Source: Lunularia cruciata (Eukaryota; Streptophyta; Marchantiopsida; Lunulariales; Lunulariaceae). From it: 64,000 bases of DNA. Shown piece by piece: positions 1 through 64,000 of this stretch. The first letter of the stretch is position 1, and every line of letters starts with the position of its first letter. The stretch covers positions 61,904,593-61,968,592 of the forward strand of contig OX419759.1 of NCBI GenBank assembly GCA_948567375.1. Reading direction: 5' to 3'. The position numbers were made by a program, and so were the translations under genes. The notes beneath the pieces are model-generated. The model searched no databases, was not told the DNA's origin, and saw only the letters and a list, made by a program, of their open reading frames with translations.

Positions 1-613
1 CGAATGGGTTACTTTGCAAAATTTTGAATAAGGTGACTGTCAATTATGCCTATGACTGGGATACCAAATTACCAACCACATTGTAGGCATATCAAATGAC
101 AGAAAGGATTACAACCAAACAAACTCCATACTTCTTGACATATGGCTTGCATCCCATACTGCCGGTTGAATTTAAAGTACCGACATATTGGATTCTTTGC
201 AAAGAACAACTATCGGAGGAAGAAAGTCAAGATCTTCGGATTCATCAAATGATGTGGTTAGAAGAGAAAAGAGACAATGCAATGCAAACCACGAAGGAAG
301 TACAAGCACAAAGGAAAGTCAGGCACTATAAGCGTATCAAGCCTATGGCTGTACGTGAAGGAGATTTGGTTTTGTTATATGACAATCACCGAATAATTTT
401 TCCAGGCAAGTTGCATTTGAGATGGATGGGTCCCTATTGAGTTCTTCATCTTTATGAAAATGGGTCCATGCAGCTTGTAGACCTGGAGGGTAATCCTTTT
501 GCCACTCGAGTAAACGGGTGGAGAGTTTGGAGATATTGGACCATAGACTCAGAAGTCTCTAAGACACCCGAGGTCTATGTTTGCGGGGACGCTCACATTT
601 GAGGGAGGGGGTA
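1..613 (+). mobile_element. F1 copy 1: 3' end of pol (integrase C-terminal part) and polypurine tract
   Basis: This is the tail of a Tat/Athila-like Ty3/gypsy polyprotein. The translated sequence contains the post-catalytic integrase segment (a TPYFLTYGLHPILPVEF block near 120-175), then a basic stretch and a KLHLRWMGPY block near 405-440. The same blocks recur in the other F1 copies near 18.5, 27.3, 31.2 and 54.5 kb. A purine-rich tract at about 600-611 abuts an LTR beginning TGTGGTGCCC, which fixes the 3' boundary of the internal region. The rest of the element lies left of the window. It is broken and old. Family assignment rests on similarity to the better preserved F1 RT near 25.6 kb. 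Confidence 0.85.
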
Positions 614-998
614 TGTGGTGCCCACATTTTTTGTTTTTTCAAATTAGAGAAGAAGAAGTGTATAGAGAAGTCAGATTGCGCCAGTATGGCTGAAGAAGGC
701 GAAGAAAAGAGTTTTTGGGATGAAACCCAAAGTAAAGTGACTTTGGGTCATAAGGCAAAGTACTCGGAAATGCCCTGTCAGCATACAACCCAAAGTAAGG
801 AGTCTTTGTATCAGGGGGAGTTGAACCCAAGGCAAAGTCAGTCTAATAACCTTTTGTTGGGGCAAGAAATTCAAGAAGAGACCGTTCAAAACCGGCGGCC
901 CATACGTGTGAAGTACGATTGACATTGACAGGCGCATGCAGGAGGTGTGATTTCTTGGTAGAAACTCAAATTGAAGAGAGACGAAGAAAGTGCAACTC

Positions 999-1006
999 TA
1001 TAAAAA
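999..1006 (+). promoter_or_regulatory. Candidate TATA box in F1 LTR
   Basis: TATAAAAA lies 385 bp inside the LTR and 20 bp before the ATG at 1026. If it is functional, U3 is about 0.4 kb and the remaining 3.2 kb of LTR would be transcribed R/U5 leader. No start-site data are available; the call rests on motif and position only. Confidence 0.45.
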
Positions 1007-1025
1007 TTGGGCTTGCGACGAAGCA

Positions 1026-1754
1026 ATGTCGAGCAATTTTCCTTCGCCGTTGAGAAGTCGTCCTGTCGGGGATCATGGGAAGGGAAATAGAGTTGAAGAC
1101 GTGCTAGTATGTAAGGGAGAAGTCAAGAGAGTGAAACCGAGAGACAGTGAGAAAGCAGGAGAGATGGGAGGAGGAAAGAAGAACTCCAAATTCATAGTGA
1201 GGAATCATGCGATTTGGAGGTTAGACGTAATTGCAAGAATCAAAGTCTTGAGCCAACTTCGGATTATGTTCTTGGCATGGAACTGGAATGTTAGTTTTCT
1301 AGGTTTCATGACTGAGATCATCGAGAGCAAGTGTCTCGATGGGCCACCCAAGGAAGAAGGGAAGAGAGGAAATCCGGCTCGCTGGACAGAGTCGGATTGG
1401 AGATTAGTACTCCAAAAAGAGGCAGGCACAGAGCAAGGTGCCACGTTCTTGGGGAAGGGAGAGATAGCCAAAGAAACCCAAGAAGTAAGGGATGCATTCT
1501 CGTCAAAGCGGACAAAGAATGGCTACAAAGTGGAGAGTTATAAAGTTCCTATCAAGAGAGGGATTGTGAGTGCTCTAATGGCAATCTTGAAGCCAGAGAG
1601 AACAACGTATGTGATGAAACACCAAGCAGTGTTCTTTCACAAATTGTTTGCTTATGAACCAATCAATTGGGCTAGGTGCTTCCATGGAAGGACACAACAA
1701 ATGGTGTGGAATTTCCCCAACTTAAGAAGAGAAGTCGATGTAGAGGAGCAGTAG
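1026..1754 (+). CDS. LTR-internal ORF of F1, unknown function
   Basis: An open frame of about 243 codons from ATG 1026 (the frame is open from an upstream ATG at 990, but 1026 lies after the TATA box). I do not recognise the family. The core near 1199-1320 is marked by an IWRLDV block, FLAWNWN and a FMTEI block. The same core recurs in the other F1 LTRs near 19.50, 28.31 and 43.13 kb, which suggests it was once under selection. A second conserved part near 1520-1715 has NGYK, VMKHQAVFFH and NWARCFHGRT blocks. Similar GNGWKVDW-type sequence lies in the F1b LTR near 55.86 kb. The product may be an extra structural or accessory protein of the family; that is inference. Confidence 0.5.
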   Translation: MSSNFPSPLRSRPVGDHGKGNRVEDVLVCKGEVKRVKPRDSEKAGEMGGGKKNSKFIVRNHAIWRLDVIARIKVLSQLRIMFLAWNWNVSFLGFMTEIIESKCLDGPPKEEGKRGNPARWTESDWRLVLQKEAGTEQGATFLGKGEIAKETQEVRDAFSSKRTKNGYKVESYKVPIKRGIVSALMAILKPERTTYVMKHQAVFFHKLFAYEPINWARCFHGRTQQMVWNFPNLRREVDVEEQ

Positions 1755-1796
1755 TATATCCTTCAAATCCAAAGCACAGACGAGTACTACAAGAAG

Positions 1797-3497
1797 ATGG
1801 GGAAGAACAAGGAGATAGAAGCGAGTACTCCAAAATCAAAGAAGCAAAGTCGGCAGGCCAAAGCCAAAGACAAGACAAAACCTTGGAAGACTAGGAGAGG
1901 AAACCCAAGGCGAGGTATGGTGGTGATCAAGTCAGAAGACAAAGACTTGGAGGGTGAAGCCGAGTGCAAGTCCAAAGACTCACAGCATGAGGAGGAACCC
2001 GAGCTAACGCTACCAAGTGGAGATACGAGTAGCGACAGCAATGAAGGTGGAGAAATGACATCAGTGCCAACTGCTGCAGAGGAGGAAGAAGAAGTGCAGG
2101 TGGAGATCAAAGCCGAGGACAACGTGAAGTTGGAGGATGAGATACCTGAGCCCGAAGAGAAGAAGATTGCAATGCAGAAGGGAGTTCACTCAAGACGCAA
2201 GGCAAAGTGTGAGGCAAGTCCGAGTAAGGCAAAAGAAGAAGTGAATGAAAGCTTGGGAAGCGAGGCGTCAGTTTTGATACGAAGACTATAGAGACAAAGG
2301 CAAGTATCGGGCAAACAAGAAGTGAGAAGGGAGATTGCAACGCAAGAGGAGGTAGTTGCGAGTGATGGAGTGGAGTACCTGTGGGAGATCGTGTGTCCAC
2401 TGTTGGTGAAATTGGAGCACCGGAAGAAGGAAATGCAGTCAACTTGCCTAGAAGTGAAGACTGTGTTGCAAGTCTTATCGAGATTAGAAGAAGAAAACTC
2501 GGAGTTGAAGAAGCTCATAACCCGAGGTGAGGAGGAAAGTGAAGTACTACAAGCGGAGGCAATAGTGAAGACTCAGGTAATTGAAGACTTGAAGAGAGAA
2601 GTGGTCTATTGAGAGGAGCTTGTTAGGAAGAATGACATAGCAAGGGAGAGACAAGTAGCGGAGTATGAGATTTTGAAGCAGCAATTTGCTGATTCAAGAG
2701 TAGAACTTATCCATGGTATGGCGAGGGTAGCAGCGGAGGAACAAGAGCTTGAAAGGGTCATGGAGAGCGTAGAAGAGAATAAGCAACTCTGGCAAAGGGA
2801 GTTGGCAGTATGATAAAGGGAAGAAGAGAGATTACGAGAGTTACTTCGTAATCAGGAGAAGAAGATTGAACAGAAGGAGAAGGAGAAAGAAACGGTGAAA
2901 GCTGAGTTCAAAGCAGAGTTGGCAATGTACAGGGAGGATTGGCTTGCTGATCAGGAGCGAGAAAGAAAAATGCAATTAGAGCCCCTGAAGGAGATTGTAA
3001 TCAGGATGAATGCAATGTTGAGTACAGAGGCCAGTGTTTGGATTGAAGAAACAAGGCTGCATGAGTTGAAATTGTTGGTGTAGGAGACAAGGCAAAGATA
3101 GGCAAAAGATACAGATTTGAACGCATTGTTGATAAGTCTCAGGACTCGTGTAGATAGGAAGATATTAGAGGTAGAAGATAATATCACGATTAGATTAGAC
3201 TTAGTGAAGTTGGAGATAGACAAGCTTCGGAAGGATGTTAGAGCCAAACCCGAAGTAGATGAAGTAGTAGTACAGATGACTTCGGAGTTAGCAATAGAGA
3301 AATTAGAGAAGAGTGGGTCGGGAGATAAGGATTTAGAAAGATTACCCACTAGTGGAATTTCAAATCAAGAAAGGGAACTATTAGAATTGGTAGAGGAATT
3401 AGGAGTTGTGAAACCCAAAGACAGAGTAGTAGGAAGTAAAGTTACTTCGGGTTCGGGTTTGAAAGCCAATGACAAAGTAGACATTGGATCGGATTAG
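1797..3497 (+). pseudogene. Charged, coiled-coil coding remnant in F1 LTR
   Basis: A series of open stretches rich in Lys, Glu and Arg. The first (about 1797-2290) is acidic and basic low-complexity sequence with KSKK, EEEEEVQVE and PEPEEKK runs. The later parts (about 2322-3490) are heptad-like with LEEENSELKK and ELLELVEEL, which predict coiled coil. Similar sequence lies at the same place in the other F1 LTRs (about 20.2-21.4 kb and 52-53 kb) and in F1b (57.5-58.3 kb). It probably continues the protein that starts at 1026, or encodes a second one. Broken in several places; function unknown. Confidence 0.5.
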
Positions 3498-4750
3498 TAA
3501 CAGTTTTGAGATATGAAGAGGTGCATTGTCATTTTGGATCTGCAAGTTAGAAGAGTTGTTGTAGAATAGTATAGTTGTTAGAACTGTCGATTGCTTCACT
3601 ACTTAAGAGCGACATTCGCATGGAATTGTTGTTTAGTGCTCATAATTCTGAGAATAGATAAAGCAAAGTGCTGTGAAGGAGTGCTCACCGCTTGAGCTTG
3701 ATTCCGAGTATCAACGTTGTACTTGTGTTTGTGAGTGTTTGGAGAAATTTGAAGTGCAAGTCAATGTGTTTGTTGGATGTTGGATTCCGCATCCTTGATC
3801 TTCATTTTGTGTGTTTGATCTTGAGTGAAGTGCAATTGAAGCAATGCCTTGATAGATCTGAGAGAAATTGTAGTGTTGGTAGTATTTTGCAGTTGTGAGT
3901 GCAATACGAAGTTGATGTGAAACAATTTTGATCAAGGAAGTTGTGCCTTTGGTGGAGGGGTGGAACACAATTGTGAGACAAAGTCGTTTTGCAGTGAAGT
4001 GCCATTTTTGGGAGAGGCTGAATCATCACAATCAAGATTGTTTGGAAAGAATTGATAGAGTTGTGATTAAGGAGTGTAAATTTGTGACAAGACTGCGAGT
4101 CAGTGCTTGTTACTCTCTTCTGGGTGTGGTTTCTACCTGAGAGACTAAAAAAGAACTCAAGAAGAACTGAAATTGTTACTTTGCTTTGTATTTGACCAAT
4201 TCTGACTCGTATCTCTACGGGAATGAACTTTACTTAGCCAATTACCACAGAAGTGATATTTGCCGGGTTGTCACACATACAACAATTCTAAACAAGCAAG
4301 CACCGGATTCTCTCCTTTCTTTTTCAATTTTGGCCAAGATCCGCTTGTCCCCATATTCTCTTCTTGCTCCTCCTCCATCCCAAGTTTCTCATACTTCAAC
4401 CTTCTTGACTACCATATCTGAATCTCTCCAACAAGCCAAATCTCACCTCCTTGTTGCTCAAAATCATCAAAAACAATATGCGGACCACCATCGTTGGTGA
4501 TAAAGTTATGCTATCCTCTAGTAATCTACCCCTCCTACTTGATACCCAAGCTCATAAACTTGCTCCTAATTGGATAGGACCTTCTGATGTCACCCAAATT
4601 GTCTCTCTGGTTGCTTATCGACTTGCCTTGCCTTGTCATATGCGAATCCATTCTGTCTTTCATGTTTCCAAGTTGAAACCCTTTGTTCCTAATCCCTCTT
4701 CCTTCTCCTCTCGAGTCCAACCTCCTCCTCCTCCTATCTCTATCAATGAT

Positions 4751-4926
4751 CATGAGAAGTATGAAGTTGATCATATCCTTGCACATTGCCACATCCAACG
4801 AGAACGCTATCAACATATGGAGTACAAGGTCCTTTGGAAAGGGTATCCCCTTCCTGATGCCACATAGGAACTTCTTTCTCACCTCCAAAATGCACAGATG
4901 GCCATCCAAGAGTTTGAAGCTTCAAT
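4751..4926 (+). pseudogene. Chromodomain at integrase C-terminus of F3 copy 1
   Basis: The translation shows the chromodomain signature YEVDHIL, then EYKVLWKGYPL, then a WELLSHL-like continuation. In chromoviruses this module follows integrase and steers insertion toward heterochromatin with H3K9 methylation (family knowledge). The same module is present, more worn, at about 8700-8890 in F3 copy 2. It identifies F3 as a chromovirus, unlike F1 and F2. Confidence 0.8.
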
Positions 4927-5054
4927 GGTGACGAGGACGTCACCAACTAGCAGTGGGAGAATATGTAACAATATGGAGTTTAGCGACATAGTTAGTAAGG
5001 CTAACAAAGTAGAGAATAAGCCAAATTAGCCTAGGATATTCCAAAAGCATCTAG

Positions 5055-5262
5055 AAAGCTTCTTGGGAAGCTTCCCGACTAGTTAACTTGTGCTCCAAGT
5101 AGGTAGCTTTTAGAAGGAAGCTTCTAGAAGCTTCTAACTAGCTTAGCTTGCACGCCAAGTAGGTGGCTTCTAGAAAGAAGCTTCTTGAGAAACTTTTTAG
5201 TTAACTTGGCTTGCACTCTAAGAAAGTGGCTCAAGGAAGCTTCTTGAGAAGCTTCTCAAGGG
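5055..5262 (+). promoter_or_regulatory. Array of heat-shock-element-like palindromes in F3 U3
   Basis: Repeated GAAGCTTC and TTCTAGAA units. At 5116-5135 four alternating pentamers (GGAAG CTTCT AGAAG CTTCT) fit the heat-shock element rule nGAAn/nTTCn without a mismatch. Further units lie near 5063-5080, 5170-5190 and 5235-5258, all upstream of the TATA box at 5277. Both LTRs of F3 copy 2 have similar arrays. Binding by heat-shock factors is inferred from the motif alone. Confidence 0.55.
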
Positions 5263-5276
5263 CCTTGGATGCTACC

Positions 5277-5284
5277 TATAAATA
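5277..5284 (+). promoter_or_regulatory. TATA box of F3 LTR
   Basis: TATAAATA about 20 bp downstream of the last palindrome. The equivalent TATAAATA is seen on the minus strand near 8340-8350 in F3 copy 2. Confidence 0.6.
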
Positions 5285-5387
5285 CCAAAGCCGAAGTCAT
5301 GCTAGGCATTTGGAGTTTTCCCTCATTCAAGCGTCCCAATGTGAGCTTCCATTCTCCTATTTCTCTCCTTGGTCTTGGTCTTTTACA

Positions 5388-5486
5388 AGTATGATAGAGT
5401 TGGGGCTCTTTGCTTTCTTAGTCCATGGTGCATTTCCATAATAGCCATCAAAGGTTCATTTTGAGTGAGAGATATGCCAACTCATA
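5388..5486 (+). repeat. F2 copy 1: 3' portion of 5' LTR
   Basis: Corresponds to the last 100 bp of the F2 LTR (reverse complement of 44106-44205 and 51245-51344), with the shared AGTCCATGGTG block and a CTCATA end. The rest of the LTR is cut off where F3 copy 1 abuts. Confidence 0.8.
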
Positions 5487-5489
5487 TTT

Positions 5490-5510
5490 TTGGTTCTATT
5501 GTTGGGACCT
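5490..5510 (+). other. F2 primer binding site
   Basis: TTGGTTCTATTGTTGGGACC follows the LTR by a few bases. It resembles the tRNA-Asp type primer site (TGGCGCCGTTGCCGGGGA) that is usual for Athila-like elements. F2 copy 2 has TTGGTTCCGTTGTCGGGACC at the same place. Confidence 0.6.
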
Positions 5511-6289
5511 CTCTAAAAGAGAAGATAATGTTCCACATACAATTTTGTATCAGACAAAAGGAGGTTATGAGAGCTCACTTAGAAAGAACATTAAGGGAGG
5601 AGAGAGCTGAACTTATGTTAGAGAACCAAGATCTATTTTTGTACCATGTAGTTCATTATGATATCTTTGAAGTGATATTGTACATCTTGTGCAAATGGGA
5701 GGATTTGGAGAAATTGTGTGAGGTGGATTGTAGATTTTGGAGATTACGGTGATTTTGGGCAAAATCTCAAGTTTGAGATATGGACTTGAAATTTCTACAC
5801 ATGATAGCTTTGGTTATCCTTTAGTTAACACACTTGCAATTATTGTGAGAGCTAGTACACGCACTAAGCTAGAATATTTTTAAGTTGATAAGGTAAATTG
5901 CTCCTAAAACTACATGTTCTCTAGAAATTTGTATAGAGTTTGCCATTTCTTTAAATTTCAATAGATTGTTCTGAAACTTTCCATAAAACTTCATTGCATA
6001 GTCTTCTACCTTTTGGCTCAAGGATGTGAGAGAGATAGTTCTTGCATAGAAAGTAATAAGTTTTTAGTGTGGGGTGTATTTTTCAGACCAAATCTGAAAT
6101 ATGTGTGCCAAATAGAAAGATGTCTAGGAAAAATGGCTAGCTAAAAAGATTTGGCATTTTGCAAGAGAGGATGCCCTTGGGTTTTGATTTAGTGTGCAAA
6201 ACTTTTGAGGACTATGACATACAAATTGAGAGATTTGAGTGATATTGTGAGGATGGGTCAATTTTGGAGAGTTGAGATCTCATGCACTA
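5511..6289 (+). other. F2 leader, no recognised gene
   Basis: Corresponds to the leader of F2 copy 2 (about 50400-51220 on the other strand), for example the block around CAAAATCTCAAGTTTGAGAT near 5759. Short open stretches are not conserved convincingly between the copies. Confidence 0.6.
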
Positions 6290-6790
6290 GGACTGTGAGA
6301 GCAACCAAAAGCATGTTTAAGTGTTAGACTCAACTTGGGAGCATAAAGGGTCACCAGAGTGGAAGTTGAGACTATCCAAGGTTCCCCAAGGGTGGATTTG
6401 AGGAACAAAGAGTTTAGAATAGAACTTGACGAGAGTATTAGGAGGATCCAAAAACAATACACCACTTGGAGAAGAGTGAGTCTAAGTGCTTTTTATATGG
6501 AGATAAGAGACATAAGGCAAGTTCATGTCCATTGACCTTTGAGAGTAAGAGATTAAGAGAAAGGAGAGGCTTACTTGACTTGGGTTTGCATGTTGGTCCT
6601 TCTTCACCAAGACAGGGAGGGAGAAGATCTAAGACAAAGGAATTGTGTGAGATTTATGGAGTGGAAGGACTTCCAAAAGGACATGAGTAGAGTAGAGTAA
6701 CAACACTTTTGGAGACTTTGGTGAAGAATCTTGCAGAGAGTCTTAGTAAAACTACAAAAATACTACCACTTTTATTAGCTAGATCTCAAG
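6290..6790 (+). pseudogene. F2 pre-gag zinc-knuckle ORF remnant
   Basis: Worn copy of the 157-residue ORF at 49911-50384. Recognisable blocks are the KASSCPLTFESKRLRERRG segment after the zinc-knuckle position, then a basic RRSKTKELCE segment and a GVEGLPKGHE end. The position before gag is the same in both F2 copies, so the ORF belongs to the family and is not a chance frame. Confidence 0.6.
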
Positions 6791-7019
6791 GTTAGGAATG
6801 GAGATAATCTTTCAACTTATAAATAAACTATCCATGAGGGTTCAATTAATATGCACTCTAGGATTGATGTTCCTATAGAAATATTGGAGCAACCTGAACC
6901 TTTTGTATTCCCTAGGGTGGATTATACTCAAATGGTGTTAATCATGTAAATACTCTATTAGTTATAAAGTGAGAAGAAAAAAGATTGAGAGAAAAGAGAA
7001 AGATAATGATGGGCTAAGA

Positions 7020-8236
7020 TGGGAAAGCTTGTAATTTTCTTTGGCAAAGATGAAGAAGATATGGAAAATTTTGTGAGACTTCAAGAGAGCTTGTATAGGA
7101 AACAATGAGAGGAGGAAGAATGAATGGGTCTCATTATTACCAAATTTCTTTGAGGATGTAGCACTGATATGATATAAGTCAAAATACAACAAAAGAGGAG
7201 AGATGGGCAAGAAGAGCCTTGGGAAAGTTTGACTTCAACACTCATTGAGAAATTTCTTCCTCATGAGAGCCATGAGAGAATAATTAATGAGATTACCTTC
7301 CTCAAACAAGGAGATGGAAAGAAAGTGAGAGTCTATGTAAAAAGAGTGGAGAAGTTAGAGTCCAAGTTTTGCATAATGTTGAGGAAAAATAAGAATGATG
7401 TGGAGACTACTATGATTGGCATAGGAGCCATACTCACCAAGAATTTTGTGGGAGGGTTGAGACCACAGATTAGAAGCAAGGTGAGATATGAGAAACCTTC
7501 TTCCAAGGTTGAAGCTATCAAAATTACAATACGTATGGAAGAGAGTTTGGAAAGGGATGAGAGTGATTTGGTAGTAAAGGAGGTTGTGCATCCTCCTCAA
7601 GGATAAAAGTATGGTGGAAATTTTGATACTTTGGTGGCAAGGTTGCACCACAAGTAGTAGTTGCTCCAATTCTTGTACCTCCATCAAAAGATCCACTTCA
7701 AACCATCACAAAATAACTTGCAAATCTCAAGATCAATGTGATGCAACTATGGGAAAAGAGAAAGGTGGATCAAATGTAAGGAGAGGGCCTAGAAGTTATA
7801 GAAACTATCCATATAGAGGAGACCAAACAACCAATAACTTCAATGATAGAAATTGTTTTGGTTGTGGAGAAAAAGGTCACATCCAAAGGAATTTCCCAAA
7901 TTCCACTTACCATGGAGTAAGGGATTATGAGGGAGCCAATAGAGAGCAAGAGGGAAGGAGTGAAACCTAAGTGGCTCATAATTCAAAAAAAGGTAAGGGG
8001 ATAGCACCCATAGATGTGGTTGAGAGTAAGTATGAGAAGGAGGTGTGCTCAAACTCCAAAGGTCTTTATTTGGATGTTTTGGCATACGAGAAAAAGAAAG
8101 CTTATTTTGAAGAGGATGTACACTTTTCTCAAGGATTTACTCCTAGTAAGGATACTCCTATGCCTACTATGAGCACTCACACAAGCACTAACACTTCAAC
8201 ACTATCAACAACAAAGACTCCAAGGAAGAAGTTGGG
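7020..8236 (+). pseudogene. F2 copy 1 gag remnant (5' part)
   Basis: Collinear with the F2 copy 2 gag (about 48100-49680 minus). It has the EIFLPHESHERI-like core, the VRVYVKRVEKLESKF block near 7330, TMIGIGAILTKNFVGGLRPQI near 7410, and a zinc-knuckle start NCFGCGEKGHI near 7850. Gag forms the particle and binds RNA. The reading continues after F3 copy 2 at 13946. Many breaks. Confidence 0.8.
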
Positions 8237-8662
8237 TGTAAAAGTCCAAGACCGAGGAGAGAAATAGGAGAATAGAAGTTTACATTGGGACATTGGAATG
8301 AGAGAAAACTTTGAATGCCTAGCATGAGCTTTGGCTCTTGTATTTATAGGGATCATACAAGGCTCTTGAGAAGCTTCTCACAAAGCTTCCTTGAACTGCT
8401 TTCTTGGAGTGCAAGCCAAGTTAATTGGGAAGCTTCTCATGAAGCTTCCTTCTAGAAGTCGCTTACTTGGCATGCACGCTAAGCTAGTTGGAACCTTCTA
8501 GAAGCTTCCTTCTAGAAACAACTTACTTGAAATGCAAGCTAAGCTAGTCGGGAAGCTTCCCAAGAATCTTGCTAGATAGTTTTGGAATATTCAAGGCTAA
8601 TTTGTCTTATTTTCTACTTTGTTAGCCCTACTAACTTTGTCGCTAAACTCCATATTGTTACA
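8237..8662 (-). repeat. F3 copy 2: 3' LTR
   Basis: 426 bp with TGTAAAAG and TTGTTACA ends in plus-strand reading. The left side abuts the TTGGG duplication. Holds at least five GAAGCTTC palindromes plus several TTCTAGAA. A purine tract (minus-strand AGTGGGGGAATA) adjoins it at 8663-8680. Confidence 0.92.
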
Positions 8663-8699
8663 TATTCCCCCACTGCTAGTTGGTGACGTCTTTGTTACC

Positions 8700-8890
8700 A
8701 TTGAAGCTTCAAACTCCTAGATGGCCATCTATGTATTTTAGAGGTCAGAAAGAGGTTCCTATGTGGCATCATGAAGGAGATACCGTTTCCAAAGGACCTT
8801 GTACTCCGTATGTTGTTGGCGTCCTCGTTGAATGTGGCGATGGGCAAGGATATGATCAACTTCATACTACTCATGATCATTGATAGGGAT
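8700..8890 (-). pseudogene. F3 copy 2 chromodomain
   Basis: The minus-strand translation resembles the copy 1 chromodomain block for block (MKLIISLPIATFNED in one frame; a VDHILAH-type block in the frame matching copy 1). It is the C-terminal part of integrase. Worn. Confidence 0.6.
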
Positions 8891-8999
8891 GGGAGAAGGA
8901 GGAGGTTGGACATGAGAGGAAAGAGAAGATGGGTTTGGTACAAAGGGTTTCAACTTGGAAATGTGAAAGACAAGGTCGATGCGCATATGACAAGGTAAG

Positions 9000-10250
9000 G
9001 TAAGTTGATAGGCAACAAGAGAGATGATTTAGGTGACCTCAAAGTGTCCAATCCAATTAGAGGTGAGTTTACAAACTGGGGTATCAAGTGGAAGGGGTAG
9101 GTTACTAGAGGATAACTTGACTTTATCACCAACTTCAAAGGTGAGATTACGATGATGGTAATCCGCATATCGTTTCTAATGATTTTGAGCAATAAGGAGG
9201 TGAGATTTTGCTTGTTGTAGAGATTGGGATATGGTGGTCAAGAAGGTTGAAGTATGAGGGACCTGAGATGGAGGAGGAGTAAGAAAAGAATCTAGAACAA
9301 GCAGATCTTGGCCAAAATTGAGAAAGAAGAGAGAAAATCCGGTGCTTGCCTATTTGGAATTATCATAGGCAATTTTGTAGCTCAAAGACATTCATCCCAA
9401 TTGGTATGGTGGACATTAACAAAGGCACATAGCATATCCTCCAATGTATGATTTGCATGTTTGGTTTGTCCATCATTTTGAGGATGATAGGCCATGGAAA
9501 AAGCAAGCTTGGTGTCGAGTATTTGGAAGAGTGCTTGCCAAACTTCTTGGTGAATTGAGGATCACGGTCGGAGATGAGTACATGTGGCATCCCATGATAC
9601 TTGAAGACATTGTCAAAGTAGATTTGCACTAAGGTTGGAGCATCCATGGTATCAAAGGTTGGTGCCAAGTGGATTTGCTTATTGAGTTTATCCACAAACA
9701 CCACGATTGTTGTGTGTCCTTACTTTGTCTAGGGCAAGGATGTGATGAGATCTAAGCTCACGTGTTCCTATTGAGTGGATAGAATGGAGAGTGGTTAAAG
9801 GAGTCCACTCAACTTTTGGTTGCTCGCCTTGTTACGTTGGTAGCTCTCACATGATTGGACAAACTCTCAAACATCTTGTGTCATGTTGGGCCACCAACAT
9901 TGGCATTGGAGGGTACCCAAGGTCTTGTCCACACCCATGTGCCCAGCTATTGGTAAATCATAGGCTTCTTGAAGGCATACAAGTTGGAGATCACTCTTGG
10001 CTGGAACATAGATCCAATCCTCATGGAATAGAAGGCCTTCCTAGAAGGAGAAGGTGTTGTACTCCTTGTTGCATGTTGTAAGATGACCATGTACCATTTG
10101 GAAGAAGAGATCTTGTTGTAGAGCTGACCAAAACTTGTTTTGGACCTTGGAGTCAATTGACACCATTGTAATTGCTATCGTGATGAGAAGAAGAGACTTC
10201 AAATCAAGCCGCCGTGATAGAGCATTAGGGATGACATGGAATCAACTTGG
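9000..10250 (-). pseudogene. F3 copy 2 integrase
   Basis: The catalytic-core signature FVDKLNKQIHLAPT lies near 9700, followed by VLISDRDPQFTKKF near 9580, which carries the second acidic residue of the DDE triad. Integrase joins the cDNA ends to target DNA. The sequence then leads into the C-terminal region and chromodomain. Broken. Confidence 0.75.
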
Positions 10251-10337
10251 TTTGTACTCAAGTTTGATGTCAAACTCAAGTTGGAGTGGTTCCTCCCATT
10301 GATGATGTTGACTCTTCATGTGTTCCAAGTGTAAGGT

Positions 10338-10628
10338 CTATAACAATGGTTTGTGATCAATTCGCATGATCACTTGTTTCCCCAAGAGATAATGCCTCCA
10401 TACCTTGGTGGCATATACCATTGAAAGTTGTTCTTGGTCTTGAGAAGAGTAATTTCTTTCAGTAGTATTTAGTCGGTAAGACACAAAGGCAATGGGATGT
10501 AGTCCATTTGGGAATTCTTGTTGTAACATGGTTCCAATTGCAAAGTTAGAAGCATCAAAATCAACCACACAGGGTAGCTGAGGGTCATACGGTTGAAGGA
10601 TGGGTCTTGAAGATACCATATGTTTCAA
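10338..10628 (-). pseudogene. F3 copy 2 RNase H
   Basis: A typical plant gypsy RNase H segment: a VVDFDASNFAIG start, a HPIAFVSYRLN block and a YLLGKQVIMRIDHKPLL end. It degrades the RNA strand during reverse transcription. About 97 codons; it lies between RT and integrase as expected. Confidence 0.85.
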
Positions 10629-10639
10629 CTTCTAGAATG

Positions 10640-11412
10640 TTTCTTTGTGCTTGGTGGTCCATTGGAAGTTTGAGTTCTTCCCCAAGAGGTCAGTCAATGG
10701 TGCAACCACATGAGCATAATAATGAATGAACCATTGGTAAAAACTGGCCAATCCATTAAATGCCCATACTTTTGTAGCATCCTTCAGAGTAGGCCAATCA
10801 GTAATGGTCTTGATTTTCTCCTCTTCCATCTTGATCCCTTTTGATGAGATCTTGTGACCCAAGAAGGTAACTTCCTTTAGCCAAAAGGTACACTTTGACT
10901 AATTGCAATAAAATATCCATTGTCATTGTCATCTTAGGACCTTCTTGCACGTGACTCACGTGTTCTGCCTTTGTCTTGCTATAAATTAAGATATCATCCA
11001 AGAACACCACCACCTACCAATCCAATAGTCCATCCAACACCCAATGCATCTGATCCATGAAGACTACCGAAGCATTAGTGAGCCCAAAAGGTAGAGCTCT
11101 CCATTCAAAATGCCTATACCTTGTGCGAAAGGTAGTCTTTTGCACATCCTCCCTATCAATGAGGATTTGCCAATAGCCACTACAAAGATCTAGCTTGGAA
11201 AAGTATTGTGTTCCACCCAATTGATCAAGAAAATCATCAATCTGAGGCAAGGGATATGCATTCTTCATTGTTTGCTTATTGAGTCCATGATAATCAATAC
11301 AAAAATGAAATCCTTCATCCTTCTTTGGAACAAATAGTACCGGTGCTCCCCAAGGAGAGGTACTATGTTGTATGAAGTCCTTCTCCAACAACTCCGTAAG
11401 TGTTGTTCGCAA
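10640..11412 (-). pseudogene. F3 copy 2 reverse transcriptase
   Basis: Contains [14 protein letters not shown] near 11350, [15 protein letters not shown] near 11255, [22 protein letters not shown] near 11085 and the catalytic FLDDILIYSK block near 11000, then the SFYQWFIHYYA connection region near 10745. The motif order and wording are those of chromoviral RT. Confidence 0.88.
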
Positions 11413-11634
11413 CTACTCTAACTCCTTTGGTGAGAGCCTATAGATTGGTCTACTCACAAGAGTACTCCCTAGCAATTACTCAATCTTGAAGGGCATACCA
11501 CGATAGGAGTGTAATCCTTTTGGCAGATCATCTAGAAACACATCCGCAAACTCTTGAAGTATATGATCAACCCGTGCTTGATGAGGCTCTTGGTTCTCCT
11601 CAGATTGTCCTTGTGCAATTGACTTGATCTACAC

Positions 11635-11885
11635 CACAAAAATAGACTTATCTTCTTCCAAAGCTTGCTCTATGGTTGCTTCACTGACAAACTTCTCATC
11701 TAAGGACTCATCTCTCTTCAAAGCTTGCTCTATAGCTGCTTCACTAACAAACTTCCCATCTAGGGACTCATCTCTCTTCAAAGCTTGCTCCATGGTTGTC
11801 TTCTTGGCAAACTTCCCATCTTGGGGCTCCTCTCCCTTCAAGGCATGCTTTATGGATACCTTCTTGACAAACTTTCCATCCTGGG
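11635..11885 (-). repeat. Four-copy 60-bp coding repeat in F3 PR-RT linker
   Basis: Four tandem units of 20 residues, each of the form DGKFVxxxxIEQALKRDES, between retropepsin and RT. At the DNA level the plus strand shows the recurring CAAAGCTTGCTC and AACTTCCCATCT blocks every 60 bp. The units differ by several substitutions, so the array is not new. The period is a multiple of three and keeps the linker frame. Confidence 0.85.
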
Positions 11886-11889
11886 ATTG

Positions 11890-12240
11890 ACTATTCTTAG
11901 GTGTCTTACTCAACGGTGCTGGACAACCTAATTGGAAATTCCTACCTTGGTGTTGTACTTGAATTTGTTGTTGGGTCCAATCAAATTGAACCTTATGACG
12001 TTCAAGCCAAGGTAGTCCTAGAATGACATCATAGTGTAGAAGTGCCACTACAAACCTCATACACTCCAAATACTCCTTCCCACTCTTAAAAGTAAAAGGA
12101 TGTGAGATAAGGAATGTAGAACCCTTTTTACCGTCCGCTATCATCAATCTACTTCTAACCATTAACTTGATAGAACTACCCAATTCTTTTGCTACTTGCA
12201 TAGACATGCAATTCTCTGAACTTCCAAAATCTTACAAACC
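11890..12240 (-). pseudogene. F3 copy 2 retropepsin
   Basis: The segment runs from MSMQVAKELG to YDVILGLPWLERH, followed by KVQFDW, the usual C-terminal half of gypsy aspartic proteases. It processes Gag-Pol. It lies just upstream of the linker repeat and RT. Confidence 0.75.
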
Positions 12241-13510
12241 TGATTAGATATCATACCTTGCAAGTGAAGCAAATTTGCATAGGTCGAGCCTTCAATCCCA
12301 TTGGAACTAATCAAGCTCCCAATAGGCGATTCTAAATCTCCTATTGGGATTCCTTGTTTCCTTGATCATTTTGTTCCACAAACTCCATCTGGGCAACTTG
12401 TCAAGGTCGCCCATTCCTAAGTGGACATTTTGCAATGTGATATCCAACTTGGCGACAATAAAAACACCCTCTATTTTGTCACAATCTTTCTCTATCTATT
12501 GTACCAAGTGGTCTCCATTGGATAGCATCAATCTCCATTGGTGCCGGTTCCTCCGCCCATGCATAATTTACAAGTAGGCTTTGTGTAGATTGAGGTCAAG
12601 ACCAAGTTGTTGCAACCAAGGAAACAAAGCCCTCAGCTAATTGCATGGCTTCTTCTACATTTTGTGGTTCTTGCATGGTCACCTCTAATTTGGTTTGTGA
12701 CTTCAATCCCTGCACAAATTGATCTAGAACTTCACCTTGTTGTATATCTAGAATTTGCATGATGATATTCTAAAATTGTGGGATGTAGCTCCTTATAGAG
12801 CCAATCTGCTTCAACTTTGCCAATTTATCTTGTGCGGCTCGGGTGGTATTTATAGTTTGAAATTGACCAAAGTATTACATCCTTGAATTCTACCCATGTC
12901 AAAATTGGTACAACAATCTATCATTCAGCTCACTCCACTCAGAATTACCACCAAAGTTTTGCCACACCATCCAATTGGCTAGAAGCCAAGAGAATCTATT
13001 TTTGTTCATCTTGAGGATTGGTGGCTTCAAAGTAACATTTGCAGTCAAACACAAAATTCTCTACTATGCCCAAAAGATTTATGCTTGAAAGATTCTTGCC
13101 TTCAAACACCTTGGGTTTTGGAAATCGGATGCTATCTTCTCCATCTCAAATTTGTGCTCTCTCTATACATTCTTGTCATTGTTGGTCTTGTTCATCCAAC
13201 AATCGAGTAAGGTGCTTGATTTGTTGCTGCATTGCAAGGATAACGTCCAGTATTGCCACCATAGCTACTACTCTATCGCACAACTCTCAATTTATCTAAT
13301 TGATTAACACATAGTTGTAGCACGTCCACCATTCTCCATAAGTTACAATTGGAAGTATCATGGGTTCCTCAAACAAGGTTATCATATGTAGAAAATCCTG
13401 CCCAAAGCGTGAGGTGATGAATTGTGTGAAATGATGCTTGGATAATATTTAGATATGAAAATCCCAATGGTTTAGCAAAAGTGGATATGGTGGTCCATAA
13501 ATTCCATCCA
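12240..13510 (-). pseudogene. F3 copy 2 gag
   Basis: The minus-strand translation shows a QFVQGLKSQTKLEVTMQ and EEAMQLAE block near 12640-12740, typical of chromoviral Gag, and a zinc-knuckle-like CFYCRQVGYHIAKC near 12430-12475. Broken, so only blocks can be followed. Confidence 0.65.
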
Positions 13511-13517
13511 TTCCATT

Positions 13518-13533
13518 TGTGCTCTGATACCAA
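13518..13533 (-). other. F3 copy 2 primer binding site (tRNA-iMet)
   Basis: On the minus strand TTGGTATCAGAGC follows the 5' LTR. TGGTATCAGAGC is the standard complement to the 3' end of plant initiator tRNA-Met. Confidence 0.9.
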
Positions 13534-13940
13534 TGTAAAAGTCCAAGACTGAGGAGAGAAATAGGAAAATGGAAGCTCACATTGGGACATTAGAATGACT
13601 GAAAACTCCAAATGCCTAGCATGAGGTTCGGCTTTTGAATTTACAAGGATTATACAAGGCTCTTGAGAAGCTTCTCATGAAGCTTCTTTGAGCTACTTTC
13701 TTGGATGCAAGCCAAATTGGGAAGCTTCTCAAGAAGCTTCCTTCAGGAAGTTGCTTACTTGGCGTGCAAGCTAAGTTAGTTGGACCCTTCTAGAAACTAC
13801 TTACTTGAGGTGCAAGCTAAGCTAGCTAGGAAGCTTCTCAAGGAGCTTCCTATATATTTTTGGAATATTCTAGGCTAATTTGTCTTATTTGCTATTTTGT
13901 TAGTTCTACTAACTTCATTGTTAAACTCCATATTGTTACA
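13534..13940 (-). repeat. F3 copy 2: 5' LTR
   Basis: 407 bp with the same termini as the 3' LTR and right-flanked by TTGGG. Contains GAAGCTTC palindromes as in the other F3 LTRs. Confidence 0.92.
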
Positions 13941-13945
13941 TTGGG

Positions 13946-14795
13946 GATGGAGGACTTCTTGATCTCAAAGCAACAATGGAACTAGAGTGTGTTGGAAGAT
14001 GTTGGTAATCACAAGGCTAACATCATAGTGGGCCAACTATCGCTTTGAATTCTACATTGAGAAAGGAACTTAGAGGTGGTTTGAGTTCTACAAGGAGTAG
14101 GAGGAAGAAGAAAGCAAAAGAGAAAGCTCCAATATCAATAGAGGTGGTGGATGCCAAACCAACACCATGGGAGGCTTGTGAATATGCTTCCAAGATTCTC
14201 AACCCAAAGAAGTGTAAATTTTTGGTTGTGAAGAAGGTCTACTTTTGGGGCACATCATCTCCAAGGATGGAATAGTAGTTGATCTTGGGAAGGTGAGAAA
14301 AATCTCAAACCTTCTATTCCCTTCAAGCTTGACAAAGTTACAACAAGTCTTGGGGATAGTTGGGTACTATAGAAGGTTGATCTTCTCATTTTCCAACAAG
14401 GTTTTATGCATTGACCATCTACATGAAGAAGGGTGTAGAATACATGGTGAGTTTGGAGGACAAGGAGGCTCTCAAAGCTTTTGAGGAGCTCAAGCAATCC
14501 CTTGTTGTGGCTCTTATTCTTGCTAAACTTGACTGGAGTAAGCCTTTCATCCTCTACACTGATGCTTCCAATGTAGCTATGACATTTGAATATGACTAGT
14601 AGGGTGGATGAGACTCTTGTCTAAGTATGACTATACCATTGAGGATAGAACATTGAAGAAACATGCAAATACGGATTTGTTATCTAAGGTCTATGATCAT
14701 GAAAGAGATGAGCTAGTGGACGATTCCTTTCCAAATGAAAAGCTCATGACAATCTCAATCACTCAAGATATTGTAGTGAGAATCACTCTGTAAAT
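13946..14795 (+). pseudogene. F2 copy 1: end of gag, RT and RNase H fragments
   Basis: Resumes the F2 frame at the end of gag, then has STLRKELRGGLSST and VVDAKPTPWEACEYA blocks, a KVRKISNLLFPSSLTKLQQ block of the RT connection region near 14290, WSKPFILYTDASNVA at the RNase H start near 14535, and a YDYTIED / PNEKLMTISIT end near 14630-14770. Each block has its counterpart in F2 copy 2. Incomplete and broken. Confidence 0.75.
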
Positions 14796-16240
14796 CAATA
14801 TCCCAATAGGCCCACCCATTGTGTATTTTGCTCTATTGTGTACAGTGTCTAGATTTAGGAACTTTATAACCCAAACATGGCAAGTGCTCATATAGAACAA
14901 TCCACACAACAATGCTGGTCCTAACAAGAGTGTTCATTTCATTGGAGTAGAAGATATTTTCATCTTGAGAGAAGAACCCCCCACCAATGGAAGTGCTACT
15001 AAAGAAGCAATCATCTTCCTTATGATCTGATCCCATATAGAATGTAACTGATCCTAGTAACGGCTCCAACCCTAAGAGCTACTTTTAATTTTTTGATGAA
15101 ATATGAGAAGAAACTACTCAGTCGGTCCTCAAAATGTATAGGGTAGCGGTCTTCATATTTGACACCCTTGCAAGGCAACCACCCACCTCTATCATACATA
15201 ATTATGATATCATGACTTGGGTAATGTGAAAGCCAACATTACTTTTAAGAAGGTTTGGAAAGTATCTCCTATGGAATGTAGAAAACTTCAGAACTTTCTA
15301 TTAAAGGAGCAGCTTATAGTACACTTCAAGAAACCGCTCATCAAAAAAGCATCCCAAGCCTTGCACCACCCTTGATGAGACCTTGCATAGTCAACCACAC
15401 CTTCAATTGTGGGCAGCCCGCACTCTCCAACTCAAGGATACTCATAGACCTTAGCTTTGGAAAGCCTTTATGCTGCTTTTGAAGATGTCAGATCACCAAA
15501 TCTCCAAGTATTATATACCAAAGTCCATGATCCAATATTCCCATATCATTTGAGCGTAGTGTTATCTTGAGCTGTTGCAAAGACTCAAGTTCTTCAATAA
15601 ATATAATGACCAAGGGAGTTATGGAGCCACTAGGGCTCAAGTAAATGACAAAGACTGCTACTCTCCTTTGAATTGCAAATGGGAGATGACATTGCCTCTT
15701 CAGACTATTATCAAAGGTCCCCACACTCATTGGTGAACAGACCTTCCTAATTGATTACTTGATCATGGACATGCCTACCTTGGCACAATTCCCTTTGTTA
15801 CTAGGCATAAATAGTCAACATTGAGGTCATCACCTCTTGGTGGACAAGAAAACAAACATTTGGAAAAAATATTAACACTCAAAACTTCCAATGTACACGG
15901 CAAAACCAATTTCAAGCTCAGACCAAGAAGGAGAACCAAGTTTTAACATTGATGCATGGACTCTTGCTCATGTTGACAATAATGATGAAATTGTAGATGC
16001 TATCATTATTGCCTTTTCATTATGGAGGTCAAGACAAGTGATCTTGCCATGAAAAAATACATAGAAGCTCCCATCCAATTTTCAAACTTTAAATTGGTGA
16101 GACGCCGGGGTTGCTTGATTGAACCCTTGTAGAATAACTCAAATGCTCCAAGTGGGCCATTTTTGGTAAGCAAAATTGGCAATGAAGGCTGAACTGAAAG
16201 CCAAGTTATGGTGCCAAACTGCACACTAATGTAGATCACA
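14796..16240 (+). mobile_element. Degraded stretch, probably F1-like gag-to-protease region
   Basis: No clear gene. Near 15210-15290 the plus strand reads a YDIMT...ANITFKKVWK block that matches QYDIMADF...ANITFKQLWE of F1 copy 3 (about 24450), so at least this part is F1-like pre-protease sequence. The remainder (14796-15180 and 15300-16240) has only short open stretches that I cannot assign. Confidence 0.4.
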
Positions 16241-19035
16241 CAAAAGGTGTTCTATTGTATTGAGCAAGAGGATTTACGATCTTTGGAAGTGGATGTAGAG
16301 ATTGCATGTTGCATGATCACATTGATACTTATTGATTTAGGATTAAGTATGAATGTCATGATAGAGGATACTGCACATCATTTGGGGTATTATATGTTTG
16401 AGCCCACACCCCAAATTTTGAAATTTGTGGATCAAACCAAGAGGTGACCTTTGGGTATGTTGTCAAATATTACTTTGATCATTAGAGGAGTGCCCTTCAA
16501 GTTGAATTACATCATGTTGAGACCAATGACTAGAACTGGTTATACACTATTAATCAGAAGACCCTGGTTGTATAGTGCCCAAGTTATGGTGGCTTGGCAC
16601 CAACAGAAGTTGTGTTTCATGGATATATTGTCCAAAGAACAGAAGCGTGTTTCATGGATATATTGTCCAAAGAACAGAAGTTGGTGACCGTGAGTTGGAT
16701 GAAGGTTCCCCACCTCAAGGAAACCACTTCATCGGAAGATGAAGACAAATCCAAAGATTCATCATCTTTGTCTGAAGAAGACTTGGATGAAGAAGTCTCA
16801 GTAAATTACTTAGAGTGCTACAAGGTCGAGGTTGAAGATGAGGACCCATATGCCATTGCTGCAATTGGCAATGATTTGGAAGAAGTGGGTTTGAACTCCG
16901 TCCAACTTGGGTTAAGCCAAGTCAGCCATGTTGAAAGAGTGATTAAAATGTTGAAGGAGAAGGAGTTATTAAAATACCTGGCATTTGATCCCAAAGTACT
17001 CACTTTTAGTAAAAGATGAAATCAATAAGCCCTTGGGGGCCGGAATAATCTTTCCCATCTTAAGTAATGAGTAGGTTTACCCCATTGTCATTATGCCAAA
17101 GAAGAAGACTGGAAAGTGGCTTGTCAGATACTATAGATGCTTCATGTCTAACTATGTGGTGTTAGCTGCACCTTTAACAAGGCTTTGAAAGAAATCTGAA
17201 GACTATGTATGAGGAGCGGAACAAGAAGAGGCTTTCCAAGTATTGAAGAAGAAAGTGGTTGAAGCACCAATTATGAGGGGCCCAAATTAGGTATGTGGAC
17301 ACTTCATCCATGGTAATTGGAGGAGTCCTGAGCTAGAAGGATGAGAAGAAGAAAGATTACCAAGTTTATTACGCCAACCTACAGCTTTCAATTGCGGAAT
17401 TATTCAATGATTGAAAGAGAGTCTCTCAGAATGGTGTTTGCATGCAAGAAGTTTTGCCACTACTTGTTAGGATATGAGTTTGTGTTCCATGTAGACCATT
17501 ATGTGTTACAATATTTGGTAAAGAAGGCGGACTTGTCTGGGCAAATTGCAAGATGGATCTCATTATTACAAGAGTTCACATACATTGTACAAGTAAGGAA
17601 GGGAGCTTTGCATACAAATGTGGACTTCCTATCCAAGTTAGGAACTCAAGCCCAGGAATTGGAGGTCAATGACCGGTTTTTGAACAAAGAGCTTTATCAT
17701 TTGGTGACATTGTGAAGTACGAGGTTTGTGGCAAAATATCATTATTTGCATATGTGCTAGTGTTTGGAGGAACTAGACCCAAAGCAAAGGGCAGTCTTTC
17801 TTCAAAAAATAAGACCATACCAGCTTAAGCACAACATTTTATTTAAAATGGGCAAAGACAAAGTACTTTGGAGATGCTTGGAAGCATCAAAGTTGGAGGA
17901 GTAATCAAGTCCTACACTCAGAAGCATCGGGAGGACACTATGCCTTGAAGAATATAGTGAAGAAAATTCTTATGGTAGGGTATTGGTGACCTACTATGTA
18001 CAAGGATACTCAAGCCCAGATTTGAAGTTGTGATGCTTGTCAAAGAATAAGGAAACAAATGGCTACTTCCTAATGGCCATTGAAACCAATTTGCCATTGG
18101 CCCCATTCAAGAAATGGGGAATGGATTTTGTGTGTCCAATTCAACCGGTGACCTGATTCATGAGGAAGAGGTACATGTTGGTTTGCACTGATTATGCTAC
18201 CAAGATAGTTGAAGCCAGGCAACTCATAGAGATGATGCAAAAATGGTTGTACATTTTTTCTTCCAAAACATCATTTCACGTCATGGCTATCCTCTAGAAT
18301 TGGTCAATGATCATGGGACTCATTTTTTGAGCTCCATGGTGGAAGCATTAACCAAGTACTTCCAGATTAAACATTATAAAATGACTCCTTATAACCCAAA
18401 AGCAAACGGCCCAATGAAGAAAGCAAATGGGTTGTTGTGTAAAATTTTGAACAAGGTGATTGTCAATTATGCATATAATTGGGATAAGAAATTACCTATA
18501 GCGTTGTGGGCATATCAAATGATAGAGAAGATGACAACCAAGCAAAATCATACTTCTTGACATATAGATTGCATCCCATACTACCAGTTGAATTTGAAGT
18601 CTTGTCATTTTGGATCCTATGTGAGGAACGGTTGTTGAAAGAAGAAAGTGAAGATCTTTGGATCCATCAACTAATGTGGTTAGAAGAGAAAAAGGATGAT
18701 GCAATGAAAACCACAAAGGAAGTACAAGATCAGCGAAAAGTCAGGCATGATAAGCAAATAAAGCCTGTTGCTATTTGGGAGGGCGAGTTGATCTTGTTAT
18801 ATGATAATTGCTGAATAGTTTTTCCAAGAAAGCTACACCTTTGGTGGATGTGATCATATTGTGTACTGCATATCTATGAAAATAGCTCTCTTCAACTTGC
18901 AGACCTAGATAGAAATCCATTTTCCACTTGGGTGAACGGGTTGAGAGTCAAAATATATTGGACCGTGGACTCATAAATGTATTGAGAAGCCGATTCAGAT
19001 GTTCAAGGGGATGCTAACATTTGAGGGAGGGGGTA
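16241..19035 (+). mobile_element. F1 copy 2: 3' part of pol (protease to integrase) and PPT
   Basis: Begins in the retropepsin region (LIDLGLSMNVMIEDTAHHLG near 16330; the DLG lies at the active-site position). It runs through a charged linker (about 16690-17000), a remnant of RT, an RNase H block (SMIERESLRMVFACKKF near 17400, FHVDHYVLQYLVKKADLSG near 17480), the integrase core (FFFQNIISRHGYPLELV near 18255) and the integrase end (about 18540-18960). A purine tract at about 19022-19033 adjoins the LTR. Broken and old. Confidence 0.82.
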
Positions 19036-22000
19036 TGTGAGACCAACATTTTTTGTTCTTTTGTTGTGTTACTCATTTTCTAAGAAGAAGTGTATCATGT
19101 TTCACCATTTCTAAGAAGAAGTGTATTTTAATTGCCATTTCTAAGAAGAAGTCACTAAATAGCTGAATCTTGAGCGGGAGAAAATTGAGTGACAAGAGGA
19201 ATCCATGCAAAAGGCATGATTATCAAGTGAAGAATGACTAAGGAGTGACCGCACATTGCAGCACTATAAGGTGAAGATTCTATTGAGGAATTTTTGAGAT
19301 GTCATGTAGTTATCCTATGCCTCTTAAAAGTTGTTCCAAAGTAATGTGGATTACAAAGCCAATTGAGAGTACAATTTTCAAGAATCATGATGGAGTGAGG
19401 ATTTTGTGTCCAAGGGAAGGGATTATTTTCTAGAGACAAAGAGTGAGAGATCACATGATGCCAATGAGGGATGGGAAGAAGAATCATTCACAGGCAGTGA
19501 GGAATCCTACAATTTGGCTGTTAGATGTTATCACAATGATTGAAGTTCTGACCAAACTTTGGATCACTTTTTTGGCATGGAATTGAAACCTGAGTTTTCC
19601 GAGGTTCATGGTAGAAATTACTGCAAGTGATTGTAAGAATGGCCCAGAGGAAGTAGGAAAGAGAGGAAGTCCAACTCAATGAACATAGCCATATTGGAAA
19701 TTAGTCCTGGGAAAGGAAGCTGGTGAGGAGTCCATAATGAACTTCTATGGAAAGGGAGAGTCTGTAGAGGAGATTGCAGACGTGTGCAATTCCTTTATTG
19801 CTCTGCATACAAAGAATGGGTACAAGGTGGATACCTACCAGGACCTAATAAGGCAAAGTATTGTTAGGGTGATGATGGTGATCTTCACGCTTGAATGAAC
19901 CACCTATGTTATGAAGCAGTAGGCGGTGTTCTTTCATCAAATGTTTGTAGGAGAGCCAATGAATTAGGCAAAGTGTTTTCATCAATGGACAAGGCAAATG
20001 GTGTGGAACTAGAGGGATAACACACCTCAACATTATTTGGTGCCATTGCAACACATTTCTACCTCAATTTGAACTTAATGAAGGAGGAGGAGAGAGAGAA
20101 GATGGTGTCTCACTTCCATCCAAATTTACAAAGAGAAGCAGATGATGAAGAGCAACAATACATCCGGTGAATCCAAAGTAGTGATGAGCATTATGCCAGG
20201 ACGGGACAATAGAAGAGGATGGTAGTGATTACTCCAAAGTAGAAGAAGAGGAGTTCACCAAAAGAGATGGTTTCACCAATCAAGCAAAAAAAGACAAGGA
20301 GAGTGAACCCGAGACATGAGATAGTGGTGCTTGATGAGTCATCGGGAGCAGAGTTAGAAGGGGAGGTCAATCAGAAGTTGAACTACTTAGGAGAAGAAGA
20401 AGAAGCAAAGCTCACGCTGCTAAGTGAAGAGTTGAGCAGAGGGAGTGATGACGGACCCAAAGTTCAGCAGCAGATATGGAGAGAGAAGCTAAAGAAGAAG
20501 ATCATGAGTTTCATGCTTGGATGGAAGGAGTAGATAGTCCCTATCTGGAATTACCCGTCATCAAGATAGAAGAGCATCATGAAGAAGAGCTGATGGGTAG
20601 AGATCCAGAGAAGAGTAAGGTCAAAGAAGAATCTGCAAATTTCAACTGAAGGACCAAGTAGAGTTGATGAAGAGGAAGAAAGCTTGGAAGATGTACCTTT
20701 CAAGGTAAGAATATCAAGACTTTGGGGTAACCTGCCAATCAAAGAAGAAGGCACTATTGGAACCAAGTACAAAGATGAGGAAGTTGTAGGACATGTTGAT
20801 GGAGTAGCATATTTGTCAAATATCCTTTGTCCTTCGTTGATGCAATTGAAGACAAAGCAGGAGGAGCTAAAAACAGATCATCCTGAAGTGAAGGATGAAC
20901 TACAAGCAGTGCAGTATTGGAATGAAGAAACTTTGGAGTTAAAGAAGAGGTTAATCCAAAGAGAAGATGAAGCTAAAGAACTTCGGGTTGAGGTAGTACT
21001 TTGGAGGAAGACTTTTGATAACTTACCAAAGGAGTTTGTGAAGTGGGGAGGTGAATAAGAGAAGCAAGTTGAAGATATGAAGAAGCAGACAACAATGATT
21101 GAGAAATTGAAGGGAGAAGTTTATGACACTAGCATTGAAGTTATATATTTGAAGGCGATTACAGTAGTAATGGAGCAGGAGTTGGAGAGCTTCAAATCAA
21201 GTGCGGCAAAGTGGGATAACTTCTTCTAAGGTCTTGGGTAACTGACCTTAGAAGAATTTAGAATAGAGGAGAACAAGATACATAGACTACCCATATACTC
21301 GGTTTCAGCTCAGACAAAAGAGAAGTCAGAAATAGTTGTAGTAGATAGACCTAAAGTAGAAGATACAAAGGAAGTTACATTGGGTCTAGAAGGCAAAGTA
21401 GAGGTAGACATGGGATCGGGTTCACAACAGATTTGAGATATGAATTGACAAATATGAAGAAGTGGGTTGTCATTTTGGATCTGGAGATTTCTAGGGAGGC
21501 TTAGGTAATTAGATAACTATTTTGTGATTTGCCTATTTAAAGGAGGCATTTGCAATGTGTTAGTGTTCAGTATTCATATTTTTGAAGTTGAGTAGAGTTG
21601 TTAGTGCTCATCATTTTAGCTTAATTCTGAGTATCAATTCTATGTGTATGTTTGTGAGTGTTTGGAGAAATTCAAATTGCAAGTCTGAGTGCTAGATGTT
21701 GAGTTCTACATCTCTGATTTCATTTTGTGTGTTTGATCCTGAGTGGATAGCAACCAAAGCAATGCCCTAACAGATCTATGAGGAATTGTAGTGTTTGTAG
21801 CATTCTACATTGGTGAGTGCAACACAAAATTGATGTGAAGTAGCTTTGATTGAGGAAGTTGTGCCTTCATTGAAAGGGTGGAACACAATTCTGAGGCAAA
21901 GATGTTTCATAGCAAAGTAGCCTTCTTTGAAAGAATCTGAATCATCTCAATCAAGATTGTTTGGAAAGATTTGATTATTGTGATTATGGAAGTGTAATTT

Positions 22001-22192
22001 GTGATAAGACTGTAAATCAATGCTTATAACTCTCTTCTGGGTGTAGTTTCTACCTGAGAGATTAAAGATGCAATCAAGAAAAACTACATTGTTACCTTTT
22101 ATTTCATATTCAAACATTTCTGAATTGTATCTTTGCAGAAATGAACTTTACTTATTGATTACTACAAAAGTGATATTTGCCAAGTTGTCACA
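19036..22192 (+). repeat. F1 LTR between copies 2 and 3 (about 3.16 kb)
   Basis: Starts TGTGAGACCAAC after a purine tract and ends AAGTTGTCACA. Holds the LTR-internal ORF core (an IWLLDV / FLAWN / FMVEI series near 19510-19620), the charged region (about 20210-21050) and a non-coding tail ending in a TTCTACCTGAGAGATTAAAG block shared with the LTR at 614-4275. It serves as the 3' LTR of copy 2 and the 5' LTR of copy 3. Confidence 0.82.
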
Positions 22193-22636
22193 ACATTCCC
22201 TTAGGACGTCGACTAAGAGGCACTAAATACTTGTGTGACATTTCAAAATTCTTTGACAAAGTTTGAACCTTATAGTGTTACAATGTGTGGTCATTCCTCA
22301 TTCACTCTTCATTTGATAACCATGCCTTCTACATTGATTCCTCCTATCACTCTCAATTTTCTCCTACTCATGCCTTAGCCATTTTCTTACTTGTATGTTC
22401 TTGATTGGTGCACCCAAAGGAAAATTTTACTCTAGCTTTGTATTGGGTTGATCACCCCAAGGCAAAGTTTCCTTACTTTGGGTTAACACCTAACAAGTCC
22501 AATCCAAGATCTCCTTCTCCCGACACAAAGTAAGCTTCTTTGGGTCTGATCTGAAAACATAATTCTTCTTTTTTCTTTTCCATTTGGTTCCAATTCAACT
22601 TCAAATACACACTTCTTTAAAAAAAAACACTAAAAA

Positions 22637-24180
22637 ATGGAAAATATGGGTACCACACAAGCTTACCAAAAGAACAAGGGGACTGAATGCAATGAAGACT
22701 ATGATACATTCATTGAGGAGTTCAAAGTTATTTCATGTGCAAACAAAGAAGATGACTCTGTAGAGCAGCTGCAAATATTTCCAAGTCTGCTCTGGAAGAA
22801 AGCCTAGAGCTTTTATACCCATGTTACTCAAAAGGGATTCAAGCCAACCATCTGGATAGCACATTTGGACAACTTCTTGGAACAATTCCAAGAAGTTGAT
22901 TATGATATGAGTGTCTTCACCACACTCAATGACTTGGATCAAGGGAACGATAAGAAGTTGAGAGACTACTCTGAGCGGTTCATGGTGTTACTAAACCAAA
23001 TGCCAAAGCAATCTGGGGTGATGGGTTACTCCAATGCCCAAGCCATTACTTGGTTCCTTGGCAGATTATCATCAAAAATTTGAATCTTTGCCAAGGAAAG
23101 GAATGTAACGTCCTTGGACAAGGTACCCAAACATAGTGCTCAATATGAGGCGGCCCACTCTTAGTCAGCTGGTAACTGAAGAAACCATGAGAGGAAAGGT
23201 AAGAAGGCAAGACAAAGAGCCTCTTGCAATACCTCCCCTTCTTTGGATGAATCTTCTACCTCGTCAAGTTCCTCCTTGGAATCAAAAGAAGATAACAAGC
23301 CAAGGAAGAATCAAAGATGAGGAGGAAAGAAAGTGTTGCAGACACCAACTAAAAGTGTCAATAAGACAAACACTAAGTTGGAGACTCTTATAAAAGAGTT
23401 TGTGGATTTTAAGATTCAAATGATTGGGGTGAAGGACAAAAGAAAACCCCCTTCATTTATGAGACCAAATGTGTGATGTACTATGTGTGTCAAGTTGGGT
23501 CATGCCAACATGGAGTGCTTGACAACCAAGACTGCATTCAATATGCAACAAATTGATTGGGTTCCAAGTTGGGACCAAAACAAGGAAGAAGAGGTAGTAT
23601 ACCAAACCCAAGAGGCACCATCCTAAGCAAGCATGTCATACCAAGGTTTGAGGCATGGACCAAGGGAGTACAAAAACTATGCATCCCAATGAAGAATGCC
23701 AAAGGCTAATCAAAACAAACCTCAAAATGTTTATTGGGAGCATGCTATAATTGTGGCTTGATGGGCCATTGGTTCTCAAATTGTCTCAAGCCAAGGTGGC
23801 AGATCAGGTATATTCCGCTTTATAGAAACTATAATGGTTCTGGCTATGTGGATAATTAGTGTTCCTAGCCAACCAACCCAAAGCCTCCAATGAAATATAT
23901 GCATACTCCGGCTGAGAGAGTTGCATTGCAACCAAAAGGGGATGTTGTAGTGAACTGTATTACCCTTGAAGAAGAAATTTCTCAAGGAGTGAATACGGCC
24001 TCAAAAGGGGAATGGGCAGACCTGGATGTGTTGGGAGTTGAAACATGCTTGGAGAAGGAAAAAGTGTGATAACAAGAAGTAGGCACTACTTTTCCATCAA
24101 AAGGCAAAGCGACTCCGCCCAAAATCAATATTATCTACAAAGGAGGAGAGGATTTTGGCTAAAGCCAAGGCCAAAGCATT
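22637..24180 (+). pseudogene. F1 copy 3 gag
   Basis: The ATG at 22637 opens MENMGTTQAYQ. The capsid-like region holds FLEQFQEVDYDMSVFTTLND near 22870 and a LRDYSERFMVLLNQMP block near 22960. Two CCHC knuckles follow: CTMCVKLGHANMEC (23477-23518) and CYNCGLMGHWFSNC (23743-23783), both CX2CX4HX4C. The related F1b gag has a matching NIFATL...DYMERFKSLLIRVP block near 61050. Gag packages the RNA. Broken. Confidence 0.75.
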
Positions 24181-24599
24181 GCAAAAACAAATTCAAGAGG
24201 TAGTGTAGAGGACTGGGGAAATGATTGTGGAAGAAGATCCAAAGACAAAACCTGATTGACATCAGATCCAAAGTCAAAGATCTGATTCAAGCCATGGTGG
24301 GTAAACCCAAAGTACCTCAAGCTCAAACCATGGGAACTCCGGTCACCATGTTAAAGAGACCCAAAGTAAAGTCAGATTGGGTTGAGAACTTAACCCGAAG
24401 GTGGCAAAGTGTAAGAAGGTGAAACTTGGAGGAGTATCCCAATATGATATTATGGCAGATTTTGCATCCACACAAGCAAACATAACATTCAAACAATTGT
24501 GGGAGGACAATAAATTGTACAAGAAGCAACTAAGTTTGGCACTTAAGAAAGTGAGGACAATCTTCAAGAAGGATCTACTAACAATTTATCATATGGAGC

Positions 24600-24900
24600 A
24601 AGAAGATTTGGGATCTCCATAAGTAGATGCAGAGATTACGGGTTGCATGCTCACATCTTTACCCATTGACTTGGGTCAGGTGTGAATGTGATGATAGAGG
24701 ATACCACACACAGATTGGGGTATCATACTTTTGAACCACTGCCCCGAATCCTAAAGTTTGTAGATCAAACCAAGTGCCAACCCTTGGGCATGTTGTCCAA
24801 TATAGTCACAATTATTGGAGGCATACCATTTAAGCTAAACTATATTATATTGAGACTAGTGACCAAAATTGGTAACTCATTTCTGATCCAAAGATCCTAG
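24600..24900 (+). pseudogene. F1 copy 3 retropepsin
   Basis: A SLPIDLG active-site-like segment near 24660, then EDTTHRLGYHTFEPLPRI, CQPLGMLSNI and IPFKLNYIILR blocks. The same order occurs in copy 2 (16.3-16.6 kb). An upstream QANITFKQLWEDNK block near 24475 marks the linker before it. Confidence 0.65.
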
Positions 24901-25389
24901 TTGTATAGTGCATGCGTTGTGGTTAATTGGCACCAATATAGAAGCTTAGGTTTAAAGACATGTTGTCTAAAGACCAGAAGTTGGTGATAATTTTTTGGAC
25001 AAATGTTTCCCTCCTTGGGAAACTACTTTGTTGGAAGATGAAGATGAATCCAATAATTCTTCATCTTCATCTTCATCTTCATCTTTAGATAAGCAAGTCC
25101 AAGTAAATTATTTAAGGTGCTATGAGGTGGAGGTTGAGAAAGAAGATCCATATGATGTCACCTTGAGGAACAGCAATTTGGAGGAAGGAGGTCTAAACTC
25201 CATTCAACTTGGGTTAAGCTGAGTCAGTCACCCACCCCAATGACTGTCAAGATGTTGTCTTGGAAGAAGGCAAAATATCCAAGACAATCCATCCAGACAA
25301 ATTGGCAGGTTACATTGCCTTATTTATTGAGTACCAGGATGTATTTGCTTGGTCTATTGATTAGATGTCAAGAATCCCTAGACTATTTA

Positions 25390-26240
25390 GGAAAACTTAA
25401 ATTGATTTGATTGAAGGCACAATTCTAGCTTTGCAATAACAATACCGCCTTAATCCAAAGTACTCACTCTTGGTGAAAGATGAAATTGATAAGTACTTAG
25501 GAGCCAGAATTATTTTTCCAATCTTGAGCAATGAAGGGGTTTCTTCCATTGTCATTGTTCCAAAGAAGAAGATGAGGAAGATTTGAGTGTGCAAATACTT
25601 TTGCAGGTTGAATGCAATAACAAGGAAGGATCATCATCCTCTGCCCTTCATCGATACTATTTTGGATCAAGTAGTAGGTCTTCCTTATTACAATTTTCTT
25701 GATGGATTTTCAGGCTATAATCAAGTGTCCACTCAAGAAGAATACAAGGACAAGACTACATTCACTAACGATTGGAGCACATTTTCATACAATCAAATGC
25801 CCTTTGGGTTGTGTAATGCTCTTGCTACTTTTTCATACAATCAAATACCCTTTGGGTTGTGTAATGCTCTTGCTACTTTCCAACATATGATGAATGTAAA
25901 TTTTTAAGGACTTTTTGCTTGAATTTGTGGAATTTTTCATTAATGATTTTTGCATGTTTGGACAAAGAGAGGTACATTTGGACTACCTTTGCCAAATGTT
26001 TGAAAGATGTCAATTTGCCATCTTGTCATTACACATAGAGAAATGCATCTTTGCAATGAAAGAAGAAATTCTACTGAGACATCGGGTGTCAAGCTGAGGT
26101 ATTGAAGTTGATGTGGAGAAGGTGAAAGTAAACTCAACTCTAGAATCCTCCAAAAATATTTGAGAGTTGAGAGCCTTCATGGGTCATGTCAGATATTATA
26201 GATACTTTGTGGTGAAAGGTGCATTTGAGGTGCACTTCCT
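25390..26240 (+). pseudogene. F1 copy 3 reverse transcriptase
   Basis: SSIVIVPKKK near 25545, then HHPLPFIDTILDQVVGLPY near 25630, NFLDGFSGYNQV, SYNQMPFGLCNALATF and FFINDFCMFG (the catalytic FxNDF position) near 25930. This is the Tat/Athila type. Broken. Confidence 0.8.
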
Positions 26241-26369
26241 AACCATGTGGTGTTGGTTGCACCATTAACAAAGCTCCTAAAGAATTCTAAAGACTATTTG
26301 TGGAAAGCAAAACCAGAAGCTTTCCAGGTGTTGAAGAAGAAATTGGTGGAAGCACCAATTATGAGGGCT

Positions 26370-27600
26370 CTAAATTGGGATGTTCCTTTTCATGTGCATG
26401 TGGATACTTTGTCCATGGCAATTGGCATAGTCCTGAGTCAGAAGGTTGAGAAGAAGAAAGACTATCCCATCTATTATGCCGGCTGATAACTTTCATAGAA
26501 GAATTACACCTATGCTAAAAAAGAAGTACTTGGACTCAGAATGGTATATGCATGCAAGAAGTTTCACCACTACTTGCTGGGATATGAGTTTGTATTCCAT
26601 GTGGACCATTATGCACTGCAAGTTTTGGTGAAGAAGGCTGATTTGTATGAGCAAATTTCATAATGGATCTTGTTGTTACAAGAGTTCACATGCACTATAA
26701 AAGTAAGGAAGGGGGCTTTGAGTGCAAATACGGACTTCATATCCAGGTTAGAGACTCAAGACCAAGAGCAAGAGATAGATGACTGGTTTTTCTATGAAGA
26801 AATTTACCATTTGATGGCAATGCAAAGTACAAGGTATGCTACAAAATATCATTATTTGCATATTTTCTAGTGTCTTGAGGAGCTAAACCCAAAACAAAGG
26901 GTAGTTTTCCTCAAGAAAATGGGACCGTCACTCAATTCACAAGGAAAAGATACATTTTTATGAATTTGATTATGCTACTAAAATGGTTGAAGCCAAAGCA
27001 ACTCAAAGAGATGATTTGGAACTATAGCTAAGTTTTTCTTCCAAAACATCATCTCCTGATATGGATGTACTCTGGAATTAGTCAATGACCAAGGGACTCA
27101 TTTTTTGAGCACACTAGTAGATGCATTAACAAAGTATTTCCAAATAAAACATTGGAAGATGACTCCTTACAATCCAAAATAAATTGTGTTGATAGAGAAG
27201 GCAAATGAATTATTGTGTAAAATCTTGAAAGATGATTGTCGATTATACCTATGATTGGAACACAAAGCTACCTATAGCTTTGTGTCCATGAGAAACCACT
27301 AAACAGATTACCACTAAGCAGACTCCATATTTCTTAACTTATGGACCGTCAAATCGGTTTTTATATGAGGAATGATTGTTGGAGGAAGAAAGCCAGGATC
27401 TCTGGATCCGACATCTAATGTGGCTGGAAGAAAAGAGAGACAATGCAAATGATGAAAGACATATAAGCTCAGTGGAAAGTCAAGCATGATAAGAGATTAC
27501 TACCTGTTGCTATTTGAGAAGGAGACTTAGTGTTGTTGTCTGACAACTGCCAAATCTTTTTTCCAGGCAAGCTGCACTTAAGGTGGATAGGGCCACATTA
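26370..27600 (+). pseudogene. F1 copy 3 RNase H and integrase remnant
   Basis: RNase H blocks: DVPFHVHVDTLSMAIGIVLSQ near 26380 and a FHHYLLGYEF-type block near 26560. Integrase is reduced: a FFFQNIIS-like block near 27035, a TKYFQIKHWKMTPYNP-type block near 27135 and a GKLHLRWIGPH-type block near 27570. Worn, with parts lacking. Confidence 0.65.
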
Positions 27601-27774
27601 AGTGCTAGACATTTATGACAATGGCTTTATTCAACTGGTTGACTTGGAAGGAAATCCTTTTGCTACTCAAGTAAATGGGTGGAGAGTTAGAAGATATTGG
27701 ATTGTGGACACAACAATGTAAGATAAGCAATGAGCCGATGTTCATGGGGACATTCACATTTGAGGGAAAGGGTA

Positions 27775-28785
27775 TGTGGTACCCATATTTTTTATTTTTT
27801 TTTGTTATTAGAAAAGAATTGTGTGTTTGGATCTGACCCAAGGAAGTCAACTTTGTGTCAAAGGAAGAAGGACTCGAATCAGACTAGAATGGCAATAGAT
27901 CCAAAGTAAGGTTACTACTTTGCATTGGAATTGGAATGATCAACCCAATCCAAAGACAACCTAACAACTACAACTTGGGCTATGCTAACCAAGAAGGTAC
28001 ACTCAGAAAAATGGCTACTTTATGTTAGGAGAGATTTGAGAGTGATAGGAATAAAACATGCAAAATGTGTGAGTTTCACTTGAGGTTTGACTGAAGAATA
28101 ACTACAAATCAGAGTTTCATAAAATTGAGACTTTGTCAAGGAAATTCTGTAATGCTGAAGTGCTATCCTACCCTATTCTACAATGCTGAAGAATCATGAG
28201 CTGAGTCGTAGGTTTGATTTGTGAGAAACCAAGATTTAGGGAATGCATGATGCCAATGAAAGGTAGGAGATAAGTTCCGGCACTTGCAGTGCAAAATCAT
28301 GCAATTTGGAGACTAGATATGGTAGATAGGATCAAAGTCTTAAGCTGACTTTGGATCATATTTTTGGCCTAGAATTGGAACTTGAGTTTTCCAAGGTTCA
28401 TGGTAGAAATTGCTGCCAGTAAGTGTATAGATGGTCCTCGAGGTGGAGGGAAAGAGAGGAAATCTGTCTCAATGCATTAAGTTGGATGGAGACTTGTGTT
28501 GGATAGAGATGTAGGAGAGGCAATAGGAATTACCTTTGATTGGAAGTGTGATCTTATAGAGGAATTTAAGTAGTTGAAGAACAATTTCAGTGCACCTTGC
28601 ATGAAGAATGGGTATAAGGTAGAGACTTATAGAGACCCAATGAGATGGAGTATCATTGGGGCAATAATGGCAATGCTAAAGCCAGATCAAACAACCTATG
28701 TAATGAAGTAGCAAGCTGTATTCTTTGACCTGATGTTTGCAAGAGAAAGCATGAATTAGGCAAAGTGTTTTTGTACAGGAACACG
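27775..28785 (+). repeat. F1 LTR fragment (first kilobase)
   Basis: Starts TGTGGTACCCATA after a purine tract. Carries the LTR-internal ORF core near 28300-28430 (an NHAIWRLDMV block and a FPRFMVEI block), then passes directly into pol sequence at about 28786, so only the first third of the LTR is present. Confidence 0.75.
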
Positions 28786-31400
28786 GCTGATGATTTGGTA
28801 CGAGGTGGATGTTGAAGATGAAAAACTGTACAATGTGACCTCGAGTAGTAGTGATATGGAGGAAGGGAGTTACGACTCCACTCAACTCGGACTGAGCCGA
28901 GTCAACCATGTGGAAGGAGTTATCCCACCTGATGACTATCAAGATGTTGTCTTGGAAGAAGGAAAACTACTTAAGATATCCAAGACAATCACTTTGAAAG
29001 AATTGGCAGATTCCATTGCTTTGTTTATAGAACACCATGATGTATTTGCCTAGTCTATTGATCAGATGCCAAGAATCCTTTGACATTCAGGGAGAATCAT
29101 ATTGATTTGGCAGAAAGTGTAGTCTCGGTTCAGCAATGCTAGTATTGTTGAACCCAAATTACTCACTCTTGATGAAAGATGAGACTAATAAATACTTTGG
29201 GAGTAGGAATTATCTTTCCGATCTTGAGCAATGAATGGGCCTCCCTAATTGTCATTGTTTTGAAGAAGAAGAACAAAAAAATTTGGGTGTGCTAGGATTT
29301 TTGCAAACTAAATGCAGTGACAAGGAAGGATAATCATCCTTTGCCATTTATAATTTGCCTATATAATTTTAGACCAAGTAGCAGGTCATCCTTGCTATAG
29401 TTTTCTAGATGGATTTTCAGCCTATAATCAAAGTGTCTATTTGGGGATAAGACAAGGACAAAACCACATTCACTATTGATTGAGGTACCTATGCATATAA
29501 TCAGATGCCCTTTGTGTTGTGTCATGCTCCTACTACATTCCAACAAATGATGAATGTGATGTTTTAAGGACTTCCTTCAAAAGTTTGTGGAAGTCTTTAT
29601 CAATGAATTTTGTGTATTTGGATAAAGAGAAGTGCATTTGGAGTATCTTTGTGAAACATTTGATAGGTATTGTGTTGCAAGCTTTTCCTTACACTCGGAA
29701 AACTGTTTTTTTGCAATGATAGAACGGATTTTGTTGGGATACCGGGTATCAAGCCAAGGAATAGAAGTTGATGTTGAAAAGGTGAAGGTAATAATAGCCT
29801 TAAAATCTCCCAAAAAATTTGGGAGCTAAGAGCCTTCTTGGGTCATGTTGGATATTACAAGCATTTTGTGGCCAATTATGTAGTATTGGCTGCACCCTTA
29901 AAAAGTTGTTAAAGAAATCTGAAAACTATTAATAGGAGACAGAGCAAGAAGAGGCCTTCCAAGCACTAAAGAGGAAAATAGTGGAAGCACCCATTATGAG
30001 GGCTCCAAATTGGAATGTCCCTTTTCATGTATATGTGGATACTTTGTCCATGAAAATAGGAGTAGTCCTCAGCCAAAAGGATGAATAGAAGAAAGTTTAA
30101 CCTATTTATTATGCCAATAAGCAGTTGTCAATTGCAAGCAAAAATTATACCACTATAGAACAGGAAGCACCTTGAATGGTATATGCCTGCAAAAAATTTT
30201 GACACTACTTGTTGGGATTTGAGTTTGTGTTCCATGTGGATCATTATGAGCTGCAACACTTAGTGAAAGAAGGTTGACTTGTCAAAGTAAATTGCACATT
30301 GGATTCTATCACCACAAGAATTCACATAAATCGTACAAGTAAGGAAGAAACCTTTGCATACAAATGTGGATTTCCTATCCAGGTTAGAAACTTAGGACCA
30401 AGATCTAGAAATAGATTATTGTTTCCCTAATGAAGAGCTATGCCACTTGATGGCAATAGGAATTACAAGAAATGCAATAGAATAGCATTATCTGCATGCA
30501 TATCAATATCCTAAAGGACTGGATTTGGAACAAAGGGCAATCTTTCTTAGGAAAATTGGATCCTATCAGCGCAAGCATAATGCTTTGTTTAAGATGGGCA
30601 AAGAAGAGATGCTTTGTACGTGCTTGGAAGCCTATGAGGTAAGGGGAGTAATATAATCCCTACAATTGGAAGCATCAAGAGGTCATTATGCATTGAAGAA
30701 CTTTGTTCAGAAAATCCATGCTGTAGGATATTGGTGGCCTATGATGTATAAAGATACACAAGCCCATATTAGAAGTTGTGATGCTTGTTAGCAAACCAAC
30801 ATCCACTACCTAGTGGCCTTTGAGACCAATTTTGCCATTGGCTTCATTTGAGAAATGGGGTATTGATTTTGTGGGTCTGATTCAACCGGTCACACGATTT
30901 ACTAGAAAGAGATACATTCTAGTATACACTGATTATGCTACTAAAATGGTTGAGGCTGAGGCAACTCGAAAAGATGATGCAGAAATAGTAGCAAAATTTT
31001 TCTTCCAAAACATCATCTCTAGATATGGATGTCCTCTAGAATTAGTTAGTGACTGGGGTACTCATTTTTTGAACTCATGGAGGCTTTAACAAAGTGTTTT
31101 CAAATTAAACATTGGAAGATGACTCCCTATAATCCAAAAGAAAATGGGTTGATAAAGAAAGTTAGTGGGTTGCTCTGTAAAATTTTGAATAAGGTGATAG
31201 TCAATTATGCCAATAATTAGGACAAGAAGTTACCTATAGCTTTAGGGGCATATAGGATGATTGAAAAGATTACCACTAAGCAGACTCTGTGTTCCTTAAC
31301 ATATGGATTACATCTCATATTACTTGTTGAGTTTGAAATGCAGTCATATTGTATCCTATCTAAAGAATTGTTGTCGGAGGATGGATATTTGGATTCAATA
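28786..31400 (+). mobile_element. F1 copy 4: pol, part left of F4
   Basis: Begins in the protease-RT linker (a YEVDVEDEKLYNV block and STQLGLSRVNHVEGV near 28880-28920). RT (about 29080-29900), RNase H (about 30000-30400), the zinc-binding and core parts of integrase (WGIDFVGLIQPVTRF near 30855; RYILVYTDYATKMVEAEATR near 30910) and SRYGCPLELVSDWGTHF near 31020 follow. F4 interrupts at 31400/31401 and the sequence resumes at 41317. Old, with many breaks. Confidence 0.82.
31397..31400. other. F4 target site duplication, left (AATA)
   Basis: AATA lies on both sides of F4 (31397-31400 and 41317-41320). The empty-site form GGATTCAATAGCTAAT is visible at 41451-41470 in a tandem duplicate of the same host sequence, which confirms that four bases were duplicated. 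Confidence 0.85.
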
Positions 31401-31507
31401 TGTCGTGCGTATATACATCGCTACACAACATACATCGCTGTCAACATCATACACTATAAAAGCACAACTCACACATAAGTCATACATAGACTCTAAAGTG
31501 CCACAAT
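31401..31507 (-). repeat. F4 Q repeat, distal copy
   Basis: 107 bp starting TGTCGTGCG and ending GCCACAAT on the plus strand. Identical by eye to 31958-32064. It forms the outer left end of the element next to the AATA duplication. Contains TATATA (31410-31415) and, in plus orientation, TATAAAAG (31455-31462). Confidence 0.92.
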
Positions 31508-31955
31508 AATCAGATTGCTTAACATTCTCAACTCAACTCAACTCAGATCAGTACTTGATCTATCACTCTATAAACTGCCAACAATTGGGCACTGATTACA
31601 GTCAAGCCACACCCACTCAAGCATAGAGAATCCAGGTGACGCTCGCCGGCCTCTGTCCACCATAGCCAGGAACTCGAAGGCTCAACATCAGAGAAGTGAG
31701 CTCTCTGGAGCTCACTTCGAAACTATACCCCCTGGACTCGAGCTAGCCCTGAAACCCTAACGGTCCCGCTGACGGCACACTCGACGGTGCAAACGGTGCA
31801 AAGTGACGGTGGGCCCCACCGTGAAGTCAGTACCCCGAACACGAAATCTAACCGTCGGAAAGTAGTCCCTGAGAAACAGCTAGAATAACTCTAACTACCA
31901 TCACTGGAACTCCAGTGTCCGAGCATCTAGATGCGGAACTACAAATGGCGTGACA
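31508..31955 (-). repeat. F4 P repeat, 3' copy
   Basis: 448 bp, matching 40869-41316 with about two differences (both single bases). Ends GCGTGACA on the plus strand. Lies between the two Q copies. Confidence 0.95.
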
Positions 31956-31957
31956 GC

Positions 31958-32064
31958 TGTCGTGCGTATATACATCGCTACACAACATACATCGCTGTCA
32001 ACATCATACACTATAAAAGCACAACTCACACATAAGTCATACATAGACTCTAAAGTGCCACAAT
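31958..32064 (-). repeat. F4 Q repeat, proximal copy
   Basis: Identical to 31401-31507. Separated from the P copy by GC, giving a GACAGCTGTC palindrome at the junction (31952-31961). On its inner side it abuts a purine tract. Confidence 0.92.
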
Positions 32065-32075
32065 CGCCCCCCTAG
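32065..32075 (-). other. F4 polypurine tract
   Basis: The minus strand reads AGGGGGGCGA directly before the proximal Q repeat (TTGTGGCAC). It is the likely primer for second-strand synthesis, which would make Q the first part of the 3' terminal repeat. Confidence 0.6.
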
Positions 32076-32231
32076 CTGGCGGTTAGGTCCCTCTAACTCC
32101 AGATAGCCATCTACTCTAAGTATATGGTATACCCTCTAATGGGCAAAGATCAGGAGGCCGGGTGCTATGGAGCCCCATCGTTAGTCGCCTGTCTGCAATC
32201 TATACCATATAAAGAATGAACTAGCTATAGG
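32076..32231 (-). other. F4 untranslated stretch after the PHD finger
   Basis: About 155 bp between the end of the coding region and the purine tract. No motif recognised. Confidence 0.6.
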
Positions 32232-32234
32232 TCA

Positions 32235-32378
32235 AGTACATCTAGGACATAACCACTGTCCCTGAGGAACCACCGTGAGGGGAGGAGTCATACATGCCAT
32301 ATGCCATCCTCTCGAACAGCTATCACACACTAACATAGTAGCAGCTCCACCAGAAGAGCCACATAACATACACCTCAA
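32235..32378 (-). pseudogene. F4 PHD finger at integrase C-terminus
   Basis: The last 48 residues of the integrase part hold a textbook C4HC3 pattern: C-x2-C-x11-C-x2-C-x4-H-x2-C-x14-C-x2-C, with the usual W two residues before the seventh ligand (W-L-C-P-R-C). PHD fingers bind histone H3 tails, often by the methylation state of K4 (family knowledge). Its place is that of the chromodomain in chromoviruses, so a targeting role is plausible but inferred. Confidence 0.9.
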
Positions 32379-32599
32379 GCCTGCACGTACAAGTGCCAAG
32401 CTTGGGTCCATAGTACCATCAATGTTTGGAAGGTGGCATGGCGCACAATTGCGCACATGATCCTTCCAAACAACACCATCACGTCCTTCTAACACAAGGA
32501 CTCCAGATGGCAAAACCTCGCGCACTCTCAAGATAGTGCGGCCTGTAGAAACATCAAGTGTCGTCGGTGCTGTCTGCTGTAGATATACATAGTCGCCTG

Positions 32600-33490
32600 G
32601 ATGAAATCGACGGATTGAGGGTCTATAACCTCCTCCTCGAATGGTAGCATAGCGTAAAGTATCTCTATGCTGAGCAATCGCCAAGTTCTCGAAGGCCATC
32701 GGCATCACCCTCCGAAAGATCTCTGCCCGTTGAGAACATGCGCTCATCCATACATTAGGGTCATCCAAGTCCAAAACTACAGTAGCATCTCGACGAATGG
32801 CTGCAGGTAAATCTGGATCTCGTCCATAGAGTAGAAAGTATGGAGAGAAGGATGCTAAGGAGGCTTGCCGGCTGAACCGATAGCCCATGGCCAACCAAGG
32901 TAACTGGAGATCCCAATCTCCCAAGTGGCCTCTCTGCAAACCATACTTTCGCAATCCTCTCTTCACCGTCTGAACCACTCTCTCTGCTAAGCCATCTGCC
33001 TCAGGGTGATCTCGGGATGTAGTACGATGATCAATCAAAGCCTTGTCACACAAGACCTGAAACTCTCCCAAGAACTCTGTACCCTGATCAGTCAAAACCT
33101 CAGCTGGTGCACCAAAATGACTAAGAACTCGATCCAGGAACGAGTAAGCTGTCCCTTCACTAGACTTGTCAGGAAGTGCCACCAACTCAATCCACTTGGA
33201 GAAGTGCTCCACCATCACCAAAACATACCGATGATGTCTCACAGTCAGCGGTAAAGGTCCGGCGAAGTCCAAACTCCAACGGTAACCCAATCCCATGATA
33301 GGTAATGGGTGTAACTGTGGCGTAGGAGCATTGAATGATGCTCTAACTTGGTCACAAACCACACATCTGGCAACAAACTGCTGTACCTCGGTCTGCATAC
33401 TGCGCCACCAATAATGACTTTGGAGTAAGCTATATGTACGCTTTACTCCAAAATGTCCTAGCTCCTCATGAGCATGACGGACCAACTGTG
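32600..33490 (-). pseudogene. F4 DDE integrase
   Basis: An N-terminal zinc-binding region (HEELGHFG then RCVVCDQV) at about 33350-33490. The catalytic core has D in WSLDFAGPL (near 33268), D in VLTDQGTEFLG (near 33088) and E in DGLAERVVQ (near 32984), the D,D-35-E type spacing of retroviral and gypsy integrases. A GDYVYLQQ block near 32590 matches the C-terminal SH3-like region. It inserts cDNA, consistent with the 4-bp target duplication. Confidence 0.92.
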
Positions 33491-33868
33491 GTCTCTGTGA
33501 TGGAAGTGGTACTACTCGCACTCTACCATCTTCCCATACACGCAAAAGGTGTCTACCCTCCAATCTGAACCGTCTGGCCCGCTGAAGAACACGGTCTCTC
33601 TCCTTGGCCCCAACTGTGCCACCCACAACACCAGTGCAAAGATAGTCCATCACTAAGACATCATCATGAATGTCTCGCTGAACTGTACCAATATCTTCAC
33701 TCTCTGGATCTGTGACCTCAATAACTCCTCCTGTATGCGCTGAGAGAGATACCACCAATGTCTTTGCAAATATACACAGAAAGGCCGATGCATGCCAACC
33801 TGGCACCATCTCCTCATTTGTCTCACCATGCCAACGTGCTCCGGTCTGATCCTGCTGGCTGGGACATG

Positions 33869-34208
33869 GGTTTCTACTCAACCCATCTGCATCACGGTTC
33901 ACCACTCCAGGTCTGTGAACAACCGTGAAATCATACTCTTGTAAAATCAGAGCCCATCGTGCAAGCTTCCCTGAAAGCTTGTCGGACTCCATCAACCACT
34001 TCAGCGGCTGATGATCAGTGATGAGAGTGAAGGGGTTACCAAATAGGTAACATCGGAAATGTGCTACTGCCCAAACTGCTGCCAAGCACTCTCCCTCATA
34101 TGAACTATACTTCGCCTCCGCTGAATTGTTGGAGCGACTAGCATAGGCCACCACAAACTCCTTCTCCTCATCATCATGTTGGGTGAGCACCGCTCCAAGC
34201 CCCAACAT
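33869..34208 (-). pseudogene. F4 RNase H
   Basis: About 113 residues: a FVVAYASRSNN block, KYSSYEGECLAAVWA, a FTLITDHQPLKWL block and a DADGLSR end. This is the standard gypsy RNase H after RT, followed by an RPG-type linker to integrase. Confidence 0.92.
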
Positions 34209-34489
34209 ACTCCAATCAGTGTGAACCTGAAATGGTCATCCCCTGATCGGTCTCCTCAAAATAGGAGCAGATGTCAACCTCTCCTTGAGCTCTACAAAAG
34301 CTCTCTCCTGCTCATCTCCCCAACACCACTCCTCTGTAAGCTTGGTCAGCTTCGTCAAGGCCTTGGCAATGGCACTAAATCCTCTAACATAGCGGCGATA
34401 GAAGTTTGCCAACCCAAGGAATGCTCGCACTCTGCTCACATCCGTAGGCCGAGGAATACGTGCAATAGCCTCCACCTTGGTCTGCTGAA

Positions 34490-35075
34490 CACCAAGTCCT
34501 CCGGGGTAGATAGTGTGACCCAAATACTCAACCTGCTCATGGAAGAACCTACACTTCCCAGGATGTAATTTGAGTCCATGAGATCTCAACCTCTCAAACA
34601 CCTCCAACAACTGTCTCTCATGCTCCTCCACAGTAGTGCTATACACCAAAATGTCATCAATATAGCACCGAGCAAAATCCAGTCTAGCTAGGATCCTATC
34701 CATGACCCTCTGGAACTCAGCAGGAGCATTCTTCAACCCAAATGGTAAGAATCTCCACTGATATAACACATCCTTACCGTGAGGATCAATAGCCCAAAAT
34801 GCTGTCTTGGACTTATCTTCCTCCCTGATCGGCAACTGATGATATCCCGCTCGAAGATCCAAAGTACTGAAGACCTTTGCATGCCCAATCGCATCAAAAA
34901 TCTCCTCCGGTGTAGGCATGGCATACCGATCAGCCCTGGTCTGTCGGTTGATAGGACGGTAATCTCCACACATCCGCCTATCTGTATAGTTGCCATGCAT
35001 ATCCTTCTTGGCTGGCATCACTGTCGCTGATGCATACTCTCCATGTGAAATCTCCACCAAACCAGCCTCAAAAAG
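34490..35075 (-). pseudogene. F4 reverse transcriptase
   Basis: Motifs in order: SATVMPAKKD, DRRMCGDYRPINRQT, YAMPTPEEIF, FSTLDLRAGYHQL, LPFGLKNAPAEFQRVMD, CYIDDILVYS (catalytic YIDD near 34660) and LGLANFYRRYVRGFS in the connection region. The wording differs from F1/F2 (FxDDF type) and F3, so F4 belongs to another gypsy lineage. Confidence 0.93.
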
Positions 35076-35474
35076 GTCACTACTCCGGCTCTGAATCAAT
35101 GTCCTCTCCATCTCACTATATCGATAAGGACGTCGGAAAACAGGTGTGTCGCTAGTCAGCTCAATCCGTATACCAGGTCCCTTCAGAGCACCCAAATCCT
35201 TCATACTGAAGGCAAAACAACTCGTGTGACTCCTCAAGAACCTCCAAACCCTCCATTTTTCCTCTCCAGTAAGCTTGGGTCCAAGATCTGGCTCCCAAGT
35301 ATCCTCTGTAACTGTAGTAGGAGTGGAAGACGTACTGACTGGCTGCTATACTGGGCCCTTGGGAGCAATGGTGTCATGCTCCCGACCACTAGAGGTCCCA
35401 GCCTCTGTGTGAAAAACTCCCTCCACTCTGGCTGCAAGCTCCATACGTCCTCTGGCTGCATCCCATGTGGACCA

Positions 35475-35564
35475 AGGGTGTAATCCAAGTAGCCCACGCT
35501 CACCTGGATGGACTCCAAGTAGACCACTCTCCCTAGTAGCTACTGGATGTGTCCCAAGAATACC
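35475..35564 (-). repeat. F4 short peptide repeat after the methyltransferase
   Basis: Three copies of a G-x-L-G-x-H-P unit (GILGTHP, GLLGVHP, GLLGLHP) within about 30 residues between the MTase and RT. Function unknown; probably a flexible linker. Confidence 0.7.
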
Positions 35565-35669
35565 ATGTCCACTCGGTCCATCGCCCCCATCATGTGCCTG
35601 AATCGTCTCGATAGGCACAGGGCTCACAAGTGTCCGAGTGGTGATGCCTATCAAGTGCATCCTACGCTG

Positions 35670-36630
35670 CTCTGCCAAACCAAGGCTCACAATCCAGGTC
35701 AAACAGTTCAGGTCCATAGCCTGACCTAACACCTGACGCCTGGATGCCTCCGACACTGCTGGAACAGCGGTAATACCGGTGCGAAAACCCATTGCCCGCT
35801 CTCTCTCATCAGCATTGGGCTCCACCAACTGCTGTAACTGTGAGTCCCAAACAAGTCCAGGTCCTCCCTCTCGGAAAGCATGAGAGCCTGGGAAACTCAT
35901 GAGTGTGGGAAATGCAGCTCTAGGCTGTCCAACTAGGTTCACCACTGCCATGGGTGACCTATCAGCCACTACCACTGTCTGAGACTGACGCCCAACATCC
36001 AAGATATCATCAACAAGAATGTGGTCCAGTCGTTGAATCCCATCATAAGCACGCTGTAGAACCTCTCTGGGTAAGAGGTTTGTCCACCAAAGACGAAGAC
36101 GATGAGCCCGTGATCCCACTCTGGCTGCATCTAACAATACAGCAGGTCCCATCCATGAATGGACCTGATGTGTACTCGCCACCACTCTAGTGCGAGAATC
36201 ACCCATCAATGGAACGTTCTCCAAAAGGTAAGCTGGAGAAACAGACTGATGAACCTGGAGATGTTGTAGTATCCGTAACATCTCCCAAAACACACCCAAA
36301 CGAGGATCCTGAAGACCCAAACCGCGGCCCGCACGTGTATGTCCCTGACATGGCCATCCAGAAATCACCAAGTGAATAGGCCCATGTCTCTCTAGGTCAT
36401 GCGCCCCCAATAAGGAAATGTCTCCTGGTAAGGCCTTCTGGTAACCTCTGACTGCTGACATCGGTAATAACTCCGGATACCGATAGGCCAAGTGTGCCAC
36501 ATGATGTAGAGAGACTCGCCTAGCAGTCTCATCTCTCTCTACATACAAGTACCTCTGTACTCGGATACCCGCCTGTAACACCGCAGCTAGTCCGGTGCTG
36601 ATCCCACCAAACAACTCTAATAGACATATC
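35670..36630 (-). pseudogene. F4 cytosine-5 DNA methyltransferase domain (DNMT3/DRM-like)
   Basis: A C5-MTase fold lies between protease and RT. Motif I is LLELFGGISTGL (SAM binding), followed by YVERDETARRV (motif II-like). The catalytic Cys is in GWPCQGHTRAG (motif IV, PCQ near 36345-36353), with ENVPLMG as motif VI (E-N-V) and RAHRLRLWWTN as motif VIII. A C-terminal ERERAMGF then RRQVLGQAMDLN matches motifs IX/X of DNMT3-like enzymes. About 315 residues. The Dnmt3/DRM resemblance rests on the motif VIII-X wording; the PCQ triplet is more general. Such enzymes put methyl groups on cytosine; target choice here is unknown. Confidence 0.88.
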
Positions 36631-37064
36631 CCCTCTACTGGATACTGCCAAGCAATGAGTGTGGTATCCAGAGGTGTCAAAGCAATCGCCTCTGGAGGCT
36701 CATCCTCACACTCATCCCCTGATGGTATGAAGGCTCCACTCCAAGCCTGCTGCACCAACTGATCTGCATGCTGCTACAATGCCTCCTCTGAACTCCACAA
36801 TGGAACATCCAAGGTGGATGGAACAATCCCACTCGTACTCCATAGCCGAGTGATCTCCTCTGGTACTGGAGTATCCTCTGCATGGGCGTTCCCCTCCAAC
36901 AAGTCACCAGGCCAAGTAACTGCACCGCTGAAAGCCAAAACTGATGCTGCCATGGTCCCGGACTGTAGTGAGCCAAGACTGCCACTACTGAAACGTACTG
37001 GTAGGCGACATACTCGTCCCTCACCAGACTGCCAACCAGGTCTATAAGAGGCTGTCTCCTCCCA

Positions 37065-37360
37065 ATAGTCAATACTGAAACCCATAAAGTATAACACTGC
37101 TCCCCCAACTAGCACATCATATGACTCAGCTATCGTCGCAATAGCCTGAGCTCTCACCACCGAGCTATCAGTCGGATGACCAGGCTGAACCTGGACAACA
37201 AGCTCCCCACGTGTGATGTACTGTGTCGAACCACCACCTAGAGATGTCTGGATCTGAAATGGACACCTCTCCACATCGGTCTTCCGTAACTCCAGACCAA
37301 CAACTGCAGCCTTCCCCAACATAAGGGGCTGCGCACCAGAGTCTAACAAGACTCTCTGTG
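37065..37360 (-). pseudogene. F4 retropepsin
   Basis: RVLLDSGAQPLMLGK holds the D-S-G active site near 37337-37343. A GELVVQVQPG strand and a SYDVLVGGAVLYFMG segment follow, the usual C-terminal half (normally LLG). It is translated in line with Gag upstream and the MTase downstream. Confidence 0.85.
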
Positions 37361-38199
37361 GTGTATAGACCTTCCCTGAAGGTCCCACCAAACCAAAAAT
37401 CCCCCTCTGGTTATCCAATAGGACAACACCAGGTGTAAACCGCGCTCTCTCAAAGGCCGGTCTAGCTGGCAACTCCTCGAGTCTAGCCGCTGCTGCCTGC
37501 CATAAACCACTGGTCGCTGAACGGATCCCATGCTCCTCAAACAAGTCAGCTCCACTACCAACCACCTCTGCTCTAGTAGTAGGAACTGCACCATCCCTAC
37601 TCTCACACAACATGGCAGCCAACCGGAACACTGGGGCTGGGTCCACTCCCAATGTAAACATGTCACTGGCTGAAAATAAAGGATGCCGCATAATCAGCTG
37701 AGCCGCCCCCAACATCATGCTAGACTCAATCTGTGTAGTAGCAGGTGGCTGACTAGCAGGTATTCCATCAGGTACTCCATCACCACCTACCACACCTGCA
37801 CTGGGACGTCTAGGAACCATGGATGTCGTCTGCAATGCCTCAGATAGCGTGAAAGACTGGGGAAGTCTGACCTGTCTCCCAACCTCTCCTCTCTGTGGGT
37901 CCAACTCCACTGATGCTCCTCTAGGCTCTGGAGCACGTACTGCACTCCTAGTCACTGCTGCAGATGCATCCACCTGTGCTGCTCCGCACATGAAGTCCAA
38001 AGCATCTCTATCACCAGCATATGAGGTGGAAGCCTCAGCACCCGAATCTGATCTCCTATGAGCAATAGCCATACTAGCCAATCTCTGCTCCAACTGCTCA
38101 ATCCGAGTAGCCATAGTTGTGTCAGAAGTAAGGGCAAGTACTGCATCCCTACTAGGTGTAGATCCTCTACCACCACCTCTACCACCTCGTCCTCCATGA

Positions 38200-39632
38200 A
38201 CTAGAGCTCCTCTACTACCTGCCATAGCAGCCCTACCACTCCGTAACTCCGGGTGTAGGTCAAAACACCGGTCACTAGTATGACCAAATCTATGGCAGTG
38301 CTCACACTGCCTCTGTGCTGGCTGTGATGCACCAGAGGTATCAGGTCCGCTGCCCTGAGTACACTCTCTCCTATGGTGAGGTCCACCACAAGTCCAACAA
38401 GCAACACCACCACTCACTGGCTGCTGCTGCCCTGAAAATGAGGGTAAGGGTCTAACTCCACTAGGCCCTCCACTCGCTCCATAGGATCTGGGCTGTCCAC
38501 CCTGTCCTCGAAAACCAACTGGGCGTGGTGCACTCTGCTGCACTCTAGAAGAAGTCACAACCGTGGATGAGGTCTCTCTACCAAATCCAGATGTCACCAC
38601 TCTCTCCTCCACCATGTTGAGCTCAATACGCTCAGCCAAACCAAAGACTACTGCCAAAGTGGGCGAAGTAGCCTGCAACAACGTAGCATCACGAACTCTA
38701 CATCGCAACTCCCTGTCCAGTATCCCATACCAAAACTGGACTGCCTGGGCCTCAGTAACTCCCTGAGTGAAACTGATCAGCCGCCTCATGCGAGTGTATG
38801 CCTCGCGTAGGCTCTCTCCAGCCTTCCGCTGGAACTCCTACAAGCTCCTCAGCTTGTCAGTCCGCACTCCATGGTAGTTCTGCCTCAAACATAGGAAGAA
38901 CTCAACCATGGGGTTAAACCCCGGTACCACACCACCTCCTGCAGCGGTACCTCCACTCGTAGTAGCACTATCTCCAGCTAGTGCACCTCCACTAGCTCCA
39001 CCAACACTACTCGAGCTAGAACTCGTAGGTACAGCCGACCTACTCCTGGCCACCAAACCTGAAGTGATGGAGACATAGTGTGGAGACCAATACTGTCTCC
39101 ATAACTCAATCTCCTCCAAATGAGCTCTCCTGAACTCATGGTAGTCGTCCATCGGTGGACCCTCCAAGTGCTGAAACAACCCCTTCCATGCCATGAAAGG
39201 TGTGAACAAAGTCGGGTTCCGCATCTGCTGCAAATCACACCAACTATCAAACTCCTGGATGAAGTCATCCAACTCAATGGTACCCACTGTACCAGAGTAA
39301 CGCCTAGGGCCTTTGGAGGCCCCATAAATCTCGTCCATGTCCCACAACAACGGTGCGGACACACCAAGTGCACTCTCAACTGAATCAGCTCCTGTGTCGA
39401 ACTCCAACTCAGAGTCAATCTCCTCTCTCACTGGGACCTGAGATACAGGCTGATACCGAGCACCACTCCGAGTAAACCCACTGCGTACTGCAGGGCTAAC
39501 TCCTCTGGAATCTCCAAAGAACTCCGTCGTGACAAAGTAACCACACCAACAAACCCGAACCACCAACTGCAACAGCAAGTCGCAACCGCAAGTGCCCCAC
39601 CAAGTGCCAACACCACCGCGTGCCAACACCAA
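38200..39632 (-). pseudogene. F4 gag with two zinc knuckles
   Basis: Starts near 39632. The capsid-like region is marked by FDSWCDLQQMRNPTLFTPF and MDDYHEFRRAH blocks near 39150-39265 and an AVQFWYGILDRELRCRV block near 38700-38735. An Arg/Gly/Ser-rich linker and two knuckles follow: CWTCGGPHHRREC (CX2CX3HX4C) and CEHCHRFGHTSDRC (CX2CX4HX4C) at 38265-38399. A second Gly/Arg-rich run (GGRGGRGGGRGS) near 38160-38190 may bind RNA. Confidence 0.88.
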
Positions 39633-40868
39633 CTAAAACACCACCCACTACTGTAACTCTAACCGAGATAACTACACTAGGGGAAGGGCAACCTGTAACC
39701 TGCCATCATAACACGCACTCTCACGGTCTGCAGGTCATCACTTCCTGCCTCACCGGAGAGAAACAAAGGTAGTCTGACTGGTCATCACTCCAGCCTCACC
39801 ACCGAGAGCACACCAGAGCACCAACGCTCAAAAGTCAAGGCACCTCACACAAACGTGGTGCACAAACAGGAAGTAGAGAATGGAGGGGATCCAATCACAA
39901 GAAATCTAAACGAAAACCCTCCATCTCATAACACAACACGGGACTGACTCTGCCACCATTTGGCATTTGACATAAGAGTAGTTCGTATCTAAGTCCTAAG
40001 CTACCAGGATCACCAAGAATGGGATCAAACTGCCTCTCCTAGCCAAAGCTACATGTGTATAGATAACAGTGGCACAGTCACTATGACAACAAGTGAGGGT
40101 GGACCAGTTGGCTAGGGCACCAGTCTAGGAACAAGAGATCTAGGGGTCAAACCCTGTTGCGCACAATCTAGCAAGAAAGGCAGATTTTGCCAACCAATGA
40201 CCAAGATCTACACTAAACTAGCTAGCCTCACGCCAGCAAGCTGGCTTGCTGGCCCTTCTGGCCCTTCTAGGCCTTCGTAGCCTCTCATAGCCCACAGCCC
40301 TATGCCTCGAAGCCTCGAAACGCCAAAATTCAGCCAAATGAGGCCTTTCTTGTTGCCACTTCGAACCTCCTCCAAACTAGCGAAACTTCTCCAAATCTGG
40401 CCAAACAGCGAAACTCCTCCAATTCTGGCCCAAAATCTGACGTAAATCTGACGTAAAATCTGACGTAAACCCTAAAGATGGATGTCCGCCAAATCCCCCG
40501 CTAACTTTCCACTCGAGCCAAATTGACAAAACGGGTTTTTCCAAATCACAATTTCATGAGAAGAGCTTTCCAACTCCACCTTCAATTTCACTTTCTGAGC
40601 CCAACTCGCAGCAAATTGGTCCTGCCTTCACCTCCTGAGCTCAAAATCACAACACTGCTCAAAAATTGCTTCTTCTTTGCTCGAAATTTGGCCAGCGCTT
40701 CCGCACACCGTCCGCCTAACTGCCAAATTTGCATCAACTACACGAGCTTCTGCACACTAGGGAAACACAGAACCTGAATCGAGCTACCACGATCCACCGA
40801 GCTTGGAGATACCACCAACACTCAACGTTCCTGCACCCGATTTCCCCCTGACTTCACTTCTATGATGT
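39633..40868 (-). other. F4 leader between P repeat and gag
   Basis: About 1.2 kb without a supported gene. No clear tRNA-type primer site follows the P repeat: the minus strand reads ATTACATCATAGAAGTGAAG and lacks the usual TGG start. It contains a tRNA-like pol III promoter pair on the plus strand (40107-40154). Confidence 0.65.
40107..40154 (+). promoter_or_regulatory. tRNA-like A and B boxes (SINE head?) inside the F4 leader
   Basis: GTTGGCTAGGGCAC (A-box-like, 40107-40120) and GGGGTCAAACCC (B-box-like, 40143-40154), spaced about 35 bp as in tRNA genes and tRNA-derived SINEs. It lies antisense to F4. I see no clear poly-A/T tail or target duplication, so it may be a SINE remnant or a chance tRNA-like segment. 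Confidence 0.45.
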
Positions 40869-41316
40869 AATCAGATTGCTTAACATTCTCAACTCAACTC
40901 AACTCAGATCAGTACTTGATCTGTCACTCTATAAACTGCCAACAATTGGGCACTGATTACAGTCAAGCCACACCCACTCAAGCATAGAGAATCCAGGTGA
41001 CGCTCGCCGGCCTCTGTCCACCATAGCCAGGAACTCGAAGGCTCAACATCAGAGAAGTGAGCTCTCTGGAGCTCACTTCGAAACTATACCCCCTGGACTC
41101 GAGCTAGCCCTGAAACCCTAACGGTCCCGCTGACGGCACACTCGATGGTGCAAACGGTGCAAAGTGACGGTGGGCCCCACCGTGAAGTCAGTACCCCGAA
41201 CACGAAATCTAACCGTCGGAAAGTAGTCCCTGAGAAACAGCTAGAATAACTCTAACTACCATCACTGGAACTCCAGTGTCCGAGCATCTAGATGCGGAAC
41301 TACAAATGGCGTGACA
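40869..41316 (-). repeat. F4 P repeat, 5' copy
   Basis: 448 bp, nearly identical to 31508-31955. Preceded on the plus strand by TGT (40866-40868) and ending GCGTGACA next to the AATA duplication. It forms the outer 5' end of the element with no Q copy beside it. Confidence 0.95.
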
Positions 41317-41540
41317 AATAGCTAATATGGCTAGAAGAAAAGCAAGCCCGATGCACTACAAACTACAAGAGAAGTATAAGCTCAAAGGAATGATATGCAT
41401 GATAGAAGGTTAGAGCCTATTACTGTTTTTGAGGGCAACTTGGTCAAGATATTTGGATTCAATAGCTAATGTGGCTAAAAGAAAAGCAAGCCCGATGCAC
41501 TACAAACTACAAGAGAAGTATAAGCTCAAAGGAAAGATAT
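41317..41540. repeat. 144-bp tandem duplication in F1 copy 4
   Basis: AATAGCTAATATGGCTAGAAG at 41317 recurs as AATAGCTAATGTGGCTAAAAG at 41461, and the copies stay similar up to the solo LTR at 41541. The second copy shows the uninterrupted sequence at the F4 insertion point. Confidence 0.85.
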
Positions 41541-42276
41541 TGTAATACCAAGGGTTAGCCATATGATCTAGATGTGAAATTTGGTTTGGTAACATCTAGA
41601 ATGATGTTATACATGATGGTCAAACTAGATCAGATAGAAGTATCACCAAAAGAGTACTTCTACTAATAGGGCAAAAACCGAAATAGACTTGAGAACCTTA
41701 GAACCAATAGCTAGACATATGATTTAAAGGTGAGAATTGGTTTGGTAACATCTGGAAGGATGTTACACATGATGGACTAAACAGATCAGAAAGAGGTATC
41801 ACCAAAAGGGGACTTCTACTAATAGAGTAGGAACCAAAATATGCCTGAAATCTTTGAAAGCAATTTTGGAGGCCTAAACGGATGAATTAGGGCTCAAAAA
41901 TGTGCAGAATCCCCCCCCCCAACAGAGGAAAGGCTGGCCTTCCCTCCTCCTACTTTGTCTTGTAAAGAGCTTTCCAATGGTACCTTACGTGATTCTGAGA
42001 TTTCTACAGGAAGATTCCCTAAAAGATTCCCTCTGGTCAAAGCTTGTTTGACCAACCAGATAGGACCTAGACCAGACAGGTCACCCCTCCAAGTAAGTAA
42101 TCCAAGGGTTGAGCTTGCTGACATGTCACCTATCTGTGTCCCTAATCCTATGGTGGAGCTTCCTTGGAGGAGATCCTCTTTGTCTATATAATAAAGAGAA
42201 GGTGCTCCCTTGGGGCATCAAATGTTTGAGTGTGCAATCTGTGTTTTCTCTCTTCTCTTGTCTTCGGAGTATTACA
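41541..42276 (+). repeat. Solo LTR of an unassigned family
   Basis: 736 bp, TGTAATACC...GTATTACA ends, flanked by a 5-bp GATAT duplication (41536-41540 and 42277-42281). The joined flanks (GGAAAGATATGCATGAT) match the neighbouring duplicate GGAATGATATGCATGAT. It has a TATA-like CTATATAATAAAG near 42183, giving plus orientation, and an internal tandem duplication of about 145 bp (41555-41700 versus 41701-41850). No internal coding region, so the family is unknown. Confidence 0.9.
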
Positions 42277-42564
42277 GATATGCATGATAAAAGGTTATAG
42301 CCTATTACTATTTTTGAGGGCAACTTGGTGTTTTTATATGATAATAGCCTAATATTCTTTCCTATAAAGCTGCTCTTAAGGTGGATGGGTCCATACTGCG
42401 TGATACACATTTTTTGGACTAGTTCTATTCAATTGCAAACTTGGAAGAAAACCCGTTTGCCACCAAAGTACATGGTTGGAGGGTACATTGTTATTGGATA
42501 ATGGATTCCAAAGGACAGAACTAAACCAATGTTTGTGGAGATGCTCTCATTTGAGGGAGGGGTA

Positions 42565-44105
42565 TGTGGTACCCACATTTTTGTTTTTGATAGTGTTTAA
42601 GATAGAAAGTGAATTTTAAAGTAGGAAAGGAGGTTATATGAAGAGAATTGGTGTGTTTGGATCTGAAGTAGGAGATCCAATCTGATCCAAGGAAGTCAAC
42701 TTCAGCTTAGAGGAGATGAAGACTCAGATCAGACTTGGAAGGATGAAGACCCGAAGTAAGGACACTCTACATTGGAATGAAGAACCCAATCCAAGGATCC
42801 TTAACAACCTTGACTCAGGCCATACTAGCCAAGAAGGTAAACTTGAGAATGATTACTTTGTGTGAGGATAAATTGAAAACTAACAAGAGTAATGCACGTA
42901 TAAGAGGTGCTTCTTGACTGAAGTTTGATTGAAGAATGAATGTGAATCAAGAATATAAAATTGAGATTTCTTTGAGGAGAGTCTGCAATGTTGAACGACT
43001 ATCTTGTGCCTTTGAGTAGTTGCCTTGATCATGTGAGAATCACAAGCCAAGTTATTGTGTGAAGCTAAGTAAAGAAAAAAGCACAATTTTGTTTAAGGGA
43101 GGAAGACAAGTTTTGGCCATCTTGGTCCAAAATCCTATAATTAGGCAAGTTGATATGGTAGCAAGATTCAAAGTCTTGAATCAATTTTGGATCACTTTCT
43201 TGGCATGGAACTGGAATCTTAGTTTTCCAAGGTTCATGACTGAGATTGTGGCTAGAAATTGTGAGGACAATTTGAACAAGGAGGAGAAGAGTCATTGGAC
43301 TGAATCAAATTGCAGGTTAGTCATAGGATGAGATGCAGGAGAGCCCATGAGGATCACTTCCAATCAAAAGTGTGATCCTACGGAAGAAACCAAGGAGCTG
43401 AAGGAGTCCTTTAGTGAGCCTTGCAAGAAAAATGGATACAGAGTAGACCTATGTAAAACCATTGAGGCAAAGCATTGTTGGGGTAGTGATGGTGATGACG
43501 AAGCCAAAGCAGACTACCTATGTCACAAAGCAACAAGCCGTGTCCTTCCACTTGATGTTTGCAAGAGAGAGTGTAAATTGGGTGAGGTGTTTCTACCTTA
43601 TGATGAGGTATTTGATAGTGTAGTGGAGGATGGACCTACTACCTTACTACTTTGTACCTTTTGTAGCTCATATAATTTTGGATTGAATTTTCTCAACCCC
43701 TAGGACAAATGACAAATGGTGTCGTATTTCCATCCAAACTTGCATCAAGATGTTGTTGAGGAGGAGAAGTAATACATGCCGGAGGTCTGGGAGAGTGACC
43801 AGCACTTTGGAAGGATTGGACAAGAGAAGGCATTGCCAATTTTGGTACCTTGACCAAAGAAGAGGAGCCGACCCAAATTCACAATTCCTCCAATCAAGAG
43901 GAGAACAACTTGGTGCTTGAATCCAAATTGGGCAATAGTAGTAGTTGACCAATCATCAAGGGTAGAGGAAGTGGAAGAAGCAAAGTCTAATTATGAAGAC
44001 TTTGAGGAGAACTTGACTCTAAAGAGTAAGGAGTCAAGTAGCAAGAGCAGGGAGAGCCCGAGGTTAAGCAGCCAATGAAGGAGGTGGCTAAGGACAGATT
44101 GGATC
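42565..44105 (+). repeat. F1 copy 4: 3' LTR, left part
   Basis: Starts TGTGGTACCCACA after the purine tract. Contains the LTR-internal ORF core near 43140-43260 (FLAWNWNLSFPRFMTEI) and the CHKATSRVLP-type block near 43530. Interrupted at 44105 by F2 copy 2 and resumes at 51937. Confidence 0.82.
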
Positions 44106-44794
44106 TGTGAGCCGGCCTGTCTCTCACTCAGGATGAACCTCTGATGGCTATTATGGTAGCGCACCATGGACTAAGAAGACAAGGAACCCCAACTCCATCA
44201 TACTCCTCCAAGGCTAACACTCCAAGACTCAAGACATTGCTCACTAGAGAACTCAATGAGAGAGAGATAGTTGCAAATGAAAGGATGATGAGTACCTCCT
44301 CACCCCTTGTTTATATACTTGTGAAATAGTTACGTACCAAAGTTACTAATTACCGTAGTAACTCAAGTTACTAGACTAAAAGTCAAGTAAAGTCAAAAAG
44401 TAGAAAGGAATATCCATTCACATGGGCATATTCCTCTAAGCATGTGGTCTTATCTTGACCCAACCACTAAGTCAAAAAATTCCTTCACATGGGCTATCCT
44501 TGGACTAAAGAAGAATCCAAAACAAAAAGGCTTGCGGGCCCAAGAGTTCTCAACTCTTTCCTCAAAGCCAAACACCTAGGAATAATACCAAGTCAACACA
44601 CTAAAATCCAAAATAGTGGTGCTCATCTTTTCTACTTCCTCTAAATTAAGGTCCCCTCTATCTTAGCTATGACTAACTTTAGCTAACCATGACTAATATA
44701 GAACCATCCTTTATCTCTAAATAATATCTCTTAAGTACTTGTAATACCAAGCTGAATATCACAATACCACACACATGCACAAATGGGTGTTACA
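44106..44794 (-). repeat. F2 copy 2: 3' LTR
   Basis: 689 bp, plus-strand ends TGTGAGCC and GTGTTACA. The minus strand contains a TATATAAACAAGG promoter-like segment (about 44308-44322). The inner side adjoins a purine tract (minus CCGGGGGGTAAA, 44795-44806). Confidence 0.93.
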
Positions 44795-44806
44795 TTTACC
44801 CCCCGG

Positions 44807-45163
44807 ACTAAGTTTTCACTTTTCCTCAAAGTGAAGGTCTCTTTACCTTCTATGGTACATCTTCAACTTATCATGGTTACTCCTATCAAATTGTCTTCCT
44901 CCCAACTCCTTAAGATCATATGTGTAATTGCCCCACACCTTCTCCACTATGAAAGGTCCAAAGTACTTAGGCAAAAACTTCTTTTGCACTCTCTTGAATC
45001 AAATGGAATCAAACAACATTACCCAATCACCTTCTTTGAAAGTGTTCACCTTCTTCTTGCCTTGCTTCTTATCATAGCTCTCCTTTTTCTTCCTTTGGGC
45101 TTGCTCCACTCGAACCATAGCAATTGCTCTTGCCACTTCCAACTCCATGAGTTGATCCTTCCT
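44807..45163 (-). other. F2 copy 2: integrase tail to 3' LTR
   Basis: The minus strand reads a worn integrase C-terminal region. I see no additional complete gene and no envelope-like ORF here. Confidence 0.55.
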
Positions 45164-45955
45164 TCACTTCTCTGCATCACCTCCTTGTGCTTTCTTCAAT
45201 CTCCTATGAATGCTTTGGAAGGTAGGAAGATCAAAGTGAATAGGTAAGGTAGACTCAAGACCATACACCAATTGAAATGGAGAATATCTGGTGGAAGTTT
45301 TCATAGTTGTCCTATACTCCCACAAAACTGCATGAATCCTCTTGTCCCAATGATGTTTAGCCCCTTCCATTTCTGCATCTTTGGCCAACATCATGCACAA
45401 GGTCTGATTGGTTCTCTCTGCCAAGCCATTGGAATTTGGCTTATAGGATGTAGTTACTCTATGGGTGATAGAGAAATGTCATAGCATAGCTGTAGTAATG
45501 CTTCCTATAAACTCTCCTCCTCTATCAGAAACCAACTCCAAAGGGCATCCAAACCTAGTGATAATGCATTCATAAAGAAATCTACCCACTTCATCTTCAT
45601 TCTTGTCCCTCAATGGTCTAGCCTCAACCCACTTGGTAAGGTAATCAATAACTACCACAATGCACCGATTGTTCCTTGGGGTTCTATTGAGAGGACCTAC
45701 AAAATCAATTCCCCACTTCTCAAAAGCTCCTAGCAATGGAATTGATCTAAGTGGTGGAGTGGATGTAGACTTTCTAGCAAAAGCTTGACAAACATGACAA
45801 GTTTTGCAATAATCAAGACAATCCTTGAAAATCCCTCTCCAATGGTAACCTGCATCTAGAATCTTGAAAGCAGTCACCTTTCCTACAAAGTGTCCTCCAC
45901 ATACTAAACCTTCATGAAACTCCTTTATGAGTAGGATAGACTCATCCTTATCCAC
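45164..45955 (-). pseudogene. F2 copy 2 integrase
   Basis: The zinc-binding part has FHEGLVCGGHF and CKTCHVCQAF. The core has FEKWGIDFVGPLN (first D), GCPLELVSDRGGEFIG (second D) and MAERTNQTL (E), then HWDKRIHAVLWEYRTT and SPFQLVYGLESTLPI. This is the standard Athila/Tat integrase order. Broken. Confidence 0.88.
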
Positions 45956-46204
45956 TGCTCTTCAAAGTAGACCATCTGCTCCTTGGTGAAAAAGAATATC
46001 CTCCACCATTGTGTAAGGTCTAGATCTTGCTGCAAGGGCCTTCCTCTCCCTAGCATGCATCCTTTTTGGATAGTTACCTCTTGTCACAAAATCCACAATC
46101 TCCTTGTACTCCATTGGAACCTCTTGAGTGACTGAGATTGTCATGAGCTCCTCATCCGGGAAGGAATCATCCACTGGCTCATCTTCATCATGATCATAGG
46201 CTCT

Positions 46205-46564
46205 TGATAACAAATCAGCATTTGCATGTTTCTTTCCTGGCCTATCCTCAATGGTGTAGTCATACTCAGATAAGAGTATCATCCACCTTGCTAGTCTCCC
46301 TTCAACATTAGGCTTGTTGAAGATGTACTTCAAAGCCTTGTGATCCGTGACAATGGTGGCTTTCCCTCCAATCAAGTAGTGTCTAAACTTCTTGAGACCA
46401 AATATCACTGCCAACCCTTCTCTCTCCGTGACAGAGTAGTTTTTTTTTGCTGAAACCATCTGCCTACTAGCATAAGCTATTGGATGATCATGCCCATCTT
46501 GGTCTAATTGACTAAGAGTGCATCTGATAGCTACATTAGAAGCATCAATGTAGAGGATGAAAGG
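46205..46564 (-). pseudogene. F2 copy 2 RNase H
   Basis: WSKPFILYIDASNVAI start, HPIAYASRQM, NYSVTEREGLAVIFGLKKF, ATIVTDHKALKYIF and KKHANADLLSR end: the complete block order of gypsy RNase H. Confidence 0.92.
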
Positions 46565-46649
46565 CTTACTCCAATCAGGTTTAGCAAGAATTGGAGCTAC
46601 AACAAGGGATTGCTTGAGCTCCTCAAAAGCTTTGAGAGCCTCCTTGTCC

Positions 46650-47350
46650 TCCAAAATCACCATGTAATCTACACCCTTCTTCATGTAGATGGTCAATGCA
46701 TAAGCTTTGTTGGAAAATGAGAAGATGAACCTCCTATAGTATCCAACCATCCCCAAGAATTGGCGTAACTTTGTCAAGCTTGAAGGGAATGGAAGGTCTG
46801 AGATTTTCCTCACCTTCTTAGGACCAACTGCTATTCCATCCTTGGAGATGATGTGCCCCAAAAGTAGACCTTCTTCACATCCAAAAATGCACTTCTCTGG
46901 GTTGAGTGATGCATTTGCCTCATCCAAGCGTTGCAAGACTTTGATTAGGTGCTCAAAGTGCTCCTCCTTGCTCCCATAGACACAAAAGTCATCAATGAAG
47001 TCTCTCACAAATTTCCCAATGAAAGGTTCAAATACCTTGTTCATGAACCGTTGGAATGTGGCTGGAGCATTGCAAAGCCAAAAAGGCATGACCTTGAAAG
47101 CGTAAGTTCCCAAGGTGTGGTGAATGTGGTGAGTTGTTGATGCTCTAGTGCAATCTTGATTTGGTTGTATCCACTATAACCATCTCCAAAATTGTACCTC
47201 TCATGACCTGCAACCTCCTCCAAGATCTCATCAATGAATGGCAATGGGTAGTAGTCCTTCTTGGTAATAGCATTGAGCTTCTTGTAATCCACACATACTC
47301 GAAGCTTGCCATTCTTTTTCTTCACAATGACAATTGGAGACACCCATTCT
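46650..47350 (-). pseudogene. F2 copy 2 reverse transcriptase
   Basis: SPIVIVKKKNGKLRVCVDY, KKDYYPLPFIDEILEEVAG, GDGYSGYNQIKI, YAFKVMPFWLCNAPATFQRF, FIDDFCVYGSKEEHF (catalytic region near 46990) and FLGMVGYYRRFI. Tat/Athila lineage. Broken. Confidence 0.9.
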
Positions 47351-47355
47351 GAATT

Positions 47356-48280
47356 CTACACCTCAAAGATAAATCCAGCCTCCTTGAGCTTATCAATCTC
47401 CTCCTTCACAACCAAAGATATTGGTGGGATAATGCGACGTTGCTTTTGGCGGATTGGTCTTGCATGTGACTCCACCTCTATCTTGTACTCCTCCAAGGTC
47501 ACTTCCTTCAAAGCCTTGTAACTAAAAGCAAACACATGGATGAACTTGCAGAAAATCTCCTCAAATCTCACCTTCTCCTCCTTGGTAACATTTGGACCAT
47601 ACTTGAGGGTAGAAAACCTTCTCTCTACATCCTCAAGTATCAATGGTGATTTATCTGGGTCCTTCAAAACCTTTGGCTTAGGTGCAAAATCCATAGCACA
47701 CAAAGGATACACATCTGAATCAGATTCAGATTCATCCTCCTCCGTGGAAGCCTCCTCTTCCATGCTTGTATCCACACCTTAAGATCCTTCTTCAAAATCT
47801 GATTCTCAATAATCAGAAGATGGTGTATCTGAATGTGAAGTGTTGGTGGTGTTAGTCACAGGAACTGTGACTCTATGGTTTGATTGCCTAATCCTCAAGT
47901 ACCCTTTGTGCCATTGATCAGTTGTGCGTGCTACTCTCAACCATGGCCTCCCAAGAAGTAAGTCATAGCTTGAATCTTTCAAGACTTGGAAAGTCATGAG
48001 ATTTTGAACTCCTATAACTGAAACTACCACTTTATCCATCACCCCTACTGGTCAAACTTGTTGCTTGTTTGCCATGCTCACCACAAATGTTGAAGTTCTT
48101 GAGGGTATCATACCCAACTTCTTCATCAACCTTTCTGACATGGCATTCACTGCTAATCCTCCATCAACCAATGCATCCTTGATGTTGTGATCATTCACTC
48201 TCACATCAATCTTGGAGGCATATTCACAAGCCTCCCATGGTGCTGGCTTGGCATCCACCACCCCCATTGATACCGGAACT
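47356..48280 (-). pseudogene. F2 copy 2 retropepsin and linker to RT
   Basis: ALVDGGLAVNAMSERLMKKL near 48160 marks the active-site half of the protease, and SYDLLLGRPWLR near 47945 the second half. An acidic linker (EEEASTEEDESESDSD near 47735) and a RPIRQKQRRIIPP block lead to RT, as in Athila-like elements. Confidence 0.8.
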
Positions 48281-48289
48281 GTTGCCTTC

Positions 48290-49678
48290 TTCTTCCTCTT
48301 GCTCCTTGTAGAACTCAAACCACCTCTAAGCTCCTTTCTCAAGGTAGGGTTCAAAGCAATTAATTGGCCCACTATGATGTTAGCCTTGTGACTACCAACA
48401 TCCTCCAACGCATTGTAGTTCCATTGTTGCTTTGAGATCAAGAAGTCCTCCATCCTCAACTTCTTCCTAGGAGTCTTTGTTGTTGATGGTGTTGAGGTGC
48501 GAGTGCTCCTAGTAGACATAGGAGTATCCTTGCTTGAAGTAAATCCTTGAGAAGAGTAAACATCCTCTGCAAAACAAGCTCTCTTCTTCTCTTGTGCCAA
48601 AAGCTCCAAATTAAGACTCTTGGAGTTTGAGCACTCTCCCTTCTCATACTTGCTCTCCACAACATCTATGGATGCTATCCCCTTACCTTTGTTTGGATCA
48701 GGAGCCACTTGGGTTTCACTACCTCCCTCTTTCCCTCTATTGGCTCCCTCATAACCCCTTCCTCCATGGTAAGTGGAATTTGGGCAATTCCTTTGGAATT
48801 TGGGCAATTTGGCCTCTTCCTCCACAACCAAAACAATTTCTATCATTGAAATTGTTGGCTGGTTGGCTTCTTCTAAATGGATATTTTCCATAACTCCTAG
48901 GCCCTCTCCCAACATTCTGATCCACCTCTCTCTTCTCCCATAGTTGCACCACATTGATCTTGAGATCCGCAAGTTGTTCTGTGATGGTTTGAAGTGGATC
49001 TTTTGGTGGAGATACAAGAACTGGAGCAACCACTACTTGTGGTGCAACCCTTGCCACCAAAGTATCAGTAGTTCCACCATACTTGTAGCCTTGAGGAGGA
49101 TGCACAACCTCCTTCACCACCAAATCACTCGCATCCCCTTCCAAACTCTCCTCCATACGAATTGTGATCTTGATAGCTTCAACCTTGGAAGAAGGTTTCT
49201 CATATCTCACCTTGCTTCTAATTTGTGGTCTAAACCCTCCCACAAAATTCTTGGTGAGCATGGCCCCTATGCCAATCATTGTAGTCTCCATATCATCCCC
49301 ACCCTTCCTCAACACTATGCGAAATCTGGACTCTAACTTTTCCACTCTTTCCACATAGACTCTCACTTTCTCTCCATCTCCTTGCTTGAGAAATGTAACC
49401 TCACTCATCAATCTCTCATAACTCTCATCAGGAAGAAAGTTCTCAATGAGTGCTGAAGTCAAAGTCTCCCAAGACTCCTCTTCCCCATCTCTCCTCTCTC
49501 TCTTTTGGTATTCTGACTCATACCATGTAAGTGCTACATCCTCAAAGAAATCTGGTAATAATGAGGCCCACTCATTCTTCCTCCTCTCATTGTTTCCTAT
49601 GCAAGCTCTCTTGAAGTCTCTCACAAAGGCCTCCATATCTTCTCCATCCTTGCCAAAGAAAACCGGAAGTTTCCCCAT
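48290..49678 (-). pseudogene. F2 copy 2 gag
   Basis: MGKLPVFFGKDGEDMEAF start at 49678; the capsid region holds WASLLPDFFEDVALTWYESE, VRVYVERVEKLESRFRIVL and MIGIGAMLTKNFVGGFRPQI. A zinc-knuckle segment (NCFGCGGRG) lies near 48830, then a charged tail with QGFTSSKDTPMSTRSTR and MEDFLISKQQWNYN. Particle protein. Broken in its later part. Confidence 0.85.
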
Positions 49679-49910
49679 CTTAACCTCTCACTATCTTTCT
49701 TTCTCTCAATTTTTTTTCTCTTTTCTTTTCTCTCACTCTATTACTAATAAAGTATATACATGACTAACACCATCTGAGAATAATCCACTCTAGGGAACAC
49801 AAAAGGTTCAGGTTGCTCCAAGATTTCTATAGCAACATCAAATCCTAGAGTACATATTAATCTAACTCTCATGGATAGTTTCTCCATAAGTTGAAAGATT
49901 ATCTCCATCA

Positions 49911-50384
49911 CTAATCTTGAGAACTAGCTGATGAAGGTGGTAGTATTTTTGTAGCTGTACTAAGGCTCTCTCCAAGATCCTTCACCAAAGTCTCCAAAAG
50001 TGCTTTTACTCCACTACACTCATGTCCTTTTGGAAGTCCTTCCACTCCACAAACCTCACATAACTCCTTGGTCTTAGATCTTCTCCCTCCTAATCTTGGT
50101 GAAGAAGGTCCAACATGCAAACCCAAGTCAAGTAAGCCTCTCCTTTCCCTCAATCTCTTGCTCTCAAAGGTCAATGGACATGAACTTGCCTTATGTCCCT
50201 TCTCTCCACACAGAAAGCACTTAGACTCACTCTTTCCTCCAAGTGGTGTAGGTTTTTGAATCCTCTCAACACTCTCTTCAAATTCTATTGTAAACTCTCT
50301 TTTCCTCAAATCCACCCCTACAATCACCTTAAACCCTTGGGGAACCTTGCATAATCTCAATTTCCACTCTTGATGACCCTCCAT
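49911..50384 (-). CDS. F2 pre-gag ORF with zinc knuckle, unknown role
   Basis: 157 residues, open from ATG 50384. An N-terminal VGVDLRKREFTIEFEESVERI segment, a CFLCGEKGHKASSC knuckle (CX2CX4HX4C, 50178-50219), a basic KRLRERRG and RRSKTKE stretch, then a second Cys/His cluster (CEVCGVEGLPKGHEC) and a coiled end. It lies in the leader between primer site and gag, a place where most Athila/Tat elements carry no ORF. F2 copy 1 has the same ORF in worn form. It may be an RNA-binding accessory protein; that is inference. Confidence 0.6.
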   Translation of the reverse strand: MEGHQEWKLRLCKVPQGFKVIVGVDLRKREFTIEFEESVERIQKPTPLGGKSESKCFLCGEKGHKASSCPLTFESKRLRERRGLLDLGLHVGPSSPRLGGRRSKTKELCEVCGVEGLPKGHECSGVKALLETLVKDLGESLSTATKILPPSSASSQD

Positions 50385-50399
50385 GTTCCCAAGATGAAT

Positions 50400-51220
50400 C
50401 TAAACACTCAAACATGCTTTTTGTTGATCTCAAACTCCTCATGCATGAGATCTCCACTTTGCAGAATTGACCCTTACTCACAATGTCACTAAATCTCCCA
50501 ACCACTACGTCAAAGTCCTCTCAAATTTTTTACACTTAATCACAAGTCTAGGGAGTCCCTCCCTGCAAAATTTAAGATCTTTTCATCAAGCCATTTGGCC
50601 TAGGCACCTTTCTATTCAGCACCTATATTTCAGATTTGGTCTGAAAACCACCCCCTTCACTTCAAAAACTCATTCCTCCCTGCGCAAGAACGATCTCTCT
50701 CTATTTTTTGTGGCAGCAAGTGGGATACAATGCACTAAATTGTCTTGCAAATTTTCAAGACAATTCACTGAAAATTGAAGAAATGGCAGACTCTATACAA
50801 TTTTTCCAGAGAGCATGCAGTTGCGGGAGCACTTTACCCTATCAACTTTTAAACATTCTAGCCTAGTGTGCATAGAAGCTCTCACAATTATTTGAAGTGT
50901 GCTAACTGAAAAATAACCCAAGCTATCATGTGTAGAAATCTCAAGTCCAGATCTCAAACTTGAGATTTTGCCCAAAATCACCTTAATCTCCAAAATCTGC
51001 AATCCACCTCACACAATCTCTCCAATTCCTCTCATGTGTACAAGATATAAAAAATCACCTCAAAGACATCATTATGAACTACAGGGTATACAAATGGATC
51101 TTGGTTTTTCTAACATAAGTTCAGCCCTCTCCTCTCATAATATTCTCTCCAAGTGAGCTCTCATAGCCTCCTTCTGCCTAATGTAGAATTGAACGCGGAA
51201 CATTATCTTGCCTTCTAGAG
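50400..51220 (-). other. F2 copy 2 leader
   Basis: About 0.8 kb between the primer site and the zinc-knuckle ORF with no convincing gene; shared in outline with 5511-6289. Confidence 0.6.
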
Positions 51221-51222
51221 AG

Positions 51223-51241
51223 GTCCCGACAACGGAACCAA
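51223..51241 (-). other. F2 copy 2 primer binding site
   Basis: On the minus strand TTGGTTCCGTTGTCGGGACC lies a few bases after the 5' LTR. It resembles the tRNA-Asp complement used by Athila-like elements, with several mismatches. Confidence 0.65.
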
Positions 51242-51244
51242 AAA

Positions 51245-51932
51245 TGTAAGCCAGCCTGTCTCTCACTCAGGATGAACCTTTGATGGCTATTATGGTAGCG
51301 CACCATGGACTAAGAAGACAAGGAACCCCAACTCCATCATACTCCTCCAAGGCTAACACTCCAAGACTCAAGACATTGCTCACTAGAGAACTCAATGAGA
51401 GAGAGATAGTTGCAAATGAAAGGATGATGAGTACCTCCTCACCCCTTGTTTATATACTTGTGAAATAGTTACATACCAAAGTTACTAATTACCGTAGTAA
51501 CTCAAGTTACTAGACTAAAAGTCAAGTAAAGTCAAAAAGTAGAAAGGAATATCCATTCACATGGGCATATTCCTCTAAGCATGTGGTCTTATCTTGACCC
51601 AACCACTAAGTCAAGGATTCCTTCACATGGGCTATCTTTGGACTAAAGAAGAATCCAAAACAAAAAGGCTTGCGGGCCCAAGAGTTCTCAACTCTTTCCT
51701 CAAAGCCAAACACCTAGGAATAATACCAAGTCAACACACTAAAATCCAAAATAGTGGTGCTCATCTTTTCTACTTCCTCTAAATTAAGGTCCCCTCTATC
51801 TTAGTTATGACTAACTTTAGCTAACCATGACTAATATAGAACCATCCTTTATCTCTAAATAATATCTCTTAAGTACTTGTAATACCAAGCTAAATATCAC
51901 AATACCACACACATGCACAAATGCGTGTTATA
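51245..51932 (-). repeat. F2 copy 2: 5' LTR
   Basis: 688 bp, about 11 substitutions from the 3' LTR plus a one-base indel. The plus-strand start TGTAAGCC and end GTGTTATA abut the GATC duplication. Confidence 0.93.
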
Positions 51933-51936
51933 GATC

Positions 51937-53829
51937 GGGACCTCCATGATGAGATTGAGAGAATGGAGGGAGGAGATGCTACTTGTATTGACTTGCCAGA
52001 AGATCATCTTTCAGGAGAGTAGGAGGACGAGTTCAAGATGGTGTTCCAACAAGGAGCACGATCTTGATTTTTCAGCAAGATTGTCCAAGGCAAACCAAGT
52101 GAACTTGCTAAAGAAGAAGAGAGCTTTAAGGAATTGAGCTTGAAGGTGAGATGATCTAGACTTCATGTTGTAGCATAGGTAATGTTGGCATAAAGTCAAG
52201 ATGAAGCCAAGGTTCTTTGGATTGATGCTTAGATAAGCTTACGCCATAAATGAATACATATCTAAATGCAAGAACAAGCAATGGAGGAACTAACTAAGGC
52301 AAGTCAAAGCATAGAAAGATCAAGCTTGGAAAAGGGAGCTTGTTAGTAGAACAAGAGAAGAGCAACATTTATACAATCAAGTGAAGCATGCCAAAGGCCA
52401 AGTTGTTCAACAAGAAGTGAAGGGAAAGAAGGTTGAGGTGAAGCATACTGAGGAGTTGCAACTACTGCGGACAAAGTTGGAGAAGGAGGTGACTTGAGGC
52501 AAGTCACCTCAACAAAGGAGGGTTTGGGCTTAGGTAGTGAGGTTGCTACACAATTGAAGGCAATACTTAGTATTGGCATTGAGGTGAAGTTAGAAGAAGC
52601 CTACCTACATGAGCTCAAGTTGCTAATGTAAAACCAAGAGGAGAAAGACAAGGATTTAGATCTGAATACTTTATTGATTCACCTTAGAGATAGAGTAGAT
52701 AGGAAGATGATTGAGGTAGGAGATAACATATGCCTCAAGTTAGACTTAGCTAAAACTAATTATCTTGACTATGTCAGGTCAGATTTCTCTACTTTGATTG
52801 AAAGTAGAGAAATCTGACCTGACATAGTCAAGATCAGAGTGTAGGTGACTTTGGATGAGTTATTTGAGTCGTCTAAACTAGTTTGATAGAGAAGGAAAAG
52901 TTAGATAGAACACTTATGACTCTAGTCTTACTACAAAATGATGAAGAAGAAATAGTAGTAGAAGTAGTGGATGAATCCAAACTGCAAGAGACATTGCTAG
53001 TGCATTTGGGTGAAGAAGCCAAAGTTGAGGTAGTACTCGGATTATATTAGAGTAGTAGTAGTTAAAGATTTGAAGTAAAATGAGACTTTGTGTCTAGAGA
53101 TTTGCAAGAAGTAGTCAAGTAGTTTAGACAGTTTTTTTAAACTGCCAAGTGGTCTGCCTATTTAAAGTAGCCATTTGTAGCATTATATATTCAGAAATTG
53201 AGCAGAAGAATGAGTAAAGCAAAGTGCTGGAGAAAGACTTATTGTTTCACTTAATTCTGAGTATCAATCAATTTGTTTTCATTTGTGAGTGTATGGAGAA
53301 GTTTGGATTGCAATTGAGAGGTTGTTAGATGTTGGATTCTACAATTATGCATTTCATTCTTTGTGTTTGATCTTGAATGGAGCACATCCAAAGCAATGCA
53401 TTGGAGGATTTATGAGAAATATAGTGTTGGTAGTATTTGTATTTGTGATTGTAGGCAAGCGATTGATGCAAAGTCATTTCAAATTGGGAAGTTGCATCTT
53501 TGATGGATAGGTGGAATGAAACTCCAAGGTGGAATCTCTTCATGGCAAAGTAGCCTTCTTTGTATCAACTGAATCATCACAATTGAGACAAAATTGGAAA
53601 GTGATTGATGAATTGTGATTTTAAGTGATACTTATTGTAGCAAGACTGCTATTGAGAAATTGCTACTCTCTTTTGGGTGTAGTTTTTTCCCAAGTGATTA
53701 AAGATGTAAACAAGAGAACTACATGGTTTACATTTTCCTTTGTATGTGACCATTCCTAACATGTATCTTTATAGGAACAAATGATTACTCATATATTACT
53801 ATAAAAGTGATACATATTGGGTTGTCATA
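51937..53829 (+). repeat. F1 copy 4: 3' LTR, right part
   Basis: Continues the LTR after F2 copy 2: a charged coiled-coil region (about 51940-53045) comparable to 2320-3490, then a non-coding tail with the TTTTGGGTGTAGTTTTTTCC block and a GGGTTGTCATA end. Contains a perfect 34-bp inverted repeat at 52762-52834. Confidence 0.8.
52762..52834. repeat. Perfect 34-bp inverted repeat with 5-nt loop
   Basis: The left arm (52762-52795) starts ATCTTGACTATGTCAGG and the right arm (52801-52834) is its exact reverse complement, separated by GATTG. No such palindrome is visible at the matching place in the LTR at 614-4275. The arms are free of mismatch although the surrounding LTR is old. Confidence 0.97.
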
Positions 53830-54104
53830 TAACTTTAGTTTCTACGGTAATTAGTAACTTTAGTGTATAAGTATTTCACAAGTATATAAACTAGGAGCGA
53901 GGAGGTACTCATCATCCTTTCATTTGCAACTATCTCTCTCTCATTGAGTACTCCAATGATCAATGGCTTGACTCTTGAAGGTGCCTTGGTTTCTTAGTCT
54001 TGGAGGAGTGTGATAGAGTTTTGTTATTTTCCATCTTAGTCTATGGTGTGCTACCTTAATAGCCATTTGAGGTTCATCTTTAGTGAGAAATAGGTCAGCT
54101 CATA
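53830..54104 (+). repeat. F2 LTR fragment (copy 3)
   Basis: The last 275 bp of an F2 LTR in plus orientation: GTATATAAACTAGGAGC, CATTTGCAACTATCTCTCTC and AGTCTATGGTG blocks, ending AGCTCATA. It abuts the end of an F1 LTR on the left and F1b pol on the right. Confidence 0.8.
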
Positions 54105-54918
54105 GTATTGACTGTGCAACAAAGATGGTGGAAGCCAAGACTACCAAGAAGGATGATGTTGCTATGGTCATGGAATTCTTCTTCCAAAATGTTATCTCAA
54201 GGTATGGCTGTCCATTGGAGCTGGTCAATGATTGGGGAGTGGGGGAGAGGGAATATTTTCTCAACATCAAATCAAATCCTTGATGGTATATTTTCAAATC
54301 AAACACAAGAAGACTAATCCCTACAATCCTGAAGCTGACATATTGACCAAGAAAGCTAATGGATTTCTATGTAAAATCTTGAACAAGATCATGATCAATT
54401 ATGCTTACAATTGGGAGACCAAGCTACCAATAGCTTTGTGTGCTTATAAAACTATAGAAAAGATCACCGCAAGGCAAACACCATATTTTCTTATGTATGG
54501 ATTGCACCCAATCTTTTATGTGGAATTTGATGTCCCTACCTATCAAATTTTTTCTGAGGATAAAATGTCACAAGAGGATAGTCAAGAGCTTTGATTGCAC
54601 AGATTGATGTTCTTGGATGAGAAGTAGGAAGATTCCTATGAATGCACAAAGGATGCTCAATAAAGACAGAAGGAACACCATGACAAGAACATATGTTTGG
54701 TGTAGGTGACTACAGGTGATCTTGTTTTGTTACAAAATAGTATCCACAAGTTGTTTATAAGAAAATTACAACTTTGCTAGATGGGGCACTATTTCATGCA
54801 AACTTTCTTCAACAATGGATCCTCGTAATTGACAATTTGGAAGGAAACCTGCTTATCTCCAAAGTGAATGGTTGGAGAGTGTGCAAGTACTATGATTGAA
54901 CTTAGAGTAAAGGGGCCA
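54105..54918 (+). mobile_element. F1b: integrase end and purine tract
   Basis: Homologous to the F1 integrase: ATKMVEAKTTKKDD, FFFQNVISRYGCPLELV, ANGFLCKILNKI, TPYFLMYGLHPI. A purine tract (AAAGGGGCC near 54909-54916) precedes an LTR-like start. Diverged from F1 enough to be treated as a subfamily. Broken. Confidence 0.75.
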
Positions 54919-55785
54919 TGTAGTAGCACACCTTGCATCTTCCTATGCAGATTTTATTTTCTTTATAGTAATTTTTTTAAATTAAGATTAAAATACTATC
55001 AATAGATAGGATTTTTGGTTGGTACACCAATTGCCACAAAATTTCCTACCAAAATGTACACAAGAAATGGGTGGAGTTGTCATCCGATAAGAGTGGGACT
55101 AGATCACTATCTTAATCATGATCACGGGTTGCCATGTCAATACTAGTCAATTGATTGTCTATGTTTGCATTCACACAAGTAAGAAACTATCACACGGTGT
55201 GAAGAATTGATTTCAACAACTTTCAATTTGCATGATGCTTCACATGTTTGGGAACAACAATGTTTCACCACTAATGCTTACTAGAATTTTGAAAAAATTC
55301 ATTGAATGGTACAAGTACTTCACCTTGGGAGGAGCAAGGTTCAATCAAATTGAGACTGAGCTACCACCAAGAATTCAATCTTCATAGATTTGTAGAAGCA
55401 AAATAGTATGGAATTTTCTAGCAATGAAGTAGCATTTTGAATTTAGCATAAGAGATTGTGTGAGAGGGTGATAGAGACTAAGATCATGAATGAGAATCGG
55501 TGACACAAATTCAAATTAGCAGCATTGTGCAACATGATGTCTCCAAAGAAGAAGAAGCCTACCAGGATTTCTTTGTGCTCTACAAGAGTGGAGAAATGAG
55601 CACATTATTACTATGTTGAGTATGTCAACACAAAGCGCTTGCAATTCTTACTATGGATATGGGATTTCTCGTATCTCCTTATGATACTAGAGATCAAGGA
55701 GAAGAAGAATCCTTACTCCATTGACTTGCAAGGCAATATGTTGGCTTAGATTGAAGAATATTGGTAGAAATTTCTTGGGTCCAAT

Positions 55786-56064
55786 TTGATGCCTAGAGCA
55801 ATGTACCTTAACCAAAAGTTGGCTCGAGCAATAGAAGAGATGGTGAGGAAGTTTGAGGTGTCATTCAAATCCAAGAAGCTAGGGAATGGTTGGAAGGTAG
55901 ATTGGTATAATGATCACATCTACCAACCCAATGACCTTGCTCATGAAGATCTTCAAGTCAACCCAAACCACTTCTGTCAACAATGGGCAAGCCATTTTCT
56001 TCCATTTGTTACACAAAGAGAAACCCATGGATTGGGCAAAGATATTTTATCATTAAACTCATAA
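55786..56064 (+). pseudogene. F1b LTR-internal ORF segment
   Basis: 92 residues open: KLARAIEEMVRKFEVSFKSK, GNGWKVDWYNDHIYQPNDL, NHFCQQWASHFLPF. The NGWKVDWY block and its spacing resemble NGYKVESYKVP in the ORF at 1026-1754, linking the F1 and F1b LTR proteins. Function unknown. Confidence 0.45.
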
Positions 56065-56289
56065 ATTGATATATCAGTTGCAAATGAGTGCTAGCAATAT
56101 GTTTCTCTCCTTGTTTGTCCAATCCAAGTATAGGGTAGAGAGCAAGAAATGCAAGGAGATGTTGATCAAGTACCACCAAATGGAGAAATGGGTTAAATTC
56201 ACCAAGACCAATAGGGCGATTACCAACAAGAGAAAATAGGCCATGGTGACAATGCAAAAAAGGAAGAGGCACAATCCTTATACCCAAGT

Positions 56290-58350
56290 TGTGGAATCTT
56301 TGGAGGACAACAATACACCTTCTGAGTCAAAATTGGAATTGGGAAGTAAAGAGGGAGATAACCACAATTTTGAGGGTACTCCTATTGTGGCTCCAATACT
56401 TGTGGATTAGGAGAAACAACTTTCTCTAGCCATGGTGCAGCCACCCACAAGGCAAGCAACTTCCTTCTCCAAGATTGAAATCTCTTTTAATAAAGAGGGA
56501 GGCAATGCAAAGCCAAGTATGGAGGTGCAATCCGCTCCCATAATAGTAGTAGAGCTAGACATACCAAATGAGCATATTCTAGTGATAGAAAGTACTTAGG
56601 TGGATGAAAGGAGGACATCCCAATATCACAATTGCCAAAGACTGCTCCTCCAATACAAGAATTGGAAGTGGAGATGATGCAGGTTCTGATTGTTGTACCA
56701 CTAGAGGAACAAAGAGTGGAAGCTCCAACCCAAAAACCAATAACCAAGGATGCTTGAGCAATATCAGCTCAATCAAGTGGAGGGAAATCAATTGAGCAGG
56801 GATAATTCTAATGTGCTGAAAATGACCAAGAAGGAGATAATCCCTAGTTTTGACATATTGTGTGTGGTACCACCCATTGTTACCAAAACTGTGGTAGCAT
56901 TTGAAGCAGCAGTTGTCAAACAAACAGAGGAAGGGAAGGGAGAAGCATAAAGCTCCCAAGTGGCGCTCATAGTGGAGAGCATCAACTTGAGATCACCTGC
57001 CTAGAAGGGAAGATGTGCAAGTCCAAAAAGGCAAGGAAACTTGATCGGGACCAAATTTGGAGGGACGTGCAGGGCCTGCACTAAATTATCTACCTTTGTT
57101 TTTGTGTGTCATTCAAGTGTTGGGGCTGGTGTTGAAGGCTCTAGAGTAACTGCTTCCCACTAGCCAAGAGATAGACCATATAGTGAAATTTTTTTGGTGA
57201 TAGATAGAGTTTCTACATTATCACATTCAAACTGCCATTTGGGAAAAGTTGGAAGTGTAGAAGGAATTGTGTGATGTAAAGGGTAGTATTGCATAGTCTA
57301 AAGTTCAAATCACTACTACTACAAAAAAATATAAGTACCAAGAACAATGTCTAAGCCAAGGAGATAACCATGCTTGCAATAGTTGAGGAGAAGGATTGTT
57401 CATATGACTAGGTTCAAGAAAATTATGATGAGAATGAGTCCAAAAGTGAATGATAGCCTAAGGTCCAAGAACTAGAAATGCAACTAGGGAGAATGAACTG
57501 CATTGTAAGAAGGAGGAGTATAATTATTTCTCAAAGAGCTATAAAATATGGAAGAAAGATGATGATGATCTGCTAGGAAAATACAAGGAAGATTTGCAAA
57601 GTACCAAGGCTGAGGTCATGGTACTAGAGCTTGTGCAACCTAGCACAATAAGGTATTCATGGACATTCAAGGCAGCTCAAGAGAAGAAGCTAAGCAATAA
57701 GGATGAAAAAAATCACTCAGATGAAGGAAGAAGTAATCAGGTCTTGATTATGGATCACCAAATTAGATTCAACCTTGTTAACAATCTTGGGTGAGATCTA
57801 AGTATCATGTTGAGGAGATGAAGAAGAAGTATGAAGAGTAGTTGGGTGCTTCGATAAGAAATTATTGTCCTTAAAATGGGAAATAGAGGCCCTCCGGCTC
57901 CATGGTGGTAAGGACCATCAAGCCCGTAGTGCTGATAGTGAAAAGGCCCAAATGTGCATTGATGAATTGACCATGAGTATCAATGATAATGAAGAAAAGA
58001 AGCAAATTCTTTGTGTGCAGGTCAAGCATGAAGTAGAGATGGCACTACAATCCAAATAAGACATGTTGGATGTAGAACAAACAAGGGTTCTTCCTATCAT
58101 GAAGGATGCTACAAATCAACTTAAAGTGCAAGTTGAAAAATTGGTTGTGATCTAGGCTCACTAAAAAAATTGAGAGAGCTAAAGTAAGAGATTTATGCTT
58201 TGGAGGCAAAATTTATCTGAGCAAGCAATTGGCCAAGTTGGCTGAGTGATTGTAGATGCATACTAATGCATAATTCAAGGAGGGTTTAGCAAATGTCCAC
58301 CAAGAATATGAGGGGTATCACAAACGCATCAAGGAGTTGATTTAAAGGTG
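56290..58350 (+). pseudogene. F1b LTR charged and coiled-coil remnant
   Basis: Acidic and Lys-rich open stretches followed by heptad-like sequence (CIDELTMSINDNEEKKQILCVQVKHE near 57955-58030, in parts). The place and composition match 1797-3497 in the F1 LTR. Many breaks. Confidence 0.45.
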
Positions 58351-58433
58351 TAAAGGTGAGGTCAGATTGGTGTAGTAGGAACCACACTATGATTGTAAAT
58401 TATGTGCATATGTATAGTGAGTCACAATCATCA

Positions 58434-58640
58434 AAGTCAACCATCATTATGATGAGACAATATCATGGTGGGAGATCATTGGAGTCAGCCATCATTGGGG
58501 TGGGAGACCATCAGAGTCAAATATCATCAGGGTGGGGTGCTATCAACATCCTAATGACATCCCACCTTGATGATGGCTGACTCTGATGACTAATGGCACT
58601 CCAATGATGGTTGATTCTGATGGATCATCATTGGAGTGGT
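58434..58640. repeat. Imperfect inverted repeats around ATCATCAGAGTCA units
   Basis: TCAACCATCAT (58438 onward) is matched in reverse complement by ATGATGGTTGA (about 58602), and GTCAGCCATCA (about 58474) by TGATGGCTGAC (about 58571). Short direct units (GGAGTCA, AGAGTCA with ATCAT) also recur. It could form a long imperfect hairpin. Confidence 0.65.
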
Positions 58641-60085
58641 ATCACTCTTGAGTATGACAATTGTATAGATCCTTTGTATGATTGTATGGATATACAATAG
58701 ACACTTTTGTAGTGCCATTTCATTGGGACCATTTTCCAGATGCCTAGGTGGAGCTTGTGACTAATAGAGTGTCCAATAAGTGTTTGTTGTAGGTCATGCC
58801 TTCATAGCAATTAATTGGTCTTACAAGGTATGCACATTACTGTTAACCTTAATTAGCTCAAAGTTACGTATGAGATCATGGCATTGCATAAACATGGATG
58901 TGTATCTTCTTTTTGTAGTAGAAGGTAGTATAAGGAGCATCACTCCGACATAATATAGGTTCAGTTTCAAAATTCCAAGTGACATGTTTTTTGTCCAAAT
59001 TATGTATGTGCAATCTTTTGCTTGTGTGTATGCAAGTTGGGTTCTATCTTGAGGATGATGCATGTGGACCTCTAAGGTCCTAAGTGTATCAATTTTAGTG
59101 TTGTGCATGTTTTGTGATAATTGGATTGAGTAGTGGTGAGTAACTCAAAATACAAATGTGAGTGTTGGAGTGCGGGTGGGCATTCAAGCTGAACCAGAGT
59201 GTTGGATCCAGGGTGGTTCTGAAGAATTAGGGCAATACATTCAACATTAGGGCAATACATTCAACAGCCATGATGATTGTGAGTATTGTGGAGTATCACA
59301 TGTAATAAAAAATAGTATCATAAACCTACAACATAGCGGTAGAAATGCCTAATGGGAAGGGTAGAATGTTTTAGTTAGCTCTATGGTATGCACAATATAG
59401 GTAACTGCTCAGAAGAGACCTTGAGACCATTGGTCATTAGAATAGCCTGAACAATCACCTTCAAGAGCACCTTAGTGGCATATCTTTCATAGAAGTGATT
59501 TGACTGTTTTGATTTTTTGTATTGTACCATTGTGGGTTGCATTTTCTCTTTTGAGAATAGTTCCTTCTCAAGAGGATAAAGACATAATTATAGACAAACT
59601 GTGATAAAGTGACAATTTTTCTTCACATCTAGACATTTCCAAACTATTGTGTATGTCATTCTTACCAATTGGGATACTCTGAACACGGGAAGTACCATAG
59701 AATCAAAAGGCTTGGGCAAGTGGCTACACACAATGACAAATTTACAGCTATGACTTCTAGGAGGAGTGGTATGCAATTAAAAATGCAAAGTCCTCAGATG
59801 GAGATGCACTCAAAGTGAAGTGAACCATCATGTTTAGGGGTCTTATTGGACAAATTTGTAGTGCAATGAAATATTTGGAGTTCCTTTTTTTGTAGTGCCC
59901 CACAAGGGATGACACTACAATCTTTTGGGAGTGATCATTGCTCAAAAGGTCAAATAAAAGAATTAATTCAAATTATGACATTGTGACACGTCCCTTCATT
60001 CTTAGTCATTTCCAACTAGTGTCCTCATGGGAACAATCTATTCTTACTATTTATACTATTAGTATATAAACATTGGGCTGTCACA

Positions 60086-62060
60086 TGCTTTTTACCACCA
60101 TTTTTGGGAATACACTCCTTGGAGTGGCCAAGAGTGAAGTTGTACAAGGCAATGAATGTCATCAAAGAACTCAGTACCTAGAGCCAAGTTGAGAGTATTT
60201 TATAGAAATCAGAAGTGCACCATTAAGAGGCATTCAGCTAATGAGAGAAAAGCTCAAGAAGAATCTCACTACCTTGAGGGGAAAACTATACCAAATATTG
60301 CACTATTTTCAAGCATCCATCCTTGCAAAAAATTAGTACTAGATACTGCACTAACTTTCCAACATTTGCCTTGTAGAAGGGTGAACTTGGACCTGTAGAT
60401 ATACCCAACCACTTGTATTTAGGGCCAATCCACCTAACTGATTATTTACAAGCAATGGTGACCAAGGAGAAATTTCTCCCAAGGATACTAGAGGAGGCCA
60501 TTTGGAGGTGACAACAAGGAGAGCAGGTACCATTGATCCCCAAAGGCCTCTTTGATGATGACCTGGACGGTAAAGTTTCTTTGGAGGTCAAGCTCACAAT
60601 CAATAATCTGAAAGACCCCAAAGATCTCTAGCACAATGCATTGTGTCCATTCATAGCATATAGTGAAGGCTTTATCAGTAGTGTACTGGATGGGGATTTA
60701 TTTTGTTACTCACCTATGAGGGAAAGCTTTACCCATATTCCAACTTTCATCACCCTCAAGATAGCAGACCATGCCCACTTCACATGACAAAGCTACCAAA
60801 AGTTCAAGGGAAAGGATGAGAAGGAAGATCCTTAAACCTTCATGAAGGAGTCTGAGGCCATCAAAGAGGATAGCCAACAAAGAGGATGTGTTTTTTGGCA
60901 CACTTTGGATATATCAAAGCCTACTAAGAAATAAGGCAAGGAATTGATATATGCATGTAAGTCAAGATCTTGCTGACATCAAGGATTGGCCAATAGTAAA
61001 GAGTCAATTCCTAGATTTCTTCTAAGAATTGGAGTATGAGGTGAATATCTTTGCCACACTCAGTAGTGTAGAATGCAAGAAGAACAAGAAGATGCAAGAC
61101 TATATGGAAAGGTTCAAAAGCCTTTTGATTAGAGTACCAAGGCAGTGTGCTACCTTGAGATACTTGGATACAAGAAATGGTGTAATTCCTAGGAGGACTC
61201 CTTGTAAAGCTTTGGGTCTTTGCCAAGGAATGAGATCATGACATACTACCTAGAGTGATCAAGGCAATAGAACTACATGATTTGGCTCAGATGACCCCCT
61301 TGAGTGAACCCCACCAAATTCAAAATGTAAAGAAACCAAAGAAAAGATCAACTTGACTATCAGCCAGTTTGTCCTTGGAATCTTTAGAAGAGAAGAAGGA
61401 ACAAAAGAAGGAAACGTAAGGTGTTCAAAGACCCAGAATGAATGTCAGCCCAAAGACTCCTACTCAACTAGGAATGCACTTGGAGGAACTCATCAAGGAG
61501 TTTGCCAATTTTCAAGTACAAATGGTTGATGCAAAGGAGAGGTGAAAATTCCCTTTGTATACTTGGGCAAATATTTGGTGCACAACTTGTGATAAGTCAA
61601 TATGCCAATACAAAAATGCTTTTTGGTGCATCCTTCCACTTTTGTAAACCAAGTTGAATGGGACTCTCCATGGGAAGAACAAGAGTACTACGTAGAGGAG
61701 GAAGATCAAGTGTTTGACATACATGAAGTACCTCCCAATGCAACTCCTATCCTCCCATTACTATTCCATAATATGTACAAAGGGAGTATGCCACAATGAA
61801 TCCCAAGAAAGGATTCTACCTCTTAGGCAAACCATCTCCCCACCATATTACAATTGTGGTGTGCCAGGGCATTGAGCTTTTCAATGCCCTAAGCCAAAAA
61901 GTAGATACAATATGCTCCCTTGTGTGGAAATTGCAAGGCAAGTGATCATGTGTTGGTTGATTGTTCCCGACCACCTGTTCTGAAGCCATCGATAAGGTTT
62001 GTACCAACTCTACCTTCTATGCATGAGGATACAAATGCCCATTGCATGACTCAACTTTTG
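60086..62060 (+). pseudogene. F1b gag leader and gag
   Basis: After a short leader, gag-like blocks appear: EYEVNIFATLSSVECKKNKK near 61030 and MQDYMERFKSLLIRVPRQC near 61095 match the F1 copy 3 gag. A knuckle-like NCGVPGH segment lies near 61855 and a full CX2CX4HX4C knuckle (CGNCKASDHVLVDC) at 61923-61964. The sequence stops resembling F1 at about 62060. Broken. Confidence 0.65.
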
Positions 62061-62089
62061 TGAGTTCTTCCTTTCTCCAATATATCCAT

Positions 62090-62460
62090 TTGTAGCCAAT
62101 TGTCTTAATTTTTATATGTAATTTTTTCAAGTCTCTAAGTTTGATTTTGGGCCCAAGAATTCATCTCCTCTTCCATTGCACCATGCCATCTTTGACACTC
62201 TTGATCTTGCATCACCTCCTCATATGAAGATGACTCACCATTCTCAATGAGAACTGCATAAGCTACAAATGAATGCTCATATTTATTTGGAGGTCTTTGA
62301 TCTCTATCTTGATACCTGTGTTCGAGTATAACTTCCTAGCTTTTCTCTTCTGATGGATCTGCAATGTATAGAGCTATTTTTATTTCAAGTACAATCAATT
62401 TATCAAGGACTTGGTCATACACCAACTCTCCAATTTTTACCAAAAGCTTTGATGTTTAGT
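62090..62460 (-). mobile_element. Copia fragment: start of reverse transcriptase
   Basis: The minus strand reads DQRPPNKYEHSFVAYAVL (a typical Copia pre-RT RPPxxY linker), then ECQRWHGAMEEEMNSWAQNQT, the standard Copia opening of RT (AMEEEMxSL...NxTW). Short and degraded, no LTR recognised. Confidence 0.75.
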
Positions 62461-62589
62461 CTGCATTCATTACATTATAAAACATTTATTTGATTTATTA
62501 CATTGTGCAACACTTCATCGACAAGATTTATTCAAATCGTGCTAATAAATTCAGATTAACTACCTCCCACTCATCATTACTCTTGTCCT

Positions 62590-63085
62590 TGGGTTTCTTG
62601 CTTGGCTTCTTGTATAACAAGAGCTGCACACACGAGTTGCTCACAAAAACGTCATGTAACTCAAGGCAAGTCTACGCTGTACAGGTTGTGCAATTATTGT
62701 AAATCAAAGGCTCGTTATGAGAAGACTTGTTTTAAGAAAAAAACTAATATTCAATCAGATAAACTCACTCAACATAACTATATTGGGAAGTATTTCTATT
62801 CTGGAGATCATCTACTAACGATGACTCATACAACTTCATTCGATGACCAAGAAGAGTGGTTCATCAACTTTGGATGTTCAAACCAGATGGCGCATCAGCA
62901 TACTACATTCATTTCCAAACTACCATTATCTGAATTTTTTGGTGGTGATTACGGGCAATAACACTAAATATATTATCACTCATATGCATTCTCAACACCA
63001 TCGTGGAATTTTAGGAAAATTCCTTCAATTACCTACAATCATCAAGAACATAGTTTTTAGTTTCTGTTGGTCAAATTATTGAGAA
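62590..63085 (+). mobile_element. Copia fragment: gag zinc knuckle and protease
   Basis: CNYCKSKARYEKTCFKKK is a Copia Gag knuckle (H replaced). EEWFINFGCSNQMAHQHTTF is the protease active-site region (usually WxxDSGCSNHM), and NTKYIITHMHS with PTIIKNIVFSFCW is the usual Copia continuation (VLHVPxxxKNLLSV). Plus strand, opposite to the neighbouring Copia piece. Degraded. Confidence 0.75.
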
Positions 63086-64000
63086 GGTTCAGGTTGATTT
63101 AATTAGAGTGGTGTTTTTATTAACAAATATGATGAATATGTTGTTTCAGAAATGTAAATTTGGATCAAAAATAGAGAGGATGTTTAAGCATCAAAATCAC
63201 TAATGCTACAAATAAAAATGCTATGATTGTTCATAGTTTTACTATCCTTTCATATCTTGAGATGTGGTAAGAGAAAGTACCGGAAACCTACAAAAATTGA
63301 AGATATTACCTACCTCAAATCTAATTGCGGGTTCTTCTAATCTAGGTAATATAGGTCTTCCAACATCTTTAGATTACCATACTTTTATTAGTATGTTACG
63401 AAATGACACAATATTTCTGATTACCATGTTACGATATGAGACAATATTCCACCAGAACTTCTGAGCTTCTGAGTTTCCACCAGAAACTCAAGCAATTTCT
63501 TACACTTTCTTTTGGCACCCGGTCTGTGCAATGTCGTGTAAAATACTTTCATAATGGAACCAGCAGATTTCCCAAAAGGACGCCACTCTTTCATGATCGT
63601 CCACACAGTCTGACGAAATGGCAGATACATTAATTACACGGTTTACATCGTCTCAGCTGCATGTTCAGGTATGATTACCAGCAGTGCCCAAACTGTCGTT
63701 GTGTATATCCTAGAGCTACGAAGATTATCTATTATAATGTCCTCTAAATTTCCCTTGTAATAGTGCTACCATGAAACTTACTGTGAAACCATAACAGTGC
63801 TGCCATGGAACTTACAGTGAAACAAGAGGTTCTTTTGATATGCTGGTGCTCACTTGCAAGATCTCGAAATTAAACTTAATATAACGTTATTGCTCACGAC
63901 CAGGGGTATTCCACTTCTTTCATCGGACCGATCGTACACGTTATAAGGCGGCGAGATAGATCATGGCGTCTGTTTTGGCCCATGCTTAGCTGAATCAATG
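63086..64000. other. Unassigned sequence at the right edge
   Basis: No gene recognised. 63086-63420 may be more worn Copia sequence. A 69-residue minus-strand stretch at 63421-63630 (a VWTIMKEWRPFGKS block, Lys/Arg-rich) has no family I know. 63640-64000 has a 34-bp tandem duplication and somewhat higher GC near the end, with a short ATGGCGTCTG start at 63963 that stops within nine codons. It could be the edge of non-repeat host sequence, but there is no firm support. Confidence 0.3.
63758..63825. repeat. 34-bp tandem duplication
   Basis: AGTGCTACCATGAAACTTAC is followed about 34 bp later by AGTGCTGCCATGGAACTTAC, each leading into GTGAAACC/GTGAAACA. Two diverged copies. Confidence 0.75.

Follow-up and report, generated by a model that had tools for sequence, protein, structure and literature searches.

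The closest described systems to the locus considered here are retrotransposons that encode a DNMT3-type cytosine-5 DNA methyltransferase (MTase). A gypsy element with DNMT3 in its polyprotein is already known, namely KnitGypsy-Dnmt3 of the alga Klebsormidium nitens (de Mendoza 2018, PMC5890265). According to the accessible parts of that paper, this element combines the LTR Gypsy domain set with a non-rearranged Dnmt3-type MTase placed in the Pol polyprotein reading frame, its repeats are reported as DIRS type in the arrangement A-coding-B-A-B, and its MTase is under purifying selection, with Ka/Ks <0.2. The same source describes SymbioDIRS-Dnmt3 of dinoflagellates, where a Dnmt3 MTase is in frame with the reverse transcriptase (RT), the repeats have the same A-coding-B-A-B arrangement and a tyrosine recombinase is present. 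When expressed in yeast, the SymbioDIRS-Dnmt3 MTases carried out de novo CG methylation; KnitGypsy-Dnmt3 gave no methylation, a result called inconclusive by its authors (PMC5890265).

Concerning land plants, a 2019 paper denies such elements in the part available (PMC6338049), and a further work names streptophytes and dinoflagellates as hosts, citing the 2018 paper (PMC12344493, consulted in part). Open-access titles and abstracts yielded no recognisable land-plant gypsy element with DNMT3, and retroelement DNMT3 is not mentioned in the accessible portions of PMC6453930, PMC13182070, PMC12477816, PMC9033089, PMC9985172 and PMC10714607. These portions do describe a brown-algal DNA transposon with an N4/N6-type methyltransferase (PMC12477816), true plant DNMT3 such as PpDNMT3b in Physcomitrella (PMC6453930), and a 580-Mb genome of Lunularia cruciata with gypsy bursts (PMC9985172). 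The condition set in the first-pass annotation, that the architecture might already be catalogued, holds by half: the kind itself was known from Klebsormidium, and the open-access literature contained no recognisable description from a land plant. Klebsormidium was absent from the named relatives found in our protein searches, and KnitGypsy is compared here by its description only.

The window, i.e., the whole analysed stretch of 64,000 nucleotides of L. cruciata DNA, contains on its minus strand a high-copy Ty3/Gypsy element (31401-41316) with the structure gag-protease-MTase, a probable leaky UAG, and RT-RNase H-integrase-PHD, surrounded by A-coding-B-A-B repeats. Protease, RT, RNase H and integrase follow each other in gypsy order, with gag and a DDE integrase. 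Pfam recognised the RT (34239-35147; RVT_1, 5.6e-33), RNase H (33924-34208; RT_RNaseH, 5.9e-32), the H2C2 zinc domain and rve core of the integrase (32439-33533; 4.2e-18 and 5.6e-13) and a PHD finger at the integrase C-terminus (32235-32393; 1.3e-10). The N-terminal part of gag (38838-39632) and a segment including the C-terminal part of gag, with zinc-knuckle-like motifs seen by eye, and the protease (36774-38789) both end at stops that are missing in copies L009 and L010. In this copy gag and protease gave no Pfam match and were assigned by position and homology; the retropepsin-like protease (37074-37439) has the motif LLDSGAQ, and the homologous frames of the Closterium protein P0145 and of the distant relative L034 match Pfam aspartyl proteases. 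The Pfam matches and the DSGAQ protease thus bear out the earlier placing of the MTase within a polyprotein of gypsy type, after the protease and before RT. Three more stops interrupt the frame of this copy, one each in gag, RNase H and the linker between protease and MTase. In L009 and L010 the part from gag over protease to MTase is uninterrupted, and in L013 the part from RT over integrase to the PHD finger. Decayed gypsy elements without an MTase match are also present in the 64-kb window.

Chromoviruses are gypsy elements with an integrase chromodomain. The window element resembles them in having a chromatin-reader module at the integrase end and differs in that a PHD finger replaces the chromodomain, for which the integrase C-terminus gave no Pfam match. 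Solved PHD fingers nearest to it by sequence include those of CHD4, KMT2C/D, KDM5, ATXR5 and UHRF1, and PHD fingers of similar kind have binding preferences for the H3 tail. Since the finger resembles H3-tail readers and occupies the place of the chromodomain, its predicted role in targeting is likely. The description of KnitGypsy-Dnmt3 is different in this respect, the word PHD being absent from the main text of PMC5890265 as available. Unlike SymbioDIRS-Dnmt3 with the tyrosine recombinase employed by DIRS elements (PMC5890265, in part), our element has a DDE integrase and target duplications; five window frames had no Pfam match to a tyrosine recombinase and had an rve integrase instead.

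The MTase domain (35667-36638) is complete and non-rearranged, and its motifs I-X follow the canonical order. Segments of its frame that we take to be motifs I, IV, VI, VIII and X read LLELFGGISTG, GWPCQG, LLENV, AHRLRLWW and RRQVLGQAMD, respectively, so that the C5-MTase motifs noticed in order at first reading, within 35670-36630, are confirmed in a minus-strand frame and in nearly the same interval. Pfam DNA_methylase matches this frame at E=3.8e-7, and a sequence search of the PDB placed DNMT3A chains first (E=1.2e-10), followed by DNMT3B and 3C, with DRM2 far lower (E 0.027). An AlphaFold2 model based on an alignment of 48 sequences had pLDDT 94.4 and pTM 0.92; the best 50 of its 172 Foldseek matches in the PDB (E up to 0.001) were all DNMT3-family chains or complexes, the top one having E 1.5e-19 and a TM-score of 0.84 by target. 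The likeness to the DNMT3 family is far beyond chance, and host DNMT3 genes belong to the same catalytic fold family. The domain had been annotated as DNMT3/DRM-like; fold and PDB matches uphold the first half of this label, and the second half is rejected because the motifs are not rearranged (in DRM, VI-X precede I-V) and because the host DRM is a different gene, one exon of which (L002) does have the rearranged order. P96, C97, Q98, E140, N141, V142 and G12 are among the invariant columns in an alignment of the 13 nearer MTase sequences, and motif residues vary in distant relatives such as Closterium P0145 (ECQ and ENS) and P0144 (ECQ and ENT). The self-methylation proposed at first reading is plausible.

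The open frame of the MTase and its C-terminal linker (35349-36758; 35346-36758 with the stop) ends at an in-frame TAG (35346-35348) followed by CAGCCA (35340-35345), which corresponds to the plant leaky-stop consensus UAG-CAR-YYA. The claim that the MTase is in line with both protease and RT was thus correct as to frame and incomplete as to continuity, since this TAG separates the MTase from RT. UAG-CAR-YYA is the readthrough signal of tobacco mosaic virus type, and its readthrough was measured in plants (PMC2754532, in part). The stop site was located in 23 of 24 copies, where TAG was present in 22 of the 23 and the full TAG-CAR-YYA in 21; this agreement is weak support for a conserved stop because the copies are young, and L034 is a stronger test. 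In L034, frames 3-3488 and 3492-6632 are open with TAG CAA TCA between them, i.e., the consensus is kept with two of the six bases after the stop changed. Since the TAG is shared by other copies and keeps its context even in the distantly related L034, it is not a product of decay of this copy. Judging by its context, the UAG is probably a leaky stop with putative readthrough. Because the MTase is encoded upstream of it, the enzyme would be expected together with Gag and protease, at Gag level, and RT-integrase by readthrough only.

In-frame stops also divide the polyproteins of SIRE1 and MuLV (PMC2194720, in part); leakiness is predicted here from sequence, and, unlike in those two, a DNA-modifying enzyme is on the abundant side of the stop. 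The difference from KnitGypsy-Dnmt3, with its MTase inside the Pol polyprotein frame (PMC5890265, in part), is a conserved UAG between MTase and RT, which share one frame and would be united in a readthrough product. Annotated proteins of relatives were compared in this respect, 23 of them being of the window type (P0101-P0122 and P0147, from Marchantia, Sphagnum and others). Twelve extend well beyond the MTase and stop without RT (P0101, P0102, P0103, P0105, P0107, P0110, P0112, P0114, P0115, P0117, P0118 and P0119; three of these are marked partial by the source), P0108 ends just past the MTase, and P0116, P0120, P0121 and P0147 end inside it. The other six (P0104, P0106, P0109, P0111, P0113 and P0122) are predicted gene models that continue from the MTase into later domains, and P0104 appears to skip the stop region. 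Since the Closterium models P0145, P0152 and P0153 and the metagenome protein P0059 have no stop between MTase and RT, the conserved stop seems to be characteristic of the clade of bryophyte type.

The element is not flanked by identical full LTRs. On the left there is only repeat A1 (40868-41316, 449 bp, starting with TGTCACG), and on the right are B1 (31958-32063, 106 bp), a GC spacer (31956-31957) within the palindromic B/A junction ACGACA-GC-TGTCACG, A2 (31507-31955) and B2 (31401-31506, ending with CGACA). A2 differs from A1 by 2 mismatches in 449 positions and B2 is identical to B1 (0/106), as befits the very young insertion proposed at first reading, although this copy also has the three further in-frame stops. 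The right-hand B-A-B was found in 21 of 24 copies and a whole or partial left A in 18 of 24, the ends of some copies falling outside the fetched stretch. The element has TG...CA ends and is bordered by the target-site duplication TATT (41317-41320 on the left and 31397-31400 on the right). Exact 4-bp duplications were found in 11 of the 13 copies, this one included, that had both ends in hand as located by end-sequence search and BLAST ends (TATT, TAGC, AATG, CCTA, AAGT, GGAG, ATGT, ATTT, ATTT, TATA and TGGT). In L026 three of the four bases agree (CGTT/TGTT); the flanks of L028 disagree and its A repeats are just 89% alike, as might follow recombination between copies.

For DIRS elements, a target duplication is not expected. 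The 4-bp duplications and the conserved end junction also distinguish the window family from KnitGypsy-Dnmt3 as described. L034, the noncoding part of which otherwise aligns with A and B in scraps, carries the junction 15-mer ACGACAGCTGTCACG once; chance sharing of any 15-mer between two 2-kb stretches is expected at about 0.004, and the internal B/A junction therefore seems constrained. A canonical tRNA primer site was not seen by eye after A1. A G-run before B1, possibly a polypurine tract as judged by eye, would make B the start of U3 and BA-coding-BA the standard cDNA. The integrated form would then be a cDNA permuted by one B, as from a tandem-LTR (2-LTR) circle cut at the second B/GC/A junction. 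The combination of permuted repeats and true target duplications points to a form of LTR replication so far undescribed.

The family is very large, and the MTase is a regular part of it. A 29-nt MTase motif with up to 3 mismatches has 3,314 sites in the 566-Mb host genome and a pattern for RT has 4,840, with 0 sites in the reversed control of the former and 0 in the control of the latter. Two merged searches (109 of at least 123, and at least 90) gave at least 187 distinct MTase places. On contig C1, the MTase is at the expected distance for at least 44 of 64 exact RT sites, comprising 39 with an exact MTase site and 5 matching MTase-bearing copies already found. In each of the 23 fetched copies, all selected by MTase match (3 by open frame and 20 at random from 109 retroelement matches), the MTase likewise precedes RT by a constant distance. 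The count of genomic copies with the MTase in the same place, proposed at first reading, thus gave many, and a one-off insertion is rejected by the motif sites, the distinct places and the RT sites on C1. The window element differs from KnitGypsy-Dnmt3 by its land-plant hosts and its thousands of copies.

Selection across copies was also compared. For changes common to at least 2 of 24 copies, pN/pS was 0.37 in the MTase, 0.38 in RT, 0.39 in the protease, 0.43 in the gag part and 0.58 in RNase H-integrase, values that can be used only to compare domains because the shared changes include stops (9 in MTase, 8 in RT and 3-11 elsewhere), which come from dead lineages or repeated C-to-T hits. For single-copy changes the ratios were nearer to neutral (0.81 in MTase and 0.64-0.77 in the others). 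Selection on the MTase thus resembles that on RT, which recalls the purifying selection reported for KnitGypsy.

The decay of inserted copies was evaluated by changes private to one copy. C-to-T singletons amounted to 93/4,414 base-copies in CG (2.1%), 203/10,389 in CHG (2.0%) and 240/49,949 in CHH (0.48%), CG and CHG thus having about four times the rate of CHH per site, and private A-to-G changes to 0.13%. This excess suggests that copies, once inserted, are methylated by CG and CHG systems of plant type and decay at these sites. Such a pattern is expected from host enzymes; it fits host silencing and is no evidence of self-methylation. CpG depletion was considered as a sign of self-methylation and dropped: the coding part has a CpG o/e of 0.45 and a CHG value of 1.2, and CpG o/e is 0.61-0.68 in the host DNMT3 and DRM exons and 0.73-0.84 in L034.

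Named relatives come from Calypogeia fissa, Marchantia polymorpha, Riccia sorocarpa, Sphagnum species and Closterium, and the other protein matches, which are the majority, are largely metagenomic. The order protease-MTase recurs in proteins of Marchantia, Calypogeia, Sphagnum, Closterium and metagenomes, and the assignment to a land-plant family at first reading was right; in Marchantia the members sit in gene models under names such as 'hypothetical protein'. Three orders were distinguished, namely protease-MTase-RT (the window type and Closterium), RT-RNase H-MTase-integrase, mostly with PHD (metagenomes; 16 RT rows forming one clade, 100/99), and MTase first (P0148). P0124 and P0127 have an extra C-terminal region with methyltransferase-like motifs seen by eye, and PDB matches of the P0127 tail are weak (E 0.34). 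The stop-free Closterium and P0059 proteins and the metagenome type with MTase between RNase H and integrase mean that a Gag-level dose of MTase is not general.

A phylogeny of the kind suggested in the first-pass annotation was built from 65 rows, i.e., 61 retroelement MTases that passed thinning and a filter on coverage, 2 host DNMT3, 1 reordered host DRM and human DNMT3A. All 61 retroelement MTases fell on one side (100/100) of this tree, which has only 4 cellular rows and a long-branch warning (P0148 and P0099 among the rows concerned). The window MTase belongs to a 12-row clade (100/100) that includes Calypogeia and Marchantia, apart from DRM, host DNMT3 and human DNMT3A. Two intron-interrupted host DNMT3-like genes (L001 and L004), found among the loci examined, group with DRM and human DNMT3A, and their separation from the 61 retroelement MTases, on 4 cellular rows, disfavours recent capture from a host DNMT3. 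Identity to the window element is 66-75% in the MTase and 67-82% in the RT of Marchantia members; 53% (MTase), 65% (RT), 81% (RNase H), 70% (integrase) and 62% (PHD) in L034; and 37-43% (MTase), 35-42% (RT) and 44-51% (integrase) in the RNase H-MTase-integrase type (P0124, P0127 and P0144). This parallel divergence and the well-supported RT clade favour one old capture of the MTase followed by relocation within the lineage, which appears to be the simplest reading; horizontal transfer or separate captures are possible. Separate captures for P0148 and for the RNase H-MTase-integrase order are less probable on these grounds, in a comparison whose close gypsy elements all carry the MTase.

A bacterial or viral origin of the MTase is rejected on three scans of viral contigs and one of prokaryote genomes. 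Two of the viral scans found no relatives, and the only match of the remaining one (L035) has 33% identity over 116 query residues, with no other element domain found there. The prokaryote scan gave a single locus, the retroelement L034, whose contig is binned as a cyanobacterium and is presumably mis-binned eukaryote DNA. Gypsy elements with DNMT3 from land plants and streptophyte algae form an old lineage, of which the window element is a member. Compared with the Klebsormidium element, several features are new: occurrence in land plants and on such a scale, an MTase encoded on the abundant side of the stop, a PHD finger, DIRS-like ends that nonetheless have target duplications, and a conserved junction of these ends. 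The first-pass annotation had overlooked the probable leaky stop, the split repeats and the PHD finger.

Summarizing these data, the following mechanism may be proposed. Most ribosomes would halt at the UAG and produce Gag-Pro-MTase, so that the MTase would be packaged in structural amounts, and the few that read through would supply RT-integrase-PHD. Either within the particle or when entering the nucleus, freshly made double-stranded cDNA would receive de novo methylation from the MTase, probably mainly at CG, and the new copy would arrive already bearing the host's default mark. The integrase would act on the conserved ACGACA/GC/TGTCACG junction and insert the copy, duplicating 4 bp of the target, and the PHD finger may help to choose chromatin. 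We infer the readthrough, the packaging, the methylation of cDNA with its context and benefit, the PHD role and the replication order of events. In our opinion, this model as a whole, from the particle MTase, leaky dosage and pre-integration methylation to integration at the junction and chromatin choice, has a probability of about 0.5. Its central part, that the MTase may be a particle enzyme acting on element cDNA as was proposed for dinoflagellate elements, has about even chances; the argument for it is the position before the stop, which would place the MTase in the structural precursor. A wider scheme, joining a single capture of DNMT3 by an ancestral streptophyte gypsy element, the Gag-level particle enzyme obtained through a leaky stop, cDNA methylation and a permuted-LTR cycle between LTR and DIRS types (DDE integrase on the internal B/GC/A palindrome of a tandem-LTR or circular form), is tentative and rather doubtful.

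Alternatively, the MTase could act mainly in the nucleus on host chromatin or sibling copies, where the methylation it spreads would limit harmful new insertions or silence competitors, to the benefit of both element and host. Restraint of transposition was listed as a possibility by de Mendoza et al. (PMC5890265, in part), the CG and CHG decay indicates that copies appear methylated in the germ line, and the high copy number could yield much enzyme. The position on the Gag side of the stop, however, points to a particle and not to a free nuclear enzyme. Moreover, CHG decay requires a CMT-type host activity. The Dnmt3-type retroelement MTases active in yeast methylate CG (PMC5890265, in part), and we consider nuclear action unlikely.

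Less probable again is a protective role, in which the MTase would not set a chromatin state and would instead spare the cDNA from a host defence directed, by deamination or cleavage, at unmethylated foreign DNA. Protection of this kind was proposed for SymbioDIRS (PMC5890265), and a paper on accessory domains proposes a defence role against DNA viruses (PMC6338049), both in the parts available; decayed gypsy elements without an MTase match nevertheless occur in the same window.

It is quite improbable that the domain methylates RNA, namely the genomic RNA of the element, thereby aiding its packaging or hiding it. Fold and sequence are those of DNMT3, and chains of the tRNA-methylating DNMT2 match at E of about 0.08 or weaker, although the MTase is located on the Gag side of the stop, downstream of the zinc-knuckle-like motifs seen by eye, and RNA methylation was raised for SymbioLINE-Dnmt (PMC5890265, in part). 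Just as improbable is a non-catalytic role, in which the fold would have been retained as a structural component or DNA binder of the capsid or of the integration complex. Such a role would agree with the silence of KnitGypsy-Dnmt3 in yeast, called inconclusive by its authors (PMC5890265, in part), and with the variable motif IV proline and ENV valine of some distant relatives, but hardly with the 13 nearer sequences, where the catalytic Cys, ENV and the residues of the AdoMet site are invariant.

Returning to the particle enzyme, the context of the stop predicts the dose and the place of the MTase. One element also pairs an H3-type reader, the PHD finger, with a DNMT3-type writer, which recalls the animal ADD-DNMT3 pair. 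As Marchantia, a model for genetics, is among the hosts of the family, why a transposon carries the kind of enzyme that is used to silence it becomes a testable question.

The main Ty3/Gypsy element bearing the DNMT3-type methyltransferase (window 31401-41316) has a GC content of about 0.51, a CpG observed/expected ratio of 0.45 and an undepleted CHG value of 1.2, while in its flanks within the window GC is about 0.40, CpG 0.15-0.24 and CHG 0.45-0.50. Pieces of gag, protease, RT, RNase H and integrase of a second, decayed gypsy element were found on the minus strand at 45242-50384, and no methyltransferase or PHD finger match was obtained in it.

The host genome (G000) contains two DNMT3-like genes of its own, L001 and L004, both interrupted by introns and located on contigs C7 and C1. 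Further host exons belong to a DRM gene (L002) and a DNMT1/CMT-like gene (L003); all these loci were named by eye and from the tree.

The protein P0028 is labelled as bacterial (Candidatus Obscuribacterales), yet bears a retroelement methyltransferase of the main element's kind, and was probably mis-binned. L034, a distant relative of the main element, is a retroelement of eukaryote type (positions 1-9285) on contig CADCWO010000201.1, assigned to the cyanobacterial genome AVDCRST_MAG81. The ends of this contig overlap each other by exactly 127 bases, suggesting that the assembly path closes on itself at 9,158 bp and represents either a one-LTR form or collapsed repeats. In Marchantia, the gene model Mp_7g09570 (P0074) fuses methyltransferase pieces, an integrase and a PHD finger, with no RT match in the model; it could be a copy with an internal deletion, or else a gene that has been taken over.

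The metagenomic proteins P0124 and P0127 are relatives with the domain order RT-RNase H-MTase-integrase-PHD, followed by an additional C-terminal tail of about 250 residues. Only weak PDB matches (E 0.34) were obtained for the P0127 tail; by eye, methyltransferase-like motifs were recognized in the tails, which are possibly a second methyltransferase, of adenine type.
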